A DNA stretch of 64,000 nt from Clostridiales bacterium. GTDB lineage: Bacteria; Bacillota; Desulfotomaculia; Desulfotomaculales; VENG01. The stretch is from contig JAIPEW010000014.1 of NCBI GenBank assembly GCA_021736985.1, positions 1 through 64,000 on the forward strand. Reading direction: 5' to 3'. The position numbers and the translations under genes were made by a program. The notes below the pieces were generated by a model. It had not been told where the DNA came from. It did no database searches and worked only from the letters and a program-made list of their open reading frames with translations. This document shows, in pieces, positions 1-64,000 of the stretch (positions within the stretch are counted from its first letter, which is position 1; the number at the start of each line of letters is the position of its first letter).

Positions 1-2
1 TC

Positions 3-134
3 GCAGTCAGGGGACGAGTGGAGTATCCCCTGGTGACCTATATCATTCCGGGCAACGTAGCACTCGAAGTGCTTAGGCTAATCAACCGGGCTTGCAAGGT
101 TACTCCTGCAAGCCCCCACTTCAAGCCCCGTTAG
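3..134 (+). CDS. C-terminal fragment of a plus-strand protein, possibly a TnpB tail (partial)
   Basis: A reading frame open from the left edge runs 43 codons to a TAG at 132-134. The residues look protein-like (VEYPLVTYIIPGNVALEVL) and end in a Pro/Lys-rich tail, so this is probably the end of a gene that starts outside the window. The stop lies inside a perfect 17-bp hairpin. This arrangement resembles the tnpB 3' end and right end of IS200/IS605-family elements, where the tail also overlaps the guide (omega) RNA. The assignment is inference: no catalytic residue is inside the window, and it could be any convergent gene. Confidence 0.3.
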   Translation, partial: AVRGRVEYPLVTYIIPGNVALEVLRLINRACKVTPASPHFKPR

Positions 135-150
135 GGGCTTGAAGTGGGGG
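113..150. repeat. Perfect 17-bp inverted repeat with a GTTA loop
   Basis: Bases 113-129 pair perfectly with 134-150 around the loop at 130-133. A second hairpin (88-96 with 107-115, loop 97-106) shares bases 113-115 with it, so the two stems compete. No T-run follows on the plus strand, so it is a poor intrinsic terminator there. Its position at the end of a plus-strand frame fits the subterminal hairpin of an IS200/IS605-type right end. A convergent-gene boundary structure is the alternative. Confidence 0.6.
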
Positions 151-612
151 TAGTTGACCACCCTGGATAACAGTCTTGTTATATACAACAGGCAGCTCTT
201 TTGGAGAATTGAAAAATTTTGAGTAAATATTTTTAATCTCGAGTTCAACTTCTTTAAGCTTATATTCCCTGTCTTGCTGGATCTCTTTTTTTAGGTTTAT
301 ATATTCCTCCCTTAATTCTTTCGGCAGTTCCTTACCTTCTTTTTGATTATTATTTTGAAGCCCTTTTGATACGTATTCTTCTTCTGACAGGTTAACCAGG
401 TCATTGTACAGCTGCTCGCCCCAGCTATATTTTAAGCGGCATTCAACCTCCTGCTCGACCGCAGCTTTTGTTTGTTCTCTGTAAATGTCATTAAAATACC
501 AGTGCATTTGTTCTTTTAAACTGTCACCATTGTTTTTCTCCCATTTATTATGGGCTTTTATCATTATCTCCCATACTTTTTTTTCTAGTTCACTCTCTAA
601 GATAATTTTCAC
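121..612 (-). CDS. Hypothetical hydrophilic, helix-rich protein (163 aa)
   Basis: The start is a GTG at 612, preceded by AGGAGGTG at good spacing. Longer readings to 726 have no ribosome binding site. The protein is charged and Glu/Lys-rich with no signal peptide or membrane segment, and the middle and C-terminal parts look like coiled helix (KELREEYINLKKEIQQ). I recognise no family. The last residues (about QLPPLQAPNGA) are encoded by the 17-bp hairpin at 113-150. The original C terminus may therefore have been replaced when a mobile-element end arrived there. It lies downstream of the primase-like gene in the same direction, about 120 bp away. Confidence 0.6.
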   Translation of the reverse strand: MKIILESELEKKVWEIMIKAHNKWEKNNGDSLKEQMHWYFNDIYREQTKAAVEQEVECRLKYSWGEQLYNDLVNLSEEEYVSKGLQNNNQKEGKELPKELREEYINLKKEIQQDREYKLKEVELEIKNIYSKFFNSPKELPVVYNKTVIQGGQLPPLQAPNGA

Positions 613-728
613 TTCTTTCACCTCCTGGATATAATAAAATACAGCCACGGAAATCCCACTCATTTTTTTTAACTGGTAGTATTTTTTAAACCAGATTAAA
701 TGTAAAAGGTGCCGGAAAGCCGGCACCC

Positions 729-1832
729 CTACCCTACAGATACTTCCGTGGTCACTTTTTTCTTGATCGTTACGGGCACGCCGTCCACGAGGAAAGTGAC
801 GGAATTCTGTTCTTCTTTTTTTAGCTTTAACAACACGTCGTCAACCCCTTTGCCCAGGTGTTTCGGCCAGGAACAGTTCTGGGGGTTGTAGCCGTTTTCC
901 CTTAGATGCCCCAGAAACTTCTCCAGTGCATTTTTTACGTTGGGGTTATCACGGGCATCGGAGTCAAATGCAATTACAGGGTCGCTTGCCTGCAGATTTT
1001 TAAGCAGTTCTTCTGCCTTTTTCCACGAGTTCACCCCCGGCACACCTATAAACGGAGTGTTCATCAATACCGAAGCGGCATCGGCTTTTAACGGGCCTTC
1101 CGTAATCCAGACTCTGCCGCTCCCCCCGGAGTAGTGGGCCGGGGCTTTCGGGGATGTGCCGTTAAGTTTTCCATTAGATGAAAACCACTTGTATTTTTCA
1201 TCGCCTTCGTCCAGGCGCATCTGCAGTGCCTGTATCCTCCCGTGTTCGTCTTTTACCGGTATCAAATACCCCCTGGGGGCAATAAAGTCCCAGTTTCTGC
1301 TGCGGGTAAAAAACCCGGGGACTCCTTCAAGGCCGTATTTTGCGTCAAGGTATTTTGCTATTTTGCGGCGTATTTTTGAGTTGCCCGCACCGGGGATAGA
1401 CTTAAACATGCGGTCGTGTATTTGCTTTTCTGTAAACCCCCTGGACAGGAGGTCGTCTTTGTGCCTTCTGGCCAGTTTAAGTATACCGAGAAATGTTCTA
1501 TACACTTTGTCCAGTTTTTCTATCCCGGCTGCCGGGTTTTCAGGCTTTACTTCTTTTATCTCCAGCGGCCCTATTTCATCTTTTAAAGTCATGTACGCCT
1601 CTTTACTGTTTATCTCGTAGTACATAGACCACAATGTAACGGCGTTTCCTTCAGTACCGCAGCGTTGGCATTTAAAGATATTATTTACAGTGTTTATATA
1701 CAGGTGCCCTTTGTTTCTATGTTTTATGGAATCACCGCAAAAAGGACACCTGTATACCTCTTCAGCGCCGGGCCCGGGTTTGATGTATATGAGCCCGAGT
1801 CTCTGGGCTACTCCGATAATATCGAAGTCCAT
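729..1832 (-). CDS. DnaG-type primase-like protein (zinc ribbon + TOPRIM)
   Basis: The product likely makes RNA primers for plasmid or transfer replication. The N terminus carries a CHC2-like zinc ribbon with paired cysteines C29/C32 and C55/C58 (CPFCG ... CQRCG). The C-terminal third has TOPRIM hallmarks: an acidic start at WITEGPLKAD (Glu 245) and the DxD pair in IAFDSDARDN (Asp 290/292), which would bind Mg2+. A short KGVDD segment near 330 also fits the phage/plasmid TOPRIM primase class. At 367 residues it is much shorter than chromosomal DnaG and lacks a helicase domain. The start is ATG with AGGGGGGA just upstream. It follows a RecB-family nuclease gene with a 10-bp gap, as part of a DNA-processing run. 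Confidence 0.8.
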   Translation of the reverse strand: MDFDIIGVAQRLGLIYIKPGPGAEEVYRCPFCGDSIKHRNKGHLYINTVNNIFKCQRCGTEGNAVTLWSMYYEINSKEAYMTLKDEIGPLEIKEVKPENPAAGIEKLDKVYRTFLGILKLARRHKDDLLSRGFTEKQIHDRMFKSIPGAGNSKIRRKIAKYLDAKYGLEGVPGFFTRSRNWDFIAPRGYLIPVKDEHGRIQALQMRLDEGDEKYKWFSSNGKLNGTSPKAPAHYSGGSGRVWITEGPLKADAASVLMNTPFIGVPGVNSWKKAEELLKNLQASDPVIAFDSDARDNPNVKNALEKFLGHLRENGYNPQNCSWPKHLGKGVDDVLLKLKKEEQNSVTFLVDGVPVTIKKKVTTEVSVG

Positions 1833-1842
1833 AACATCCCCC

Positions 1843-2910
1843 CTAGTCCCGGTTGACGAGTTTTAACTGGGGTTTCTTTTCTTTTAACTGCGCGCCGAGG
1901 CCCGAAATTACCTGCCTGCTCCAGCCTAGCTTTTTAAGCTGAGATGACGTCAGGTTAAAATACTTAAAAGGTTCTCTGCCTTCATGTAACAACTTTTTGA
2001 GTGCTTCTTTTTTCGCCTGTATATCCCACGTCCAGTAGCTGTCGGACCTGGAGGTATACATTTTTTTCTCCAGCTTTACCGGGCCGCAGGCTTCCACGTA
2101 TTCCTGCAGTTTGTTTTTCATCCCGTTTAAAGCGCCTTCCATTCGCATTGCCTCAGCGGCCAGCTCTTTTGCTTTCTCGTAAGTATCCACGTCTTCCGGA
2201 TTGGGAAGGGGATATTCTATGCAGTTTGCAGCGCAGCCGCAGTACCGGCACGCTTCCCCGGGAGTTGCGGGGAAAATTTGAGGGAATTCAGACGGCGCTT
2301 TTTCAAGTTCACTGAGCCGGTGCCGGATCGTTTTAGCAGTATCCAGGGCCCACCTGCGGGCATTTTCCAATTCTTTTTCGGTATATTTGTGCTCAATTGA
2401 CCTCCCGTGGCGAAGGAATACCAGCTTTCCCCTGACAGGTTCTTTTTTTAGACACCAGGCGTAGAGGGCCAGCTGGTGGTTTTCCAGGGGGTCGTATTCC
2501 TGCCAGTTAGTTTTCCAGTCAATTACCCTGGTTTCACCTTCTGACTCCCTGCAGAGGTCGATATAGCCCTGCAGGAAAATGTTCTCGCTTTCATCCAGAG
2601 GTCTTATAACATGTTCTTCAACCCTGTTTTCTGGAGAAAACTCCCGGAGGACAGCGTCCTGGCAGGAGAGCTTAAAAACTTCTTCTACGTCTATGTTTTC
2701 CAGTGAATCTGCGACTGCTTTACTTGTCACCCGGAAGAATTCTTCATCCCTTCTGTCGAGCCGCATTGCCGCTTCTATAACGTTGTGTACCGCCTTTCCC
2801 AGCAAAAGCGGGTATGACGGGCCTTCTTCTATTCCTGCCACGTAGGCAGCATAAAATGCTGCCGGGCAGGAAACAAATTTGGACAACCTGCTGAAGCTAA
2901 ATGTGTTCAT
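1843..2910 (-). CDS. RecB/Cas4-family PD-(D/E)XK nuclease with Fe-S staple
   Basis: This is a predicted DNA exonuclease of the PD-(D/E)XK superfamily. Visible motifs are a GKAVH histidine (H42), an acidic residue in GYIDLC (D118), the core VIDWKT (D131, K133), and a QLALYAW motif at 146-152, in the order typical of RecB/AddB/Cas4 nucleases. Four cysteines (C15 and C221-x2-C224-x5-C230) match the 4Fe-4S 'iron staple' of AddB and Cas4. No helicase motifs are present, so it is a stand-alone nuclease. Start ATG follows AAGGAGGG. Beside Bet recombinase, SSB and primase it could supply the resecting exonuclease, as lambda Exo does for Beta. No CRISPR genes are nearby, so a Cas4 role is unlikely. 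Confidence 0.85.
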   Translation of the reverse strand: MNTFSFSRLSKFVSCPAAFYAAYVAGIEEGPSYPLLLGKAVHNVIEAAMRLDRRDEEFFRVTSKAVADSLENIDVEEVFKLSCQDAVLREFSPENRVEEHVIRPLDESENIFLQGYIDLCRESEGETRVIDWKTNWQEYDPLENHQLALYAWCLKKEPVRGKLVFLRHGRSIEHKYTEKELENARRWALDTAKTIRHRLSELEKAPSEFPQIFPATPGEACRYCGCAANCIEYPLPNPEDVDTYEKAKELAAEAMRMEGALNGMKNKLQEYVEACGPVKLEKKMYTSRSDSYWTWDIQAKKEALKKLLHEGREPFKYFNLTSSQLKKLGWSRQVISGLGAQLKEKKPQLKLVNRD

Positions 2911-2922
2911 TTTCAGCCCTCC

Positions 2923-4749
2923 TTACAGGGTGGAGATTACTTTTTTAAATACCCTGGCCGCCTGCAGAGGCAGAGTATCTATTTTATCCACGTACACGCA
3001 GTTGTTGTAAATCATCTGGGCGTTAGGGAGAAACATCGGCGTACCGAAAAACAGCCCGATGACCCCTATACCTTTTTTCTCCGCTTCCCGGACAGCCTTT
3101 GCCGTATCATTAATCCCCCTATCCTTCTGGTATTTTTTATACGGCATCATGGGGAGCCCATCCGAAAGGACAATAAGTATTTTTTTGTCTTCCGCCCTTT
3201 TTTCCAGTTCTTTTGCAGCTACCCGGATAGAGTACCCGTCGCGGTTCTCGTTAGAAGCCCTTAAACCGGCGAGTTTTTCTTTTTCATCTTCGTCAAAATT
3301 TAATGCTTCAAAGTGGGTAACATCTCTCGGCATCCCGTCACTTCCTTCCGGCCTGACAACAGCCCCGGTAAAACCGGTAACTTTTACCGGAATTTTTAAC
3401 GCATGGCAGGTCTCCGTCAAAAGGCAGGCTGCTTGACGGGCACTGAACATTGATTTCCCTTTCATGCTCCCGGAACAGTCTACCAGCAGATAAACTGCCA
3501 GAGTTGGGATATCACCGGGTTCATCTATTCTGCAGAAGACTTTGGGGTTTTTTGCGCCAATTTTCCACAAGGAGCCGGTGTCGAGGCGACCTTTCCTCAA
3601 GTTCCTTTCTACAAAGGACTTTTTGTACTCAAGTATTTTGCGGATCTCGTTTGTGGTTCTTTTGATATAGGGCCGCGTCTTGTCGTACAGGGAATTGTAC
3701 TCTGCTTTGCTGCCGAAACAATTTTCCCTGCGCAAAAAGACACCCCTGTGAATCCCGGTAGAGATCTCCTCTTCTAACTCTCCCCCCGAGGTTTCTTCCG
3801 AAGACAGTTCTTCTTTTTCTTCCCTAAAAGACCTCGCTTCCAGATCTTTTAGCTCGTTTTCCGCCTCCCGTATAAGTTCCGGGTCGGGGACACTTTTATC
3901 TTTATCTGGACTGTCAGGGGATTCAATTGATTCCTTATCTTCACTATTTTCAGCGGGTTCTCCGGAAACTTCTTTTGAAGCACTTTCGCCTGCCTGTTCT
4001 TCTTCAATGGAAGGTTTTTCAGTTTCCTCTGCAATCGCCCCGGATTCTTTTTCTTCAGAAGTTATTGCGGCCCTGCGTGGGTCTACCTTTTGGGCAGGTG
4101 CTTTTGCAGGCTCATAAGTACCGCGGACTTCCGGGCTTTTTGAAGGAGGAGACATTTTAAGGTAGCTTTCCAGTTCTTTATACACTTGTTCAGCACAGTC
4201 CAGTGCGCCGAACGTGTCTTCTGCTATACGCCCCCGGTCAACAATGGGGATGCAGTTTTCTATTAGCTCGAGTACATCTTTTTGGGCAGCTATTTGATCC
4301 GGAACTCTCCCGCCGACCGCATAGGCTGTCAGGCCGCCGAGCAAAGCGTTAGTGCCAGTACCCCAGTCCTGTCTATTAGCAATAATATAGTCAGCCGAGA
4401 ACTTGAACCAGCCTGCTGTACCAGGGTAAGTATTGGACATTGCCAGCTCAATCCTGCTGTCCTCAATTATATTTAACAGCAAGGACAGCAGTTTGTCGCC
4501 TGTTTTCTCCATTACACCGCGGGAGGTAAACAATACATGCCCGCTTTCGTGTGCGCAAGAAGCTTTTAGCATTACCCAGCATTCCGCTTTACTGGCGGGG
4601 ACACCAGGCTCAATTTCGCCGTCGAACGGTGAAAGGGTAATAGTGCGCAGGTCCGTATAAGACCCTTTCCCGAACTTGAGGGTTAACTTGCGTCCCGAGA
4701 GGATGCGGGCCAGGGTCTGCAGCCTGACCCGCTTTAATTCTCTAATCAA
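2923..4749 (-). CDS. CobT-like VWA-domain protein, partner of the adjacent MoxR/CobS-type ATPase
   Basis: The C-terminal region is a von Willebrand A domain with a MIDAS motif DCSGS at 424-428 and a later VLSDG. The N-terminal region has a zinc-peptidase-like HESGH (67-71) followed by IIEDSRIE (94-101), an arrangement seen in CobT-like VWA proteins. The middle (about 190-340) is Glu/Ser/Pro-rich and low complexity, as in CobT. Family members work with AAA+ partners to remodel a target or insert a metal. The gene starts with TTG directly after the stop of the upstream ATPase, so the two are translationally coupled. No cobalamin or chelatase genes are present, so a plasmid or phage-type remodelling role is more likely than cobaltochelatase. 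Confidence 0.8.
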   Translation of the reverse strand: MIRELKRVRLQTLARILSGRKLTLKFGKGSYTDLRTITLSPFDGEIEPGVPASKAECWVMLKASCAHESGHVLFTSRGVMEKTGDKLLSLLLNIIEDSRIELAMSNTYPGTAGWFKFSADYIIANRQDWGTGTNALLGGLTAYAVGGRVPDQIAAQKDVLELIENCIPIVDRGRIAEDTFGALDCAEQVYKELESYLKMSPPSKSPEVRGTYEPAKAPAQKVDPRRAAITSEEKESGAIAEETEKPSIEEEQAGESASKEVSGEPAENSEDKESIESPDSPDKDKSVPDPELIREAENELKDLEARSFREEKEELSSEETSGGELEEEISTGIHRGVFLRRENCFGSKAEYNSLYDKTRPYIKRTTNEIRKILEYKKSFVERNLRKGRLDTGSLWKIGAKNPKVFCRIDEPGDIPTLAVYLLVDCSGSMKGKSMFSARQAACLLTETCHALKIPVKVTGFTGAVVRPEGSDGMPRDVTHFEALNFDEDEKEKLAGLRASNENRDGYSIRVAAKELEKRAEDKKILIVLSDGLPMMPYKKYQKDRGINDTAKAVREAEKKGIGVIGLFFGTPMFLPNAQMIYNNCVYVDKIDTLPLQAARVFKKVISTL

Positions 4750-6165
4750 TTAACTTCCCCCTAACTGGGACTCTATTGTGTCTGAGACCTGGGATATTTC
4801 GAATGTATCGTCCAGGCCGTCAGTTAAAACAGAAGCTGCTATGCTTTTCAGCGTACCGCACCCGTCCAGTTCTTCCCGGGCAACGCGGAACAAAGCTCGT
4901 ACGGACAGTACTTTTTCAGACAAATCGCCGTTATCTACACCTTTAGCTAAAGACTCAAACAGCATGGCGAGTTTTTCAGAAGCAGATTCCCTGGTGCCTG
5001 TCTCTTTACGAATAAGTTCTGCTAACTTGCTGTAACTTAAATGAGGTACGGAAACAGAGCGGAAGCGGTCCTGGAAAGCTTCGTTTAATACTTTTGTACC
5101 CGAGTACCCCATATTCATGCACCCGACAAGCCTGAAAGTAGAAGGCGCATAAATAGTTCCGTAGCCGGGTACCTGAAGCGTTTTCTGCCAGTCCAGGAGG
5201 CCGTGGAGTAAAGAGGTAACTTCCGGAACGAGCATGTTTATCTCGTCAATGATTACCAACTCACCGTTTTCCACGGCCCTTGTAAGCGGGCCGGGCTCGA
5301 AACCTACTTTCATCTGGGAACCTCTTATTTTCTGGATAATCGACTCTGCGTTTACACCGGCGTGCCTGCAGGCACTGCGGAGCTTTGCTTCCGTTATAAT
5401 GTCCATATCGTCTGTCGGGACGAGCGTGCGGGCTCCTAACAGCGCTTCACTGTTCAAGTCAATACCCCCGAAAATTTTAGTCACCGGCAAAAGGAAAACT
5501 GCAGCCAGGGTTTCTGCCATGGTTGACTTGCCCGAACCCTTGGGGCCTATTAACAGAGGTGCTTCCCAGTACCCGCCGTCTTTTCCGTAGACTAACGAGG
5601 ATACGGCGCAGATTAGCTCACTTCCGCTGGGGACGTAGCCGGGCTGCGGGATTCTCCTTTTTTGTTCATCAGTGAGGTTTTCCAACTGGCTCTCCCTAAA
5701 GCTCAGCACTTTTTTAAACACTTTTTCCGGCAGACGATAGCGTTTGAGCCATTCCAGTTCTTCGGGAAGTTCTACCACCGGTTCCGGGCTGGATTCCACT
5801 TCGCCTACCTCCAGCAGCTCAAAATCCCCGGGGCGGTCGAGTATTTCATCGGTAACATCTTTTTGTATTTTTACCGGATTAACCTGGGTATTTTCTATAT
5901 CTATAGACACAGGGACATCCACGCCCGCAGCATAGGCCAGAGCCCCCAGGTGCCAGCAGGGTTTTCCGTCCTGCGTCGCCCTGCAGGTGTGGTATACGAC
6001 GAGAGAATCCTCTTTTATTAGAGCAGCAAGCTGGCGCTTTTTGGACGACGATGATATTCTGTATTCCATGTATAAAGTGCCGTCTGCTGCAACTCCAAAA
6101 CCCCGGATAAGGTCTTTATACCCGGGGGAAAAAGCACTCTCCACGTTTTTGGGCCATATTTTCAA
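4750..6165 (-). CDS. MoxR/CobS-like AAA+ ATPase with an N-terminal Cys/His module
   Basis: This is an AAA+ ATPase of the MoxR/CobS/GvpN type. Walker A is GPKGSGKS (about residue 207) and Walker B is VIIDEIN (about 304-310), followed by a region matching sensor 1 (GCMNMGYSG) and an arginine-containing QDRFRSV segment. The N-terminal 90 residues hold a C-x8-C-x-H cluster (HTCRATQDGKPCWH) reminiscent of a SWIM zinc finger, usually a nucleic-acid or protein contact. A TTG at 6165 is placed correctly behind GGGAGGGG; the TTG at 6171 is too close. It forms a two-gene unit with the VWA protein next to it. The substrate is unknown. Confidence 0.8.
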   Translation of the reverse strand: MKIWPKNVESAFSPGYKDLIRGFGVAADGTLYMEYRISSSSKKRQLAALIKEDSLVVYHTCRATQDGKPCWHLGALAYAAGVDVPVSIDIENTQVNPVKIQKDVTDEILDRPGDFELLEVGEVESSPEPVVELPEELEWLKRYRLPEKVFKKVLSFRESQLENLTDEQKRRIPQPGYVPSGSELICAVSSLVYGKDGGYWEAPLLIGPKGSGKSTMAETLAAVFLLPVTKIFGGIDLNSEALLGARTLVPTDDMDIITEAKLRSACRHAGVNAESIIQKIRGSQMKVGFEPGPLTRAVENGELVIIDEINMLVPEVTSLLHGLLDWQKTLQVPGYGTIYAPSTFRLVGCMNMGYSGTKVLNEAFQDRFRSVSVPHLSYSKLAELIRKETGTRESASEKLAMLFESLAKGVDNGDLSEKVLSVRALFRVAREELDGCGTLKSIAASVLTDGLDDTFEISQVSDTIESQLGGS

Positions 6166-6188
6166 ATGCAACCCCTCCCAAAATTAAT

Positions 6189-6217
6189 AAAAGGAGCAGC
6201 TAAATGCCGCTCCTTCT
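6189..6217 (-). terminator. Intrinsic terminator after the bet gene
   Basis: AAGGAGC (6191-6197) pairs with GCTCCTT (6209-6215). Read on the minus strand the stem is followed by TTTTATTAATTT. It sits just after the Bet stop codon and may limit read-through into the ATPase/VWA genes. Confidence 0.65.
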
Positions 6218-6218
6218 T

Positions 6219-7373
6219 TTAGGCTGAAATAGATTCCATTTCTATAGCTACGCCTTTGCTGGTTTCCTCGGCAGGGCCGGTGACAATTACTTCGTCGCCT
6301 TCTTTTACCTTGGAAAGCTGCTCTTTTAATAAATCCCTGGTTCCGCCGCTGGCGCTGATATAGTATTTAGTACCGTCCTTGTCTACAGCAAGGGCGTAAG
6401 TTACATCACTTTTTTTGCCGTCTTTGGGGCCGTCTCTATAATAAAGCCTGCGCTGAGTTTCTTCCGCCGCAGAGTCTTTTACCTCGCACTTTTCGACATA
6501 AACTCTGTTCTGGTTGTCCTCTTTAACCAGTTTACCGCAAACCTGGACTATATCCTGGGCCTGGTAACTCTTATCTATACCGATCAGGAAATATGTTTCG
6601 TCTTCATCAGTAGAAAAGGCCGGCACTACATAATCATCCAGCTTATCCAGGTAGTCCGGGGAATCTAAAAGCAGCAGTTCGCCGCTAAAATCCTGTCCAT
6701 TAGCTGCTTTTGGTTCAGGAGTCCGGGTATGGTTTTGCTGCTTTTCTTCAGTTTTTTGTTCCTGTTCATCTACTCTTTCAGTATTATCTTTTGATTCAAA
6801 AGAGTTGTTTTTGGGGGTTTTTTCAGGAGCATTTTTGTCAAGTTCTTCTTCGATATATACATTACCGCCCAATTCCAGGGCAAAGGCCATTCTATAACCT
6901 GCAGCTTCTGCACATTTTTTCAGCAGCGTTTCCGGCATGCTTGCCCACATGCCGACGGGTTTGCCTTCTTTTGTCTTGCAGTACTCACGGAACGGTAAGG
7001 ACTCAACAGCAGGCTCCTGCCAGTCATTGCGGTATATTTTAGCAGTAGCACGAACCAGCTGCCCTTTTTCATTGTAGACAGGTTCTTTGATTACCCCGCC
7101 CAATTTGCCCGAACGTTCTGCAACTGCACGGAAACCGTCTATACCAATAATAATTACGTTGGTCTTTTCCCACCTGCCCGTGTCATAGTTTTTCTGGTTG
7201 CGTGTAAGCAGGTGTATTTGCCCGTCAAGAGGGTCCAGTCCCAGCTTGGAAGCTCTATACAAAAACCTCTGGAACTCCGTTTCTGATACAGCCTCTGAAC
7301 CGACTGTTTCCCTTATCAGCTTCACATGTTCGTCGCTGAACCCGTGAAGGCTATTATTTTTCTTTTCAGCCAA
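6219..7373 (-). CDS. bet: Phage-type recombination protein Bet (RecT/Red-beta family) with C-terminal extension
   Basis: The product likely anneals complementary single strands in homologous recombination. The N-terminal 185 residues match the Bet family pattern: a region with GLDPLDGQIHLL, then IGIDGFRAVAERSGK, a short RATAKIYR strand, and the final WASMPETLLKKCAEAAGYR helix. After a Gln/Glu/Lys-rich linker (about 195-235) comes a non-standard C-terminal part of two beta-rich stretches (about 245-310 and 325-384). These look like nucleic-acid-binding OB-type segments, unlike lambda Beta, which ends shortly after its core. Start is TTG behind AAGGAGGAGG. SSB is transcribed just upstream and a RecB-type nuclease lies further down, a recombination set typical of phages and large plasmids. 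Confidence 0.9.
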   Translation of the reverse strand: MAEKKNNSLHGFSDEHVKLIRETVGSEAVSETEFQRFLYRASKLGLDPLDGQIHLLTRNQKNYDTGRWEKTNVIIIGIDGFRAVAERSGKLGGVIKEPVYNEKGQLVRATAKIYRNDWQEPAVESLPFREYCKTKEGKPVGMWASMPETLLKKCAEAAGYRMAFALELGGNVYIEEELDKNAPEKTPKNNSFESKDNTERVDEQEQKTEEKQQNHTRTPEPKAANGQDFSGELLLLDSPDYLDKLDDYVVPAFSTDEDETYFLIGIDKSYQAQDIVQVCGKLVKEDNQNRVYVEKCEVKDSAAEETQRRLYYRDGPKDGKKSDVTYALAVDKDGTKYYISASGGTRDLLKEQLSKVKEGDEVIVTGPAEETSKGVAIEMESISA

Positions 7374-7398
7374 AGGAATTCCTCCTCCTTAAAATTTT

Positions 7399-7821
7399 TT
7401 AGAACGGGACATCGTCTTCATCGAAGCTTATTTCACTGCCGAAACTGTCGGGAGGAGCATCTTCGTCTCTCGGCAGCGGTGGATCTTCAACTTTCTGCCC
7501 GTTTTTATCGTTTAAAGTAAACCTTGCGTCCCATATTTGAACTTCTGCGGCTTTGCGGCGAATGCCGTTTGAGTCGTCGTAAGACCTGATGTGCAGCTCG
7601 CCGACTATTTCAATAGGTTTTCCCTTCTTGAAATAGTTGGAGATGAATTCCGCCGTTTTGTTCCAGGCCACTACGTTAATAAAATCAGTGACCGAGTTCC
7701 CGTCTTTGTCTTTAAACCGCCGGTTTACAGCCATAGTAGCTTTGGCTATTTTAGACCCGTTTTCCAGGTTTTTAAAATCCGGGTCGGCTACCAGGCGGCC
7801 TGCAAGAATAGAGTAATTCAC
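7399..7821 (-). CDS. ssb: Single-stranded DNA-binding protein
   Basis: A standard bacterial SSB. The OB fold occupies about residues 1-105 (MNYSILAGRL at the start, then FINVVAWNKTAEF and GKPIEIVGELHIRSY), followed by an acidic disordered tail ending in DDVPF, the tip that recruits partner proteins. The length of 140 residues is normal. It starts with GTG behind AAAGGGGG and is followed after 25 bp by bet. SSB genes are common on conjugative plasmids, where they coat incoming or displaced strands. The fold, length and C-terminal tip make this assignment secure. Confidence 0.97.
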   Translation of the reverse strand: MNYSILAGRLVADPDFKNLENGSKIAKATMAVNRRFKDKDGNSVTDFINVVAWNKTAEFISNYFKKGKPIEIVGELHIRSYDDSNGIRRKAAEVQIWDARFTLNDKNGQKVEDPPLPRDEDAPPDSFGSEISFDEDDVPF

Positions 7822-7875
7822 GCGAATTCCCCCTTTTATAAATAAAAAATCCCCTCGTTGTTAGAGCCAGGGTTT

Positions 7876-8148
7876 TCAGTCCATATTTACCGCTTCACTA
7901 CCGTTGCCGGCTATTTTTATAACTCCGGGAACCATTTCGATAACCATCTTTGTGTTTTTAGGCATCTCAAAAGATGTGGTTTCAATACTGGAACCTTCGG
8001 ACGCCTTCACCTCCACCTGTACGTATCCAGGCCAGGGTGTTGGTATAGCCCGGATGATATCCTTACACTTCTCTGCAGCTTTTTTTATCTTCTGGGCCGT
8101 AGAGTGTTCCCGACCTACACCTGTATAAACCGCAAAGCTTGTAGTCAT
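7876..8148 (-). CDS. Hypothetical small protein (90 aa) between SSB and a DNA-binding-like gene
   Basis: Start ATG has a strong GGAAGGAGG signal. The sequence is alpha/beta mixed: a basic helix (QKIKKAAEKCKDIIRAI) then beta-rich segments (GYVQVEVKASEG, KMVIEMVPGVIKIAG). There is no signal peptide, membrane segment or catalytic motif that I recognise. Its leader contains two mutually exclusive hairpins directly before the ribosome binding site, so its translation may be regulated. By position it belongs to the SSB/Bet run. Function unknown. Confidence 0.65.
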   Translation of the reverse strand: MTTSFAVYTGVGREHSTAQKIKKAAEKCKDIIRAIPTPWPGYVQVEVKASEGSSIETTSFEMPKNTKMVIEMVPGVIKIAGNGSEAVNMD

Positions 8149-8164
8149 AATTTTCCTCCTTCCA

Positions 8165-8207
8165 CTACCCCCTGTACCGGGGGTAGTTTTATTTTTAAAA
8201 CCCCCGG
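8165..8207 (-). promoter_or_regulatory. Two mutually exclusive hairpins before a ribosome binding site
   Basis: Stem A pairs 8165-8172 with 8179-8186 (8 bp, 6-nt loop). Stem B pairs 8177-8184 with 8200-8207 (8 bp, 15-nt loop). They share 8179-8184, so only one can form. On the minus strand stem B is made first and stem A ends a few bases before the GGAAGGAGG of the gene starting at 8148. On the plus strand stem A is followed by TTTTATTTTT, so it could also act as a terminator in that direction. Confidence 0.45.
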
Positions 8208-8223
8208 CACAAGCCAGAAGGAG

Positions 8224-9171
8224 TTATTCAGCTTTTTTTAAATCGTCTCTGATACTCGCTAAAAGCATCTGCAGCTGCTTTTTTGCCACTTCTGCTCTCT
8301 CTGCCTTCTTTTTGTAGTTCTCCACTTTATTTTTATATGAAGCGATAGTATTTACAGCCGCCGACCACTCTATTGAAGCCCTTAGATCAAAGAATATTTT
8401 TTCCGCTTTGCTCGCAGAGTAGCCCGTTGCTTCTTTTATGTCTCTAACCATCTGGTCAATGTCTTTTCGTTTCCAACCAATAGAATTTTCGATGAATTTC
8501 TGCCTGGCAAGCTTTTTCTTAAGCTTCTTATTCTCCTCTATTGTACTGTCGATCTTCTCCTTATAGAGAAAAAGCTCGCCCTGCTCATCAATTACCTTCT
8601 TTAATTCCCGGGATGTCCACGCATATTTTTGTGCAATATTGAGCCACTCTTCAGGGGTTTCCGTTTCTGCCGCGTTCATGTGGTGCCTGAAAGAAAGGTC
8701 AAAAAACCGTGAGTCAGGGGGAAACATTTTGAACGTATAAGCATACCTTCTAGCTTCACAGTTTTTTAAACCCAATGATGAAGCAACACTTTTTAACCTT
8801 GCCCCTGTATCCAAAAGAGATGCTATCATCTCTCCTTTTTTCCAGGGAGAACTGCATTTCTTTTTAACAATACTGCCCCATTTTTTTAAGACAGTACCGC
8901 AACCTGTACCCGTTTTTTGGGATACACTTTCAATATCCTGCTGAATAAGAGTTCCTTTTTCCGAGAAAAGGTCTAAAAGTGCCTGATCCGGACTCTTTGG
9001 GTGCGGATCTCTAATGCTGGAATAATAATAACTCCTTAGTCCGCCGGGAGCGAGGTTGTATTTTTCTGCAAACTTCTGCAGCCCCTTTTTAGCACCTTGT
9101 AAACTAATATCGTCACTTAGCTCTTTGATTTTCCCGGGAGTAAAAAACTTCTTAGAGAAATTCTTCTGCAT
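8224..9171 (-). CDS. Hypothetical basic protein with HTH-like segments (315 aa)
   Basis: Start ATG is behind TCAGGAGG. The protein is basic and helical. Several stretches look like repeated helix-turn-helix or Myb/SANT-like units with aromatic anchors (GLQKFAEKYNLAPGGLRSYY, then GMIASLLDTGARLKSVASSLG-type segment, and EWLNIAQKYAWTSRELKK). The C-terminal 110 residues are a probable coiled coil (KIDSTIEENKKLKKKLARQK and later KVENYKKKAERAEVAKKQL). This design fits a DNA-binding regulator or partition accessory protein, but I cannot name a family. It has its own 5' region, separated from the next upstream gene by a terminator. Confidence 0.6.
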   Translation of the reverse strand: MQKNFSKKFFTPGKIKELSDDISLQGAKKGLQKFAEKYNLAPGGLRSYYYSSIRDPHPKSPDQALLDLFSEKGTLIQQDIESVSQKTGTGCGTVLKKWGSIVKKKCSSPWKKGEMIASLLDTGARLKSVASSLGLKNCEARRYAYTFKMFPPDSRFFDLSFRHHMNAAETETPEEWLNIAQKYAWTSRELKKVIDEQGELFLYKEKIDSTIEENKKLKKKLARQKFIENSIGWKRKDIDQMVRDIKEATGYSASKAEKIFFDLRASIEWSAAVNTIASYKNKVENYKKKAERAEVAKKQLQMLLASIRDDLKKAE

Positions 9172-9195
9172 AGGCAGACCTCCTGAAAATAAAAT

Positions 9196-9223
9196 AAGCC
9201 AGTCGATTCTACACGACTGGCTT
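9196..9223 (-). terminator. Intrinsic terminator between two hypothetical genes
   Basis: AAGCCAGTCG (9196-9205) pairs perfectly with CGACTGGCTT (9214-9223). On the minus strand ATTTTATTTT follows; on the plus strand TTTTTG follows, so it may be bidirectional. It ends the transcript of the gene at 9422-10072. Confidence 0.75.
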
Positions 9224-9421
9224 TTTGACCGGCAGGTGTACGCGCATACACCTGTATATTATATTTTTATCCCTGACAACAGGGACTTAAAAACTTTTAT
9301 GCAGCACCTGTAAGGCACTGTGAATCCCGCTTTTAAAAGCGGCTTGCTGCTGAACTTGCAAAGTCCAGTAAAACATAAGCTAAAATACTTACTTACATAG
9401 TGCCATATCTCGGTAAACACG

Positions 9422-10072
9422 TCAATATTTTCTACAAATTTTTTCTGCACAATAGTATTCAGGAGTCCCGTCTGGTTTAAAAAAAGCTTTATCGATAGAC
9501 TGCATCAAACTGAAATCAGTTGCCACCCGGAAAGGGACTTCGAGTTTTATCTCTTTAAAATTTTCCATGACCACGAGAAGCCTGGGTACATTTTTTAAAA
9601 TGTCAGGTAAAATACTTGTACTGTCTCCCTTCCGCAAAACCAGCACCGGAAAAACTTTTCCTATATTTATTACACCGCTAAACGGCCGGGTACACTTTAT
9701 TGAGGCTTCTACAGATACTACTTCCCGAAATTTTGTATACAGCTGGGCAAAAACAAGTTTTCGCAAAAGGCTGTCTATGTTATTCTGGTTCTGCAGCGTA
9801 TATACGGCCAGGTCTTTTCTGCCTGATAATAAGATTTTTGCCATATAGCCTTTTGCCGATAAACTATTTAGTTTTTTTCTGCTCTTTTTACCCCACAGCC
9901 ACTCCAGTTGATATGGCGCTACTGCACCTACGGAATCAATTACGTTTAACGTGATAAATTCCTGCACTGTAAAGTCAGTAATTTCATTTTTTTTACTGCG
10001 CTGTTCTCTAATTTTATAGTTATTAAGCAGTGAAAAAGGAGATAAATCCATACTCCGGTCAATACTGTCCAC
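9422..10072 (-). CDS. Hypothetical protein with a winged-helix-like N terminus (216 aa)
   Basis: Start is GTG at 10072 with GGAAGGGGG about 10 bp upstream. Residues about 35-110 read like a winged helix (VQEFITLNVIDSVGAVAPYQLEWLWG, then KKLNSLSAKGYMAKILLSGRKDLAVYTL). This resembles the first domain of the replication-relaxation type proteins, and a longer relative may lie at 23.3-24.2 kb in this window. The C-terminal half is beta-rich without clear motifs. I infer DNA binding; the role is unknown. Confidence 0.55.
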   Translation of the reverse strand: MDSIDRSMDLSPFSLLNNYKIREQRSKKNEITDFTVQEFITLNVIDSVGAVAPYQLEWLWGKKSRKKLNSLSAKGYMAKILLSGRKDLAVYTLQNQNNIDSLLRKLVFAQLYTKFREVVSVEASIKCTRPFSGVINIGKVFPVLVLRKGDSTSILPDILKNVPRLLVVMENFKEIKLEVPFRVATDFSLMQSIDKAFFKPDGTPEYYCAEKICRKY

Positions 10073-10109
10073 ACCAAGTTTTCCCCCTTCCTTTTACTAA
10101 AAAGAATAT

Positions 10110-10126
10110 GCAGCCTTTACGGCTGC
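10110..10126 (-). terminator. Weak hairpin after the S1-domain gene
   Basis: GCAGCC (10110-10115) pairs with GGCTGC (10121-10126). On the minus strand ATATTCTTTTT follows. It lies in the 287-bp gap after the S1-domain gene, which otherwise shows no gene. Confidence 0.45.
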
Positions 10127-10359
10127 ACTTTGAAACGTTGAATTACTTGGGGGGAATTCAAGGGCGCTTTGGATATTGCACCCGGTTGCATTTTTTCTAT
10201 TCCTGCCAGGTACATTTTTCAATATCACGACTCATTTACAGTATAGTAAACAACAAGTTTACGATCAATACGTATAGTTGTTTTTATAGAAAGTTTTCTT
10301 TTTCTTTCAACACAGAGCTGAGTGAATACGCTCAATATAGTGAAATCTCTTATATTATC

Positions 10360-11190
10360 TCATGCGCTTTCTGTTTTTCTGATCAACTTTAATAAACTCC
10401 CGTTAATTTTTTGTTCTTCTGCGATAATATTGGTCACCTGTACAGCCACAATATCACCTTTTTTTACTTCGTATTTCTGCGACCTCATATGCCTGCAAAG
10501 AGCATTTACACCGGGTTCCAGCTCTACAAAAGCTCCATAGCTGGTAGTACCCGTAACCCTGCCCTGGTAGATACTTTTCTTTTTGTACCTCTCCAGTGCT
10601 TCAGGCCAGGGATTGGGAAGCAAGTCTTTTACAGACACCGTCACTTTTTCTTTTTCACTGTCCAGCTCTTTAATTTTTACCTGGAACTCATCACCTGGTT
10701 GTATCATATCACCTATGTCATCTACCCAGCCGTGTGATAATTCCCAAACTGGTAGATTTGCCTCAACCCCGCCAAACTCCACTATTACATTGGTTGGATA
10801 GACGTGTCGGGCTGCGGCATTTACTACCTGACCCTCTTTCAGGTTAGGCCAGGTGCGCGTTTTTAACTGCTCCAGTGCGGCTTTTCGTGAAGCCATAAAC
10901 ACGTCCTGCTCGCGGTCTATACCGATTACTATCATGGCAATATCCTGGCCTAACAGCTTCATCATACGGCGCCGGTTAACTGGCTTTTTAGTATCTACTT
11001 TGATGCCTATTTCTTTTAGCGGAATAATACCTTTAACCCTTTCCCTGGTTACTACCAGGCACGGCATTTTTTTCCCGTCCTGCATTGGCCACTCTTCAAT
11101 ACCTGTTACCGGCCACCAGATTACCGTCCTGTTCTGGCGTGAAGAAAAAATTTCCGGCCATACGTCCTGGAAAAATTCTTTTTGAGTCAT
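10360..11190 (-). CDS. S1-domain RNA-binding protein (two S1 repeats)
   Basis: Two S1/OB RNA-binding domains are visible in the C-terminal part: about 115-185 (EGQVVNAAARHVYPTNVIVEF ... LPVWELSHGW) and about 200-270 (YQGRVTGTTSYGAFVELEPG). The second has the classic GxVT...YGAFVEL pattern of ribosomal protein S1 and polynucleotide phosphorylase. The N-terminal 110 residues are unassigned, though EGWVEG-type residues there (RVKGIIPLKEIGI) suggest a divergent third OB fold. Length (276) is that of short S1-like proteins. Start ATG is behind AAGAGGAGG. It sits alone between two terminators. It may influence plasmid mRNA translation or stability, which is inference. Confidence 0.85.
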   Translation of the reverse strand: MTQKEFFQDVWPEIFSSRQNRTVIWWPVTGIEEWPMQDGKKMPCLVVTRERVKGIIPLKEIGIKVDTKKPVNRRRMMKLLGQDIAMIVIGIDREQDVFMASRKAALEQLKTRTWPNLKEGQVVNAAARHVYPTNVIVEFGGVEANLPVWELSHGWVDDIGDMIQPGDEFQVKIKELDSEKEKVTVSVKDLLPNPWPEALERYKKKSIYQGRVTGTTSYGAFVELEPGVNALCRHMRSQKYEVKKGDIVAVQVTNIIAEEQKINGSLLKLIRKTESA

Positions 11191-11550
11191 TTTAAGTCCT
11201 CCTCTTGAAATTTTTAGTCCTAAAATAAAAAAAGAGCCATATTACTGGCTCCAATTTATCGAATGATTTAGTTTTTCAAGAAGAGTTGTTATGCAAAAGG
11301 TCTGGAAAATCAAAACTACATAATTCCCTGTCCCCGGAGGATATGGCAATAGGTTTTTTATAAAAGTTATTGAAATTTTATCCACGCCTCCTATTTCAAT
11401 ACTAAATCCATGATTTTACTGAATTTTTGTTATGTTCAGCAGGCCCTAATTACTTTTACCTATGTATAAAAAGGTGGCCATATTATGTCCCCCTTTTTAT
11501 CGTCAAGTATCCTAATTACAATTAATATTTACTTGTTTTAATATAATTTT
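11191..11550. other. 360-bp intergenic region containing one terminator
   Basis: Apart from the terminator at 11224-11253 I see no gene. Short open stretches of under 40 codons occur on the minus strand without ribosome binding sites. A poly-pyrimidine/purine motif around 11460-11500 (AAAAAGGTGGCC ... CCCCCTTTTT) may form a weak structure. Confidence 0.4.
11224..11253 (-). terminator. Intrinsic terminator downstream of the STAND gene
   Basis: GAGCCA (11234-11239) pairs with TGGCTC (11246-11251). On the minus strand it is followed by TTTTTTTATTTTA, so it would end transcripts arriving from the STAND/PLD gene. Confidence 0.65.
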
Positions 11551-14500
11551 TTATAAAGCAAATGACATTAATTGCACACGTTCATCATCGCCTACTTGAT
11601 TAGGATAAAAAAACATTTTTGTTATTAAATTATTTTCAATTTCAGATTTATCTTCACAATCCATAAATGTTATTGTACTATCTTTGTTTCCAAAACCATT
11701 AATTGATGTTCCTAATTTTAATCCAGCTTCATTTGTAATTATAAATCTATCATGCATAGTTGTTTTTCCTGAGTTAGTAGCGAAAACATTAATTTGCGTT
11801 TCTGGTGGCAATTGATCACAAACTTTATTCCATGATTTTTTAAACCTATTCTGTATATCTTCAAGTTCAATTATTCTTGCTGAAGTAAAAATTTGAACTC
11901 TTATCTTGTGTGGAATTGATTGCAAGATAGATACTTCATTCTCACAAAAATATGGATCATAAATTATAACATAATCCATTGCATTATCTATAACCCATTG
12001 TTTTATAAAATTTATCGCCTCATCCCCCTGTCCTTTGTAAAATGTCTTTATGTTTGGCAAAACTGACTGTTGATCGATATATTCCTTAGATGCAACTTGT
12101 TGCATAATTACACTATCAATATTATGCAACAAGTTTAACATGTTTACCATTTCCCCAAAAAAATTATGCAAATATGATGTTTTTGATTGATTTGACATTA
12201 CTGTATTTTCAATAAACCAATTTATTGAAAGTTGTACAGTTTCAAATTCTTGATTCAATGAACAATATAACCATTTTCTTATTACATTTTCATGCTGAAT
12301 AGTTGCACGATTAGAGTTCACAGATTGCATAATTTTTTGCAACGCATTATTAACAATTCTATTATATTCAATCGCTTGATAGTACTCAATATTATTTGGA
12401 TTTGATCGTAAATCTAAAGTTTTTATATTATCGTTTAATTGATTTCTATGAGCATAACTATCAACTTTACTTGCAATGTCTGTAGCTAAATTATAATCTA
12501 TTGAATGTGCAATTTCAATTATATGCCCTATTATTTGGTCACGTCCTTCATTATGTGAACATAATTGGGCTGTATTTATAGCATTATTTAATAAAAACTT
12601 TGCCGCTTCATTATCTGACGTCTCTGAATATCCTTTAGCTACTAGTTGAAATCTTTCTGCCCTATCTATATGGTTATAAATTTTATCCAAATGATTTTCT
12701 GCATTTTTTAACATTCTCTTCCCGATTTCTGAATTTTTATTATAAGCGGCTACTCCAGCACATTCAAAAACTAAAACTTTATCTGCAGTATTATCTATAT
12801 GTCCTTTTATCTGATTTTCTATTTCATCCCAAGTAAAACACAATTTATTCCAACTTTTTTTAGCTCTAAATCTCGTGGTACTTTTAGCAACATCTCTCAA
12901 CTGACACATACATACTCTTATGCAAATTTCATATCCGAAGTGTTGAATATTTATAGGATCAGGTAGCTTATTATCAATAATATCATTCAGCTTTTGCACT
13001 ATATTTAACAATTGATCTTCTGTAAGTCTAGTATCTTGTTTATCATTTGCTTTTTTTATTATAATTTTATCCACAAGGACACTAATTGCCTTATATATTG
13101 CAAAATCTTGATTCATATTTTCAATCAATTCACATATTTTTATTGACTCTGAATAATCTAAATTCGTAACAATTCTGTCAATATCTACCCTGTCTGACGG
13201 AGGTCTCTTACTCAATACAAAACTTATTACGTTCATTATTGAAATATCTTGTATATAATGCTGTAATTTTTTTAATTTTTCATAATAATAATTTCTTTCG
13301 TACTGAAATAGTAAAGGTGAAATATTTATTATTAATTGCTCATATTCACCCTCATCAATACTTTTTTCAAAATAATCAATACATATTTTGGCATGATATT
13401 TAAAATAATCCTGCCTACCTGAAGTCAAACAACGCAATGCTAACTCACTTAAAAGTGAACAACGGGTAAAATTTGATGGAATATACGAAATCGCATTTTT
13501 AAAAATATCAATATTTTCCGAATAATAGCTATCCTTCATAATGTCTGGAATACATTTTATCGCAAGATTGCATGTTTTAGCATACAAATAAAATAACCTA
13601 TTATCAGTGAAATAATATTTTGTTTTATTATCAGATATATTAGAGAAAATACTTTTAGCCTTTTCTCTATCAGTATGAGCAATTATCGTAACTACTTTGT
13701 TACCAATCTGTATTTGATCAGTCAGTGAAAGTTTACCTATTGCGTCTTCCAATCTATCATAAATTGAATTCAATACACTGTTATTATCTTCATTAGAAAT
13801 CCAGCACAACAAGTAAGCCAATGCATAACTTTTAGGCACTAATCCTCTCATATCATAAACTTTTTGCACAAACTTTAACTTAAACTCATGACTACAATTA
13901 TAATTTGTTAATTTTTTTAGTATTTGTACCAATGTCCACTCATATTTATTTATATTTTTAATTTTACTTAGCGATTCAAAAATAAATTTGAAATCCAAAA
14001 CTTGAGAATCAAAATTATTTATATATGTACGCAAAATTTTAACTGTAGCATCATCGCGTCTAAATTCAACATTTAATTTTTGCGCAAAAAATATAGCTAT
14101 ATCCTTATCATAATTAATTAATGCAACTAGTATCCCTTTTGTTACTTTGTATTGCTGTGCAGAAGTTTCAAGTAATGTATCAAAACTTCTTCTAAGTTCA
14201 TTTTCAAGATATACTTTCATACTAAGATCTATATCGTTTAATTGAGTCAAGGTTTGTAATATTCTTACAATAACATAACACCGAGAATTATAATCTGATA
14301 ATTCATCTAAATATAAATATATACTGCAAATTCTATCATCAGTGCCAAAAAAATTATATTCAATTATTGCTAATGTTAATTCTAATCTAACATATTCATC
14401 TATTGGATTTTTAATTGCAACATTTTTCAAGTTATCAAATTTTTTTAAAATACTTTCAATTAGCTCGTAATTATTACAATAAATAAGGGGCTTTGAAAAT

Positions 14501-16158
14501 TGACGTAAATGCTGCATAGTTGGAGTGTAATTACTATTTTCAATCATTATATTTAGTGCATAATTTACAACCTTCAAATCATTACCTTGTTTTGCGTTTG
14601 TGTTACACCATGATTGCAACAAAAACAATTTAGCAGATATATTATCAATTTGAGCAGCTTGTTCCAAAATTTTTTCTTCAGATGATTCAGCTATTGTTGA
14701 AGAAGCAACTTCTGCAAAACTATACAATGATTCATTATTAATTTCATCACGCATTCTATCTACAGGGTTATCTTCAGGTCCTAACATATGTGATAACCTC
14801 ATTATTATTAACTCCATTAAGTTGTTTTTTAAATCATCCTGATTATTTTCTTTTGCAATACGCCCAAAAATTTTTTCAGCCAAATCAGCCCTAATAGGAA
14901 ATATATTAGTGCAAACTTCTAATAACTTTTCAACAACCTCTTTAGTTAACTCAATACTACTATCAATAAGATCAATTGATTCTTCTATAATATTTATTAT
15001 ATCTTCACATATATATATACCATTTTCCCACATATAATTACATATATGAGACAAAAGTTTCAAGCGATCTTCTGGTAACATAGTTTTATACGCATAATTC
15101 AAAGCCCTATCATTATAACCTAAAGCAAGCAGAGCTCTAATTTCGTTTTCAACCGCTGGCGGTGAACTGATAATTTTGGAAAATACAGATTCAGCAAGCG
15201 CCCCCCAAGCTAAAATTTTAGTATCATTTTTTTGATATGCCATTTCTGATAACATGCGTATACTACGTCTTACCAATGAAACTTTTTTTGTGCGTCCCAA
15301 AAAATCAACCAATGTATTTACATCAAGAAGACTAACCATTGCTTCAAAATTATCCATAGCCTTATATAATATTGGCAAATTTATAAAAGCGCTATATGAA
15401 TCATTTGATTTATAATAATTAATTAATTTTTCAATTATATATGTTTTTTTATTGTCAAGCTTTTCTTGTAAAAAAACTTTATATTCATCAACCACTTTTA
15501 CATGTTTGTTATGATATATTTTAATAAATTCTATCGATTCAATTATATGTTTAATTTTTTCTATATCAATATTCAATATTTGGCTTAGAGAACCTGTTGT
15601 ATGGAAATCATATGAAAAAACTAAAACAGCTAATAAATTTATTACATTTTCATCCGAACAATTAATTTTATCCCATTCTTTTTCCAATAATTTATGAAAA
15701 TTTGAAGGCAAATTTTCAATAAGTTTTTCCACATTTGCCCCTTTTGACAGCTGCCTATGCAACTCGCAAACATATTTAGGCAACCCATTGCATACATTAT
15801 GTACTGTGTCTATTTGTTCATTAGTCATATATTCATTTAAAAGTTTTTCTGTTTCGTCTTTTGAAAACCACAGCATTAGCCATGTGAAATAATCAAAATT
15901 ATAATTTTTTTCAGTGCTGCTAGTAAGCACATAAATACCATAATCATAGCCTGTAGGCAACAAATCCAAAATAGTCTCTTCACCAAAGCCTTTTGGTATA
16001 CGATCTAATCCATCAATAACAAAATAGTAAGAAATGTTGTTGTTTTTTACTTTTTTTCTTAATTTATTATACAATTTTGAAAATCTTTTTTTTAATTCAT
16101 GCTCATCAAGATTTTCTAATTCTTCTTTATCATTTAAATTATAGTTTAAGCCACTCAC
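11551..16158 (-). CDS. STAND-type NTPase with C-terminal PLD-like effector, 3' fragment cut off by an IS
   Basis: This is the large downstream part of a gene broken by the IS481-like insertion at 16165-17625. It begins at the disruption (GTG at 16158) without a ribosome binding site. The first 100 residues carry a Walker-B-like YYFVIDGLDR and a sensor-like GIYVLTSS, completing the P-loop on the 5' fragment. A winged-helix-like region and roughly 1000 residues of helical repeats follow. The last 170 residues look like a phospholipase-D-superfamily domain: IIYDPYF, then MHDRFIIT and GTSING, an H-x-R variant of HxK. Such designs (sensor repeats plus NTPase plus nuclease/PLD) are typical of anti-phage STAND proteins, though the effector here is C-terminal. 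Very AT-rich, which suggests acquisition. Without the 5' part it is probably not expressed. Confidence 0.75.
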   Translation of the reverse strand: MSGLNYNLNDKEELENLDEHELKKRFSKLYNKLRKKVKNNNISYYFVIDGLDRIPKGFGEETILDLLPTGYDYGIYVLTSSTEKNYNFDYFTWLMLWFSKDETEKLLNEYMTNEQIDTVHNVCNGLPKYVCELHRQLSKGANVEKLIENLPSNFHKLLEKEWDKINCSDENVINLLAVLVFSYDFHTTGSLSQILNIDIEKIKHIIESIEFIKIYHNKHVKVVDEYKVFLQEKLDNKKTYIIEKLINYYKSNDSYSAFINLPILYKAMDNFEAMVSLLDVNTLVDFLGRTKKVSLVRRSIRMLSEMAYQKNDTKILAWGALAESVFSKIISSPPAVENEIRALLALGYNDRALNYAYKTMLPEDRLKLLSHICNYMWENGIYICEDIINIIEESIDLIDSSIELTKEVVEKLLEVCTNIFPIRADLAEKIFGRIAKENNQDDLKNNLMELIIMRLSHMLGPEDNPVDRMRDEINNESLYSFAEVASSTIAESSEEKILEQAAQIDNISAKLFLLQSWCNTNAKQGNDLKVVNYALNIMIENSNYTPTMQHLRQFSKPLIYCNNYELIESILKKFDNLKNVAIKNPIDEYVRLELTLAIIEYNFFGTDDRICSIYLYLDELSDYNSRCYVIVRILQTLTQLNDIDLSMKVYLENELRRSFDTLLETSAQQYKVTKGILVALINYDKDIAIFFAQKLNVEFRRDDATVKILRTYINNFDSQVLDFKFIFESLSKIKNINKYEWTLVQILKKLTNYNCSHEFKLKFVQKVYDMRGLVPKSYALAYLLCWISNEDNNSVLNSIYDRLEDAIGKLSLTDQIQIGNKVVTIIAHTDREKAKSIFSNISDNKTKYYFTDNRLFYLYAKTCNLAIKCIPDIMKDSYYSENIDIFKNAISYIPSNFTRCSLLSELALRCLTSGRQDYFKYHAKICIDYFEKSIDEGEYEQLIINISPLLFQYERNYYYEKLKKLQHYIQDISIMNVISFVLSKRPPSDRVDIDRIVTNLDYSESIKICELIENMNQDFAIYKAISVLVDKIIIKKANDKQDTRLTEDQLLNIVQKLNDIIDNKLPDPINIQHFGYEICIRVCMCQLRDVAKSTTRFRAKKSWNKLCFTWDEIENQIKGHIDNTADKVLVFECAGVAAYNKNSEIGKRMLKNAENHLDKIYNHIDRAERFQLVAKGYSETSDNEAAKFLLNNAINTAQLCSHNEGRDQIIGHIIEIAHSIDYNLATDIASKVDSYAHRNQLNDNIKTLDLRSNPNNIEYYQAIEYNRIVNNALQKIMQSVNSNRATIQHENVIRKWLYCSLNQEFETVQLSINWFIENTVMSNQSKTSYLHNFFGEMVNMLNLLHNIDSVIMQQVASKEYIDQQSVLPNIKTFYKGQGDEAINFIKQWVIDNAMDYVIIYDPYFCENEVSILQSIPHKIRVQIFTSARIIELEDIQNRFKKSWNKVCDQLPPETQINVFATNSGKTTMHDRFIITNEAGLKLGTSINGFGNKDSTITFMDCEDKSEIENNLITKMFFYPNQVGDDERVQLMSFAL

Positions 16159-16164
16159 TTTAAA
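16158..16164. repeat. Target-site duplication, left copy (CTTTAAA)
   Basis: The same 7 bp recur at 17626-17632 on the other side of the IS. Flanking TCA on both sides makes the duplication look up to 10 bp long, but three of those bases belong to the IS end on the right. Confidence 0.8.
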
Positions 16165-17625
16165 TGTGTTACGTTGGGTGAGGGTTGACAGATGGAATAG
16201 TGTGGTAAAAATAAAACAACCACCCGGGCTTGCCCCAGATGGTTGAGTATCTACAGTGCTCCCCGTATAATGGTGTTTGCCACAACAACCAACAAAGGGG
16301 AGAACTGACTGTGTATACCCATCCTACAGCATTAAGAGCAAGAAGGCAAGCTATGAAACTGGATAACGAAACTAACAATTTAAACCGGCGAGAAATAGCT
16401 GAAAAATGCCATATGTCGCACACGACTTTTTACAAGATTCGCAAGCGCTACGAAGAACACGGTGATGCCGGTTTATACGATAAAGAAAACAGACCGCGAA
16501 TTAAGCATAATCAAACCCCACCCGACATTGAAGAGATTATCCTTGCTTACGTTCAAGATAACCCGGCCCATGGACCAAGAAGAATTAGCGGTGAGTTAAA
16601 GAAAGAAGAAAATGGCGGTATAAAAATCGGTGAAACTGCTGTTTACGGCGTTCTTAAGCGTAATAATATAAACACTCAACGTAAACGCCTCCAATGGATC
16701 GATTCACTACAGCCTCCGAAAGAAAAAACAGCCTGGGAATTGGACAAGGAGGCCAGCAAGCGCCGGCATGTACATGCTCCTGTACCTGGATATCTTATGA
16801 GCCAGGATGGAAAGTGTATAGGCCGTTTGGCCGGTATCGGCCGAGTTTATGCCCAGGTTGGTATTGATTGCGCCAGCAGTTTCGGTTGGGCCAGACTATA
16901 TACAGATAAGACATCTAACTCTACTGCAGATTTTTTGAGGCATGCTTGTAGCAGTTATAAATCAATGGGCGCTTATTTGCAGCGGGTTCTTACGGATAAT
17001 GGCAAAGAGTATGGTTCTTCTGAGCCCACCATTGGACATAATTACGGAGCCGCCTGTTACTTCTTGAATATCAAACATAAAACAACTAAAACCAAGCATC
17101 CCTGGACTAACGGGTATGCCGAAAGATTTGTTCAAACACTATATCAGGAGTTTTTTCAAATAGCCTTGAGGCGCAAAAAATATACTTCCCTGAAAGAACT
17201 CCAAGAGGACCTTAACAATTATCTGTATAATTACAACTGGAAGCGCCCGCATCAAGGACGCCGTACCAGGGGAAGAACCCCGGCACAAGCATTCTTTGTA
17301 CCTTATCAAGACCAACATCTTCTGCCTGAACCAGGGCTTGTAGTTTAAATAAAAATAGCGGAATAAAGTAGCGGTCTTGACAGCCACCCTGCGTATGGTG
17401 AGTATTAATTACCGACGGGGCGGCTCCTGGAACATGTTCAAAGTTATTCACCCCGTCGGAATGTCAATTGTACCATACGCGGGGTCCCCGACTGTAAAGA
17501 CTTCCCCAAGGCGCTACTTTGATTGAAATAAATGCACCTCAAAGGCTCACCAAAAACATGTTTTAAAAACCAAAGGGGAGCAGTAAACTTTTACCAAACT
17601 GTAAACCCCTTGTCAACGTAATTCA
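16165..17625 (+). mobile_element. IS481-like insertion sequence, 1461 bp
   Basis: The element begins TGTGTTACGTTG at 16165 and ends with the reverse complement of TGAATTACGTTG at 17625. The imperfect terminal inverted repeats extend further (AGGGTTGACAG inside the left end against GGGGTTTACAG inside the right end). It is flanked by CTTTAAA duplications. One DDE transposase gene fills most of it. The right part (about 17380-17490) has nested inverted repeats: ACCATACGC against GCGTATGGT, and CCGACGGGG (17412-17420) against CCCCGTCGG. These could form a large hairpin that blocks read-through. It interrupts the minus-strand STAND gene. Confidence 0.9.
16311..17348 (+). CDS. IS481-family DDE transposase
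   Basis: The protein of 345 residues starts at GTG 16311 behind AAGGGGAG; an upstream ATG at 16230 has no ribosome binding site and overlaps the IS end. The N terminus is an HTH (NRREIAEKCHMSHTTFYKIR), followed by a second HTH-like region and the rve integrase core. Likely catalytic residues are Asp in QVGIDCASSFG, Asp in VLTDNGKEY and Glu in NGYAERFVQTL. The C terminus has the usual RPHQG segment. It appears intact, so the element may still be mobile. It is the only full-length plus-strand gene I accept in the window. Confidence 0.92.
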   Translation: MYTHPTALRARRQAMKLDNETNNLNRREIAEKCHMSHTTFYKIRKRYEEHGDAGLYDKENRPRIKHNQTPPDIEEIILAYVQDNPAHGPRRISGELKKEENGGIKIGETAVYGVLKRNNINTQRKRLQWIDSLQPPKEKTAWELDKEASKRRHVHAPVPGYLMSQDGKCIGRLAGIGRVYAQVGIDCASSFGWARLYTDKTSNSTADFLRHACSSYKSMGAYLQRVLTDNGKEYGSSEPTIGHNYGAACYFLNIKHKTTKTKHPWTNGYAERFVQTLYQEFFQIALRRKKYTSLKELQEDLNNYLYNYNWKRPHQGRRTRGRTPAQAFFVPYQDQHLLPEPGLVV

Positions 17626-17923
17626 CTTTAAACATTTGTTCACAAATATCAATTAAAAAACTATAAATATCTGAAGACCAATAATCATCACCAACGAAAA
17701 AAGAAAACGTTCTATCTGAAAAATATCTTGCAAATTGAGATAATAAAACAGTTTTGCCTGAACCCGATATGCCTTTAATTAATATAGTTTGCTGCTCACC
17801 TGAAAACATTGAACTGATCTGTCGTAATAATACTTCACGCCAAATTTCTTTATCGGGTATTTTAGGAAATGTTAAACAATATTTTGTAAGATTAAGTTCT
17901 TCTTGGTTTACTATTTCTTTCAT
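17591..17923 (-). CDS. STAND NTPase, 5' fragment (P-loop), truncated by the IS
   Basis: This is the N-terminal end of the gene continued at 11551-16158. ATG at 17923 follows GGAAGGTGG; a GTG three codons earlier is less well placed. Residues 51-58 are a Walker A loop (GISGSGKT), within a typical ILIKG...VLLSQFARYF context. Native codons run to MFK at the duplication; the next nine codons and the stop come from the IS end. Joining codon TTT-AAA-GTG at 17632-17624 to the same codons at 16164-16156 keeps the frame, giving about 1634 residues. The fragment alone would be a 110-residue P-loop stub. Confidence 0.8.
   Translation of the reverse strand: MKEIVNQEELNLTKYCLTFPKIPDKEIWREVLLRQISSMFSGEQQTILIKGISGSGKTVLLSQFARYFSDRTFSFFVGDDYWSSDIYSFLIDICEQMFKVNYVDKGFTVW
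17626..17632. repeat. Target-site duplication, right copy (CTTTAAA)
   Basis: Identical to 16158-16164; together they bracket the IS and mark the original continuous STAND gene. Confidence 0.8.
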
Positions 17924-17964
17924 TTTTACCACCTTCCAACCAAAACTTGTAAAAGCGTTTTAGT

Positions 17965-17992
17965 AGTTTAATTTAATATATATCAACGTCAA
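17965..17992 (-). promoter_or_regulatory. Candidate sigma-A promoter of the STAND gene
   Basis: On the minus strand TTGACG (17992-17987), a 16-bp spacer and TAAACT (17970-17965) lie about 40 bp before the ATG at 17923. Match to consensus is moderate and the region is AT-rich, so chance similarity is possible. Confidence 0.4.
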
Positions 17993-18602
17993 TTACCTCT
18001 ATTTGAGTAGTGAAACAGATAAAAGCTTGTATAAGCGTACTATCTAAAAACCCCCAAAATATTTATAATGTTTAATGCCTAAATCAGCAAGTTTTAGTTT
18101 TCATTGGGCACTAAATTATAATATCGCTTGTCCTAACCTAAAAATTAAGTATATTTGAATAAATTAAATACTGCTAATGTTAAAATCAAAACTGGAACAT
18201 AAGAGGCAACACCACATTAGATTATGGTAACTATACAGTTTTTTTACAGAAGCCTATTCCTGAACCCAAACCATGTCATTTTTTCACCAAAAACAAACCT
18301 TTCCAATCAGCATTCATTAACCCAAGCGATAGTCTGCCACACCTTGTAATACGTCAATAAATGTATGTTCATGCCGTTTCATGTTTAAATCTTCTCTATT
18401 ATTACTTATCTGGAAAGAATTGTATCAAAATTAATAACTTTATACGTTATTTTAACTTGTTAAGAAAATTTCTTATAATAAAAATTAGCTAAACCTAATT
18501 TAATTGTTCTTAAAAATGTATAGTTTTCCTTTGAAGAATCATGTCAATCCATGTCATCCATTCTAATGCCCTTTTTTATTTTCGTATATCCCACTACCTT
18601 AA
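17993..18602. other. About 600 bp AT-rich region without an intact gene
   Basis: No frame with a start signal is visible. A short minus-strand frame near 18395-18330 reads KRHEHTFIDVLQGVADYRLG and then stops. It may be the decayed end of some gene, but I cannot identify it. The right side borders the HD-GYP remnant. Confidence 0.4.
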
Positions 18603-18800
18603 CCATTAGGTCTTAAAGGCAAAAAAATTCCACTGGAGTGTAGAATTTTATCTGTAATCGACGCTTATGACGCTATGACCAATGATAGACCCTACAGGAA
18701 AGGTTTATCCCACAAAAACGCTATATCTGAAATAAAAAGGTGTACAGGTACTCAATTTGACCCGGAAGTAGTAGAAAAATTTTTAAAGATAATTTATTAA
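18603..18800 (+). pseudogene. C-terminal remnant of an HD-GYP c-di-GMP phosphodiesterase
   Basis: A 65-codon frame, opened only by a TAA at 18600-18602 and closed by TAA at 18798-18800, reads PLGLKGKKIPLE, then RILSVIDAYDAMTNDRPYRK, and later TGTQFDPEVVEKFL. This is the unmistakable C-terminal third of an HD-GYP domain. The HD catalytic part and the GYP motif itself are missing; just upstream TATCCCACTACC could be the damaged end of GYP. It has no start codon or ribosome binding site and runs opposite to its neighbours. It is a gene fragment left by deletion or rearrangement. Confidence 0.85.
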
Positions 18801-18874
18801 TATCCCTAATATCATTTAAAGTTTTAGTATAATACTTTATAAAATATTTTCCTAAAAAACACCTCAATTATATA

Positions 18875-18902
18875 GAAAAACTCCCAACTTTACGCTGGGA
18901 GT
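18875..18902 (-). terminator. Intrinsic terminator of the HU gene
   Basis: ACTCCCA (18880-18886) pairs with TGGGAGT (18896-18902), followed on the minus strand by TTTTTC. It stands just after the HU stop codon. Confidence 0.75.
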
Positions 18903-18908
18903 TTAATT

Positions 18909-19184
18909 TTATACGTTTAAATTTTCTTTTAGCTGTTTCCCCGGTTTAAAGCTCGGCACCCGTGATTCAGGTATATCAATCTCTTCACCGGTTTGCGGGT
19001 TTCTGCCTTTGCGGGCAGCCCGCTCTTTTGTCTCAAATGTACCAAAGCCTACTAGTTGCAGCTTATCTCCTTTAACCAAAGTTTCTTCAACACAATTAAA
19101 AAATGTATCTACTACTTTTTCGGATTCTTTTTTGGTTAGATCAGACTTTTTAGCTACACTAGCAACTAATTCTGCCTTGTTCAT
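18909..19184 (-). CDS. hup: HU-family DNA-binding protein
   Basis: A full-length 91-residue HU homologue. It has the N-terminal helical dimer region (MNKAELVASVAKKSDLTKK), GFGTFE at 47-52, and the DNA-clasping arm RKGRNPQTGEEIDIP with its conserved proline. HU bends and compacts DNA and assists replication, partition and site-specific recombination. It has its own promoter and terminator and so forms a single-gene unit in the AT-rich block. Plasmid-borne HU copies can act as stealth factors that balance host nucleoid proteins. That role is inference here. Confidence 0.96.
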   Translation of the reverse strand: MNKAELVASVAKKSDLTKKESEKVVDTFFNCVEETLVKGDKLQLVGFGTFETKERAARKGRNPQTGEEIDIPESRVPSFKPGKQLKENLNV

Positions 19185-19214
19185 AAAAAACCTCCAATTC
19201 GTTTTTCTTATTTT

Positions 19215-19242
19215 AGTATACTGTCAATCAAGGTTTCAACAA
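19215..19242 (-). promoter_or_regulatory. Candidate promoter of the HU gene
   Basis: On the minus strand TTGTTG (19242-19237), a 16-bp spacer and TATACT (19220-19215). The -10 box is close to consensus; the -35 is weaker. It lies about 30 bp before the ATG. Confidence 0.45.
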
Positions 19243-19346
19243 TTTATTCCAAATTTTTCTGTACCAAGATTGAATTTTAGTAAAAAAAACGCCGTTAATT
19301 TGACTACATAGTTTTTTAACCCACCGCTCAACAAACATATCGAGCA

Positions 19347-19382
19347 ACCATAAAAAACTTGCTTTCACAAGTTTTTTATGGT
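19347..19382 (-). terminator. Perfect 15-bp hairpin terminator after the three-gene cassette
   Basis: Bases 19347-19361 pair perfectly with 19368-19382 around a 6-nt loop. The stem contains A/T runs on both sides, so it could stop transcription in either direction. It closes the cassette at 19406-21174. Confidence 0.75.
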
Positions 19383-19405
19383 TTTATTTTTGCTAAAATA
19401 TCATT

Positions 19406-20146
19406 TTATTTTGTTTCAACAACATCTATTATATCTTCATATGTCATCACATTTGCCCAGGTATCGTAATTTAAACTGGACATAACTTCTAATGCTTTAC
19501 GTTTACTTTTTCTAAGTGATACAAAAATTATTTTACTATTAGTATGCTTTAAATAATCGTTAACATAATTTAAGAACCTCAACTTTTTCTGAGCTTCATC
19601 TTTTAAATCATCTACTTTTTTTCTACTTGGTTTCTTAAATAAATAACTATCTAAATCTACTTTACACTCTACAAACTCACCTATAAAATCAACTGCAGTT
19701 TCACTGTTATTAGTATAAACAACATCAAGATTTTTTTCTCCCAACAATACACCATCTACTTCAATTTTAGCATTATTTTTAATTTCCAAATTATTATTTT
19801 CTAGTATTAACGGCCCTATACTACTAATAAGATACTCAACAACTTTTCCTTGTGTATCACTTGGATCATGGGAATTAAAACATTCATCAATCAGTGAAAG
19901 AAATTCTTGCAATTTGTTGCTGTCAATTATTTTTTCTTCAATACATCCTTTAATAATATCATTTATAACCTTATCACGCCTATCTTTCCTTTTAGCTTCA
20001 ATAACTATCCGAGCATAAACTTCTAAATAGCCATTATTTTCTAATAAAAATTTTACTATTCTATAAACGAGTGTGTTTTCATGATAATTAGAAACACTAC
20101 CCACGACACGCACTTGCATTATTTTATCATCCTCTAAAACCATCAT
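19406..20146 (-). CDS. Hypothetical protein with nuclease-like D...ExK motif, third gene of a SecB-like cassette
   Basis: Start ATG overlaps the TGA of the SecB-like gene (ATGA), so translation is coupled. No family is recognised with certainty. Residues 139-162 read NLDVVY (D141), then a strand ending in FVECK (E160-x-K162). This is the spacing and context of a PD-(D/E)XK restriction-type nuclease. A following strand (KIIFVSLRKSKRK) suits the fold. The N-terminal 100 residues are helical and charged. It could be the toxic or effector component of the cassette. The reading as a nuclease is inference. Confidence 0.6.
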   Translation of the reverse strand: MMVLEDDKIMQVRVVGSVSNYHENTLVYRIVKFLLENNGYLEVYARIVIEAKRKDRRDKVINDIIKGCIEEKIIDSNKLQEFLSLIDECFNSHDPSDTQGKVVEYLISSIGPLILENNNLEIKNNAKIEVDGVLLGEKNLDVVYTNNSETAVDFIGEFVECKVDLDSYLFKKPSRKKVDDLKDEAQKKLRFLNYVNDYLKHTNSKIIFVSLRKSKRKALEVMSSLNYDTWANVMTYEDIIDVVETK

Positions 20147-20580
20147 TTGCTTAATGTAAATGTTTTCATAAAAAGTGGTGGATAACCCATCTTAGTACAC
20201 ATAGAACTAACTGTTTCCCTTGCATAAGGCCAAGTATTTAAGGGTACACTAGAATTGACAAATCGTTCAGTTATTTCATCATCTATTAAATTTACATTAT
20301 ACTTATAAATTGCTACTAGTTCTAAATCTATTTCAAATTCTTTGTCCTCATTATCTTCGCCAGTAAAAACTTCAATTTGAAAAAAAGAACTTGTATAAAG
20401 GTATTCCTCAAGACTTTTTTTTACAGAAAAAGAAGCACCCACTTCTGCATTTAATTCTTTTGTCCCTTTATTTTTACTATGGTTTTCATACCCATGATTA
20501 TTGCAACTCAATTTTGATAAATAAATGCCTTCCAATTCAATATTACGTATAAATTCTTTATACTTTTGCTTATCTACCAT
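20143..20580 (-). CDS. SecB-like chaperone (toxin-antitoxin-chaperone type)
   Basis: ATG at 20580 follows AGGGTGA; a GTG at 20589 is less well placed. The 145-residue protein matches SecB in length and shape: an early beta region (YLSKLSCN), a central acidic/beta stretch (EFEIDLELVAIYKYN), and a diagnostic C terminus with WPYARETVSSM followed by GYPPL. Canonical SecB is mainly proteobacterial. In other phyla SecB-like proteins usually serve toxin-antitoxin-chaperone (TAC) modules, stabilising an antitoxin. Here it lies between two uncharacterised genes, with a 4-bp overlap downstream and a 12-bp gap upstream, in an AT-rich accessory block. A dedicated TAC or defence chaperone is therefore more likely than a secretion role. 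Confidence 0.8.
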   Translation of the reverse strand: MVDKQKYKEFIRNIELEGIYLSKLSCNNHGYENHSKNKGTKELNAEVGASFSVKKSLEEYLYTSSFFQIEVFTGEDNEDKEFEIDLELVAIYKYNVNLIDDEITERFVNSSVPLNTWPYARETVSSMCTKMGYPPLFMKTFTLSK

Positions 20581-20592
20581 TGAACTCACCCT

Positions 20593-21174
20593 TTAAGCTA
20601 TCAAATAATCTTCATCTTCTTCATTTTGATTACAACTTATTGTGCTGATTTTTGCTTCTTGCTCAATTTTTCCAGAACATATTAATTCATTTATCTTTTT
20701 TTCTAATACAATTTCTAAAATATCATCATCTATAGTATCGTCTTGATTTTTTATCAAGTTTTTTATAGAACGTTTTATTCTATGCGGCAACTCTTCAACC
20801 CAATCCACACTATTATCGAGCATTTCTATATCACTAATATCTTTAAACATGTTTTTTCTTTGGCTTTCTAATATTCTAATAACATTATACAATCTTCTCT
20901 TAGAATCAAAATTTAATTCTCGAGATTTATCCTCTAAAAACACAAAAAAATTATCTATATCTTCATTATTTAAAGCTTCATCAAGTCTATCTTTTATTAT
21001 ATCTTTTTGTTCTTTATTAATTTTTTGCTTATCATTTAAATCCATGATTATATCAAGCACATTATTATAAGTATTATAAAAAAAACTATTTATAATTTCT
21101 CTAAAGCTGTAATTGCTAACTAAAGGAGATTCTTCTACCACCCATTTTTGCTTATAATTTCTATATTCACTCAC
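20593..21174 (-). CDS. Hypothetical protein, first gene of the SecB-like cassette (193 aa)
   Basis: GTG at 21174 is preceded by AAAGGAGG at good spacing; the longer frame to 21228 lacks such a signal. The protein is acidic and largely helical, with segments such as DIIMDLNDKQKINKEQKD and SKRRLYNVIRILESQ. It ends in a Glu/Asp tail. No signal peptide or membrane segment is present and I recognise no domain. In TAC modules the antitoxin is often encoded directly before the chaperone and carries a flexible chaperone-addiction tail. The unstructured acidic C terminus could be such a tail. That is inference from context only. Confidence 0.65.
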   Translation of the reverse strand: MSEYRNYKQKWVVEESPLVSNYSFREIINSFFYNTYNNVLDIIMDLNDKQKINKEQKDIIKDRLDEALNNEDIDNFFVFLEDKSRELNFDSKRRLYNVIRILESQRKNMFKDISDIEMLDNSVDWVEELPHRIKRSIKNLIKNQDDTIDDDILEIVLEKKINELICSGKIEQEAKISTISCNQNEEDEDYLIA

Positions 21175-21266
21175 CTGGAATCTCCTCCTTTCTAGCCAAG
21201 TAAAACTATACTCCTTATGCTCACACATGTTATCACACCCCTACCCATCTTGTCCATGTTTTGCCA

Positions 21267-21295
21267 ATACTAATCCTTAAATTTTATTTTTCCAA
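21267..21295 (-). promoter_or_regulatory. Candidate promoter of the three-gene cassette
   Basis: On the minus strand TTGGAA (21295-21290), a 17-bp spacer and TAGTAT (21272-21267). Each box matches four of six consensus bases; the spacing is ideal. It is about 90 bp before the GTG at 21174. Confidence 0.4.
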
Positions 21296-21378
21296 AATAT
21301 AAATTATTAATACGTATTTTATAGAGGTAGAGGTTATTTTGGTTGTTTTTAGATTATTTTTTTAATTGGTCTATAGAG

Positions 21379-23331
21379 TTAATCCCAAAAATTATCACCT
21401 TCTTCATTACTGTTTTCAAAAAAATCATCTACTTCATCAAAGCCCGGTTCTACATCCTCATCTGACTCATTTATATTTTCTCCTGGGGATATTACCTCAT
21501 CTGTATTTCTGCTGCTATTTACCTGAAAAGCATTTTCTTGTTCGCAGGGAGTGTCTTCAACCTCCTCTTTTGAACGCTCATCTACCCCCCATAATATCTC
21601 TATTTCCATGTCTTTATTTTCTACTCTTTCAGGTCTGTAATCAGTTATATCCAGAGGTTTTATTTCTTTTGCCAGTGGGTGCGCAGTATAAGGTAATTTT
21701 TCAAGAACTGCAGGGTTTCTCCCCCTGACTATTAATATAGATTTTCTTTCGTCTAACCTCAATGTTTCGTCCATGGTCATCAGTCTCCTGGACTTGGGGC
21801 TTTTTGATACCATGGCTTTTTCCAACGTAGTCATGGTGCGGCGTATAGACCTCTGCTCAACCGTGCCCTCGCCGAGCGATTCGGACAAATATTTTGCAGT
21901 ATCAGTGTCGTTTACCCCCAAAAACAGCCTGCTGTCGCAGCAGGAGATAATCTCTTGCCACGCTTTCTGCGGGTAGCGGTTCTCTAACTGCGGCAGGGAC
22001 TGGGTGATTATCGTGCAGTAGAGCCCCCTGCTTCGCATAGTAGCAATTCTTTTTTTAAAATCCGGGATAGCGCCTATATTGCAGAACTCGTCCAGTAAAA
22101 AGTTTACGTCGACCGGGCATCTGCCTCTGTTTATATCACCTAACTTGGTGAGTTTGATGAATAAAAAGCTGAAAAATAAGGACGACAAGAAGTCGAAAGT
22201 AGTGTCGGTGTCGGAAACTACGCAGTAGTAAGCACACTGTTTTTTCCCGGGTGCTTCTAAATTTATGGTACTGGTACTGGTGAGTTTTTTTACATTTTCG
22301 TTCTGGAAGACCTGGAGCCTGGTACCCAGGCCCTGTATAACACCGCCTTTTACATTGTTGCCGGCCTGGGAGTAAATGTTGTAGGGGGCCTTTGCCGGGT
22401 GGTCTTCGTCCAGGCCTTTAAATATTAAGTCCAGCGCGTCGGTATCACCAGAAGCCAGCAAATTGTATATGGAATATATGGTCTGGTTTTCTTCAGGGTA
22501 CTCGGTCTTTACATACATGGTGAGGGCTTTTAGTAAATTCTGTTCGCACCTGTCCCAGAAAGGGTCACCCCCGGCTTTGCGGGCACCTGGTACGGCAGTA
22601 TTGGCGATAACTACTTCCGTGAATAACTGGGCTTCACTATTGTCTGTTACTTCGTCCAAAGGGTTCCACGCGTCGGAACATTCCATGTCTACCAGGTTAA
22701 ATACCCTGGTATTGTAGTTATTTTCCCGGAAGAATTCTAATGTCTCCCTGGCAATCTCACTTTTAGGATCGATCACTATTGTGGACTCCTTATTGGTCAC
22801 TGCCTGCAGCGCATTGGGAATAATTATGCTCCACGTTTTGCCGGAACCCGGTGCGCCAAAGACCATTACGTTCCTGTTTAAACGGCCTTTTTTATACAGC
22901 CTTACGGGGTGTTTGTCAAAACTGCCCAGTAAAATCCCGGGACCATGGCCTTTTTCTAATGTTTTAAACACTTCAGAAGGCTGCATCCATTTAGCCGTGC
23001 CGCAGCTGGGGTCGTCTATGAAACTGCTGTTACTATTCCTAAATCTAAACTTTTGAGCAATTTCTGGTACACGAACATATAAAGTTAAAGCCATGGCAGC
23101 AAGAAGCAAAAATACCACTATATTTACTATTACCCAGTGGGGGACAGCTCCTGAATTGGGTAAAAAAGCGGCTGCTTTTAGCGGTTTACCGTACAGTTCC
23201 AACCCGTGCTCGAAGTCTACTAGCATTACTGCAAATGAGCCCAGTAACCAAGCGTCTAAAAGGTAAAGCACTACCAGGGAAATAAGTAATATTAAAAGCT
23301 TGCTTTTTAATATCCTAGCTGCCCACTGCAT
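21379..23331 (-). CDS. virD4: VirD4/TraG-type conjugation coupling ATPase
   Basis: This type IV coupling protein links the DNA relaxosome to the secretion channel at the inner membrane. Two N-terminal membrane segments (about 10-35 and 66-86) precede the ATPase domain. Walker A is GAPGSGKT at 159-166 and Walker B is NFLLDEFCNIG, followed by the typical ITQSLPQL motif. Length (650) is normal for Gram-positive TraG/TrsK. The C-terminal 60 residues are acidic, as in many VirD4 tails that contact relaxase. The ATG overlaps the upstream winged-helix gene by 17 bp, suggesting co-translation. No relaxase is visible in the window, and the VirB genes lie 33 kb upstream in the same direction. Confidence 0.93.
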   Translation of the reverse strand: MQWAARILKSKLLILLISLVVLYLLDAWLLGSFAVMLVDFEHGLELYGKPLKAAAFLPNSGAVPHWVIVNIVVFLLLAAMALTLYVRVPEIAQKFRFRNSNSSFIDDPSCGTAKWMQPSEVFKTLEKGHGPGILLGSFDKHPVRLYKKGRLNRNVMVFGAPGSGKTWSIIIPNALQAVTNKESTIVIDPKSEIARETLEFFRENNYNTRVFNLVDMECSDAWNPLDEVTDNSEAQLFTEVVIANTAVPGARKAGGDPFWDRCEQNLLKALTMYVKTEYPEENQTIYSIYNLLASGDTDALDLIFKGLDEDHPAKAPYNIYSQAGNNVKGGVIQGLGTRLQVFQNENVKKLTSTSTINLEAPGKKQCAYYCVVSDTDTTFDFLSSLFFSFLFIKLTKLGDINRGRCPVDVNFLLDEFCNIGAIPDFKKRIATMRSRGLYCTIITQSLPQLENRYPQKAWQEIISCCDSRLFLGVNDTDTAKYLSESLGEGTVEQRSIRRTMTTLEKAMVSKSPKSRRLMTMDETLRLDERKSILIVRGRNPAVLEKLPYTAHPLAKEIKPLDITDYRPERVENKDMEIEILWGVDERSKEEVEDTPCEQENAFQVNSSRNTDEVISPGENINESDEDVEPGFDEVDDFFENSNEEGDNFWD

Positions 23332-24208
23332 ATGTACCGCACAACCTTTCGGGCTCAGGGATTATTACCTGTTCCAAGTTCAACCTGGATAGTGATTTCG
23401 ACTGAGACTCCAGGCAGGCAATCTTAACTTCGCGGCCTTCTTCCCGGCGGGCTTTCTTTAAATAATTATTTAGCTGTTCTATTTTAGTTATATCGTTATA
23501 GACAAGGTTAGAAATAAATACACTTCCCTTTTCTAAATCTGCAAAGGGGCGCGGGCAAAAATCAAAGTCGGGAAACATTCCGTGAAGGTAGTTTTCTACC
23601 TGTGCCGCATATTTTAGTAATTTCATACCGTACGGGTAGGGCAGTATTAAAAGTTCTTTAGGTTTTTCTGACAGCTCACCAAAAAGCTGCTTGGCCTCTT
23701 TATTTGGGCAAAATACAACTGCTCCTGATATGCCGTATAGGTGCAGGTTTTTAAGTTCTGATTTTATTTTGCTTACTTTTTTCTTCTGCGGTTTATCCAT
23801 TAAAAAATACACGGCATAGCCGTTTTTCCTTTTTATATAACAGTTTATTAAATTACTGTCGACCATACTTGTAAGCCGTTTTATTTCCCTGCTGGACGAA
23901 AATTCCCAGTTATCCAGCGTTAAATACAGATCTGCTTTTTTTGACTTCAGTTCACGTACCTTTTGGTACCTATTTTTTACGGGGTTTTCATCACAACCTA
24001 GAGCCCTCAACCCTGTCCGGGTTAATTCAATATACTTACCGTACTTGGTTATCAAACTGCGCCTCTGCAGCTCGTTTGTCCTGTGGTAATAATAACTTTT
24101 AGTATTACCATAAATTCTTTTAGCCTGTTCCAGGCTGGCCACGTCGCATTTATATATTGTTCTTAGCAGTGTAATATCGTTTTCTGTCAGTATTTTTTTC
24201 CTGGACAT
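23315..24208 (-). CDS. Winged-helix protein, possibly replication-relaxation type
   Basis: ATG at 24208 follows GGAAGGTG; a GTG three codons upstream is less favoured. The N-terminal 90 residues form a winged helix (LTENDITLLRTIYKCDVASLEQAKRI, then RRSLITKYGKYIELTRTGLRAL). The rest contains beta strands with a PYPYGMKLL segment and a C-terminal REVKIACLESQ. This resembles the replication-relaxation family found next to TraG-type coupling proteins on Gram-positive conjugative elements. It may bind the transfer origin or help the relaxosome. I do not see relaxase tyrosine or HUH motifs. It ends inside the virD4 start. Confidence 0.6.
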   Translation of the reverse strand: MSRKKILTENDITLLRTIYKCDVASLEQAKRIYGNTKSYYYHRTNELQRRSLITKYGKYIELTRTGLRALGCDENPVKNRYQKVRELKSKKADLYLTLDNWEFSSSREIKRLTSMVDSNLINCYIKRKNGYAVYFLMDKPQKKKVSKIKSELKNLHLYGISGAVVFCPNKEAKQLFGELSEKPKELLILPYPYGMKLLKYAAQVENYLHGMFPDFDFCPRPFADLEKGSVFISNLVYNDITKIEQLNNYLKKARREEGREVKIACLESQSKSLSRLNLEQVIIPEPERLCGTYAVGS

Positions 24209-24250
24209 CTTTTTCACCTTCCAAAATGGTAATTATTTAATGTTCTTAAA

Positions 24251-24292
24251 TAAAAAAAGCAAGCAAAAAAAGAAACCTTTTCTTGCTTGCTT
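24251..24292 (-). terminator. Intrinsic terminator between the RusA-like gene and the winged-helix gene
   Basis: AAGCAAGCAA (24257-24266) pairs with TTGCTTGCTT (24283-24292). On the minus strand TTTTTTTATTT follows. The surrounding 317-bp gap (24209-24525) holds no gene and probably contains the promoter for the virD4 pair. Confidence 0.75.
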
Positions 24293-24525
24293 TTCCGGGT
24301 TACCTTAAAAGGTATCTCCTCGTTTAAAGGGGGTAAAACCTATCTCCATACCACATTTAAAGTTTATACGTTCAGGCTAAACGCATATTTTTTAAGCATA
24401 ATTTTCTGCCAACAAAGGTTTAGCAGCTATAAAATTAATATAAAATTTTGCACGATCAACCGTATAATTTTATTCTCGGCTTATTTTTTAAAATTTGATA
24501 TTTATTCAATCTGATTCCTACATTA

Positions 24526-25056
24526 TTATAAAGTACAACCCTTTTTATCTATAAATTTTGATAGGAATTCCTGCAATTCATTGGCGCATTCAATTACATA
24601 TATTTCCGTCCTGGGATAGTTTTCATCCACTTCTCCTGTTACCAGAAATGACAAATTTTTGTAATTATCGTTTTTAATTATCCCGCCGTACCTTAAGCCG
24701 TCGATAATGTATTTGTAAGCCCTGTTATCAACATCCCACTCGGTAGTAAAAGGAGTATACACTGCTATAATGCAAAGCACTTTATCAAATGAAACGTCTA
24801 CATCTAAAATAGCCCTTGATATTTTGCTGACCCAGTGTGTTTTAACTTTCCTTGAACAGGTTACTGACCTGGGAAGGTACCCGTCCACAGTTATTTTAAG
24901 TATACCGTTTTCTTTTTGAGTGCTTACTCCCTCTACATCCTGCGGCAGTCCCAGTTCTTCTTTTTCAGCATCTATGCTCTGTTCTGCTCCCATTTTAAGC
25001 TCATCAAGCTGTTTGGATAAATTACGAAGAAAATTCAAGCAGGTTGCTGTCTGCAT
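24526..25056 (-). CDS. RusA-like Holliday-junction resolvase
   Basis: The C-terminal 110 residues match the RusA fold. WDVDNRAYKYIIDGL carries Asp 108 and 110, and NDNYKN carries Asp 130; these are the metal-binding positions of RusA. A beta strand with TEIYVIE closes the domain. The N-terminal 50 residues are an added helical region not found in short RusA proteins. RusA cuts four-way junctions at paired sites, which would resolve recombination intermediates or plasmid multimers. Start ATG follows AAGGTGAT. It is the last gene of the maintenance block after the ParR-like gene. Confidence 0.75.
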   Translation of the reverse strand: MQTATCLNFLRNLSKQLDELKMGAEQSIDAEKEELGLPQDVEGVSTQKENGILKITVDGYLPRSVTCSRKVKTHWVSKISRAILDVDVSFDKVLCIIAVYTPFTTEWDVDNRAYKYIIDGLRYGGIIKNDNYKNLSFLVTGEVDENYPRTEIYVIECANELQEFLSKFIDKKGCTL

Positions 25057-25109
25057 TTATAATCACCTTACCATAACTTCTTTTCTTTCAAAAAAATCCA
25101 CCAAGCGAA

Positions 25110-25460
25110 TTAAAGATCTTGAAATGCGTCGTAATCAAACTCTATTTCCTGTTCTGGATTTTCTTCCGGTTCTCTTTTCTGCAACGTTACCCCTGAATTT
25201 AGCTTTTCTTCTATCCTGGCCAGCCTATTATCCATTGAAGTCAGTGTTTTCTCCAGCCGATCCATTAAATCAAGTGCTTCTCTTATCCTCTGGCTTCTCT
25301 GTCCCCTGGGAAGTGCTAATACAGGGTGGTCATCAGGTAAATATATTTCTATTCTCTTACCGCTCCTCATTTTATAACCCCATTCCTGGCGTCCGGACTT
25401 TAAAAATTCAGTATTCATAAGCCTTGAAAGCTTCTCTTTGTTCATTAGTTCCGGACACAT
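25110..25460 (-). CDS. ParR-like centromere-binding partition protein
   Basis: This small basic/acidic protein (116 residues) has a coiled-coil middle (RIREALDLMDRLEKTLTSMD) and an acidic C-terminal tail. This is the plan of ParR proteins, which bind centromere repeats through the N terminus and contact the ParM filament with the C terminus. Position is the main argument: it lies just after a ParM gene and across a set of TCCGGACA repeats. The start is uncertain. ATG at 25460 overlaps one repeat, while an ATG five codons later (25445) is also possible. One further repeat (25391-25398) lies inside its coding region, which suggests autoregulation. Confidence 0.65.
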   Translation of the reverse strand: MCPELMNKEKLSRLMNTEFLKSGRQEWGYKMRSGKRIEIYLPDDHPVLALPRGQRSQRIREALDLMDRLEKTLTSMDNRLARIEEKLNSGVTLQKREPEENPEQEIEFDYDAFQDL

Positions 25461-25629
25461 TTATAACTTTACACCGGATATCTTTATTACAATATTGACA
25501 GGGCTTCAAAAGTTATTTTTCTTTTATTCGTCCGGACACCTTTATATTGTTTATAATGCTATATCCGGACACTATATTAACAAAACAGCCTTTACTCCTT
25601 ATGTGGAGCCTATTAAGACTGTCCGGACA
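25391..25629. repeat. Candidate parC centromere: TCCGGACA iterons
   Basis: The palindromic core TCCGGA followed by C/CA recurs at 25392-25398, 25450-25457, 25531-25538, 25564-25571 and 25622-25629, with a degenerate CCGGATA at 25474-25480. Spacing is irregular. The set covers the end of parM, the 150-bp gap and the start of the ParR-like gene. TCCGGAC is otherwise not a feature of this AT-rich sequence. It is the likely ParR binding site and promoter region. Confidence 0.7.
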
Positions 25630-26584
25630 AGGTTTTTAGAAAACCGTTAACATTTGCCCACTGCGGTTCAGGCAAAATCCTGGCAGCAGGGAATAGCGCT
25701 TCTAATGAAGGAAGCATTTCTGCGCCTCCCCCTGCAAGATATACTTTTTTTACAAACGCAAAGCGGTCGCCCAGTGCTGCCCCTACCTGGTCTGCTATTA
25801 CCCTGGCCACTTCATTACAGGCTTTTTGAAGAGCGCCGGAGAGATCCAGCTCCTTACCATAATAAGTAGTAATTCCGCACTCTTCTATAATTCCAGGTAC
25901 TCTTACTGCTGCAAGCGGTGCCCCCGTCCTATTTTGAAACTCTCTGGCGATTGAGTCGTGGACTGAATAAACACCTGTTTCAATACTGCCGCACAGGCTG
26001 GACACGGGTTTTATTTTCCCTCCCTGCACCTCTGCAGTAACGTAGTCGGTAGTCTTCTGGCCGATATCCACTAGAAGTACGAGGCCTTTTTGTGGCAGGT
26101 CATTTGTAGTAAACAGAGCCCCTGCTCCCTGCGGGTATACTACTACTCTGCCGAAACTTACCCTTTTAAAACTGTCACCGTTTAAAGAAACTTCGGCATG
26201 CATTTCTTCCAAATGCTTTTTTAATTCGTCTTTTTGCGAACGGTAATAGGCTACCGGGAGGCCTACCGCAAGTATAGCCCCTTGTTCAATTTCTAACTTT
26301 CTAGCTGCAGATAGTATCAGTATGTCGTGGTTTGGGTGCTTGTGTTTTTCTCTGTCCAGCGAAAAACTTACAGCCTGGCCTTCCTGCAGTGCAAGTTCCC
26401 CTACAAAGTAGTGATTTGCCATACCGCTGCAGTTGCGGATTTCAACCGTATAGCCTACCCCGTTGTTAGATAAGTCCGCCAGGGGAAGTTCCCTGTAAGG
26501 AGATACTACAGAAGGAATAATCAAACGGTCATCAGAATTAGCAGCTTTTACATGGCTGTACCCAACGTCTATAGCCATCTGCAT
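25613..26584 (-). CDS. parM: ParM/StbA-like plasmid-segregation actin homologue
   Basis: An actin-like ATPase that would polymerise and push plasmid copies apart. ATG at 26584 follows AGAGGAGC; the longer frame to 26668 overlaps the upstream gene. Motifs of the actin/Hsp70 fold are visible: phosphate-1 near the start (MAIDVGYSHVKAAN), phosphate-2 (LLVDIGQKTTDYV) and an adenosine motif (VYLAGGGAEML). Length of 323 residues is typical of ParM and Alp proteins. Its stop lies within the iteron cluster and the ParR-like gene follows, so order in the transcript is parM, repeats, parR. In R1 plasmid the centromere precedes parM. Confidence 0.88.
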   Translation of the reverse strand: MQMAIDVGYSHVKAANSDDRLIIPSVVSPYRELPLADLSNNGVGYTVEIRNCSGMANHYFVGELALQEGQAVSFSLDREKHKHPNHDILILSAARKLEIEQGAILAVGLPVAYYRSQKDELKKHLEEMHAEVSLNGDSFKRVSFGRVVVYPQGAGALFTTNDLPQKGLVLLVDIGQKTTDYVTAEVQGGKIKPVSSLCGSIETGVYSVHDSIAREFQNRTGAPLAAVRVPGIIEECGITTYYGKELDLSGALQKACNEVARVIADQVGAALGDRFAFVKKVYLAGGGAEMLPSLEALFPAARILPEPQWANVNGFLKTLSGQS

Positions 26585-26585
26585 A

Positions 26586-27287
26586 TTAAACCAGCTCCTC
26601 TCTAAAGTCAGGGTGAAGGGGTTTTGAAAGGTAAAATCCCTGTACAAACTTAATACCGGCATTTTCAACCTCGTCCAGCTGTTCCTGGGTTTCTACACCT
26701 TCAGCTATAACTGTTGAATTTCTTTCTTCTGCAATTTTTTTAATGTGGCTAACTACTGTTTTGTAATACCTCGCATTATTATAGCTTGTCATGCCCTGAA
26801 TTAATTTTTTGTCAATCTTGAAATAAGCTACCGGAACTTCACAGATATGAAAAAAATCTTTTGTTCCGCTGCCGACATCATCCAATGCAATCTGCACTCC
26901 TTTTTTTGTTAGGCCATCTACAGCCTTTTTGAAACTTTTTTTGTGCTCACTACCTATTTCTCCAACCTCGATTACTAGATTTGAAAAACAAAATTTGCTG
27001 CATATGTCCCTGTAATATTCAGCCAGTGTATAAGCACTGAAATTTATAAAAAGCATGCTGTTCATAGAAAACCTTTCAAGTGCTTTTAACGCACATACCA
27101 TCTCCAACCCGGGCAGACACTTTCTTTTTAATGCAGAAGTAAAAAGCCTATTAGGGTAATAATAAAGTCCCTGCGGGCCTCGACTCAGCGCTTCAAATCC
27201 AACAACTGTCCCGTCAATCAGGTTGTAAATTGGCTGGTACAGGGTAGTAACCATCTTGCCTTCAATAATTTTTTCTACTGACGTCAA
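26586..27287 (-). CDS. EAL-domain c-di-GMP phosphodiesterase
   Basis: A single-domain EAL protein that would hydrolyse cyclic di-GMP to pGpG in the cytoplasm. Catalytic signatures are present: FEALSRG (EAL motif), FINFSA (Asn), VIEVGE (second Glu), ALDDVGSG (Asp pair), FKIDKKL (Lys), IAEGVET (Glu) and VQGFYLSKP (Gln). The loop-6 motif reads DDVGSG rather than DDFGTG, a conservative change, so activity is likely. A TTG at 27287 is best placed behind AAAGGGGG. There is no sensor domain. It ends one base before parM starts, so the two are co-expressed. It may tune Tad pili, adhesion or motility of the host. Confidence 0.88.
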   Translation of the reverse strand: MTSVEKIIEGKMVTTLYQPIYNLIDGTVVGFEALSRGPQGLYYYPNRLFTSALKRKCLPGLEMVCALKALERFSMNSMLFINFSAYTLAEYYRDICSKFCFSNLVIEVGEIGSEHKKSFKKAVDGLTKKGVQIALDDVGSGTKDFFHICEVPVAYFKIDKKLIQGMTSYNNARYYKTVVSHIKKIAEERNSTVIAEGVETQEQLDEVENAGIKFVQGFYLSKPLHPDFREELV

Positions 27288-27314
27288 ACAAAATAACCCC
27301 CTTTTACTCAAAAT

Positions 27315-27345
27315 AAAAGACCCTGCTCTAAAAACAGGGTCTTTT
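27315..27345 (-). terminator. Intrinsic terminator after the giant PKD gene
   Basis: AAAAGACCCTG (27315-27325) pairs perfectly with CAGGGTCTTTT (27335-27345); the stop codon of the PKD gene is part of the stem base. A T-run is contained in the outer stem. Confidence 0.75.
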
Positions 27346-30300
27346 ATCTAGTATCTTTTTTTCTTACCTTAACCTGGTCGTAAATGTCTCCTTGAATTGC
27401 CATCGTAAGCGGTACTGTAATAGTTTGCGGGGCAATACTTGTCCGTTTTATCGTGGCCGTCACGTTATAGGTTCCATTAGGTGTTTCAATATCTGTCTTG
27501 TAATTACCGTTGAAAGTATTGAATTTATTGCTTAGCGGGTCTTGTGATGTTAAAGTTACTTCATCACCGTTGAAATAACTGTTATTTGGGAATTTTATTG
27601 TAACTTTATCTGCATATCCTTCAGTATCAATTGTTATATTTACGTTGTAACCACTGGGTGCTGGATCTGGTGTTATTTCACCTGAGCCCTGTAATGGAAT
27701 AACTACTTTTAAATCATGCCAAGTCCAGTCCGACCATTTTGCAGCTGCATAAGGGTTCGGTGGAGTATCCTTGACTTTTAATCCGATACTGTATTCACCG
27801 GCACCATTGTCACCCCACCCTGTATCTGCAAAAATTCCAGGCGGTTTAGAGGTAGTATATTCTCCAAGCAATGTGCCGTCTGATGTTTTTACTCGCCACA
27901 CTCTTTCTGTTATTCCTTCACTTTCTGGATCATAAGAATTGTCTGTATAAGTTACTGCACTATCTGCTGCAGCCGGATCAGGTGTTACACTAAATTGAGC
28001 TACTGGTTTTTTATTTTCTTTGACTACTTTCAATATTTCTTCGTGCCATGATGACCACAGTGCATTCATATTTGTTAATGAAGGCATATCTTTTACTTTT
28101 TTGGCTATTTGATAATCACCTAGTTCTATATCCTGTTCAACACAAGAACCTGTAGGATGATAGGTTACATCTGTACCTGTAGCATATAATTCATTATTTA
28201 CAAATACGTGAAGTGCAGAGTCATCTGTAAATGTTATTGATTCAGCCTTTCCTTCAATTTGTATTCCGTCCCAACCTCCATCATTAGCCCCGGAATTTGC
28301 AGAAGCATTTGTAGTGAAAAACCCGGATTGTACATTTACATCACTGCCTTCAAAACTTAAAGTAATTATTTCTGCGTTTTGCTTTGTCAGTTGTCCTTCT
28401 ACATGGGGGCTTGAGTGAAAAGTTATTAGGGTACTTCCCTTGTTTTCTTGAATAGAAATAACATTACCTAGAGGCCCCTGGTCGGGTAACTCGCCCTGGG
28501 CTATCTCATCAGCCCTTTTAATTTTTGTTACCAAATCTCTGGGTGTAAATGGTTTTCCGTAGTGCCACTCAGAACTCCCGTCTTTTTTCCAGCGCCAGCT
28601 TTCATCAACTATAGGATCACCGTCAGGGTCTGATGAATTGTCGGTATAACTTAAATCGCTGTTTACAGGTGCAGGATCAGGTGAAACAGTAAAATCTGCT
28701 ACCGGCTTTGCATTTCCTGGTTTAACATGTAGTGTTTGATAAAAAGGATCTGACCAGCTTTTTACATGCTTTTCTGTCGTTATATTGTAATACGAACTGT
28801 CAGGATCACCATATGCCGAATCTGCACTGTCATACATTTGAAAACTAAATTTTACTTTTGTATATCCCTGACCGGAGACATCTAAAGTATCTGAAAAAGA
28901 ATTACTGTCCCATTCATATAAAGACTCATAATCTTTTATAGTGTGCCATGAACCGTCTTTATAACCTTTAACAGGCAAATCGTCTGTCCATTTATCATCA
29001 TCTGCCACGGGAGTTCTAAAATCTATTGTTTTGATTGTTTCTCCATCAGGCGCGTTAAATTGCGGCATCCAGTAGGCATAATATCCATCTTCTTCTGAAA
29101 AATCTATATTTTGCTTTGTATGAGTTTTTTCTATAGTCTCACTGCTTTGATCTCTAACTTTTAATTCTATTTTATAGTCTCCAGGATCACTATAAGTCGC
29201 CGGGGGACTTGAATAAGTATTCCAGGCACCGTCCGGTTTCTTTTTCACGCGCCACTGTTTTTCGATAATATTATCTCCATCTGGATCATAACTGTTATCC
29301 ATATACTGCACGTCATTGTTTTGAATTACCGGGTTAGGTTTTACTTTAAATTGTGCTACAGGCTTCATATTTCGATTTGTAATATCTACAACTTTTGTTT
29401 CCCTGTATGACCAGACACCTTCATCGTCTTTTACCCTGAGTGAAGTGAGATATATTTTCCCTTGTTCAATATTATTTAATTTCCCTGGATTCCAGTCTGA
29501 TACTGACATATTAGTTATTTTCTTTTCTGTAGTTATTCTGTAGTAAGAATTATCATGGTCACCATATGCTGAGTCCGCATCATCTTCCATCCTGAATTTA
29601 AACTTAACTTTTGTATATTCTTGACCGGATACGTCTAAGGTATCTGAAATAGAACAGCTGTCATATTCATAAGAAGATTCATAACTCTTAATGACTTGCC
29701 ATGAGCCATTTTTATACCCCTGTACCGACATATCTCCATTTTCATATACTTCCCAATTGTCATCAGTTGCTTCAGGAGTCCTAAATTCTATTGTTTCGAT
29801 TGTTTCCCCGCTAGGTGCATTAAACTGCGGATTCCAGTAAGCATCCCAACCGTCTTCATCTGAAAAGTCTATATTATCATCTCTATAATTGTTTGTAGTA
29901 TAAGAATAACCACCAATCTCTTTCCATGCCCATTTTTTATTTGCTATTCCTTTGTCCGGTTCAGATTGATGATCGGGGTCATAAGAATAGTCATTGTACT
30001 GAACACCTGAATTTATTATTTTTTCGGTAGTTATCATATAATAAGAATTATCCGGATGACCGTATGCTGAATCTGCACTGTCGTACATTGCAAAATTAAA
30101 TTTAACCTTTGTATATCCCTGTCCTGAAACATTTATCGTATCCGATACTGGAGTACTACTCCATTCATAAGAAGATTCATAGTCTTTTATAGTGTGCCAG
30201 CTACCATTTCTATAACCTTTGACAAATAAATTATTTCTCCATTCATCATCGTCTGCCTCGGGAGTTCTAAACTCTATTGTTTTTATTGTTTCCCCGTTAG

Positions 30301-33300
30301 GTGCATTAAATTGCGGATTCCAATAAGCATAGTAATCGTCTTCATCTGAAAAGTCTATATTATAGTCTTGATAATTTTGCGTCTCTTTATCATAATTTGC
30401 ATTACAGTCATAAATTGCTTTAGGCCGTCTGTGAACATAGAGGTTTAATTTATCCTGCGGCATGTAAGACCATTCGCGGTATTCGCTAAATCTATCATCG
30501 TCTTTTGGATTATCTTTTGCCTGAAATACAGTTTCAAATTCTCCAGTCTTGCTAAAACTCGTAACCGGTGCCGGGATAAACATATCGTCATAGCTTGCAA
30601 CACCTAAACTTTTGTCGTAATAATCCGGGTGGTGAGAATATCTCCAGCGCCTCTGTATTTCCGGGTCACTTTCTTTATCTTTGTAATAAGTCTTATATTC
30701 TATTTCCTGCCCTTTAAGAATGTATTTTACTTTACTGCCCTGTTCTGAATTTACCTGGTTGACAATATAATCGGCCAGATTGGATAGATTGTTTGGCATA
30801 TCGTTGTTGTATACAAATTTTCCTCTATCTTTGTTATTGTCTACTACTTCCTGCGTCTGGCCCTTGTTACTATCCGAGCCCATAACGCAGTAATGGATTT
30901 TATCATCTAATAGACATGAGTAAATTTTAGAAGCTTTTTGAGGATCTTTAAAACCAGGGTATTCAGTATCGCTTATATTTACCAGGAAATGCTGCGCATC
31001 TTCCCGCCAATCAGGCTGCTTTAATACTTCGTCAAGTGACTGCTGGCTTTCTGTAGTTATTTTAACGTCTTTAAAGTATGCATAAGCCTGACTTACAGCA
31101 AAAGGCCCATAACCGCCCCAGGATATAGGGTCAGAATCGGTATAATCAATTTGTAAAGTACCGTCAACCCAGACTTTTATGTTATCATCAACAGCTTTAA
31201 TTTTTACGTGCTGCCACCCGTAGCTTTCATATTTGATATCTGGATTGTTAGTAGGAATCAATTTTTCTGAATACCCGCCGTTACTGAATGTCTTTTTGTC
31301 ATCACATGCAGGCCACCAGTCTCCGCCATCATATGGTACATTTACTAACTTGTATAATCCCGGATGATAACATCCACCATTACTAGTTCTTTTATCAATT
31401 GCAAAAGCATATCCAGTATAAGTATCGTTCTCTTCATCGTGCTGCATTCTAAAGGTAAATCCAACCGTGTCGTCATCTCCATGGAATACCCCTGCATCAT
31501 ATTCTATAGTCATATCTGTAGCGTTGTCCTGCTGCCAAAAACCTGTCCAGGCTACGTTTTCAGTAGTACCAATTGCATTTTCTCCGTCTTTAGTAGTTAA
31601 CTCCCACTGTCCTGTATCATTAGGGTAGTTTATCCAGTCTCTGAAAATAAAATCAGCATTGGCATCATTTGTAGAAAATGAAGAAGTTTCAAGGGATGTA
31701 ATTTTAGTATCAATATTATTGGCACTTAGTTTAGGCTCAAAATGCTGATTGATATTTTCGTTAAGGTTTGATAATAGTTCTTCACCTATTCGCTGGTTAT
31801 TTTTCGTCGCAAAGTAGTCAACTGATATATGCTTTGAATCACCGTGCATTATTTTAACAGTATGCTTTTTCTCAGGAAGGTTTTTTATTTCACAAAATAA
31901 ATCATTAGTGTTGTAAGTATCATACTGGCCGTAATAAGTTCCATCGACATATATTCTGGCAATGCCGTCATTGTCATCACCACCACTCAAGTCAACATAC
32001 ACTGCGGTACTTGGCTGGTTAAACGTTACCTTGCACCCGCCATCTCCCATAAGCCATAGTATAGCACCTGAACTATTTATACCCCATGAATCTTCCATTT
32101 TAGTTACTTCATCATTTTCTGCCTCTATAACTTCCTTGAATTCGCCACGGTTCATACCAGCATTTTCAATCCAATTAATCTCTGGACTTGGTGGTGAAGA
32201 ATTTACAGTAAATACTACATCAGCTTTTTTCTTATCGAATGAATCAAAGTTTACAACAGGCTGCCTGTTTAGTACTTCAACCTTTTTGTCAGCTAGAGGT
32301 TTGTCAGAAGTATTATCAGAAAGCCTGTCTCCTTCCGTTACAAACTGGGATATTGTCTCCTGACCGAAACTTTCTTTTATGGATAATTCAAACTTGTATT
32401 TGCCGACATCTTTAGTGTAAAGGACAGGAGTGGAATTGTTTCCGTCATCTAAAACTTGTTCAGTTTCATCGGAAAAACTGCCGTCATTATTGCTGTCGTA
32501 TTTGTAAGTCCATACCCTATGGGATATCGTATCCCCGTCCGGAGAATAAGAATTGCCTACTAATTCAGTTTTTGCTTTATTGTCATTGTCAGGATCTCTT
32601 AGTATTGAGTTGGTTACTCTAAAGTCAGCTTTTGGCGGCTTGTCCTGCATTACTGAAACAGTCTTTTTGTACCACTCGGATGTATGGCCTGCTTCGTTGG
32701 TTACTTTAAGCTTTACTGTATAATCTCCCGGTTTTTTAAACAGTACTTTTCTCTTAGATAAGTCTCCCGTGTTAACTACCTTTATATCGTCTTGTGTGGC
32801 TCCTACAGGCGTTACATATTCCCACTGCGCCTGATCCCAGATTATAGGGTAACGTTCAGAGCTCCGGCTTCCGCTTGCGTCAAATACCATTTTTCTATTT
32901 TGCTTCGGGCTGCCGTTCCATTCGTAATACGCTTCCGGAATTGCCGGTTTTACCGTTATGTTTTTAGTAGCCGTATCTGTCAGCCCGTATTGATCTTCCA
33001 CGGTTAATTCCACTGTATAATCCTGGTCTTTATCAAAATAAACAGTACTTTGTTCCCCGTCCAGCGTACCTTTCATTCCTTCCGGGGCTACTGACCAGCT
33101 CCGGCTGGCGATTGAGCCATCGGGATCAAATGAATCGCATTCAATAGTTAAATCCTGGCCCTGTACAATTTCGCCCGGCATATCAATCTCGGCTTCCGGC
33201 GGTTCATTCGAAACTTCTATGGAATCAACTTCAGAGTCCGTTGCACCGTCGTCGTCTTCAACGGTTAAGGTAACAGTGTAAGCCCCGGTTTCAGAAAAAG

Positions 33301-34567
33301 TCAATGTTCCTCCATTATCATCGAGGTTATCTGTTACCCCTGTACTCGGGTCAATTTGCCAGTTCACATCTACAATTGTACCGTCGTCATTAGATAAATT
33401 TTCAACATCAACTGTATCACCCTGCTTGCAATGACCGGGCATATCAAATTCGGCTGTCGGTTCTTCATTCGGGGGCGGGGGCGGCGGAGGTTGTTCCTCG
33501 ACAATAATCGTTTGCGTTGTACTGTCCGTTTTTCCCTGGTCATCTTCTACGGTCAGTGTTACGTCGTAACTCCCTTTCTGGTTAAAAGTTATAGTGCCAC
33601 CTTCAGTACCCAGTGTGCCGGAGTAACTTCCTTCTACATCCCAGTCAACATCTTCAATAATATGACCGTCACTGACACTTGAATTGTTTTGTATATCCAC
33701 GTCATCTCCGGCTGTTGTAGAAAAAGGCATATCAAAACTGGCGTCCGGGCCACTGGAAGGTGGTTCAGGGGGTGGTTGCGGAGGCTGCGTGCCTGAGCCG
33801 ACCGTAACTGTAATACTATCCGAAGACTTGCGCCCTACGTTATCCTCTACCTCTAGCGTAGCAGTATATGTCCCTGCGTTATTGAAAGTATTAGTTACTG
33901 AATCGGATAACCTGCTGGTACCGCCACCATAATCAACTTTTACTCCGTCAATTTTAAACTTCCAACTGTTTATCCCATTTTGACCTGCAGCGTAGCCACT
34001 GGCATATATTCGAAAAGTTTCAGTATCGCCTTCTTTAGTATTTCCATCATAGCTTATTCGTGCACTCGGCAGTGGAGTAGTTTGAATTTCAACAGTTTTA
34101 GCATTTGCGTCGTAATCCGGGACCCATGCCCCGCATAACTCGGCTAAATCTCTTATGTGTATTCTGTCTGAACTTCTACTGTTTGCCGAAAGAATTTTCA
34201 TTTCTCTATCTTTTTTATCATCTACATAACTTTGATTGCCTTTCATTAAATCTACCCAGTCATTTATTTTACTATCAGCAATGTAATTAAGAATATTACC
34301 TGTTTCATTAGTACTAGGTCTAAAATCATGGGCTATTGCCATATCTTTTGCAGAACCTCGTTCACTACCGTTTGCATCATTAACTGTTATATCCCAGTAA
34401 CCGTAAAAGTTTCTCCGTGTACCGTCGACATCTACCGGATCTCCCATGGATAAACTCCCCAGGTCAGTAGGATCACTAATAAATTGTGCTTGGGCTACTT
34501 GCAGTGGAACAAAGTTAATTAGCAATACAAAAACAGCAAAAATAGCTATTAGTTTTTTGGCTCTCAC
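27344..34567 (-). CDS. Giant secreted PKD-domain protein (2407 aa), probable adhesin
   Basis: GTG start behind GGGAGGGA. A signal peptide (MRAKKLIAIFAVFVLL ... AQA) is followed by a stalk-like copper-amine-oxidase-N segment (IRDLAELCG ... AKTVEIQ, about 130-165). At least five PKD-type Ig domains come next (about 165-650), each with YTVTLTVEDxxG-like ends. A carbohydrate-binding-like part and a concanavalin-like lectin domain (about 830-1150) follow, then a region with three near-copies of a 115-residue module (FNAPxGETIKTIxFRTP) mixed with more PKD domains. A Pro-rich linker (PPPPPPP) is present. No LPXTG, SLH or C-terminal membrane anchor is visible. The architecture suggests a long extracellular fibre or adhesin that could act with the Tad pili or in mating-pair contact. 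Confidence 0.85.
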   Translation of the reverse strand: MRAKKLIAIFAVFVLLINFVPLQVAQAQFISDPTDLGSLSMGDPVDVDGTRRNFYGYWDITVNDANGSERGSAKDMAIAHDFRPSTNETGNILNYIADSKINDWVDLMKGNQSYVDDKKDREMKILSANSRSSDRIHIRDLAELCGAWVPDYDANAKTVEIQTTPLPSARISYDGNTKEGDTETFRIYASGYAAGQNGINSWKFKIDGVKVDYGGGTSRLSDSVTNTFNNAGTYTATLEVEDNVGRKSSDSITVTVGSGTQPPQPPPEPPSSGPDASFDMPFSTTAGDDVDIQNNSSVSDGHIIEDVDWDVEGSYSGTLGTEGGTITFNQKGSYDVTLTVEDDQGKTDSTTQTIIVEEQPPPPPPPNEEPTAEFDMPGHCKQGDTVDVENLSNDDGTIVDVNWQIDPSTGVTDNLDDNGGTLTFSETGAYTVTLTVEDDDGATDSEVDSIEVSNEPPEAEIDMPGEIVQGQDLTIECDSFDPDGSIASRSWSVAPEGMKGTLDGEQSTVYFDKDQDYTVELTVEDQYGLTDTATKNITVKPAIPEAYYEWNGSPKQNRKMVFDASGSRSSERYPIIWDQAQWEYVTPVGATQDDIKVVNTGDLSKRKVLFKKPGDYTVKLKVTNEAGHTSEWYKKTVSVMQDKPPKADFRVTNSILRDPDNDNKAKTELVGNSYSPDGDTISHRVWTYKYDSNNDGSFSDETEQVLDDGNNSTPVLYTKDVGKYKFELSIKESFGQETISQFVTEGDRLSDNTSDKPLADKKVEVLNRQPVVNFDSFDKKKADVVFTVNSSPPSPEINWIENAGMNRGEFKEVIEAENDEVTKMEDSWGINSSGAILWLMGDGGCKVTFNQPSTAVYVDLSGGDDNDGIARIYVDGTYYGQYDTYNTNDLFCEIKNLPEKKHTVKIMHGDSKHISVDYFATKNNQRIGEELLSNLNENINQHFEPKLSANNIDTKITSLETSSFSTNDANADFIFRDWINYPNDTGQWELTTKDGENAIGTTENVAWTGFWQQDNATDMTIEYDAGVFHGDDDTVGFTFRMQHDEENDTYTGYAFAIDKRTSNGGCYHPGLYKLVNVPYDGGDWWPACDDKKTFSNGGYSEKLIPTNNPDIKYESYGWQHVKIKAVDDNIKVWVDGTLQIDYTDSDPISWGGYGPFAVSQAYAYFKDVKITTESQQSLDEVLKQPDWREDAQHFLVNISDTEYPGFKDPQKASKIYSCLLDDKIHYCVMGSDSNKGQTQEVVDNNKDRGKFVYNNDMPNNLSNLADYIVNQVNSEQGSKVKYILKGQEIEYKTYYKDKESDPEIQRRWRYSHHPDYYDKSLGVASYDDMFIPAPVTSFSKTGEFETVFQAKDNPKDDDRFSEYREWSYMPQDKLNLYVHRRPKAIYDCNANYDKETQNYQDYNIDFSDEDDYYAYWNPQFNAPNGETIKTIEFRTPEADDDEWRNNLFVKGYRNGSWHTIKDYESSYEWSSTPVSDTINVSGQGYTKVKFNFAMYDSADSAYGHPDNSYYMITTEKIINSGVQYNDYSYDPDHQSEPDKGIANKKWAWKEIGGYSYTTNNYRDDNIDFSDEDGWDAYWNPQFNAPSGETIETIEFRTPEATDDNWEVYENGDMSVQGYKNGSWQVIKSYESSYEYDSCSISDTLDVSGQEYTKVKFKFRMEDDADSAYGDHDNSYYRITTEKKITNMSVSDWNPGKLNNIEQGKIYLTSLRVKDDEGVWSYRETKVVDITNRNMKPVAQFKVKPNPVIQNNDVQYMDNSYDPDGDNIIEKQWRVKKKPDGAWNTYSSPPATYSDPGDYKIELKVRDQSSETIEKTHTKQNIDFSEEDGYYAYWMPQFNAPDGETIKTIDFRTPVADDDKWTDDLPVKGYKDGSWHTIKDYESLYEWDSNSFSDTLDVSGQGYTKVKFSFQMYDSADSAYGDPDSSYYNITTEKHVKSWSDPFYQTLHVKPGNAKPVADFTVSPDPAPVNSDLSYTDNSSDPDGDPIVDESWRWKKDGSSEWHYGKPFTPRDLVTKIKRADEIAQGELPDQGPLGNVISIQENKGSTLITFHSSPHVEGQLTKQNAEIITLSFEGSDVNVQSGFFTTNASANSGANDGGWDGIQIEGKAESITFTDDSALHVFVNNELYATGTDVTYHPTGSCVEQDIELGDYQIAKKVKDMPSLTNMNALWSSWHEEILKVVKENKKPVAQFSVTPDPAAADSAVTYTDNSYDPESEGITERVWRVKTSDGTLLGEYTTSKPPGIFADTGWGDNGAGEYSIGLKVKDTPPNPYAAAKWSDWTWHDLKVVIPLQGSGEITPDPAPSGYNVNITIDTEGYADKVTIKFPNNSYFNGDEVTLTSQDPLSNKFNTFNGNYKTDIETPNGTYNVTATIKRTSIAPQTITVPLTMAIQGDIYDQVKVRKKDTR
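28775..30375 (-). repeat. Three copies of a ~350-bp module inside the PKD gene
   Basis: Similar segments lie at about 28775-29120, 29530-29885 and 30030-30375. They share protein motifs SDTLDVSGQ, YTKVKF, DSAYG and the GETIKTI box. They are separated by PKD domains. The copies differ at many positions, so the duplication is not very recent. Confidence 0.75.
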
Positions 34568-34617
34568 AAGTCAAATCCCTCCCTCAGTAACTTTTATACA
34601 TCCTAAAAAAACATCCC

Positions 34618-34650
34618 ATAAAAAAATGAGCCTTTTTTAAGGCCCATTTA
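34618..34650 (-). terminator. Intrinsic terminator after the stalk-domain protein gene
   Basis: GAGCCTT (34628-34634) pairs with AAGGCCC (34639-34645, one G-T pair), followed on the minus strand by TTTTTTATGGG. It lies after the stop of 34657-35751. Confidence 0.55.
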
Positions 34651-34656
34651 ATGACT

Positions 34657-35751
34657 TTACTTGGTTACTGTTATTTTTTGCGTTTCACCGTTCCAGTCAA
34701 CACTGTATCCAAGTCGTTCCCCTACAAACCGAAGTGGTATTAATGTTCTTCCGTTTTCTATTACTGCAGGTTGATCCATTTTTATCGTTTTACCTTTTTT
34801 TATAGCAGTTTTTTCACCTATATTTAAGATTATTTTCTGGTTATTTGAAGCTACTGTAACCTGATTCTTGGCACCGTTATAACTCAGACTTGCACCCAGT
34901 TCATCGAGCACTCCTTTTAACGGGATAAGAGTACGTCCTTCTTTAATTTTCGGGGCTACATCCAGGCTATTAATACCTTCTGTTCCCCCGTCCTTAATAA
35001 CAGTGACTTTCTGACTGCCTAATTGGAGAACAACCCTGTTCCCTTTGAATGAAGTGTTTTTTTGCTGTTTTTCAGGTTTTTGTTCTTTGCTTTCTTCTTC
35101 TTTAGTAGACGTATTTTCTTCTTTTTTAATCTGTTTATAGGCTTTTTCAGCATGACCGGTATATTCAGGGTCAATAAATATATCCCAGAGCTTATCATTT
35201 TGCATTAAGTTGTCGCCATCTTTAAGCCTGCGCTTTGTTTCTTTTATAATATAATCTTTCCATTTAGTTTCCTGCCACGGTTCTCCATTAATTGAGACAA
35301 TTTCATCATAAGGATAAGAAAAAAGGCCAGCAGCATCACTTGATAATTGATTTTTAAGTAACTGTTTCAAGTATTCACCTGGTTTATCTGTATAAGTTAT
35401 TCCATTGGCATCTACATACATATCGGAAATAAAATACTCATCACTGTTACGCCATACTAAAATATAATTCTTTACTTCTTCGTAACGTGCAGGTACTATT
35501 TCTTCGTTTTTCCCTACTACCCCGTTTTTCCAGTGTTTGGGTATCTTAATATCAACAGTCCCGCTTAATTTGTCTTCGTCGAAAATATATTCTTCAGGGA
35601 TTGTTATTTTATATCCATCATCTTCAACAGTTGCAATGTCCGCATAAGGTGCGCCCGGGTATAATCCTTTGATTTCATCTTCAGCAAAAGCCGGTACTGT
35701 AAACAGTGTTACTGCAAGTAAAATCGTAAATGATAGAATGAACTTCCTCAT
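34657..35751 (-). CDS. Secreted protein with C-terminal copper-amine-oxidase-N (stalk) domain
   Basis: ATG behind AGAAGGAGG. A signal peptide (MRKFILSFTILLAVTLFTVP, cut near AFA) precedes a 200-residue unknown domain and a Lys/Glu-rich linker (about 205-235). The final 125 residues hold two stalk-type repeats with GRTLIPLKGVLDELGASL and GRTLIPLRFVGERLGYSVDW. These domains are common on exported proteins of Clostridia and are thought to bind partner proteins or wall material; they are not enzymes by themselves. The unknown domain may be specific to this element. It lies between the Tad genes and the PKD adhesin, so it could be a surface partner of the pilus. Confidence 0.8.
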   Translation of the reverse strand: MRKFILSFTILLAVTLFTVPAFAEDEIKGLYPGAPYADIATVEDDGYKITIPEEYIFDEDKLSGTVDIKIPKHWKNGVVGKNEEIVPARYEEVKNYILVWRNSDEYFISDMYVDANGITYTDKPGEYLKQLLKNQLSSDAAGLFSYPYDEIVSINGEPWQETKWKDYIIKETKRRLKDGDNLMQNDKLWDIFIDPEYTGHAEKAYKQIKKEENTSTKEEESKEQKPEKQQKNTSFKGNRVVLQLGSQKVTVIKDGGTEGINSLDVAPKIKEGRTLIPLKGVLDELGASLSYNGAKNQVTVASNNQKIILNIGEKTAIKKGKTIKMDQPAVIENGRTLIPLRFVGERLGYSVDWNGETQKITVTK

Positions 35752-35765
35752 AAAAAAACCTCCTT

Positions 35766-35957
35766 CTAATCTTTAGGCTCGGGGTCGAATACTTTCTTCA
35801 TTCCTTTGTAAGTTATTAACCATGTGCCTTTCGATTTGCGTATTTCCCCCTCTCGAAACCTGTTTCTCGAAATTGGCTTTCTCAAAGTAGCACCGTCCGC
35901 TAGTTTCCACCGTTTAGTTGCTTCCTGCAGGGTTAGCACTTTTTTTAGGTCAACCAT
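35766..35957 (-). CDS. Small HTH/excisionase-like DNA-binding protein (63 aa)
   Basis: ATG behind AAGGCGG. The sequence reads like a short winged-helix or MerR/Xis-type domain: LTLQEATKRWKLADGATLRK, then RFREGEIRKSKGTWLITYKGM. The KSKGTWLIT strand resembles the wing of small helix-turn-helix proteins in Bacillota. It sits at the distal end of Tad set 1, directly before the stalk-protein gene, and could regulate the pilus or adhesin genes. No partner integrase is in the window, so an excisionase role is not supported. Confidence 0.65.
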   Translation of the reverse strand: MVDLKKVLTLQEATKRWKLADGATLRKPISRNRFREGEIRKSKGTWLITYKGMKKVFDPEPKD

Positions 35958-35969
35958 TATTCCGCCTTA

Positions 35970-36479
35970 CTAATTAACAGTTAATTCATCAGGCGTCTCT
36001 GTAGTTATTGAGATAGGAATTGTTATCTTATCAAACATTCCTGAAAATACTGGCTTTAGAGGAACTTCAATATGAGAATGGACAGAAACTTCATTAACTG
36101 TATTTCCCACGCTGTCTGTTGCTGGCAGCTCTGTTGAATTATAAACTTCAAATGATATTATATCCACCTGGCCGGAAACAGGTGAGCTGTCACTTGCTGG
36201 TTCGAGCGAATCATTAAGGTGAAGGTTTTTCTGCAAATAGTTTAAAAAAGCATTTTCCGCCGGACCTTCTTTTATATAAAGCTGACCGTTGGAAAGTTTG
36301 TCTACATCTACTTCTTTGTAAACTGCCATGTTGGAAATATCAAGGGCATTTCTTACAACATCTTTACGCATAAATATAAACCCCAGGTCAAATACAAGGG
36401 CAAACAGCATTGAGCTTAAAGAAATAACAGCCAGTCCTACAAGTGCACTGCCTGTTCCTTTTCTGTCCCGTAAAAAAAC
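35970..36479 (-). CDS. TadE-like pseudopilin of Tad set 1 (non-standard start or frameshift)
   Basis: The frame starts with a charged leader LRDRKGTGSALVGLAV, a membrane helix and a beta-rich extracellular part. That is the layout of TadE/TadF minor pilins, and it aligns with the neighbouring paralogue starting MFIKDKRGTGEA. However, no ATG, GTG or TTG exists at the expected position. The codon aligned with the paralogue's Met is GTT (36479), spaced correctly after AAAGGGGG. Alternatively a GTG at 36487 is joined through a T7 run (36472-36478) by slippage or an indel. The first in-frame ATG (36410) would lose most of the membrane helix. Product is probably exported through the Tad machine. 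Confidence 0.65.
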   Translation of the reverse strand, partial: VFLRDRKGTGSALVGLAVISLSSMLFALVFDLGFIFMRKDVVRNALDISNMAVYKEVDVDKLSNGQLYIKEGPAENAFLNYLQKNLHLNDSLEPASDSSPVSGQVDIISFEVYNSTELPATDSVGNTVNEVSVHSHIEVPLKPVFSGMFDKITIPISITTETPDELTVN

Positions 36480-36492
36480 TTAACCACCCCCT

Positions 36493-36909
36493 TTATTTTT
36501 CAAAGTAAAGGCTTATCGACGAACCTTCTGTACTCATTGTATGGGTATTGCTGCTGCTTACTATAGAAAAATCTGAAAAAGCGTACTCATCATAAGTATA
36601 CTGGTAATCTATCTCTAGATTTACTTCATTGCCGTAGTCTACCGGGGCATTTGTGGCATTAATAGTGACTTTGGAAGCATCAAAACCTTTATTATCTAAC
36701 TGATTAATTATCTCCTGGTTAATTGCAGAAGTCATACCGCCTTGAACCTCCATTTTAAGCAGTGCCTCCCTCTGAATTTGCGACAACTTGTAGTAATTTA
36801 TAGTAGTTATAACCGGGGGAAGTAGATTAAAAACTATGAGCATTATTAAAAGTACAACACCTAAAAATGATACTGCTTCGCCTGTACCGCGTTTATCCTT
36901 TATAAACAA
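36493..36909 (-). CDS. TadE-like pseudopilin of Tad set 1 (138 aa)
   Basis: ATG start. A short basic leader (FIKDKRGTGEA) and one membrane helix (SFLGVVLLIMLIVFNLL) are followed by a beta-rich extracellular part. The RGTGEA box resembles a prepilin-peptidase-type site. This is the typical form of TadE/F-like minor pilins, and a second copy lies immediately downstream. The start overlaps the end of the prepilin peptidase gene by 10 bp, indicating coupled translation in the same operon. Confidence 0.75.
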   Translation of the reverse strand: MFIKDKRGTGEAVSFLGVVLLIMLIVFNLLPPVITTINYYKLSQIQREALLKMEVQGGMTSAINQEIINQLDNKGFDASKVTINATNAPVDYGNEVNLEIDYQYTYDEYAFSDFSIVSSSNTHTMSTEGSSISLYFEK

Positions 36910-37322
36910 AACAACTCACCTCCACCCAGAACAGTAATTACTGTCCCACACACTATAGCAATCGCATAAGGGACGCTTGCTCTCCATTTCTTCTGTTTTA
37001 TTATGTAAAAAACGAATAATGGCAGTGCTGATACAAGGCTGAAATAAAAAACGAGCAGGCCATATTTTACTCCACCCCAAAGGGTAATTCCCAAAAGCAG
37101 CTTTAAATCACCACCTCCCAGCATAACTGCAAATAAAAATTCGCACACTATAAGCCCGCATACAAATATTGCTATAGTTTTAAGTATCCCATATGTAAAC
37201 ATACTCATAATAAGTCCTCCTGCAATTACCGGCCATGTTAACCAGTCCGGTATCTCTCTTTTTTTAATGTCAAAATAAACTGCAGGCAGGCAAAACGCAA
37301 CAGTTAATAAATTTACAAGCAA
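36900..37322 (-). CDS. tadV: Prepilin peptidase, A24 family (TadV/CpaA)
   Basis: A short integral-membrane aspartic peptidase (140 residues) that would process Flp and TadE-like prepilins. The two catalytic aspartates are in YFDIKKREIPD and MLGGGDLKLL, the conserved GxGD motif. Four to five membrane helices are visible. Choice of start: TTG 37322 (or ATT 37325) follows AAAGGAGAG at good spacing. The longer frame to 37406 would overlap the terminator and the flp gene, so it is not used. It is the only prepilin peptidase seen for both Tad sets. Confidence 0.9.
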   Translation of the reverse strand: MLVNLLTVAFCLPAVYFDIKKREIPDWLTWPVIAGGLIMSMFTYGILKTIAIFVCGLIVCEFLFAVMLGGGDLKLLLGITLWGGVKYGLLVFYFSLVSALPLFVFYIIKQKKWRASVPYAIAIVCGTVITVLGGGELFCL

Positions 37323-37347
37323 AATTATTTCTCTCCTTTTTATAAAT

Positions 37348-37386
37348 AAAAAAAAATCCCCTTCTACTTTTTTTGCAGAAGGGGAT
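37348..37386 (-). terminator. Intrinsic terminator after the first Flp pilin gene
   Basis: ATCCCCTTCT (37356-37365) pairs perfectly with AGAAGGGGAT (37377-37386), followed on the minus strand by eight T residues. It sits between flp and the prepilin peptidase, which may keep pilin mRNA far more abundant than downstream genes. Confidence 0.85.
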
Positions 37387-37395
37387 ACAAACTTA

Positions 37396-37596
37396 TTAAC
37401 TGCCATTAATTTGGTCTTGCAGATCAGAAGTTACCGAGCTGAATACATTTTGTATTGTATCACCCATGGTGCCTAGAGCAGCTAAGATAGCTATTGCCAC
37501 AAATGCAATAATACCTGCTGTCTCAATTGACGGTGTTCCAGCTCTATCGTTTAGGAAAATACAGTATGAATGTAGGCAAGCAACAAACTTTAACAT
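37396..37596 (-). CDS. flp: Flp-type prepilin (copy 2 in transcription order)
   Basis: A 66-residue prepilin: basic leader, then GTPSIETAGIIAFVAIAI, in which cleavage after the Gly would leave Thr-Pro-Ser-Ile-Glu, putting Glu at position 5 of the mature pilin. A hydrophobic helix and a short tail (DLQDQINGS) follow. It is the major Tad pilus subunit type. ATG with GGAGTG. The core is almost identical to the neighbouring flp gene at both protein and DNA level. Confidence 0.92.
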   Translation of the reverse strand: MLKFVACLHSYCIFLNDRAGTPSIETAGIIAFVAIAILAALGTMGDTIQNVFSSVTSDLQDQINGS

Positions 37597-37629
37597 GTTT
37601 TCACTCCTTTATAAAAAAATCCCCTAAAA

Positions 37630-37670
37630 TAAAAAAGTCTCCTGTAAGTGGTGAACTACAGGAGACTTTT
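37630..37670 (-). terminator. Intrinsic terminator between the two flp genes
   Basis: AAGTCTCCTGTA (37635-37646) pairs with TACAGGAGACTT (37657-37668), followed on the minus strand by TTTTATTTTA. It ends the transcript of the upstream flp gene. Confidence 0.8.
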
Positions 37671-37675
37671 CTTAC

Positions 37676-37876
37676 TTAGCTGCCGCTAATTTGGTCTTGT
37701 AGACTGCTCTTTACATCAGTGAATACACTGCCTATAGTATCACCCATAGTGCCCAGGGCAGCTAAAATAGCTATTGCCACAAATGCAATAATACCTGCTG
37801 TCTCAATTGACGGTGTTCCGTTTTTGTTTTCTAAGAATGCAAAGCGCGACTTCATGAAAGCATAAAATTTAATCAA
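37676..37876 (-). CDS. flp: Flp-type prepilin (copy 1 in transcription order)
   Basis: Sixty-six residues, TTG start behind AAGGAGG. The leader contains KSRFAFLENKNG, then the same TPSIETAGIIAFVAIAI pilin motif as its neighbour and a tail DLQDQ-like end (SLQDQISGS). Only the leader and the tail differ between the two copies, so both probably enter the same pilus. A terminator stands on each side. Confidence 0.92.
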   Translation of the reverse strand: MIKFYAFMKSRFAFLENKNGTPSIETAGIIAFVAIAILAALGTMGDTIGSVFTDVKSSLQDQISGS

Positions 37877-37907
37877 AAGAAAACCTCCTTAAAATTTTTT
37901 CTATAAA

Positions 37908-37936
37908 TAAAAAAAACTGCCTTAAATAAGGCAGTT
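37908..37936 (-). terminator. Intrinsic terminator after tadC of set 1
   Basis: AACTGCCTTA (37915-37924) pairs perfectly with TAAGGCAGTT (37927-37936), followed on the minus strand by TTTTTTATTTATAG. It separates the assembly genes from the flp genes, implying a separate promoter for the latter or partial read-through. Confidence 0.75.
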
Positions 37937-38002
37937 AATAATCTTTTTCAAGCTCAGAAAAAAAGTATATAAACCTAAGCATAGGTTTTTCTCCTGTAAT
38001 TA

Positions 38003-38839
38003 TTAATTAAAAAACGAGTTTCCCATGAACTTTATAGCCAGCGGAGCAGCAACTAGAACTAATATATTTACCACCATTAAAACACTTACCAGGGGAAGTA
38101 AGTTTGCCTGATTCTGTGTGCTTTTTTTCTGGTCGTGCTGGAGTGAAGTTTTTAGCATTTCGCTCTGCTGGCCGAGAAGTGTTTTTACTTTTCCAGTATG
38201 TTCGCCCTGTTTTAGTGCAAGTATCATGTTGTCCACCGCGTCAAGCTCTACCCTTTTTGAAAACTCGTTAAGTGTACCTTCTAAATCCATTGTAAGGTTG
38301 TAGTGAGCACTCAACCTGATAACTTCTTCCTGGAGTGGGCCCTTGACCCTCATAGTTAAAGACGCAAATGCTTCCGGCATTTGAATACCACTGGCCAACG
38401 ATTTTTTTAAAAAATCGATCATCTCGGGAAGCTCGTTTAAAATCCGTTCCTGCCTCTTTTTGCCCCCTAACCAGATTAATATGTCGGGAATAAAAAAACC
38501 ACCTATCCCGTACAGGAAAAGCGGCATCCCGCTCTTACCTATAAAAAACGCGCAGAAAACTGTCAAAAATAATTTGGCAGCATAAAAGTGGGCAGGTGTT
38601 GTACCTATATATTTTGGATTGCCTGCTCTGGAAAGCCGGTAATAAAGCTTATTCTTACTACTGTACCACCCAAGAAGTTTTTCAGCTATAACTAACAGGC
38701 CGTTTCCTTTACATTTGTTGGACTGGAGTTCTTTTTTTAACTTTTTTATACGCTTGCGCTTGCTGTATATTTCCCACCCTTCAAAAAGTGCTGCACTTAA
38801 AGCCAGGATTAATATTACATACAATATCATATCTATCAA
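38003..38839 (-). CDS. tadC: TadC-like platform protein, Tad set 1
   Basis: Integral-membrane protein of the type II secretion F (T2SF) family. Membrane helices lie at about 3-20, 85-120 and 255-275; the cytoplasmic domain between carries ELPEMIDFLKKSLASGIQMPEA, the conserved T2SF stretch. Start TTG 38839 overlaps the tadB stop (TTGA), indicating coupling; ATG 38830 is the alternative. With TadB it forms the inner-membrane platform driven by TadA. Length of 278 residues is standard. Confidence 0.9.
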   Translation of the reverse strand: MIDMILYVILILALSAALFEGWEIYSKRKRIKKLKKELQSNKCKGNGLLVIAEKLLGWYSSKNKLYYRLSRAGNPKYIGTTPAHFYAAKLFLTVFCAFFIGKSGMPLFLYGIGGFFIPDILIWLGGKKRQERILNELPEMIDFLKKSLASGIQMPEAFASLTMRVKGPLQEEVIRLSAHYNLTMDLEGTLNEFSKRVELDAVDNMILALKQGEHTGKVKTLLGQQSEMLKTSLQHDQKKSTQNQANLLPLVSVLMVVNILVLVAAPLAIKFMGNSFFN

Positions 38840-39771
38840 TCCTCACCCTCTGTAGAAATGACTTTATGGACAAAATAACCTGCAATGATAAAAATACAGA
38901 TCATCACTACAACAATCATTTTCCCGATAGAATTGTTTGTTAGAAAACTCATAAAGCCCGGCTGCATTTTTATAAGTGCAAAAAGGACAATAAAATAAAC
39001 GCCTACCAGTACAAAAAACATGGTGACGGTACTGGAGGTTGCAGTACTTTTCTCTACCTGCATTGTTTCTCTGTCGTAAGTCTGTTTAACCAGGTTGCTT
39101 ATAGACTCGTAAAAATTTCCACCGTACTGCAGGTAAAACATCAGGTCGTCAAAGAAATCTTTAAGTATACGGTCAGGGAGGCGCGACTTCACCGTTTCTA
39201 CGCACTGGCGGGCAGGTACGCCGAATTTCATATTGTCGGTAAACCATATTACTTCCCTTTTCAGTGGATTTTTAAGGCGCGGAGACAGTTCATCCAGTGC
39301 AACTACCGGGTCACCGTAAGTACCAAACATATTGGCAACTGCCAGTAAAAATTGTGCTGTTTGTTTTTTTAATTTTTTTTGGTTCCTCCGGTAATCAAAT
39401 TGGAGTAATTGATAAGGAAGAATACCGGCGACGCACCCCAAAAGCACCCCGGCCAGGGGGTTATTGAGAAGCAATATAGACAGAATAAATAGAGCAAAAA
39501 AAGATGTCCCTGTCACATATACAAAGTGCCTTATTTTTAGGGGGCGGTCTTTGGGGCGTATTGACGTTGCCCTGAGCATCTTTTCTATCTTAACCGGGAG
39601 GCCTTTTGTTTTTTCGCTGCGCTCCATTAATGTTATTACCTGCCGGTCAACCATCGAACCTACATTGTAATACTTATAGCGTTTTAGAAGATAGCTAATT
39701 ACGTCCCACAGGTAATAAAACATAAAAAATAAAGCTGTAATATTTACTGCGTACAGTACAGCTTTTAACAT
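38836..39771 (-). CDS. tadB: TadB-like platform protein, Tad set 1
   Basis: T2SF-family membrane protein, 311 residues. One helix at the N terminus, a helical pair at about 85-125 and two at the C terminus (TMFFVLVGVYFIVLF and a final IVVVMICIFIIAGYF) flank the cytoplasmic domain with QFLLAVANMFG and the conserved ALDELSPRLKNPLKRE. ATG behind GGGGGGATT. It follows tadA by 3 bp and overlaps tadC by 4 bp. Confidence 0.9.
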   Translation of the reverse strand: MLKAVLYAVNITALFFMFYYLWDVISYLLKRYKYYNVGSMVDRQVITLMERSEKTKGLPVKIEKMLRATSIRPKDRPLKIRHFVYVTGTSFFALFILSILLLNNPLAGVLLGCVAGILPYQLLQFDYRRNQKKLKKQTAQFLLAVANMFGTYGDPVVALDELSPRLKNPLKREVIWFTDNMKFGVPARQCVETVKSRLPDRILKDFFDDLMFYLQYGGNFYESISNLVKQTYDRETMQVEKSTATSSTVTMFFVLVGVYFIVLFALIKMQPGFMSFLTNNSIGKMIVVVMICIFIIAGYFVHKVISTEGED

Positions 39772-39774
39772 TAA

Positions 39775-41094
39775 CTATAATCCCCCCCTCTGCCACAGGA
39801 GATTTTGCAGCTTATCGCTTATCGGATATGATTTTGTCCTGAGTTTACCGTCTGTATCTCTTTCTGTAACAAATACAGGGCTCAAAATTACATCTTCTTT
39901 TTCTTCGTCAAAACCGTCAATGGAAGTAACTTCAGTTACTTTTTTATTTTCAACGTATACAATTAAATCAATGCTCTGGCTGATAACGCGTTTTAAGTTT
40001 GTATAAGAAAGAGGCGTATTGGCAAAGAGCATCATAACAGCAAGCTGTTCAACAGAGTTATAAGTATCATTTGAGTGTATGGTAGTCAATCCTCCGTCGT
40101 GACCTGTACCAAATGCTCTCAAAAGGGTAAATGCTTCTTCTCCCCTCAACTCCCCAAGGATAACTCTCTTCATAGCCATCCTTAAAGAGTTCTTAACCAT
40201 ATCGTTCATCTCAATGCTGGTGTCGTCCTCACCGGATTTTTTCTTGGCTTCCAGCGCCACCAGGTTGGAAAGGCTTAACATTAATTCTTCTTCTTCTTCC
40301 AGCACTACAACACGCTCGTGGGGAGGGATAAACTCGTTGGCGAGAAACCTTAAAAGGGTTGTTTTTCCGCTTCCTGTAGGGCCTGCCACTAATATGTTGA
40401 GCCGAAATTTAACTGTTTTTTTTATGAAATCTATGACTTCCTGGGTAAACGTGCCGTTTTTTAAAAAGTCCTCCTGCGTAAAGTCAAAAACCGTGTGCCT
40501 TCTAAATGTTAAATATGGCGTTTTGGCAACCGGGGGGATACCGGCATTAATACGCAAGTTCTTACTTGTATCTCTCGCATCTGCGAGCGGGTGTCCGGAA
40601 TGAATTTTGCGCCCGCACTTTATCATTACGGAACGGATGTATTGTATCAAATGGTCATTGTTTTTCCACTGTACTTCTGGGGTAGGAATATCCTCTCCGT
40701 TCACCCTTTTATATACATTTTTAGGACCGTTTATAAATATGTCGGTAACGCCTGATTCATCTATATACGGCTGCAGTACCCCGTATCCCAATATACTGTC
40801 CATTACTTTGCTTACTGTTTCTTCGCTGGAAAATTCCTGGCTAAATCCAGCTCCCATATCAACCAGCGTATCTTCAACTACATTTTCCAAAACGTCGGTG
40901 TCTTTTTCCCCTCTGCTTACTTCGTTTACCAATTCGCCGTATTCGCTGGTTACTTTTTGGGTAACTGTTAAAATTATATTGTCTACATCTTCAGCATTTT
41001 GCACATTTGCATTCTCTTTTATTTCACCTTTTTTACTTCTCTCCTGCATTTTACGGCTGTAGACTTCTTCTTTTAAGTTAACTACTGCACCCAT
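39775..41094 (-). CDS. tadA: TadA/CpaF secretion ATPase, Tad set 1
   Basis: Hexameric ATPase that powers pilus assembly (439 residues). Walker A is AGPTGSGKTTLLR, the Asp box region is VVLEEEEEL, Walker B is VILGELRGEEAF and the His box is TGHDGGLTTIHSN. The N-terminal domain carries the typical GYGVLQPYIDE motif of CpaF. ATG follows CTAGGAGAGG. It is the first of the tadA-tadB-tadC chain and is encoded 11 bp after the TadZ-like gene. Confidence 0.95.
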   Translation of the reverse strand: MGAVVNLKEEVYSRKMQERSKKGEIKENANVQNAEDVDNIILTVTQKVTSEYGELVNEVSRGEKDTDVLENVVEDTLVDMGAGFSQEFSSEETVSKVMDSILGYGVLQPYIDESGVTDIFINGPKNVYKRVNGEDIPTPEVQWKNNDHLIQYIRSVMIKCGRKIHSGHPLADARDTSKNLRINAGIPPVAKTPYLTFRRHTVFDFTQEDFLKNGTFTQEVIDFIKKTVKFRLNILVAGPTGSGKTTLLRFLANEFIPPHERVVVLEEEEELMLSLSNLVALEAKKKSGEDDTSIEMNDMVKNSLRMAMKRVILGELRGEEAFTLLRAFGTGHDGGLTTIHSNDTYNSVEQLAVMMLFANTPLSYTNLKRVISQSIDLIVYVENKKVTEVTSIDGFDEEKEDVILSPVFVTERDTDGKLRTKSYPISDKLQNLLWQRGGL

Positions 41095-41105
41095 AGTATC
41101 CTCTC

Positions 41106-41846
41106 CTAGTTAGCCTTTTTTTGCTCACAACCGGTCAGGGCTGACAGTAAATTGTCCAGTGTTATAGATTCGCTGGTAATTTGCTCGCACGTACAGATTA
41201 CTGGATACTCAAGTAGTTGTTCAATGTCCTTTTCAGTAAATGACTGCTGGTCGATCAGGTTTTTTAATATTTTTATGTGCCCGCATTCTATATATAAATA
41301 ATTGCACAGGAAATCGAGAAAACGCTTGGTATGGCGTATACACCCCTCTTTATTGTTTACTGGTACCATTACTGCATCGGCTTCATCCAGGGCAGTAAGC
41401 GTTGAAATTAAATTAATTTCCCTGCAGGTATCAATAATTACAAACTCATAATTATCTCTTGCCGAGTCTATTAATCTGCTGTAAATATCTTTGTTTAGCA
41501 TATCCATGGACAGTAATTCAGTTAAACCACCGAGGCAGGGTATATCCTGTTTTGTAGATGATAAGTTTTTAATTATATACTCGGCATCAAAATCGCCGCC
41601 AAATACCATACCGGCTACCTGGTTTAAGTCAAATCCTTCATACGGTTGGGAAGGAGTAAATACATCAAAATCCAGAAGGCATACTTTTGCCCCCGGGTAT
41701 TCTTTTATAAGTGTCCGGGCAAAAGTGCGGGATAGAAGGCTTTTCCCTACTGTTAGTGGGGACCAGAATACAGAAACTTTGGGTATCTTTCCAGGGCTTT
41801 CAACTTTTTGAGGTTTATTCTTTTTGAGAGGGAAGTTTATCTTCAA
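41106..41846 (-). CDS. TadZ/CpaE-like MinD-family protein with altered P-loop
   Basis: A MinD/ParA-fold protein that in Tad systems places the machine at the cell pole. The P-loop reads WSPLTVGKSLLS, so the usual KGGVGK is replaced: the signature first Lys is lost but GKS is kept. DFDVFTPSQP (switch) and VIIDTCREIN (Walker B) are present. The start is uncertain because the frame overlaps the end of cpaB; TTG 41846 or ATG 41861 are the best candidates, with AAGGATGGTG upstream. ATP turnover may be weak or absent. Confidence 0.7.
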   Translation of the reverse strand: MKINFPLKKNKPQKVESPGKIPKVSVFWSPLTVGKSLLSRTFARTLIKEYPGAKVCLLDFDVFTPSQPYEGFDLNQVAGMVFGGDFDAEYIIKNLSSTKQDIPCLGGLTELLSMDMLNKDIYSRLIDSARDNYEFVIIDTCREINLISTLTALDEADAVMVPVNNKEGCIRHTKRFLDFLCNYLYIECGHIKILKNLIDQQSFTEKDIEQLLEYPVICTCEQITSESITLDNLLSALTGCEQKKAN

Positions 41847-42522
41847 CAGAATCATCACCATCCTTTTCAACTGGTTCACTTTCAGGCTTGTACCTAGCAA
41901 GTGAAAGCACCCCGCTGTTTACTGCTCCGCTCAATCTTTTAGCCTGATCTACTGAAACCAGCAGTTCTGCAACTTTCGGGTTAATCTCTTTATCAATTTT
42001 ATCCACACCGGGTTTTTGGATGATACGTTTACCGGACGAATTGAGGATTTTATCAACTACTACCCCACTTACAATTATTTCACTTTTTATATCGTTATTT
42101 TTTTTATTTCTTTCTTTTTTAGGTGCCCACAATACGTCAACCATATCGCCTTTATTTATCCACCCGGCTTTTTCCAATGTTACGGGTACAGGATAGACCC
42201 GGTGCCGGGGTTTAATCTCTACAGTCCTCTTTTCTGATAGTATTTGGGGGATTATATACTGCCCGGTAAATATATCTACTGCTGCAATTTTCCCTTTGGG
42301 AAAGTTTTTTAATGTATTTTCAGGGATATTCCGGGCGGGTACTTTTTCAATTTCCAAGTTTTCAGAATCAACTTTTTCATTCTGCAGAATATCTTTTTTA
42401 GCAGTTACAACCTTTTGGTATTCTATTTCACTTGAACCTTCTGTACTCTGGTATATTATAAAAGTAATCAAAAGAGCAACCACTAAAGAAACACCTATCC
42501 TAAAATATTTATTCTTAAGCAA
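41815..42522 (-). CDS. cpaB: CpaB/RcpC-like protein (SAF domain), Tad set 1
   Basis: One N-terminal membrane helix (VSLVVALLITFIIYQ) precedes a periplasmic or extracellular SAF domain (KVVTAKKDILQNEKV ... VPARNIPENTL) and a beta part with RVYPVPVTLEKAGWINKGDMVDVLW. That is the usual order in CpaB/RcpC, which supports pilus export. The C terminus is Glu/Asp-rich. Start codon ATG at 42522 lies just after the upstream CpaE-like gene stop (4 bp). It partly overlaps the TadZ-like frame. Confidence 0.85.
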   Translation of the reverse strand: MLKNKYFRIGVSLVVALLITFIIYQSTEGSSEIEYQKVVTAKKDILQNEKVDSENLEIEKVPARNIPENTLKNFPKGKIAAVDIFTGQYIIPQILSEKRTVEIKPRHRVYPVPVTLEKAGWINKGDMVDVLWAPKKERNKKNNDIKSEIIVSGVVVDKILNSSGKRIIQKPGVDKIDKEINPKVAELLVSVDQAKRLSGAVNSGVLSLARYKPESEPVEKDGDDSVEDKLPSQKE

Positions 42523-42526
42523 GATA

Positions 42527-43456
42527 TCACCTACTTTGCCTGAGTTTGGAGAAGCCTATCTTATTTAGTAACCCGCTGCTTTTATACTCGTATATTTCAT
42601 CCTTTAACTGTGAAATCATTTTATTAAACGGGCTGTTTCTCCTGGCAAATGCCTGGTTTTCCAGGGCTTCTCCGAGGTGTTTATCGTTAGGGATTTTTAT
42701 TACTTTGTGTGTTTCCAGAACTTCTTTTACCCGGCCGGTATCATCGTCATTTTTTAGAAGGACAATTTTGTCTTTGTTTTTGAAATTTTTTGCTTTTATC
42801 TCTAACCGTATCATTTCGGCACTTGTACCTTCTACTGCCATTACTACTGTATTGGAATGCTCTATTGCTTCTCTAACATAATCATCTTCTGTATTTGGTA
42901 AATCGAATATAACTGCGTCAAATACTTTGCGGGAAAACGCGCATACTTCATTTACTGTCTCTGTTGTTTTTTCCAGCTGGTACTTATTGTGTGGGGCCTG
43001 TAAAACAAACAGGTTATTCTCTTTCCTGTAAAAACTCTCTATACCATCCCCCTGCTTAAAATTGTACATAGTAGGAGCAGCAGGCAAGTCCATATAATAA
43101 GTTAAATCAGGCGGCCCAACCTGGAAATTTAAGTCTATCAAGGCAACACTATCTACACTATCGGCAACCTGGCGGGCCAGATTCATAGCCACTGCAGAAC
43201 AACCAACACCCCCCTTGGCCCGCCATACAGATATTACTTTCTGGCGAAATGTAGGTTTTTTTGTGTTAATTATAACTGCAGGAGGTTGGTTTTGCTTTAC
43301 AGCCGGGTTTTCAATCTCTTCTATATCCGCGTCACCTTCACGGATATCTTTAACCGCTTCTTCGGTAAGATTTAATGCCCTGGCTATTGCTTCATCTGTC
43401 AGCCTTTCAGACATCCTTAGTACCTTTTGTCTTAAATCTTCCCTAATATGTATCAC
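42527..43456 (-). CDS. CpaE-like MinD-family protein with Cys-substituted Walker A
   Basis: The N-terminal 60 residues look like a small HTH (LTDEAIARALNLTEEAVKDIR) followed by a linker. The MinD-type domain begins VISVWRAKGGVGCSAVA. The normal KGGVGKT/S has lost its second Lys to Cys, a position needed for beta-phosphate binding, so ATP hydrolysis may be impaired. Switch residues ALIDLNFQVGPPD and Walker B AVIFDLPN remain. GTG behind GAGGAACGG. Three CpaE-like genes exist in the window and only that at 43536-45008 has a standard P-loop. Confidence 0.75.
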   Translation of the reverse strand: MIHIREDLRQKVLRMSERLTDEAIARALNLTEEAVKDIREGDADIEEIENPAVKQNQPPAVIINTKKPTFRQKVISVWRAKGGVGCSAVAMNLARQVADSVDSVALIDLNFQVGPPDLTYYMDLPAAPTMYNFKQGDGIESFYRKENNLFVLQAPHNKYQLEKTTETVNEVCAFSRKVFDAVIFDLPNTEDDYVREAIEHSNTVVMAVEGTSAEMIRLEIKAKNFKNKDKIVLLKNDDDTGRVKEVLETHKVIKIPNDKHLGEALENQAFARRNSPFNKMISQLKDEIYEYKSSGLLNKIGFSKLRQSR

Positions 43457-43535
43457 TCCGTTCCTCTGTAAATAGAAAAATATCTACAGACTCCTGCTTC
43501 ACAGATTGGGTGCTCGTAGACCGGTATAGACCCTA

Positions 43536-45008
43536 CTACTTCTTTTTTAACCAATCGAAAAGCCCCGACAATCCCTTTTTACCTTTTTTCTCTGGACGGT
43601 TTATTTTAATACCAGACACAGCTGCAACTTCTTCTACAAGCCTGTACCACTGGCTGTAGACATCATCCAGCCCTGCAACTTCCCCTTTATACATCTGCTT
43701 ATTGAAGTTATCCCAATCCTGCGGAATTGTTGCCACCAGTTGGGGTAATTTATCTTTAGGTACACCTTTAAAGCCTGAAACAAAATATTTTTCTATTTTT
43801 TTGGCGTCGTGCAGGCGGGGGCTGAACTGGTTTAGTACAATTCTAATTTTTTTCTCGTCTACACCACACTCAATTAGTTTGGGCGCATAATCCATTGTTT
43901 CTTTTTCCGACAGTTTGGACTGGTTTACTATTGAATATATAATATCTGCCTTTTCCATCAGTTCGGGTATCCAGTCTTTTGTCCAAAAACCGGGAGGTGT
44001 ATCACCGACTACTACCGGAAAAGAATTTAATAACAGATCAGTCAATTCAGAAACCTGATCCCTTTCAAAAAAGGGAATGGTTCTGTCCATAACACCCGGC
44101 AGGACGTACAGGTTATCTTCTTTTTCTACAAGTAACTCTTCCAGGTAGTACGGATTGATAGTACGGCCTACCAGGCTTTCAATCCCGGGTACATCTTTTA
44201 TGTCAAAAAATGACGCAACATCCGGTGCTTCAAAATCAAAGTCAGTAAGTACTACAGGTATACCGGAACGCGCCAGGGCAACTGCAATAGTTACTGCTGT
44301 AGTTGTTTTTCCTACTCCTCCCTTGTTTGATGTAGCCAGGACAAATACTCCTTTTCTTACCTGCCTTTTCTTTTCAGGTTGCTCTTTCTTCATTTTTTGA
44401 AAAGGAATTATGGTATCTTCATGTTCAAAAGACTTTTCATCTTTCGACGGCTGCTGTTTCTCCGGTTTTGTCTCATATACCGGGTCATTTACATCAATAA
44501 ACGTATCAGTTTTCGTTCCCCAAAAAACATCATCATTATCATGTTCACATTCTTTTATTTCCCTGTTTTTTACTCCAGCACTTTGGTCAAGTGTACCGGA
44601 ATCCAGTTCTTCTTCTGTATCACACACAACTTCTGTACGCGAATTTTGAAGTGCTACAGGAAGCATATAAGGTCTTTCTCCAAGGGCGTCACCTGTTACA
44701 TAGTTATTTAAACCATATTTTTTAGCCTGCCTTAAGTATCCTCTGGCCTGTTCATCCAACTCGCCAACAAGAAGAACTATATGACTTCCCGGAAATAGAG
44801 TTTGAATATGCTGCAGTAATTTTGAAGGTTTTTCCCCGCTTAAAAATCTACTTAAAACGAGAACATCAGGTTTTTTTCTGCTGTAATCATCCAGGTATTG
44901 TACATCGCCGCATATCTCAAAGTGCCAGGTATTGAATGGTTCCATATTCTGCAATTCGCTTTGTATTATACGGGCGATTTGTTCTTCTACTGCTAATACA
45001 CAATAAAT
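43536..45008 (-). CDS. cpaE: CpaE/TadZ-like protein: receiver-like domain plus MinD ATPase
   Basis: The N-terminal 130 residues resemble the atypical receiver domain of CpaE (IYCVLAVEEQIARIIQ ... PDVLVLSRFLSG ... HIVLLVGE). A variable Glu/Lys-rich linker follows. The C-terminal MinD domain has SNKGGVGKTTTAVTI, VVLTDFDFEAPDVASF and VVGDTPPGFW, all standard. This is the only CpaE-like gene here with an intact P-loop. The start is unusual: AAAGGGAGGTG is followed at a normal 6-nt distance by ATT (45008), and the only earlier option, GTG 45017, overlaps the ribosome binding site. It begins Tad set 2's distal end, about 80 bp after cpaB. Confidence 0.85.
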   Translation of the reverse strand: MYCVLAVEEQIARIIQSELQNMEPFNTWHFEICGDVQYLDDYSRKKPDVLVLSRFLSGEKPSKLLQHIQTLFPGSHIVLLVGELDEQARGYLRQAKKYGLNNYVTGDALGERPYMLPVALQNSRTEVVCDTEEELDSGTLDQSAGVKNREIKECEHDNDDVFWGTKTDTFIDVNDPVYETKPEKQQPSKDEKSFEHEDTIIPFQKMKKEQPEKKRQVRKGVFVLATSNKGGVGKTTTAVTIAVALARSGIPVVLTDFDFEAPDVASFFDIKDVPGIESLVGRTINPYYLEELLVEKEDNLYVLPGVMDRTIPFFERDQVSELTDLLLNSFPVVVGDTPPGFWTKDWIPELMEKADIIYSIVNQSKLSEKETMDYAPKLIECGVDEKKIRIVLNQFSPRLHDAKKIEKYFVSGFKGVPKDKLPQLVATIPQDWDNFNKQMYKGEVAGLDDVYSQWYRLVEEVAAVSGIKINRPEKKGKKGLSGLFDWLKKK

Positions 45009-45041
45009 TGTGAACACCTCCCTTTAAAAATGCTCTAAATT

Positions 45042-45070
45042 AAAAAAACCGGGGAAATAGCCCGTTTTAA
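45042..45070 (-). terminator. Weak hairpin between cpaB and cpaE of set 2
   Basis: CGGG/CCCG stem bases around 45049-45064 with AAAC/TTTT extension, followed on the minus strand by TTTTTTTAATTT. The stem is short and interrupted, so termination would be partial. Confidence 0.4.
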
Positions 45071-45095
45071 AATACAATATATACAACTCAGTTTT

Positions 45096-45776
45096 TTAAC
45101 TTTTACTATCCTTTTCCTTTGTATTATTTTCACCTTGTTTATTGCCACTTCTGGTCAAGTACACTGCATTATTATCTGCATACTGTACTATTTTTTCCTG
45201 CAATTTCTCAGGTACTTCTACCTCAACAGTAACCGGCTCAACCCCTCCTGGTGACGCCACTTTTTCCCCTATATTTGGGTTATAACCGGGTTCAATTTCC
45301 TGCCCTTTCTCGTCCAGTGAATGCAATACTCTTGCCTTCTTATAAACTACAACAGATTTTTCAGTACCACGTTTTTGGTTAATTAAGTGAACATCAACTT
45401 TATCACCTGCAGTAACCATGGCAGAGCTGTTCATATTAGTTGGTATATATACTCCAACATAGCCTTTTTTCTTACTCAACGCATCATCCAGGTTGCCTTC
45501 ATAAACATACTGTCCTTCTATCATTGAAACAGAAGCGCACATGCCTGTAATTTTACCTTTATCCTTTACCATGCTGCCAGCATATTCATCATAAATTTGT
45601 ACCATCTCTATATCTTCAGGTAATATTTTGCTGTTAATTGGTATGAAATCTGCAGTCTTAGCAACTTTAACTGTCTTTTTTACTTCTTGAAGTTGATTTT
45701 GCGTAGTCCATACAATTGCTGCAGTAAATACAACCGCAAGTACCAGTGCTATTATTATGCCGAGTTTTTTATTCAA
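45096..45776 (-). CDS. cpaB: CpaB/RcpC-like protein (SAF domain), Tad set 2
   Basis: TTG start, one membrane helix (LGIIIALVLAVVFTAAIVW), then a SAF domain (VKVAKTADFIPINSKILPEDI ... GQYVYEGNL), and a beta-rich part with VGVYIPTNMNSSAMVTAGDKVDV. Length 226. It overlaps the preceding membrane-protein gene by 8 bp. It is a paralogue of the CpaB at 41815-42522 but clearly diverged, suggesting that the two sets came from distinct sources or an old duplication. Confidence 0.85.
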   Translation of the reverse strand: MNKKLGIIIALVLAVVFTAAIVWTTQNQLQEVKKTVKVAKTADFIPINSKILPEDIEMVQIYDEYAGSMVKDKGKITGMCASVSMIEGQYVYEGNLDDALSKKKGYVGVYIPTNMNSSAMVTAGDKVDVHLINQKRGTEKSVVVYKKARVLHSLDEKGQEIEPGYNPNIGEKVASPGGVEPVTVEVEVPEKLQEKIVQYADNNAVYLTRSGNKQGENNTKEKDSKS

Positions 45777-46314
45777 TAACCATCACACCCCGTTTAAACT
45801 TTTTTTTATGTTTCCTGCCTACAAAAGGGGGTCTCGGGATTAAAAGCATCCCATCTTCCCATACGGCCAGCCCTTTAGATTTATAATCATTTATAATTTT
45901 CCTTATCCTTCGAGGGATTGTCACGCCCGTTTCCCACAGGAAAACTCCCTGCATATTCTTTTCAATATATGCAAGGTCGTTTTCCATTGCATAAAGCATT
46001 TCCCTTTTAGTTTTTTTAGTTTCTCTAATATGAATTTCGTACGCGCATACCACACTGCACTGCAAATATCTTGAAACTATAAATTCAGCCCACTTCGGAA
46101 TAAGCGGGATAAGTATTACAATTTCCAGGCCCATTCTTTTACTTAATTTTTTTGCCCGGCAGACCTCAATAAGGTGTAGAAAAAACAGCCCCAGCATAGT
46201 TAAAATAAAAAGCAAGACAAAGTTTTTTGCTGTCTGGTCGGGGTAAAACATTACTATTGCAGCAATCCCGGCTAATATTAGCCAGGCTAAAAAGTCTCTA
46301 CCTTTTATACCCAT
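45769..46314 (-). CDS. Membrane protein in Tad set 2 (181 aa), function unknown
   Basis: Two N-terminal membrane helices (FLAWLILAGIAAIVMFYP and VLLFILTMLGLFFLHLI) precede a cytoplasmic basic domain. The latter has a winged-helix-like end (ETGVTIPRRIRKIINDYKSKGLAVWEDGM). The basic C terminus (KHKKKFKRG) may contact DNA or membrane. The ATG overlaps the stop of the upstream TadE-like gene (TAATG). I know no family; its place implies a pilus-assembly accessory role. Confidence 0.6.
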   Translation of the reverse strand: MGIKGRDFLAWLILAGIAAIVMFYPDQTAKNFVLLFILTMLGLFFLHLIEVCRAKKLSKRMGLEIVILIPLIPKWAEFIVSRYLQCSVVCAYEIHIRETKKTKREMLYAMENDLAYIEKNMQGVFLWETGVTIPRRIRKIINDYKSKGLAVWEDGMLLIPRPPFVGRKHKKKFKRGVMVIE

Positions 46315-46730
46315 TACGGTGACGTATAGACCACGCTGTATGTATTGGGCAAATACGTACTTACTGCTCTACCCCTTCCGGTCAAAGGAACTGTAAACGG
46401 TTGAAACCAGTTTCCTATTCCAAACTTGAAATTGTAGGTTATTTTTGCTTTGACCACTTTGCTGTACACCACAGGAGCTTTTGAAGCCGGGGCGGAAATG
46501 TCTATATCCAATCGTGACTTATCCAGGTTTAGATCATCAATAAACTGGTTAAGCGACCGTTCGGCTTGTAATGTATAACCGCCATATTTTGCCTGACTGG
46601 ATGCTAAAAATTGGGCCTGGTTTTGTATCATATACCACTGCCCGATCATTCCAATAGTAAAAGCCGATAAAACAACAGTAAAAATTAAAAGCCCAATTGT
46701 CCCGTAACTTGCTATAAGCCTGTCCAGCAC
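46314..46730 (-). CDS. TadE-like/DUF4320-type pseudopilin, Tad set 2
   Basis: GTG start behind AAGGTTGATG. A single N-terminal helix (GTIGLLIFTVVLSAFTIGM) and a beta-rich extracellular domain of about 100 residues are typical of TadE-like minor pilins. No Cys pair or enzymatic motif is present. The preceding gene is a 57-residue pilin-like peptide and the next is a membrane protein. Its N-terminal leader is very short, so processing by prepilin peptidase is uncertain. Confidence 0.65.
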   Translation of the reverse strand: MLDRLIASYGTIGLLIFTVVLSAFTIGMIGQWYMIQNQAQFLASSQAKYGGYTLQAERSLNQFIDDLNLDKSRLDIDISAPASKAPVVYSKVVKAKITYNFKFGIGNWFQPFTVPLTGRGRAVSTYLPNTYSVVYTSP

Positions 46731-46744
46731 TTACATCAACCTTT

Positions 46745-46918
46745 CTAAAATCCAAATTTATTGCTCATCCAGCCGGTAAAATCGTTAAAAAAGTTTTCAG
46801 CAAAATCCGGAACGTATCCCATAGCACCTGCAATTACAAGTACGGAAACAGCTGCAGTCCCTATAATCATAACTCCTGTTTTTATATCGCCTCTTTGATT
46901 TCTTAAAAATTTGAGCAT
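46745..46918 (-). CDS. Small Flp/pilin-like protein (57 aa), Tad set 2
   Basis: ATG at 46918 lies behind AAAGGGG. The product begins MLKFLRNQRGDIKTG, a basic leader of pilin type, followed by one hydrophobic helix (GVMIIGTAAVSVLVIAGAM) and an amphipathic tail ending in MSNKFGF. It is shorter than a normal gene-finding cut-off, so it is easily missed. It may be the set-2 equivalent of Flp, although the Glu at mature position 5 seen in the set-1 pilins is missing (Asp or Lys occupy that area). It fills the gap between two TadE-like genes. Confidence 0.65.
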   Translation of the reverse strand: MLKFLRNQRGDIKTGVMIIGTAAVSVLVIAGAMGYVPDFAENFFNDFTGWMSNKFGF

Positions 46919-46936
46919 GTAAATAACCCCTTTCTT

Positions 46937-47422
46937 TTAAATCTCTATATTTCGGCCGACAGTGTAATATCTCATAGGCACTTTTATTGATTGATACCCG
47001 ATAAATGGCAATTTTGCACCAATCACGGGTACTTCTATTTTGGCTATATACCCCGGTTTTTTTATCTTGTAGCCGGAGACAACTTCAAATCTTTTTAAAA
47101 TTATTTTCCCCGGGTAAGGACTGTTTTGTTTAGGAGTAAAAGCATTGTTTGAGTAATTGGTTTTAGTCATTCGAGAAAATGCTTTTATAAAACATTCTCT
47201 GGCAATAGGTTTATTAATCATCAAGCTAGTTCCGCGACTGTACATTGAAGCTGTAGCTGATGAAAAATTCATTGAGCTCTCAAACCAGTCATAAGTCATA
47301 ACTGCAAGCCTGTGCCCACTAAAGCCTATTCCTGCTATTGTGGCAAAACAAATAGTTAAAATTATAAAGAATATCGAAAATGCATATAAGTCAATAAAAC
47401 CTTCATTGTTTCTTAAAACCAT
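46937..47422 (-). CDS. TadE-like pseudopilin, Tad set 2 (161 aa)
   Basis: ATG at 47422 overlaps the stop of a 29-residue peptide gene (ATGGTTTTAA shares the TAA); a TTG at 47518 would be an alternative longer start. The product has a short leader (MVLRNNEGFIDLYAF), one membrane helix (SIFFIILTICFATIAGI) and a beta-rich domain with FEVVSGYKIKKPGYIAKI. The layout is that of TadE/TadG minor pilins. No enzymatic residues are visible. Confidence 0.65.
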   Translation of the reverse strand: MVLRNNEGFIDLYAFSIFFIILTICFATIAGIGFSGHRLAVMTYDWFESSMNFSSATASMYSRGTSLMINKPIARECFIKAFSRMTKTNYSNNAFTPKQNSPYPGKIILKRFEVVSGYKIKKPGYIAKIEVPVIGAKLPFIGYQSIKVPMRYYTVGRNIEI

Positions 47423-47502
47423 GAACTTGCCTTTGAAAAGACGAAAAAAAAACCTGCTATTACTATAATCGTTGTTAAAAAAACTTCCAGTATTTTCGCC
47501 AT
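47413..47502 (-). CDS. Possible 29-residue membrane peptide, Tad set 2
   Basis: ATG at 47502 has an excellent GAGGGGGGA signal at 4-5 bp. It encodes MAKILEVFLTTIIVIAGFFF plus a short SKASSWF tail: one membrane helix. Its stop overlaps the ATG of the following TadE-like gene and its start lies 13 bp after the tadC stop. The tight coupling argues that it is translated. It might be a mini-pilin or a translation-coupling leader. Confidence 0.5.
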   Translation of the reverse strand: MAKILEVFLTTIIVIAGFFFVFSKASSWF

Positions 47503-47514
47503 TCTCTTCCCCCC

Positions 47515-48330
47515 TCAAAAACCGAAACCTCCGCTAAATTTATTCAAGACATAGCACCATGCGGGATAACCATATATTAATACTGCCCCTCCTAAACTTA
47601 TAACTCCAATTACAGCAATCATACCGCCTTTTAACGTTGTTTTTCTGGCTGCAGCCAATTCCTGCAGGTTTTCAATCTCTTCGCTTAGATCTTCAAACAT
47701 ATCGGGCGATACACTGCTGTTCCATGCTGTTGCTAAACGTGAACAAATACTATTAATAGTAGGGTCTTTTGCCCTGATTGCAAGCCTGTTCAGAGCTTCT
47801 TTTACATTATGCTTTCTTTTTATAAGGTCTAAGGCGTCTGTCATTTCCCCTTTTAATGGCTCGGGTAAAAAAGGTATTGTGTATTCTAAAGCCTGTCGTG
47901 GAGTTATTGTCCCTACTGCTAAAAATGCAGGGATAAAGTTAACCAGTACAGGTACACCTTCAAATAAGCGTGCCTGCCATTTTTTATATTCATTATCTGC
48001 CATGTATTCAGCAAGATATATTCCTGCTATACTTGAAATTATTGCTATAGGGATTGCCCATGTTCCAATAAATATATTGCCGACAAAAAAAACTATTAAA
48101 AAAAGGCCTATTCCTGTAAATAGTCCGAGTTTAATAATATCTTCCGGTGTTCGATTTATAATAGCCAGTTTTTTTGCCTTATCGCCTTCTGTAACTTTCT
48201 GCCTTAATTTATTCCTTACCATATCAACTGTTACCAGAGAGGGGCTTGTACTATATACCCCTGTAGGTACTATTAAAAGAAAAAGACATGCAAAAAGGCT
48301 TGAAAAAAGGCCTAATACAAGAAAAAGCAT
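47515..48330 (-). CDS. tadC: TadC-like platform protein, Tad set 2
   Basis: T2SF-family membrane protein of 271 residues. Helices lie at about 1-25, two around 75-110, and one near 240-258. The cytoplasmic domain includes VPVLVNFIPAFLAVGTITPRQ and the conserved ALNRLAIRAKDPTINSICSRL. ATG behind AGGTGTAG. It pairs with tadB of set 2 and diverges strongly from the set-1 TadC. Confidence 0.85.
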   Translation of the reverse strand: MLFLVLGLFSSLFACLFLLIVPTGVYSTSPSLVTVDMVRNKLRQKVTEGDKAKKLAIINRTPEDIIKLGLFTGIGLFLIVFFVGNIFIGTWAIPIAIISSIAGIYLAEYMADNEYKKWQARLFEGVPVLVNFIPAFLAVGTITPRQALEYTIPFLPEPLKGEMTDALDLIKRKHNVKEALNRLAIRAKDPTINSICSRLATAWNSSVSPDMFEDLSEEIENLQELAAARKTTLKGGMIAVIGVISLGGAVLIYGYPAWCYVLNKFSGGFGF

Positions 48331-48345
48331 TCACTACACCTGCCG

Positions 48346-49134
48346 TTATTCAATATCTTTAGTGCTCATCGCTTTCACTGTTGTTACTACCATTCCAATT
48401 ACTACCCCCGAGCTCAAGGCAAGTATTAATTTACCTGTACTATTAGTGAAATATTCGCGTGCAACTGTAACGTCAATTAACAATCCTAAACTCAAAATTA
48501 ATATAGCAAGAATAGATGTTAACAAAGCTTCCTGGTTGCTTTTTTTCCTTTCTTTTATTAATTGGCTGCGTTTTCTAAGTCCACGGTTTAATATCCTTAG
48601 ACTTCTTGCAATCATCTTGGGACCACCGGATTTTTCACCGGCTTCTGTTATTTCTCCTATTGCATTAAATTCCGTTAAATCATACCGCTGGGCTATTCCT
48701 CGAAACATTTTGGGATATGTAGCTTTATCGTATAAGTTTCTCATTCCCAACATATTTTGAAATTCACTGGACAGAGGTTCTGGAAATTGTTCAGAACAAC
48801 TCTGCAAAACTTCCGGGGTTGTATTTCCCGAACTGTACAGGCTGGAAGCTGACACAGCAAAACTTTTAGTCATATCTTTTAAATTTTTTCTTTTACAGCT
48901 TTTTTTCCAGTCTATAATCCAAAGCGGCAAAAACCATCCCAGTGCTGCCCAGAACATCCCTGCTAGAGCTGTCATAAACACTGTTTTACCAAAAATAAAA
49001 AAAACACCTATGCCAATCAGAGAATACCCGTATTTTTTTATTAAATCTTTCGATTTATCAAGCTTTGGTATAGGCCCAAATAACAGGTAAAAAAGCACAA
49101 ATAAAGTTATAAACAAAAGAATTTTTAAAACCAC
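48346..49134 (-). CDS. tadB: TadB-like platform protein, Tad set 2
   Basis: T2SF-type membrane protein, 262 residues. GTG start, with AAGGGGG about 11 bp upstream. An N-terminal helix pair (about 3-20, 40-75) and a C-terminal pair (LLTSILAILILSLGLLI and ALSSGVVIGMVVTTV) surround the cytoplasmic domain with VLQSCSEQFPEPLSSEFQNM and FNAIGEITEAGEKSGGPK. It follows tadA of set 2 by 16 bp. Confidence 0.82.
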   Translation of the reverse strand: MVLKILLFITLFVLFYLLFGPIPKLDKSKDLIKKYGYSLIGIGVFFIFGKTVFMTALAGMFWAALGWFLPLWIIDWKKSCKRKNLKDMTKSFAVSASSLYSSGNTTPEVLQSCSEQFPEPLSSEFQNMLGMRNLYDKATYPKMFRGIAQRYDLTEFNAIGEITEAGEKSGGPKMIARSLRILNRGLRKRSQLIKERKKSNQEALLTSILAILILSLGLLIDVTVAREYFTNSTGKLILALSSGVVIGMVVTTVKAMSTKDIE

Positions 49135-49150
49135 ACCGTATTTATCCCCC

Positions 49151-50497
49151 TTACTCGTCGTCTACATATAATTCAGTTTTGTGTACTTCTCTGTATTCAT
49201 CTTTTATATTTGCCCCGCGGAATGCCAGCCTGTTTAGCCTTTCGCGGCTCACCGGGTTTTCATATATCCAACGCCGTGTATTTCCATTTGTACGGTTAAA
49301 CTCTTCTTCATCAAAGCGTATTATAGTTTTATACCCTTCATCTGTAACTTCGACTATACTCATTAATGTTTTCTTTTCAGAAAAGTCCTTGTCCAGAAAT
49401 ACCAGGAAGTCAAACATAGTCCTGAGCTGTTCGTCTATCATATCTTTGTCCAGGCGCATCCCGCCGCCGGCGAACATTTTCGGCAATCTCGAACGCAGGT
49501 CTTTTACGTTTTCAGCGTGTCCAGTAGTCATAAATCCACTGGATATACTCTCTGCTATCTCACTTGCTGCTACTGCTTCTCCCCCGCGTATTTCACCAAC
49601 TATGGCCCTGTCCGGGTTGTTTCGGAGGATAGTTTTGCAAATATCGGTCATAGTTTTTACTTGTTTGCCGCCGATTGTTACTTCTACATAGTTTATAACG
49701 TTCGGGTGATTGGGCAGAGAAACTTCATAGCTCGTCTCACCGATAATTACCCGTTCCATCTTGTTGATGTACTCGCACAATGCCCGAAGGAAAGTAGTTT
49801 TTCCGCTGTCTGTTCTGCCGAAAAATCCGGCGTTGGCGTGACCGTGTACTATTAAGTCAATCAGCAGGTTCATCACAAAATACGGAAAAGTTTCCGAATC
49901 CACTAATTTAGGCATAGGCATTGGAGGACGCACCAGCGGGGATTTTCTGATTGATAGCGATGTGCCTAAAGGCGACATTTTAAAACCAGTCACGTTTACG
50001 CGGCTGCCGTCAGCCATCCAGGCGTCAACTTCCGGCGATTCATCGGTAAATGTACGCCCTATATCTTCACAAATCTTCTGGCAAAAACGGGTTAACTCGT
50101 CATTATCTCTAAAGTAATGGTTTCCCGCAAAAAGCTGCTCACCGTTTTTAATATAAAATACTTTCGGTTTTCCATCTGCCGAGGGGTTCACGTTTACTTC
50201 AGTAATTTCTTCGGCACCTATGTTTGTAAAAAACGGTTCTAACGGACCGTAACCTGTCATTTGGCCTATTATTGAATTTATTACTTCATCATGTTCGCCG
50301 GGCTGCAGGTCTTTTCTGAGATACACTGTATCCCTAACTATTTTTTCTACTTCCTGTCTTTTTTCGCCACTCAGAGTCCCTCCTGAAAATAAATCAGGAT
50401 AATTATTTGATAGTTCCCGGGCTATTTCTTCAGTTATTTCTTCTCTCTGGCGCTTTATTTCTTCAACCCAATTGGTGCTTTTAACTCTTAGTCCCAT
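49151..50497 (-). CDS. tadA: TadA/CpaF secretion ATPase, Tad set 2
   Basis: Second pilus ATPase (448 residues). Walker A is FGRTDSGKTTFLR, Walker B is AIVGEIRGGEAV, with the His-box region SSGFMTTGHAENV. The N-terminal part has MTGYGPLEPFF, the CpaF/TadA signature. ATG with AAAGGAGG. It differs enough from the set-1 TadA to represent a separate pilus machine. A terminator just upstream (from the 50565 gene) marks the beginning of this operon. Confidence 0.93.
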   Translation of the reverse strand: MGLRVKSTNWVEEIKRQREEITEEIARELSNNYPDLFSGGTLSGEKRQEVEKIVRDTVYLRKDLQPGEHDEVINSIIGQMTGYGPLEPFFTNIGAEEITEVNVNPSADGKPKVFYIKNGEQLFAGNHYFRDNDELTRFCQKICEDIGRTFTDESPEVDAWMADGSRVNVTGFKMSPLGTSLSIRKSPLVRPPMPMPKLVDSETFPYFVMNLLIDLIVHGHANAGFFGRTDSGKTTFLRALCEYINKMERVIIGETSYEVSLPNHPNVINYVEVTIGGKQVKTMTDICKTILRNNPDRAIVGEIRGGEAVAASEIAESISSGFMTTGHAENVKDLRSRLPKMFAGGGMRLDKDMIDEQLRTMFDFLVFLDKDFSEKKTLMSIVEVTDEGYKTIIRFDEEEFNRTNGNTRRWIYENPVSRERLNRLAFRGANIKDEYREVHKTELYVDDE

Positions 50498-50528
50498 ATA
50501 AAACCTCCTTTCAAAATGTCTCTATAAA

Positions 50529-50559
50529 TAAAAAAACCCCGGTTTAAACGCCGGGAGTT
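50529..50559 (-). terminator. Intrinsic terminator between the secreted-protein gene and tadA of set 2
   Basis: AACCCCGG (50535-50542) pairs, with one bulge, with CCGGGAGTT (50551-50559). The minus strand continues TTTTTTTATTT. Tad set 2 thus needs its own promoter or read-through. Confidence 0.7.
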
Positions 50560-50564
50560 CGATC

Positions 50565-52184
50565 TTAATGGGCCAAGGGTACCCTTGCTGCCCCATTTAC
50601 TAAAAGCTTTGTATTCACTGTATCACTATACGAATCATCTTTTCTAATTGTTTCATACCATACATCGGTATCTGAATGTGTGTTACCTTCAGAATCAGTC
50701 CAGGTATCATGGTCAACATGTCGTATTTCGTATTTATATTCAAAGTGTATAGAATATTCAGCTGAAACTGGGTATTCTTTAGGATTTTGCGAAACTGTTT
50801 TTTCTTGAATCCAGTCATATACACCTGCTGCCCCCGTGCCAGAAGCATATCCATTTATTGACCAATTCTCGTGAAATTCCGCTACAGCCTGGTGCCCTTG
50901 TAGTGTCATTGTCTTAGTAGTATTGCTTACCGGCTGTACCGGGTGACCAAAAGTGAATTTCTGATGCCTCTTTGGATACGTTATCTTTGCAAAAGTAATC
51001 CTCCAGCTGGTTACATGCCCTCGTGGTGCAGAAGGTTTATCCGGTTTTAGTGTTGCTTTTACGGTGTCTCCCCATTTTGCTGTTCCTTGCGGGCGTTTTT
51101 CTGCTGGATGATAATCTCCATGTATATCTTTACCAGCCGGTGATGTTGCTTGTAATACTAAATGCGGGTTAGAAGGTAAACTAGACGCTATCTTATCTAT
51201 TGTTGTGCTATCTTTATTATCCGAAAACGTGCTTTCATTTTTCGGCATATCGTGGTTTGGATTAACCTCAACAGCTACTGTAGTATCATTTGAAGGCATG
51301 GTAAAAGAGAAATTTAGATCCCTTTCTTTAGTAAAAGTTACTTTACCTTTATATTTTGTGCTACCGTTAACCGTCCAGCGAACTTTTGTCGTTACCGGCT
51401 TATTTGAATAACTGGTTAGCTTTCCAGTTACATCTACCGTTTTACCGGGTTGTACTTCTACAGGGTTTGAAGTAATATTAACAGCAAAGTTTTGTGACCC
51501 GCCAGTTTGTAAAGGTCTTATCGGCACCGTTATATACCATATATCTCCATCGCTTGTTTTATGAAACATCCTGCCCATGCCCCATGTCCATTTTGTAGGT
51601 GGCTGGAGGATATGGACATATTTGTACCATTCAAAACGGTATTTGCTGTCATTGCCTCTATAACAGGCTGGCCCGGGGTACTTGTCAGTACCTTCTCCAA
51701 AATATTCAACAAGTCCCAGGTGAATAAACTCGTTAATACCTTTGCGGTAATCTTCATTTTCATCGAAATAATTACTCTCAATACCGAAAGTATCTTCGTT
51801 TTGCAAAAATCCTACATCCCAGGGAATCGGTATCCAATTCCTGTCTTCCAAGTACCCGCCGCCCCAGCTATCATTTGGATATTTTACATTAGTAAATTTA
51901 TCGTCAGTTTCCATCGTATAACCGAGATAGCGGTAATTGCCGCCTTCAAAATCCTTAAAAGGTGTGCCGTACACAAAAAGAGTGCGGGTATCATATAAAT
52001 TATCATTAAAAGTTCTGCCTTTTTTATTTTGCATCTGGAAATAGCCGGGGTAAGCAACGTCTTCCAGGTCTTTGTTAGCTATATTTAAAGCCTCCTGGTA
52101 TCTATCAGGAGGCTCTTGAGAAGCACTGGCACTTAGCGGTATAACTATGAGTAAAAGCATTAAAAAAAGAAATATTTTTTTCAA
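50565..52184 (-). CDS. Secreted protein with CARDB/Ig-like middle domain (539 aa)
   Basis: TTG start directly after the stop of the preceding stalk protein gene (1 bp). A signal peptide (MKKIFLFLMLLLIVIPLSAS) is followed by an unknown N-terminal domain rich in aromatics (about 30-225), then an Ig/CARDB-like domain (FAVNITSNPVEVQPGKTVDV ... VAVEVNPNHDMPKNES) and a C-terminal beta region. No anchor is seen. It seems exported and, with the stalk protein, may decorate the pilus or wall. The N-terminal domain is not recognised. Confidence 0.7.
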   Translation of the reverse strand: MKKIFLFLMLLLIVIPLSASASQEPPDRYQEALNIANKDLEDVAYPGYFQMQNKKGRTFNDNLYDTRTLFVYGTPFKDFEGGNYRYLGYTMETDDKFTNVKYPNDSWGGGYLEDRNWIPIPWDVGFLQNEDTFGIESNYFDENEDYRKGINEFIHLGLVEYFGEGTDKYPGPACYRGNDSKYRFEWYKYVHILQPPTKWTWGMGRMFHKTSDGDIWYITVPIRPLQTGGSQNFAVNITSNPVEVQPGKTVDVTGKLTSYSNKPVTTKVRWTVNGSTKYKGKVTFTKERDLNFSFTMPSNDTTVAVEVNPNHDMPKNESTFSDNKDSTTIDKIASSLPSNPHLVLQATSPAGKDIHGDYHPAEKRPQGTAKWGDTVKATLKPDKPSAPRGHVTSWRITFAKITYPKRHQKFTFGHPVQPVSNTTKTMTLQGHQAVAEFHENWSINGYASGTGAAGVYDWIQEKTVSQNPKEYPVSAEYSIHFEYKYEIRHVDHDTWTDSEGNTHSDTDVWYETIRKDDSYSDTVNTKLLVNGAARVPLAH

Positions 52185-52976
52185 TTACCATGTCACCCCT
52201 TGAGGCCATATATTTATTCTTATTGCAGGAACAGTCTTTGAAGAATATATTCTTATTTTATGTCCATTTAATTTAAACCACTTATCTAAATCATCACTGC
52301 GAGATTTTTTCTGTTTAACATAGTCCATTAATACGTTTACATCATTTTCATTAAATTTTGAGCTTAAAATACTGCTAGCATCTTCATACTGCTGTTCAAT
52401 ATTACCTTCATGCATTTGAATTACTATATTAATTTCATATCTATAAGGATCTTCATCAGAAGAACCTGGAACAATATTTAACTTGGTTTCTTGGGGCACA
52501 TTATACCCACGTACATTGTAGGTATCTCCTTCCGGTTCCTGCGGTTCTTGCTGGCCGTCGGTAATAACTACCGTCCTTGTGTCAGAAACCCATTTTACCT
52601 TTGCCCCTAAAGCTTCGCTTACAAATCTTAAAGGTACTACAGTCCTTGCATTCATAAGCCTTGCCGGAGCATCCAACACCTTATTATTTCCGTCTACTGT
52701 AGGGCTTGTGCAGTCTATTGCCATTTCGATATGTTTTCCGTTTCTGTCTACTATTGCGGTCTTGCTTTGTTGTTCCCAGTCAACGTCACCGCCCAGGGCT
52801 TCGGACACGAAACGCAGGGGGACATAGGTGCGGTTGTGGTCAGGGTCAATAAACGGCTCCTGGTCGGGGAAATTGACTTCGTTACCATTCACTTCGACTG
52901 TTAAATTTTCCTGTGAAAAAGCAGGCATAGAAAAACACAAAATCAGCATTAGAGAAAAAAGTATAATTTTACGCAT
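52185..52976 (-). CDS. Secreted copper-amine-oxidase-N (stalk) domain protein (263 aa)
   Basis: ATG behind AAGGGGG. Signal peptide (MRKIILFSLMLILCFSMPAF), then two stalk-type repeats: RTYVPLRFVSEALGGDVDW and RTVVPLRFVSEALGAKVKW (about 50-125), the classic copper-amine-oxidase-N pattern. The C-terminal 115 residues are unassigned. Domain order is reversed relative to the 34657-35751 protein, where the stalk is C-terminal. The two proteins flank the Tad region. Confidence 0.82.
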   Translation of the reverse strand: MRKIILFSLMLILCFSMPAFSQENLTVEVNGNEVNFPDQEPFIDPDHNRTYVPLRFVSEALGGDVDWEQQSKTAIVDRNGKHIEMAIDCTSPTVDGNNKVLDAPARLMNARTVVPLRFVSEALGAKVKWVSDTRTVVITDGQQEPQEPEGDTYNVRGYNVPQETKLNIVPGSSDEDPYRYEINIVIQMHEGNIEQQYEDASSILSSKFNENDVNVLMDYVKQKKSRSDDLDKWFKLNGHKIRIYSSKTVPAIRINIWPQGVTW

Positions 52977-52998
52977 AAAAAAACCCCCTTAATAATTA

Positions 52999-54267
52999 CT
53001 AAATTATTCTGTTAAATAACTTTTCCCAGTCCGGGTGTAGCTCCGAGTTAAATATTTCTTCTGGCAAGTCAATTTTTGAACTGCATACCTTTTGTATGCC
53101 GCAGGTATTTAATTCTACCGTATCAGGAGATAACCCTATCCTGCCCAATTCAGATAACTGCCGTTTTACCAGTTCCGACTCTTCCGGGGTACATACGGGA
53201 ATTACCACTGTTGTTGCCAATTCTAAAGCTGCCAGCGTATGAGAAAATTCAAAATAACCTCCCGCGTTAACTATAGTAGCGGAAGGCTTTTTGCCAGTGT
53301 CCCGGTGGTATACCGCCTGGAGTACATTCTTTAGCTGTTCTACCGTGTATTTGGGTGTACCTATGCTGCCGAGCTTGTTTCCTGCAGGGAGATACAATAC
53401 ACCGCTTTTAGTCTTAATTAAAAGTTCAGGCACATGTTCTGGTTTTAAGTCTTCTCCCAATGTCATTACCCCTGCGCCTTTCACTTCGTCCCGGCACTCA
53501 TCTATACCTGTCTGGGGAATATTATAATAAGCGTCCAGCAAAGGGGCTGCCAGGTCGAATTCTACTAAAACAGTGTTGAAACCTTTGTTTACCGCGGTAG
53601 TTGACAGGTTCAGTGAAGTATCGGCTTTTTTATTCCCTAAAGGGGTCCACACTGTTATAAGCGGGTGAGATACGTAGACTACTTTTCTGTCGTCGCTTAC
53701 CCTCTCCCTTTTAAAATTATTAATAATTTTTTTCAACAGTGAAGGATTATCTTCCTGTTCAGTAAGACCCACTTTTTTATCCATGCTCGATTCGGGCTTT
53801 ACTTTAGAGATGTTTTTCTGGTAGTCAGCTATTGTCTTGTGCGTTTTTAAAATTTCGGGTATTTGATTTACCGTTAATGTCCCTGCTTGAAATATATCGT
53901 ATATTCCCAGCTTGACAATACTATCCACTATATCTCTTCCTGCTTTTTCCGGGATAACTACTTTAATGCTGCTCGACGGGTAGTTAAACCTCAAATCTTT
54001 TAAGTTTTCTACCAGCACTTTTGCATAATTAACATTGCCTTCAAAATACCCGGTTACTACGGGTGAGCCAAAAATTAAAAAAATATCCGGGGATTCTGAT
54101 AACTGTTCCAACTTTGTGCGGGCCTCTTCAAGGGTTCTCTCATACCCTGCTATATCGTATTCACCGGATATATAGTCGGCAATTGCTTCGCACTGTTCAC
54201 CTGCTATAATATAAACGCTCTTATCAATACGCGGTTCAGAAATCGCCCATACACCGTCCTCTCGAAT
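52999..54267 (-). CDS. CpaE-like protein with degenerate P-loop; start codon unclear
   Basis: The clear protein frame begins well before the first TTG (54111): residues EDGVWAISEPRIDKSVYIIAGEQCEAIADY are in frame and give a receiver-like start. No ATG, GTG or TTG exists there. ATT 54267 is spaced properly after CAGGGGA. Another option is ATG 54250 with GAGAGGA, which reads M-G-D-F-stop and needs a +1 shift at TTC-TGA. The MinD-like part reads VWTPLGNKKADTSLNLS with no GKT/S, so nucleotide binding is doubtful. LVEFDLAAPLL and the later strands keep the fold. It is transcribed after the VirB1-like and membrane genes, between the T4SS and Tad blocks. Confidence 0.7.
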   Translation of the reverse strand: MREDGVWAISEPRIDKSVYIIAGEQCEAIADYISGEYDIAGYERTLEEARTKLEQLSESPDIFLIFGSPVVTGYFEGNVNYAKVLVENLKDLRFNYPSSSIKVVIPEKAGRDIVDSIVKLGIYDIFQAGTLTVNQIPEILKTHKTIADYQKNISKVKPESSMDKKVGLTEQEDNPSLLKKIINNFKRERVSDDRKVVYVSHPLITVWTPLGNKKADTSLNLSTTAVNKGFNTVLVEFDLAAPLLDAYYNIPQTGIDECRDEVKGAGVMTLGEDLKPEHVPELLIKTKSGVLYLPAGNKLGSIGTPKYTVEQLKNVLQAVYHRDTGKKPSATIVNAGGYFEFSHTLAALELATTVVIPVCTPEESELVKRQLSELGRIGLSPDTVELNTCGIQKVCSSKIDLPEEIFNSELHPDWEKLFNRII

Positions 54268-54286
54268 AAAAAAATTCCCCTGTATA

Positions 54287-54607
54287 TCACCGAAGAAGGG
54301 GGATTATAAACGCTTTACCAACTAACGATTCTATAAATCCTTTAACTACCCCGAATATGTTCTCCGGCTGGTTTGTAAACAAATACATTATTGCAGTGCC
54401 TAGCAGTATATACACACCGAGGGATAATAACTTCCTGGTAATCCCGAGTACAGTAAAGATAATTCCTATAAGAATAATAAACCCCGCTGCACATACGGCT
54501 ATAACTGCAAGCGGGTCTGATATACCCTGTATATAACTGAGAAGTTTATCGGCAGCAGAGTTTAACCATGCAATAATTTTTTCGGGCTTTATAGCTTTTA
54601 CCTCCAT
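54287..54607 (-). CDS. Small membrane protein of the transfer region (106 aa)
   Basis: ATG behind AGGAGTG. Two strong membrane helices (LAVIAVCAAGFIILIGIIFTV and LSLGVYILLGTAIMYLF) follow a soluble 30-residue N terminus. The layout resembles VirB2/TrbC-like or Tad accessory pilins without signal peptide. It is encoded 6 bp after the wall-hydrolase gene, so it belongs to the T4SS operon. Function unknown. Confidence 0.6.
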   Translation of the reverse strand: MEVKAIKPEKIIAWLNSAADKLLSYIQGISDPLAVIAVCAAGFIILIGIIFTVLGITRKLLSLGVYILLGTAIMYLFTNQPENIFGVVKGFIESLVGKAFIIPLLR

Positions 54608-54613
54608 TTTTAT

Positions 54614-56482
54614 TCACTCCTTTAAATATTCTTCCGGGTCAATAAAGCTCGGGCCTTTTCTTATTTCAAAGTGCAGGTGAGGACCAGTAGACACACCCGT
54701 ATTCCCTACTTCTCCAATGACCTCTCCCTGTTCAACTTCTTCCCCGCTTTTTGCCCTGATAAAAGACAGGTGCCCGTACAATGTTTTACAGTCACCGTGG
54801 TCTATAATTACAGTATTGCCATATCCGCTCACTTTCCCGGCCAGTATTACCAGCCCTTTCTCGGCGGCAGATACTCCTTCTCCTTTTGAAGCACCTATAT
54901 CTATACCGGAATGGAAGCTGTAATCCCCTGTTACAGGGTGGCGCCTGTAGCCGTAACCAGAAGTAATACTGCCTTCAACCGGGGCAATAAATTCACCGGC
55001 ACTGCCTTTATAATAGTTCTCCCCTGAATCCCAGGAAATTTCTAATAAGGAATTCATAATTCCGGCGTCCGGGGTGAAATCCGGGTCTAAGTTCATAGCC
55101 GTCCTTACAGCAAGCTCGGTGTCCATACCGCTCTGCAGGTTATTTTTCCTTAATATTTTTCTCACCGGCTCATAATAGGGACCCCGGCGGCTAACATTTT
55201 TTAACCTGGGGACTCTTACTTCTTTATACCTGTAATAGTCCTCGCGGTCAGTCTCGTATTTGTCTACTTTTTCTCCCCAGTTATAGGTAAAGTCAGCACT
55301 GTACGAACTCGCTTTTGTTAGTAACCTGACGGTATGGGTGTATTCTTCAGTTTCCGTTCTTGTCTTTTCTACTTCTTCTCCTTTGTCATTTGTAACCGTA
55401 TAGGTTATTTTTTCTTTTTCATAGTAGTAAAGCTCAAAATCTTTCCATTCCAATTGGGGTTTTAAGCATTCAAAATGTTCCTTGGGAGAGGGCTTTCTCT
55501 TAATACCCCCGTGTATTACAGGGTCACCCAGAATTTTATCCAGTGAAGCCATTAGCGACCACGGCACTGAGTGCTGTCTGGCCTGCTCCTTCGGGGCCAC
55601 AATACTGCACCCTTCCCCGGCAGAAGGGACAAAAATTTCCCCTTCTCTGTAGACCTCCATTGCTTTGTGTACAAATTCAGCTACTCCTTTAACCGGGGGA
55701 ATACCGCCGTATTTTTCTACTACTTCCGGGCTCCCCCGGTATGCAGCAGCGGCAAGTTTTTTGCTGCCGAACCTGTCCAGCAATTTGCACAAGTATTTTG
55801 CCCCGCCTTCTATGCTGGCTTCCGGGGCAAAAGGATTGCCAATACCGTAGTCGTTTATTATGTTTCTCGGCAGCCCTGTAATACCCAGGCAGCTGCCGTG
55901 AGAAACTGACTGCGCGTCAAAACCCGACCCTGCCCAGGCAATAGACTCTAAAAACCGGGTATCTATTCCGTATTTTTCTGCTTTATCCCGGAATATGCCG
56001 CTGTACTTAACGCTATCAAGGGGCCTCTTTTTTTCCAGGGACATATACTCTCCCCAAACTTCGTTTACAGTTTCTTTAAAAGCATCGCTGCCGGAAATAT
56101 GGTCCGGTTTCTCGCCTGCAAGTACATAGTAGGATTTATAATTTTGCAGCCAGTTATATTCAAGGCGGTTATATTTAAGGTAGAGGTCAGTATCTTTTTC
56201 TTTAGTCCAGCTGTCTTTTTTTCCCCAGTTATATATAATTGGCCTATTGGTCTGTTGTGATATAAACCTGGGCAGTACACAGGTTATTCCATAGGTAATA
56301 CTATAAAGCAATATAATTATTCCTAAAAAAACAAGTATATATTTTACAAAGGGCAAGAGTACAGGCGCCAATTTATTTGCACCCTTTTTTAATAAATGGC
56401 CGCCGATTTTTTTACCTGCCTTTAAACTCTGGGTTAACCCCTGGTTCGCTATATCACGGTCCTGTTGTCTGTCCGGTTTAAT
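54614..56482 (-). CDS. VirB1-like wall hydrolase: degenerate SLT domain plus M23 endopeptidase
   Basis: A membrane-anchored bifunctional protein to open peptidoglycan for the conjugation channel. One helix (about 45-75 from the start) is followed by a lytic-transglycosylase-like region (about 170-280: YGIDTRFLESIAWAGSGFD ... AAAAYRGSPE). The usual catalytic Glu in the xxQESGF box is Gly here (AGSGF), so this half may be inactive. The C-terminal M23 domain is intact: YSFHSGIDIGA (His, Asp) and GPHLHFEIR (HxH), with a DHGDCKTLYGHL segment. The start is ATT 56482, 6 nt after AAAGGGGG; longer frames run into the upstream terminator. Confidence 0.85.
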   Translation of the reverse strand: MKPDRQQDRDIANQGLTQSLKAGKKIGGHLLKKGANKLAPVLLPFVKYILVFLGIIILLYSITYGITCVLPRFISQQTNRPIIYNWGKKDSWTKEKDTDLYLKYNRLEYNWLQNYKSYYVLAGEKPDHISGSDAFKETVNEVWGEYMSLEKKRPLDSVKYSGIFRDKAEKYGIDTRFLESIAWAGSGFDAQSVSHGSCLGITGLPRNIINDYGIGNPFAPEASIEGGAKYLCKLLDRFGSKKLAAAAYRGSPEVVEKYGGIPPVKGVAEFVHKAMEVYREGEIFVPSAGEGCSIVAPKEQARQHSVPWSLMASLDKILGDPVIHGGIKRKPSPKEHFECLKPQLEWKDFELYYYEKEKITYTVTNDKGEEVEKTRTETEEYTHTVRLLTKASSYSADFTYNWGEKVDKYETDREDYYRYKEVRVPRLKNVSRRGPYYEPVRKILRKNNLQSGMDTELAVRTAMNLDPDFTPDAGIMNSLLEISWDSGENYYKGSAGEFIAPVEGSITSGYGYRRHPVTGDYSFHSGIDIGASKGEGVSAAEKGLVILAGKVSGYGNTVIIDHGDCKTLYGHLSFIRAKSGEEVEQGEVIGEVGNTGVSTGPHLHFEIRKGPSFIDPEEYLKE

Positions 56483-56505
56483 AATTAACCCCCTTTCAAT
56501 CGACA

Positions 56506-56533
56506 CAAAAAAAAGTGCCTGTCTACCAGACAC
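56506..56533 (-). terminator. Intrinsic terminator after the HTH gene
   Basis: GTGCCTG (56515-56521) pairs with CAGACAC (56527-56533, one G-T pair). On the minus strand eight T residues follow. It separates the HTH gene from the VirB1-like gene. Confidence 0.7.
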
Positions 56534-57499
56534 CTAATATCCTGCCACTCCCTGAAAGGCTTTTGCAGCCTGTATATTTTTAGTTCCTCCTCCCTTTCCT
56601 TTTTTCCCTGAAACGCGAATCTTTTCCTGTATCCCACCTGCTTTTGACTTGCTCTCCCTCTGTACCGGCGCCCAGGATATTGACTTTTCTTTATATTCAT
56701 CCCAGATCTTTTCCCACTTTTTCTGTTGATCCGGGACGCGCTGGCGGACTTCCCCTACAGTACGGTGCTCTTCTATATACCCGCAGCTTCCAACAAGGTC
56801 GGCTAATTTTTTTCCGGCATCTTTAGTGTTACTCAGTTCAATTGCCTTTTCTAATAATTCAACTGAAGGGACGCCGCAAAGTCCAGCCTTGTCCTGGCGA
56901 GATTCCATATGAGCAGCATAGGAAGTATGCGTTAAGTTCGTATTTTCCGGCGGTATGCAGTATCCCCCCGGTGCAGGGTGGAAGACTTCAGCCGGGGGGA
57001 TAATTAGCGAAGCCCACGCCGTAATTTCTGTATGTGTATTTATTCCCTTTTTTACAAGGAATTCATATGCCGCGTCGCGAATAATGCATGATATATCTTT
57101 ATTATTTAATACTCTCTTAGCTTCTTTGTACAGCGGGCGGTCATCCCTTATTTTCCCTACTGTCCGCCCGCCTTTTTTTCTGTTTGGCTTTAAGCCGTGT
57201 TTTTTCCTCCACTTCTGAACTGCCTGGTACGATACTCCTGTCATCTTGGCTATCGCCTTATCCGAATATTTCTGCTTATAGTACTCATAAAATTTTTCCT
57301 CGTTATTATTTTTTAAATTTACTGCTGGTATATTATGTTTTTTCCTGAAATTTGCAATAGCCTGGCGGCTTACATTAAACTCGCACGCTATCTCGCGGTC
57401 ACTTTTCCCCTGTCCCTGGAACTCTTTTATCTTATCTACAATATATTCGGTTGTCTCCAACTTGCCCCCGGTTGCATTTTTTTTATAACGCCCTGACAT
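56534..57499 (-). CDS. Two-HTH DNA-binding protein, likely regulator of the transfer region (321 aa)
   Basis: ATG behind TTGGGGGTG. Two helix-turn-helix units lie in the first 105 residues: SDREIACEFNVSRQAIANFRKK and SDKAIAKMTGVSYQAVQKWRKK. The remainder has an unassigned domain (PPAEVFHPAPGGYCIPPE) and a basic Gly-rich tail. It has its own strong promoter bracketed by 14-bp repeats, the classic design of an autoregulated repressor or activator. It sits between VirB6 and the VirB1-like gene and is closed by its own terminator. A relaxosome accessory role is the alternative. Confidence 0.7.
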   Translation of the reverse strand: MSGRYKKNATGGKLETTEYIVDKIKEFQGQGKSDREIACEFNVSRQAIANFRKKHNIPAVNLKNNNEEKFYEYYKQKYSDKAIAKMTGVSYQAVQKWRKKHGLKPNRKKGGRTVGKIRDDRPLYKEAKRVLNNKDISCIIRDAAYEFLVKKGINTHTEITAWASLIIPPAEVFHPAPGGYCIPPENTNLTHTSYAAHMESRQDKAGLCGVPSVELLEKAIELSNTKDAGKKLADLVGSCGYIEEHRTVGEVRQRVPDQQKKWEKIWDEYKEKSISWAPVQRESKSKAGGIQEKIRVSGKKGKGGGTKNIQAAKAFQGVAGY

Positions 57500-57515
57500 T
57501 ATACACCCCCAATTT

Positions 57516-57593
57516 CAACGTTAAGTTTACTATATATACTATTTGTTTACAGTATAATTAAACAGTTAGTTCATGTCAACAACGTTAAGTTTA
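57516..57593. repeat. Direct repeat CAACGTTAAGTTTA flanking the HTH-gene promoter
   Basis: Identical 14-mers occur at 57516-57529 and 57580-57593, 64 bp apart (about six helical turns). They contain the AACGTT palindrome. One touches the -35 box, the other lies about 20 bp downstream of the -10. This is a good operator pair for the adjacent HTH protein. Confidence 0.65.
57551..57579 (-). promoter_or_regulatory. Near-consensus sigma-A promoter of the HTH gene
   Basis: On the minus strand TTGACA (57579-57574), a 17-bp spacer and TATACT (57556-57551). It drives the gene starting at 57499, with a leader of about 45 bp. This is the best promoter I can see in the window. Confidence 0.8.
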
Positions 57594-57615
57594 TTTTTGT
57601 GTAAAAATTTATATT

Positions 57616-57641
57616 ATAAGCCCCCGTTTAAGGGGGCTTAT
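57616..57641 (-). terminator. Hairpin at the end of the virB6 gene
   Basis: ATAAGCCCCC (57616-57625) pairs perfectly with GGGGGCTTAT (57632-57641). The minus strand then reads AATATAAATTTTT, a weak T-tract. It overlaps the virB6 stop codon. Confidence 0.65.
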
Positions 57642-60124
57642 CTCCATGATGTTTCTTCATCTATACTACCGCCTAACTGGTAGTTTTCTTGTTTTGCTTT
57701 ATTAAACTCTTCTTTTATACTTTCCCCGGTTAATTTTACCTGCAGGTTGTTCACTTCGTACTGGCGCTGGTTATACTCAGCCCATTTATATTCATGGTCT
57801 TTCTGGGCTGACTTCAGTTCCTCTTTGCCTGAGTCGATCTTGTTATCGAGCGCTTTTTTGCCTCTTCTCACGGCATCTAATTTTTTCTTACTCTTACTTA
57901 ATTGTTCATGCGCTACTGCTACATCACCTGACATATCTCCTTTTTCATACCTTTCCTCGTAGTACTTGTTCCACTTATCCCTTTTATTTAAATAGTCCTG
58001 TTCAGCTTTTTGGTACTTCGGGTAATACCTTTCCTGCTTTTTCTTCAGCCCCTGCATATAGCTCGAATTAGGACTGTACAGGTTCCTGGCTCTTTCATAA
58101 CGTACTTTTGCTGCTTCAAACACCGGTTTATAATCGTCTACTTTTTGCTGTGCACTGGGTATGCTAAGTTCAGCTTCTTTAGCGTTTTGCTTTATTTTCT
58201 TTGCAGTTTTTCTTTCACTTCTTCCCGCACCTAAAGATTTGCCGAGGGCATACACCGAACCAGCTGCTGTACCTGCTATACCGCCACCCAGGGCATGTTT
58301 AGCTCCATTATACGCTTGAGCCGGGTCTTCCAGCTGCATAAGATCACTTAAACCCATTTCTTTAGCCTTTTCTTCACCACTTCCGAACAACATCTGCTTG
58401 CTGCCGCGCCCGATTTCTTTTACTCTGTCAGCTGCACCGGAACCAAGTTTTGCCCCGGCGACTGTCCCTGTTATGCCTGAACTCGGATTTCCTGTTAAGC
58501 CGCCTGTAACTATCCCGCTTGCAAGGCCTGCCGCCGTACTTCCCGTCATTTTCAAGCCCCTGCCTACTGTATTTCCAGCAAAAGAGCTTTTTTGTCCAAC
58601 TTCACCCCCTGCCGCTGAATATCCGGTTTTAGAGTTTTCTTTATTCCCCGGTTTTAACATCCTGGTCACGTTCAGCAGTGCACCTGCACCTAAAGCAGCG
58701 CCTATACTTCCGGCAGCACCTGAGCCGCCCCCTTCCGCATCAAATATCTTTCTGATAAGTCCTGCAATTACCGGCAGGCCCATTATACAGGCAAGTTTTA
58801 ACCAAAAATTATTTGTCTCAGCCAGTACTAGAATTCCAATACTTAGCACGGCGGCATGAGAAGCCTGCAGAAATACCTGGGAAAAGAATTCTCTAAACCA
58901 GTAGCCGAGTGCTAACCTGCGCGAGGGGAATACTGAAATAACAGCTATTAGCGGCAGTATACCTATTAAAAGCGCGAGTATTATCTGGCGTACTGCGTAC
59001 TGCCAGTTTAGTATTCCTACAGAAAACACTGCCAGGCATGTTACTATCGCTGAACCGAGGGTGACACTGTCGGCCATAATAAGCGTATCTAAAAAAGAAC
59101 TTGAAAGCTTACCCGCAACAGTATACCTGAAAAACTTTACTACTGCATAATTTATATCAAATACAACCGAGATTATATAAATGCCCGCTTTTAATATCAG
59201 TCCCGCAATCAAAAGTCCTACCAGATAATCCTTAAAGGTGAGCCTGGAATTAGGGTTAGCGGAGGTAAACATCAACCCCAGCCCTAAAAGTACTACTATA
59301 GCTACCATGGATACCGGGACAAATTCACTTATTTTCTCGTAGTATTTTACAACTGCACTGAACTGGTCTTTGGAGAAAGTATGAAGGTATTTTTCACTAC
59401 CGGAAATTTTGTTGTAGTCACCCCCGACTACTATAGCCTGCGATTTATCTCCACTGCTTTTTTCTAGATTAACGCCGAATACAAGCTCTATCGGGTCTTC
59501 CATGCCTATTATGTCAGTAAAAAAATTGGGAACAGCAACTAATACGCTTGCTACCAGCCTCTCCGGCCAGGTTGCTTTTTTTTCATATTCTTTTAAGTCG
59601 CTGCTGAATCCACTTTCTTCTTCTCTCTTCTCGGATTCCTCTTTAGACATAACACGTATAATACCGGATTTATCGTGCTGCCAGATTAGCGCCCCGTAGG
59701 AAACCATATACTGGTACTTTTTATTTGCATTAACTGTATCCGTATAAGTTATTACGGACGTTTTTTCTTTCGAATTAAAAACTGTTTCCTCCGGCATATA
59801 CTTGTCTTTTTCCACATTTATTTCACCTATTTTTTTCTTTTTCAAATTTTTCATTGAACCATCCAGGCCTGTCTCTGTCCTGTAAATATCTATAGTATCT
59901 TCTCTAAACCTGTCGCCGAGGCCGACATCTGCTTTAAACTCAAGTTGTAATACTGCCAGTCCTTTCGCGGATCCCTCTGCGGGGTGTCCTGCTTCATCAA
60001 CTTCATCTACTTTTCTTACTTCAAGGTCGTAAACCTTATTTACGTCCGCGTGAGCAGCAAACGCCGCTGGTATAACTGTAAAAGTAAATAATATAAAAAA
60101 AAGTAATACTGCAGTCTTTTTCAT
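57638..60124 (-). CDS. virB6: VirB6/TrbL-like polytopic channel protein
   Basis: ATG 60124 (GTG 60133 as alternative) with signal peptide MKKTAVLLFFILFTFTVIPA. A 230-residue extracytoplasmic part precedes six or seven membrane helices (about 275-490; for example VSMVAIVVLLGLGLMF, LVGLLIAGLILKAGIYI, IILALLIGILPLIAVI). A Gly/Ala-rich section and a long charged C-terminal coiled coil (about 650-820) follow. This matches VirB6/TrbL proteins of Gram-positive T4SS, which build the inner-membrane pore. The long signal-peptide domain is an unusual addition. It follows virB4 closely: only 1 bp separates the ATG from the virB4 stop. Confidence 0.85.
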   Translation of the reverse strand: MKKTAVLLFFILFTFTVIPAAFAAHADVNKVYDLEVRKVDEVDEAGHPAEGSAKGLAVLQLEFKADVGLGDRFREDTIDIYRTETGLDGSMKNLKKKKIGEINVEKDKYMPEETVFNSKEKTSVITYTDTVNANKKYQYMVSYGALIWQHDKSGIIRVMSKEESEKREEESGFSSDLKEYEKKATWPERLVASVLVAVPNFFTDIIGMEDPIELVFGVNLEKSSGDKSQAIVVGGDYNKISGSEKYLHTFSKDQFSAVVKYYEKISEFVPVSMVAIVVLLGLGLMFTSANPNSRLTFKDYLVGLLIAGLILKAGIYIISVVFDINYAVVKFFRYTVAGKLSSSFLDTLIMADSVTLGSAIVTCLAVFSVGILNWQYAVRQIILALLIGILPLIAVISVFPSRRLALGYWFREFFSQVFLQASHAAVLSIGILVLAETNNFWLKLACIMGLPVIAGLIRKIFDAEGGGSGAAGSIGAALGAGALLNVTRMLKPGNKENSKTGYSAAGGEVGQKSSFAGNTVGRGLKMTGSTAAGLASGIVTGGLTGNPSSGITGTVAGAKLGSGAADRVKEIGRGSKQMLFGSGEEKAKEMGLSDLMQLEDPAQAYNGAKHALGGGIAGTAAGSVYALGKSLGAGRSERKTAKKIKQNAKEAELSIPSAQQKVDDYKPVFEAAKVRYERARNLYSPNSSYMQGLKKKQERYYPKYQKAEQDYLNKRDKWNKYYEERYEKGDMSGDVAVAHEQLSKSKKKLDAVRRGKKALDNKIDSGKEELKSAQKDHEYKWAEYNQRQYEVNNLQVKLTGESIKEEFNKAKQENYQLGGSIDEETSWR

Positions 60125-60125
60125 G

Positions 60126-62024
60126 TTATACACCGCCTACCAGGTCATTTGGATCGCTGGTAAACATATCGTATTCCTCACCGGTTACTTCACCATAAAA
60201 AACAGATGCGTTTTCGTTGGCCCTCACTATACCCTGTCCTTTCGGGGCATTCAAAAGGAAAGCGGACTCGCCTTCGGATAAACTGAATTTCTCCTTAACT
60301 GCTTCTATATCTATACTCTCCTGCCGCATTAAAAACTTGGTGCTGGAATTTTTTAAAATCCCCAGTCCCTGCGGGAGCCTTAAAAATACTTCAAATCCCT
60401 GAGTAGCAGCACACATGGAGATATTTCTTTTGCGAGACCTGCGGAAAGCGTTTTCCAGCCACTTGGCAGTTTCACTGGAATCTTCGTCCATCATGGTCTG
60501 GGCTTCATCCACCACTATCCTTTTTTTTCTGTGGTAGTTTTTCCCGAAGAATTCCCATACCCACTTTGTTGCTACAAAGAGCCCTATAGGGCGCATAATA
60601 TCTTCATCCAGTCCCTTGACTGATATAGCAAATGCCGGGACACCGCTTATCGAAACACTGGACTGGCAGTCAAATATGGCCTGGGAAGGCCTCCCGCCGT
60701 ACTTTGTATATGGTTTCAATAGCCTGGCTGCTTCTTTAAGTTCGGGGTTTCGGGCCATTTTATCGTACAAATTAGATAGCACAGGCATTTCTTTTTTTAC
60801 TCCACCTACGGGGATAGTACCGTCCGCAGTCTCGGTAAGGTACAGGCTCCCGGGGTCCTCGGTAATTCCCCTTTCCACGTACAGGTCTTTTATGTGTTCC
60901 TGTATCTGCACTTTTACATTGCCGGTAAGTACTTCAGGGTCAAAAGTACGAATCATTTTAAAAACCACTGCCTGCGCTGCCTGTATGCCGTCCTCTATAT
61001 TTACGCTCACATTCCCGTGCTCATCTTCTTCTTCGTCCAAGTCAAATATATTAATACTGTACTCGCTCCCCGGGGCGAGTTTTATATAAGGGCACCCCAT
61101 AGCGGCCATCAGGTTTTCGTACTCGTATTCCGGATCAATTATAGCTGTGGTTATACCTATAAAAGATGAGCGGAGGGTCATCATCTTTACCAGAAAACTT
61201 TTACCGAACCCTGCACGCCCGAAAATAGTGATATTGTAATTACCCAGCGAGGGCTCCCAGCAGTCATAGAAAAGCAGCGTCCCCTGCGGGTCCCGCCCGA
61301 TTACTATACCGCTCTTGTGCCTTAGCCCTCCCAGGCCGAAGGGGAAAAGGTCGGCAATATTGGAACTCTCCATATCTCTAAAAGTATCTTTGATTATATT
61401 TTTATCCAATGGAGTCATGCCGAACATTGCCTGAAGCTGCCTGGTATCTGCCGCCCTGAGATGTATCCCTTTGCTGGCAAATTTTTTAACCAGCATACTG
61501 GAAAAACGCTTCAAGACTTTTTTATCTACAGCAGAAGCCATAACCTGTACGGAAGCCATAAATATTTTCTCCGTACCCTGGCAGATAGCAGAGTGGCGGC
61601 GCTGGAGGTCAGCTATCTGCCTGCCTATCACACTGCGCTTAGCACTGTTTGACTCGTCCCCGTGGTCAGCTTCTAACTGAGCTATTTTCTGTTCCAGCTG
61701 CCACGATGTACGGGAAGGGTCAACAGAAGTAATGTGGAGTGCCACGTCGCAGTCAGCTTCTCCGAAGTCCCCTGCATATAAAGAATCGAGCATTCCTGCA
61801 TAGGTAGAGCTCGTCGTTAGAACAGCAAAAAAGTTGCGAAAAAACCTCGTAAATTCTGCAGTTGCACCTACTTCCACGTAATAGTCACCACTTTTTCCGG
61901 GGTCGGGTTCTTTAATAGCAGCTGGAGAGATCAGGTCTTTTAAGTCAGCAGATCCTAAAAAAATATCAGGCTGGTCTTTACCCGGCGGAACTGTTTTCTT
62001 CTTTTGAAACAGCTTTTTAAACAA
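60126..62024 (-). CDS. virB4: VirB4-family conjugation ATPase
   Basis: The central T4SS ATPase (632 residues). Walker A FGRAGFGKSFLVK (about 268-280) and Walker B RIVVDEAQTMM (about 495) are separated by the usual domain, with the late motif MCAATQGFEV. The N-terminal domain (about 45-230) has the VirB4 pattern YYVEVGATAEFTRFFRNF. TTG behind AAGGAGAGG, overlapping the previous gene by 8 bp. Slightly shorter than Agrobacterium VirB4, but all motifs are present. Confidence 0.95.
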   Translation of the reverse strand: MFKKLFQKKKTVPPGKDQPDIFLGSADLKDLISPAAIKEPDPGKSGDYYVEVGATAEFTRFFRNFFAVLTTSSTYAGMLDSLYAGDFGEADCDVALHITSVDPSRTSWQLEQKIAQLEADHGDESNSAKRSVIGRQIADLQRRHSAICQGTEKIFMASVQVMASAVDKKVLKRFSSMLVKKFASKGIHLRAADTRQLQAMFGMTPLDKNIIKDTFRDMESSNIADLFPFGLGGLRHKSGIVIGRDPQGTLLFYDCWEPSLGNYNITIFGRAGFGKSFLVKMMTLRSSFIGITTAIIDPEYEYENLMAAMGCPYIKLAPGSEYSINIFDLDEEEDEHGNVSVNIEDGIQAAQAVVFKMIRTFDPEVLTGNVKVQIQEHIKDLYVERGITEDPGSLYLTETADGTIPVGGVKKEMPVLSNLYDKMARNPELKEAARLLKPYTKYGGRPSQAIFDCQSSVSISGVPAFAISVKGLDEDIMRPIGLFVATKWVWEFFGKNYHRKKRIVVDEAQTMMDEDSSETAKWLENAFRRSRKRNISMCAATQGFEVFLRLPQGLGILKNSSTKFLMRQESIDIEAVKEKFSLSEGESAFLLNAPKGQGIVRANENASVFYGEVTGEEYDMFTSDPNDLVGGV

Positions 62025-62829
62025 TTTTTTTATCCTCTCCTTCTATCTGGCTAACTGCAGCACCGGGGGTTTGCGATTTTACAAACAAAGAAAACATTTC
62101 ATTTGAATCAGCCTCTTCCATTCTTGCAAAAGGTGCCATATCGCGGTTAAAAGTCTGGTAAAGCATATCTGCTACACCTTTTTTGTTTAACTGCGTGCAA
62201 TTGATACCCATATTATCTAAATTACTTGCAAGCAAAGAACAGGCTTCGTTTAATTCATCGCGGGCACTGTTTTTTATTTCCTGAGAAGAAATCTTGGATT
62301 TATTTACGTCAGGCAGTTTTTTAACCAGCATATTTACCAGCTGGTTGTCAATATCTATACCGCTTCCTACACCTATACTTGAAGCATCAACTTTTAAAAT
62401 TATAAAATACCGCCTGTCCCTTACCTGCCTGCCTTCTGTTTTCTCTGCCAGGTAATTTACATGCTGGCCGACCAACCTCTGTATATGTTCGGGGCTTTCA
62501 GAGTTATATCTCTTTAACATGTTCAAGTAGTCTTTTAGATTTAAGTACCTGGTCTGTACCAAAAATGTCAAAGGGATATTTACGGAATTAAGCATATTTT
62601 TAAAACCCAGCCATATAGCCGACTGCTCGTTAAAAGACTGCAGTGCCATATTAACCGGTTCTACTTCCATAACTACGCGGAACTTATCATGGGGAAGTTC
62701 TATTACACCGTCGGGGCTTATATTTTTGTAATCCAATAACTCCTGCACTGTATCCATTTTTTTGCGGGGTCGAAACAAATAAAATACTGCTCCGGCCCCG
62801 CCAAGTAATAATAAAATATTAAAAAACAC
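62017..62829 (-). CDS. Membrane-anchored protein resembling a VirB4/TraC N-terminal domain
   Basis: GTG overlapping the preceding stop (TAGTG). One N-terminal helix (MFFNILLLLGGAGAVFYLF) is followed by a soluble domain. PHDKFRVVMEVEPVNMALQS and SVNIPLTFLVQTRYLNLKDY match the pattern of the N-terminal part of TraC/VirB4-type ATPases of Bacillota, while no P-loop is present. It may be a separate subunit that docks VirB4 on the membrane. The assignment is by pattern only. Confidence 0.6.
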   Translation of the reverse strand: MFFNILLLLGGAGAVFYLFRPRKKMDTVQELLDYKNISPDGVIELPHDKFRVVMEVEPVNMALQSFNEQSAIWLGFKNMLNSVNIPLTFLVQTRYLNLKDYLNMLKRYNSESPEHIQRLVGQHVNYLAEKTEGRQVRDRRYFIILKVDASSIGVGSGIDIDNQLVNMLVKKLPDVNKSKISSQEIKNSARDELNEACSLLASNLDNMGINCTQLNKKGVADMLYQTFNRDMAPFARMEEADSNEMFSLFVKSQTPGAAVSQIEGEDKKIV

Positions 62830-63137
62830 TATTTACGCCCCCAAACAAATTTCTTGTTTCGCATCTTAAACAATATTTTGTAGAAAAAATATACTACCAG
62901 TGGTAGCCCCGTCTTGGAATGCCTCGCAACTAAAAAGAAGGCTGCCATAAACAATGGGACCATATGGTGGACGTGGGAAAAGATGAAATTATCAAACGGG
63001 AGGGCCGGGATCATTTGCGAGAGATTATAGCTCAACTTTGCCCCTAAAAGCATAACCACTACCTGGGGAAGTGTAAGCCCGGCTATAATTTTCCCCGAAG
63101 GTGAACGCTGGGAAAGAGGGTGCATTTCTCCATACAT
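62829..63137 (-). CDS. virB3: VirB3/PrgI-like membrane protein (102 aa)
   Basis: ATG behind ACGGGGGG. Two closely spaced membrane segments (about 21-40 and 55-75) and a basic C terminus (KMRNKKFVWGRK) follow a short hydrophilic N terminus. This is the size and layout of VirB3/PrgI-family proteins, which are normally encoded between VirB2 and VirB4, as here. Sequence identity to known members cannot be judged by eye, so the name rests largely on position. Confidence 0.7.
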   Translation of the reverse strand: MYGEMHPLSQRSPSGKIIAGLTLPQVVVMLLGAKLSYNLSQMIPALPFDNFIFSHVHHMVPLFMAAFFLVARHSKTGLPLVVYFFYKILFKMRNKKFVWGRK

Positions 63138-63140
63138 AAA

Positions 63141-63512
63141 TTACCCCCCGTAACCCAGCAGGCCCAAAAGCCCGCCGACAATTTTTTCTGCAGCGAATAC
63201 AAAAATAATGCACAATATAAAACCTGCAATCATTGACTTGGCAAAAGCCATTTTCCTGGGGTCACCGCCGGCACCCCAGAAGATAAAACCTGCCCAGAGC
63301 ACAAATACAACACCCAGTACTCCAGCAATTCCCCTTGCAAAACTTACAACATTGCCTACCAGAATTGTTATTTCCTCTTTAAGCGCTTTTCCTCCCTCTT
63401 GAGCGTGTTCTTCTACTACTTCACCAATATTTTCAGCAAGTGCTGCATCGGCAAATACAACTACTAAAAATAATGCAGCTACCATAGTCAAGATAAGTGT
63501 TTTCTTACTCAC
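63141..63512 (-). CDS. virB2: VirB2/TrbC-like pilin
   Basis: GTG behind GAGAGGAGG. A signal peptide (LILTMVAALFLVVVFADAALA) is followed by an amphipathic section and two hydrophobic helices (GIAGVLGVVFVLWAGFIFW and MIAGFILCIIFVFAAE) separated by GGDPRKM. That is the hallmark of TrbC/VirB2 pilins, which line the channel or pilus. It is followed after 3 bp by the VirB3-like gene and preceded by a terminator. Confidence 0.85.
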   Translation of the reverse strand: MSKKTLILTMVAALFLVVVFADAALAENIGEVVEEHAQEGGKALKEEITILVGNVVSFARGIAGVLGVVFVLWAGFIFWGAGGDPRKMAFAKSMIAGFILCIIFVFAAEKIVGGLLGLLGYGG

Positions 63513-63547
63513 AACTGGCCTCCTCTCAGAATTTTTCGCATAAAAAA

Positions 63548-63568
63548 AGTGCAGGGAAATCCTGCACT
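63548..63568 (-). terminator. Intrinsic terminator before the VirB2-like gene
   Basis: AGTGCAGG (63548-63555) pairs perfectly with CCTGCACT (63561-63568), followed on the minus strand by TTTTTTTAT. It lies after the stop of 63567-63944, so the VirB2-to-VirB6 block may have its own promoter in the short gap or depend on read-through. Confidence 0.75.
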
Positions 63569-63944
63569 AACTTTTTATATTTTCTGTAAAGCTGCTCACC
63601 CATCGGGTTACAGTTTCTTCATTTTCTCTACTACATTCACTGCCGCCCAAAGAATAATTGATCGCCCTGCTTTCTTTTGAAGCATAGTAAAGGTTTTTTT
63701 TGTTTTTCCCCGGATCATTGTATTTATTAAGAAAAATAAATAAACCAATGCCGAGAACAACATACATTACAGCCATAAAATATTTTGCTATAAATCCAAA
63801 AGCCAGCAGTAAAAATATAAACACAGCAATTCCTTCAAAAATGCCCGACGGTTCATCTCTATCAAATTCTGCACTGCCAAAATAATACCCGAGCATAAAA
63901 TTATTGATATCTCTTTCTTCTTTGTGCTTTTGGTCTTGAATCAT
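63567..63944 (-). CDS. Membrane protein of the T4SS region (125 aa), unknown
   Basis: ATG behind AAAGGAGG. A charged N terminus (MIQDQKHKEERDINNFML) is followed by two adjacent membrane helices (GIAVFIFLLLAFGFIAKYFM and YVVLGIGLFIFL) and a polar C-terminal part with SLGGSECSREN. It has no signal peptide. By position it should belong to the conjugation operon, but I recognise no family. Confidence 0.6.
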   Translation of the reverse strand: MIQDQKHKEERDINNFMLGYYFGSAEFDRDEPSGIFEGIAVFIFLLLAFGFIAKYFMAVMYVVLGIGLFIFLNKYNDPGKNKKNLYYASKESRAINYSLGGSECSRENEETVTRWVSSFTENIKS

Positions 63945-63956
63945 TTTAAACCTCCT

Positions 63957-64000
63957 TTAAAATGGTACTTCTTTTTTTTCTTCACATTCCTCGTAAAAAT
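63957..64000 (-). CDS. C-terminal end of a gene continuing beyond the window (partial)
   Basis: A minus-strand frame from the right edge ends FYEECEEKKEVPF and TAA at 63957-63959, 12 bp before the AAAGGAGG-ATG of the next gene. The acidic tail ending in VPF resembles an SSB-type C-terminal tip, but 14 codons are too few for an assignment. Confidence 0.5.
   Translation of the reverse strand, partial: FYEECEEKKEVPF

Follow-up and report, generated by a model that had tools for sequence, protein, structure and literature searches.

AAA+ ATPases acting with VWA proteins are known from the CGN/Midasin systems, which act on metalloenzymes, Rubisco or pre-ribosomes; among these, NorQ-NorD and CobS-CobT are metalloenzyme activators, and the MIDAS domain of Rea1 holds its substrates. 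A gene named 'cobS' presumably also lies beside ssb-bet-exo in the SXT/R391 ICEs. For viruses, two publications give other functions: group 2.2 jumbo phages have a MoxR-vWA plus metallopeptidase pair that is proposed to act in virion assembly (PMC7824862), while the viral CobST of cyanophages and haloviruses is read as vitamin B12 genes, the peptidase label on a cyanophage CobT being called mistaken (PMC8651126). No paper linking cobS to SXT bet/exo/ssb or to cyanophage uvsW/gp46, linking phage cobS/cobT and VWA proteins to DNA replication, or dealing with phage cobS/cobT misannotation was found in the open-access literature.

A CobS/CobT-like pair was found here within a block of six tightly packed minus-strand genes, extending from position 7821 to position 729 of the window (the whole 64,000-nucleotide stretch of DNA that was analysed). 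The initial annotation had described co-directional DNA-processing genes with a MoxR/CobS-CobT pair inserted among them, and this was upheld, as all six open reading frames are present at that span on the minus strand with Pfam or PHROG support. In order of transcription, from the SSB gene to the primase-like gene, the intergenic gaps are 25, 47, 0, 12 and 10 bases, and a purine-rich, ribosome-binding-like stretch precedes each gene. The first gene (7399..7821) encodes an SSB of 140 amino acids with an acidic C-terminal tail ending in DDVPF (Pfam SSB, 5e-26; PHROG, 4.3e-39), and the second (6219..7373) a RecT-family single-strand annealing protein of 384 amino acids (Pfam RecT, PF03837, 4.7e-29; 101.8 bits against a cut-off of 24). 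The latter had been called a Bet recombinase; it is retained as an annealing protein, but lambda Bet proper was rejected since the best PHROG was RecT-like (phrog_2780, 1.6e-33) and the Bet-like one came second (phrog_252, 1.1e-21).

The last two genes encode a PD-(D/E)XK nuclease of 355 amino acids (NUC; 1843..2910; PDDEXK_1, 1.2e-25; Cas4, 6.5e-5) and a primase-like protein of 367 amino acids (PRIM; 729..1832; PHROG DNA primase, 3e-25; DUF3854, 7.7e-13). Cysteines C15, C221, C224 and C230 of NUC, together with D118, D131 and K133, were invariant in 11/11 family rows. The four cysteines noted previously were therefore confirmed, while the type, given as RecB/Cas4, was corrected; no YqaJ match was listed for NUC in Pfam, and it is a predicted Cas4/AddB-type nuclease with four putative Fe-S cysteines. 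PRIM has a Zn-ribbon (C29/C32/C55/C58) and TOPRIM-like residues (E245, D290 and D292), all invariant in the 7/7 rows aligned, in agreement with its earlier naming as a TOPRIM primase.

Further minus-strand genes lie upstream of SSB. These encode a conserved protein of 90 amino acids (7876..8148), with a homologue of 31-56% identity upstream of SSB in loci L023-L027, and two proteins of a wider conserved block, of 315 amino acids (8224..9171; BLAST matches in L023, L025, L026, L027 and L028) and 216 amino acids (9422..10072; matches in L024-L031, not in L023), none of the three having a Pfam match. Beyond them is an S1-domain protein (10360..11190; Pfam S1, 1e-15), which marks the element family. 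A coupling protein for type IV secretion is also encoded by the element; the window proteins tested (Pfam, PHROGs) had no virion family listed, and no B12 gene was recognised in the operon besides the CobS/CobT pair. The six genes are best explained as an operon with which a conjugative element of sulphate-reducer-type bacteria processes DNA, a reading that we favour, taken whole, by a little.

CobS (4750..6171, minus strand; 473 amino acids) matched AAA_5 (1e-21, 77.8 bits), and its Walker A (GPK-SGKST), Walker B (DE(I/V)N), sensor 1 (N353) and arginine-finger (DRF) motifs were kept in 10/10 rows. All four residues of an N-terminal SWIM-like zinc motif, HxC...CWH (H61, C63, C72, H74), were invariant in the same number of rows, the Pfam SWIM match (0.037) being below the cut-off. 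PDB profile matches were to Midasin, CbbQ, NorQ and CobS. These motifs identify CobS as an AAA+ ATPase of the MoxR/CGN type that carries an extra, predicted zinc-motif domain.

CobT (2923..4749, minus strand; 608 amino acids) directly follows, and consists of an N-terminal helical domain with an HExxH motif (67-71), an acidic linker and a C-terminal VWA domain (CobT_C, PF11775, 4.9e-12; 46.4 bits against a cut-off of 21). D424, S426 and S428 of the MIDAS motif DCSGSM (424-429) were invariant in 11/11 rows. The HE of HExxH was likewise invariant in 11/11 family rows and the second histidine in 10/11, locus L032 reading HESGY; the N-domain also holds N93..E96-D97-x-R99. The CobT N-terminal family PF06213 was not listed for the window CobT (E<=0.01) or for that of L023 (E<=1), and reached 0.61 for L028. 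In predicted structure, the VWA model aligned to the Rea1 MIDAS domain (Z 22.4) and NorD (Z 21.9), and among the matches listed for the whole CobT model, all fell on the C-terminal part with the VWA domain. For the N-domain model (mean pLDDT 79), Foldseek against solved folds gave no match at E<=0.001 and VIA gave a best Z of 3.7, with helical look-alikes only; the putative peptidase activity is therefore argued from the motif alone. CobT is recognised by its motifs as the VWA partner of CobS, with a putatively peptidase-like N-terminal HExxH domain.

Within the host's order, the order SSB-annealing protein-CobS-CobT-NUC, all on a single strand, was kept in nine other loci (CobS identity 50-63%), which excludes a chance association; the primase-like gene follows on the same strand in eight of the nine. 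At locus L029 the annealing-protein slot is held by a Sak4-like AAA_24 protein (2e-12) instead of RecT, with CobS and CobT retained. A CobS match at E<=1e-10 was found in 12 genomes of the order, the host's own included, and 9/12 carry the module; the others are G010, G041, which has an orphan pair at locus L032, and G040, where the contig ends inside CobS. A further locus, L033, is cut by a contig end. The S1 marker was present in 12/113 genomes at E<=1e-40. CobT and NUC occurred together in 10 genomes and were both absent from two related elements (Fisher P =0.015), a count that leaves out G041 (CobT without NUC), G006 (a nuclease relative without CobT) and G029 (S1 with neither); with G041 and G006 included P was 0.09, and with G029 added 0.03. 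The two elements retain S1, SSB and PRIM, along with a gene of weak RecT likeness, and the pair is therefore not indispensable.

An alignment scan of genome contigs gave nine CobS loci, all assigned to the host's order, and one of viral contigs no CobS-type locus, while protein-only scans of genome contigs and viral contigs for close CobS relatives gave none. A search with the CobT N-domain across a phylum-wide sample matched 2/398 genomes, both in the host's order, so the close family looks narrow, and claims beyond the order are drawn from distant homologues.

Such homologues occur in IncC plasmid pAR060302, the annotation of which lists the co-directional genes AAA-hyp-ssb-bet-exo-DUF3150-VWA. 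The VWA protein carries HExxH and is homologous to the window CobT over residues 19-533 of 608 (E 7e-15), and the AAA protein is homologous to CobS (3e-7), although the zinc-motif pattern of the window CobS was not found in it. Plasmid pAQU1 likewise lists CobS and VWA genes. Eleven phage records were also compared, hand-picked, some mutually related in the tree and with many nearby genes unnamed; primase, helicase, polymerase, ligase, clamp or SSB genes were annotated near the pair in 10 of them (within the match plus 8-9 kb either side, shorter at record ends), phage CRP-810 having only endonuclease V and an integrase in this stretch. None of the 11 stretches held an annotated virion gene. 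The partner gene of the phage CobT was AAA_5 in 10/10 tested, nickie being outside the test set. In P-SSM2 the two genes of the pair, separated by 1.2 kb, lie with gp46/47 on one side and the clamp genes gp45/gp44 on the other. The ICP2 pair and the annotated virion genes of that phage are on opposite strands, and a tail-fibre gene on the strand opposite to the pair has its end 7.3 kb ahead of cobT. The CobS of nickie matches 514 phage records, and a CobS, cobaltochelatase, cobalamin or porphyrin label was borne by 57 of the 60 matches listed.

The HExxH motif was kept in 13/14 mobile-element CobTs from outside the family and in 0/5 of housekeeping type (Fisher P =0.0005), a count that excludes L009, an unverified 'Bacteriophage sp.' record with a pair lacking HExxH; with L009 it becomes 13/15 (P =0.0014). 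The five housekeeping-type records carry a plasmid label in the collection; they were assigned to their class post hoc, four on the basis of neighbouring genes and the unannotated Acetoanaerobium record on its 2.6-Mb size. The CobT of the Alkalihalophilus plasmid was scored as HExxH-positive, but the patterns used found no DxSxSM MIDAS and no clear N-x-x-E-D-x-R in it. In a tree of 31 CobT sequences (long branches, weak deep support) the mobile-element CobTs did not form one clade, with three changes of state. Retention in mobile elements with several losses is thus the better account of HExxH, and its origin as a single invention is disfavoured by this weakly supported tree. The B12 CobT was without HExxH as read from residues 60-146, the part shown in the alignment of PDB 9uka_G. 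Over the N-domain stretch, phmmer of the SSU5 CobT against 9uka_G gave -1.8 bits, insignificant by itself; that SSU5 and B12 CobT have an N-domain family in common is argued from PF06213 in SSU5 (2.1e-37).

Unrelated plasmids and phages have the same kind of pair next to genes for DNA copying, which suggests a role in servicing DNA machinery and not in making a vitamin. The initial annotation had offered a role in a replication or recombination complex, with conservation of the neighbourhood as its check. The idea gained partial support from neighbourhoods in the element family, IncC and phages; the check held inside the host's order, but not for housekeeping-type pairs, which in Bacillus, Cytobacillus, Butyrivibrio and Caballeronia records have other, unrelated neighbours. 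Going by gene content and motifs, the pair is somewhat more probably than otherwise an AAA+/VWA remodeller, possibly proteolytic, of the complex with which the element replicates or recombines its DNA. CobS would form a hexameric motor, and the MIDAS face of CobT, by analogy with Rea1, would dock a protein of that complex, which ATP hydrolysis would strip or remodel and the HExxH domain may cleave or clip. Likely substrates would be proteins sitting on single strands or at DNA ends, namely SSB, NUC, the annealing protein or a host factor that has stalled; their remodelling would allow successive action of nuclease, annealing protein and primase, for instance during recombination of a transferred strand or its conversion to double-stranded form. 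The related pairs of IncC plasmids and several phage lineages may do the same job.

It is unlikely, in our estimate, that the pair instead serves the neighbouring nuclease by inserting or repairing its metal centre, whether Fe-S or the catalytic metal. The tendency of CobT and NUC to be present or absent together, the four invariant Fe-S-type cysteines of NUC and the presence of NorQ-NorD and CobS-CobT among the solved relatives all point that way, but the exonuclease beside the homologous IncC pair is of YqaJ type with four scattered cysteines and no Cas4-like cysteine cluster, and that of SSU5 has three scattered ones, so an Fe-S cluster is not the general reason for the pair. In ICP2, nickie and Cantare the nearest annotated DNA genes are for primase, ligase, polymerase or helicase. 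A similarly low probability is given to an anti-host protease by which the element, while establishing itself, would degrade or inactivate a protein of the host, be it a repressor, an SOS regulator, a nuclease or a defence factor. Such a role would agree with the retention of HExxH in mobile-element CobTs and its absence in the housekeeping type, and with the encoding of the pair among establishment-type DNA genes; however, PADLOC gave no defence match for CobS or CobT (nor for RecT), the conserved site of the pair is the DNA operon and not cargo genes, and the peptidase fold is itself only putative.

The B12 and virion-assembly readings fit the element poorly, because the neighbours are DNA genes and a search of the host genome for CobN found none. 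An assembly chaperone for virion or transfer apparatus, as proposed for MoxR plus VWA-metallopeptidase pairs in PMC7824862, could be accommodated by the coupling protein of the element, yet seems quite improbable given the position of the pair in a DNA operon, in the window and in relatives, and the lack of virion families among the window proteins tested and of annotated virion genes in the phage stretches. Cobalamin synthesis, in which CobST would join a host CobN and boost B12 as put forward for archaeal and cyanobacterial viruses (PMC8651126), draws on the homology to CobS/CobT; we regard it as highly improbable here, as CobN (PF02514) had 0 matches in the host's own genome (100% complete by table) and was present in 4/10 genomes tested (nine with the module plus the orphan G041), and CobS matches Midasin (1.4e-51, several AAA repeats summed) far better than PDB CobS (2.1e-5). 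That the pair is hitch-hiking cargo with an unrelated job of its own would suit its absence from two related elements and the orphan at L032, but is very unlikely, the same DNA-gene company recurring in IncC and several phage lineages in different gene orders.

It is the combination of a conjugative element, a host in which CobN was not detected and a pair inside an SSB-RecT-nuclease-primase operon that lets the B12 and virion readings be told apart, and if the favoured remodeller of DNA-processing complexes is real, a pair common in phages and resistance plasmids would be a new kind of replication or recombination factor. More tentatively, and with somewhat less than even confidence, one dedicated AAA+/HExxH-VWA machine may be common to clostridial conjugative elements, IncC plasmids, T4-like cyanophages and actinophages, remodelling and perhaps cleaving their own replication-recombination proteins; the B12 reading of phage 'cobS' would then be a widespread misreading, and the N-domain of the B12-pathway CobT a degenerate descendant.

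Compared with NorQ-NorD, CobS-CobT, CbbQ-CbbO and Rea1/Midasin, the AAA+ protein is alike by sequence and the VWA/MIDAS part by sequence and fold, whereas the zinc-motif domain on CobS and the HExxH on CobT are features of the window pair. The Bacillaceae housekeeping pair, which we take to be of the YojN-YojO type, also has a MoxR AAA gene adjoining a VWA gene, but lies beside odhAB or other housekeeping genes and is without HExxH. The viral CobST of cyanophages and haloviruses is homologous to the window pair. In the jumbo phages an AAA+ gene likewise adjoins one for a VWA protein whose N-terminal domain is of metallopeptidase type; that pair is read as serving virion assembly, whereas the window pair belongs to a conjugative element and has DNA-processing genes around it. 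The initial suggestion that the arrangement was undescribed is weakened, as the IncC annotation already holds such a block and the phage papers give the pair other functions; the arrangement is not unprecedented. The IncC recombination block has AAA ATPase, SSB, annealing protein, exonuclease and VWA protein co-directional, as in the window, and differs in its gene order, its YqaJ exonuclease and its DUF3150 protein, the latter two matching none of the 10 window proteins tested.

The six genes occupy minus-strand positions 7821-729 and follow one another as SSB, RecT, CobS-like AAA+ ATPase, CobT-like VWA protein, Cas4/AddB-type nuclease (NUC) and primase-like protein (PRIM), with intergenic gaps of 25, 47, 0, 12 and 10 bases. 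The shared strand, family matches and short gaps confirmed the co-directional DNA-processing run with a CobS/CobT-like pair (CobST) described in the initial annotation, which was also right about a RecB/Cas4 nuclease with four cysteines (C15, C221, C224 and C230, invariant in 11 of 11 aligned rows); the protein it had named Bet is a recombinase, but of the RecT family.

CobS was searched against 113 genomes of the same bacterial order (E<=1e-10), and the stretches around all matches outside its own genome were read. Matches were found in 12 genomes, its own included. The order and strand of SSB, annealing protein, CobS, CobT and NUC (the module) were kept in nine other loci (L023-L031) from eight genomes, two of the loci being in G049, and a same-strand PRIM came next in eight of the nine, split by an insertion in L027 and lying just beyond the stretch read in L030; no PRIM was found on the 14-kb contig of L031. 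Three further CobS-positive genomes carried a distant NorQ-like pair (G010), an orphan pair (G041) or a contig stopping within CobS (G040), while G014 retained CobT, NUC and PRIM, with a contig edge inside CobT. Upstream, genes for an S1-domain protein (S1) and for 216-aa and 90-aa proteins recurred in most loci. CobST also occurred without the module beside a gene that by eye was ksgA-like (L032, 2271-5167), where CobS lacked the zinc-motif domain and CobT had HESGY, and a CobS cut by the contig end, likewise without the module, lay beside one that by eye was radA-like (L033, 2-370).

CobST was retained where the annealing protein differed. The RecT slot of L029 held an AAA_24-domain protein (PF13479, 2e-12), which we take to be an annealing protein of the Sak4-like type, and that of L025 and L026 a protein that resembled RecT weakly by BLAST and was not matched to the RecT family by Pfam. 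With S1 as bait, matches were found in 12 of the 113 genomes (E<=1e-40). G001 and G002 had S1, the 216-aa homologue, SSB, a weakly RecT-like gene and PRIM, with no match to CobS (E<=1e-10) or NUC (E<=1e-15), and G029 had only S1 and the 216-aa homologue from this wider block within the 19.9 kb read. CobT and NUC were both present in 10 genomes and both absent from 2 (P = 0.015), a count that omits G041 (CobT without NUC), G029 and G006, where a 30% identical nuclease lay in a different, prophage-like context. Because P shifts to 0.09 when G041 and G006 are added and to 0.03 when G029 is added as well, the counts suggest, but do not prove, that the pair is associated more closely with the nuclease than with the annealing protein.

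The window lies on a contig of 71,292 bases in a 2.84-Mb genome. The element is marked as conjugative by genes for a type IV coupling protein (PF02534, 8.9e-73; 21379-23331), a ParM-like actin (ALP_N, 1.7e-28; 25613-26668), two ATPases of T2SSE type (at 39775 and 49151) and an AAA_10 ATPase that matched TraG weakly (60126-62024); neither a relaxase nor an integrase was identified for it. One T2SSE ATPase stands with prepilin-peptidase-like genes (34657-47518), by eye a Tad-type pilus. About 10 kb of additional genes (11191-21378) separate S1 (10360-11190) from the coupling protein, which adjoin in L024-L026; this stretch, encoding a 1535-aa protein (PADLOC PDC-S05, 2.5e-11), an rve transposase (16230-17348) and a PD-T4-9_C-like protein (20143-20589, 1.8e-6), is likely a defence-cargo insertion. 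The coupling-protein gene of G112 (L060, 10499-14989) is broken by a 608-aa ORF, reverse transcriptase-like by eye.

CobS has the residues of Walker A, Walker B, sensor 1 and the arginine finger. Its N-terminal extension bears HxC...CWH, which is invariant across all 10 aligned rows and SWIM-zinc-finger-like, although below the Pfam cut-off (SWIM, 0.037). A PDB search with the CobS profile returned Midasin, whose score is a sum over several AAA repeats, CbbQ and NorQ, with CobS itself weaker. In CobT, an N-terminal helical domain carrying HExxH and, further on, N-x-x-E-D-x-R is joined by an acidic linker (38 D/E and 13 K/R within 108 residues) to a VWA domain that bears a MIDAS motif. The VWA model matched the Rea1 MIDAS domain (Z 22.4, rmsd 2.2, 203 residues) and NorD (Z 21.9, rmsd 3.4, 240 residues) as tied best. 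The predicted N-domain alone (mean pLDDT 79) matched no solved fold, which leaves it a putative peptidase. On the Alkalihalophilus (Bacillaceae) plasmid pBpOF4-01 (L007, 592-11029), an S1-like gene precedes CobS with the similar motif HHC...CVH and CobT with HExxH; within the 17 kb read, neither SSB nor RecT of the window had a match, and the plasmid is regarded as a distant cousin of the element.

The IncC plasmid pAR060302 carries, on one strand, AAA, a hypothetical gene, ssb, bet, exo, a DUF3150 gene and a VWA gene. Its VWA protein aligned to CobT residues 19-533 (24%, E 7e-15), including HExxH and N-x-x-E-D-x-R-I-E, and its AAA protein to CobS (24%, E 3e-7). By megablast, the IncC block matched 106 of 5,426 E. 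coli genomes, with at least 80% of the block covered in 82, and pAQU1 likewise lists CobS and VWA genes (PMC4036041). As this block exists, the claim that the arrangement was undescribed does not fully hold.

Eleven hand-picked phage records (ICP2, RHEph10, nickie, SSU5, CRP-810, GMA6, P-SSM2, Ochrobactrum phage OC, BS162P1, V1VFA-S and Cantare) were read over the BLAST match and 8-9 kb of flanking sequence in both directions, except that CRP-810 has less at its start. Near the pair, 10 of the 11 have genes for primase, helicase, polymerase, ligase, clamp or SSB, and the CRP-810 stretch has endonuclease V and an integrase. By the tree of CobT sequences, the 11 are about six lineages rather than eleven independent cases. 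No annotated virion gene occurred in the 11 stretches, many of whose genes are unnamed. Annotated virion genes of ICP2 lie at 3.4-26 kb on the opposite strand, the closest ending 7.3 kb before cobT, and those of SSU5 at 0.8-26 kb, with the pair at 42.8-46.4 kb and SSB, exonuclease and recombinase at 52.3-55.7 kb. The ATPase partner was AAA_5 in all 10 phages tested (nickie was outside the test). In P-SSM2 (T4-like) and phage OC, the two pair genes stand between gp46/gp47 and clamp genes, 1.2 kb apart in P-SSM2, whose 'peptidase' near cobS (L073, 5291-7504) has HExxH and a MIDAS motif and is likely CobT under another name. In related elements of the order, a DNA polymerase beta clamp near RecT (L068, 2082-3242) and a clamp fragment with an AAA_15/SMC-like ATPase a few kb past PRIM (L070, 2-3480) echo these cyanophage neighbours.

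Among 14 mobile-element CobTs from beyond the window family, all but that of nickie, which has lost the motif, carry HExxH (13 of 14), whereas none of the 5 housekeeping-type relatives does (P = 0.0005). Classes were assigned post hoc from records already viewed, and an unverified 'Bacteriophage sp.' record lacking the motif was omitted (13 of 15, P = 0.0014 if included). HExxH was absent from the printed aligned residues of the B12-pathway CobT (PDB 9uka_G), an alignment not significant alone. The mobile-element proteins were not united in the CobT tree.

The proposal that the pair remodels a replication or recombination complex is partly supported, by the conserved order and the similar DNA-gene company in IncC plasmids and phages. 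Building on the gene run, its conservation, the conserved motifs and the homology to AAA+/VWA pairs, each established from sequence, we consider it on balance probable that CobS would form a hexamer, CobT would hold a substrate through its MIDAS, this substrate would belong to a replication or recombination complex, and the HExxH domain would clip it. The main rival, in which the pair activates a metal centre of the nuclease, appears unlikely; the Cas4-type cysteine cluster is missing from the exonucleases of IncC and SSU5, both of which carry homologous pairs, and this speaks against an Fe-S function in general. The reading as an anti-host protease has the same low probability.

One paper proposes that phage CobST works with host CobN to boost B12 production, and judges it a mistake to label cyanophage CobT a peptidase (PMC8651126). 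CobN was not found in the element's own genome and was found in 4 of 10 genomes tested (nine with the module and G041), and the HExxH motif speaks for the peptidase label, without proof. The arrangement offers a testable correction to the current view of a common phage gene pair; no proposal of a replication or recombination role was found in the titles, abstracts and passages available, which cover the literature partially. In the portions available, the pair of phage 0305phi8-36 was regarded in 2007 as a MoxR-type metalloprotein chaperonin (PMC2147016), and that of Hardycor1, in a replication and accessory region, as unclear in function, perhaps chaperone-like (PMC7911831). A jumbo-phage MoxR-vWA-metallopeptidase pair was assigned to virion assembly (PMC7824862); the window's pair belongs to a conjugative element, and in the phage stretches read here the copies are not placed among annotated virion genes.
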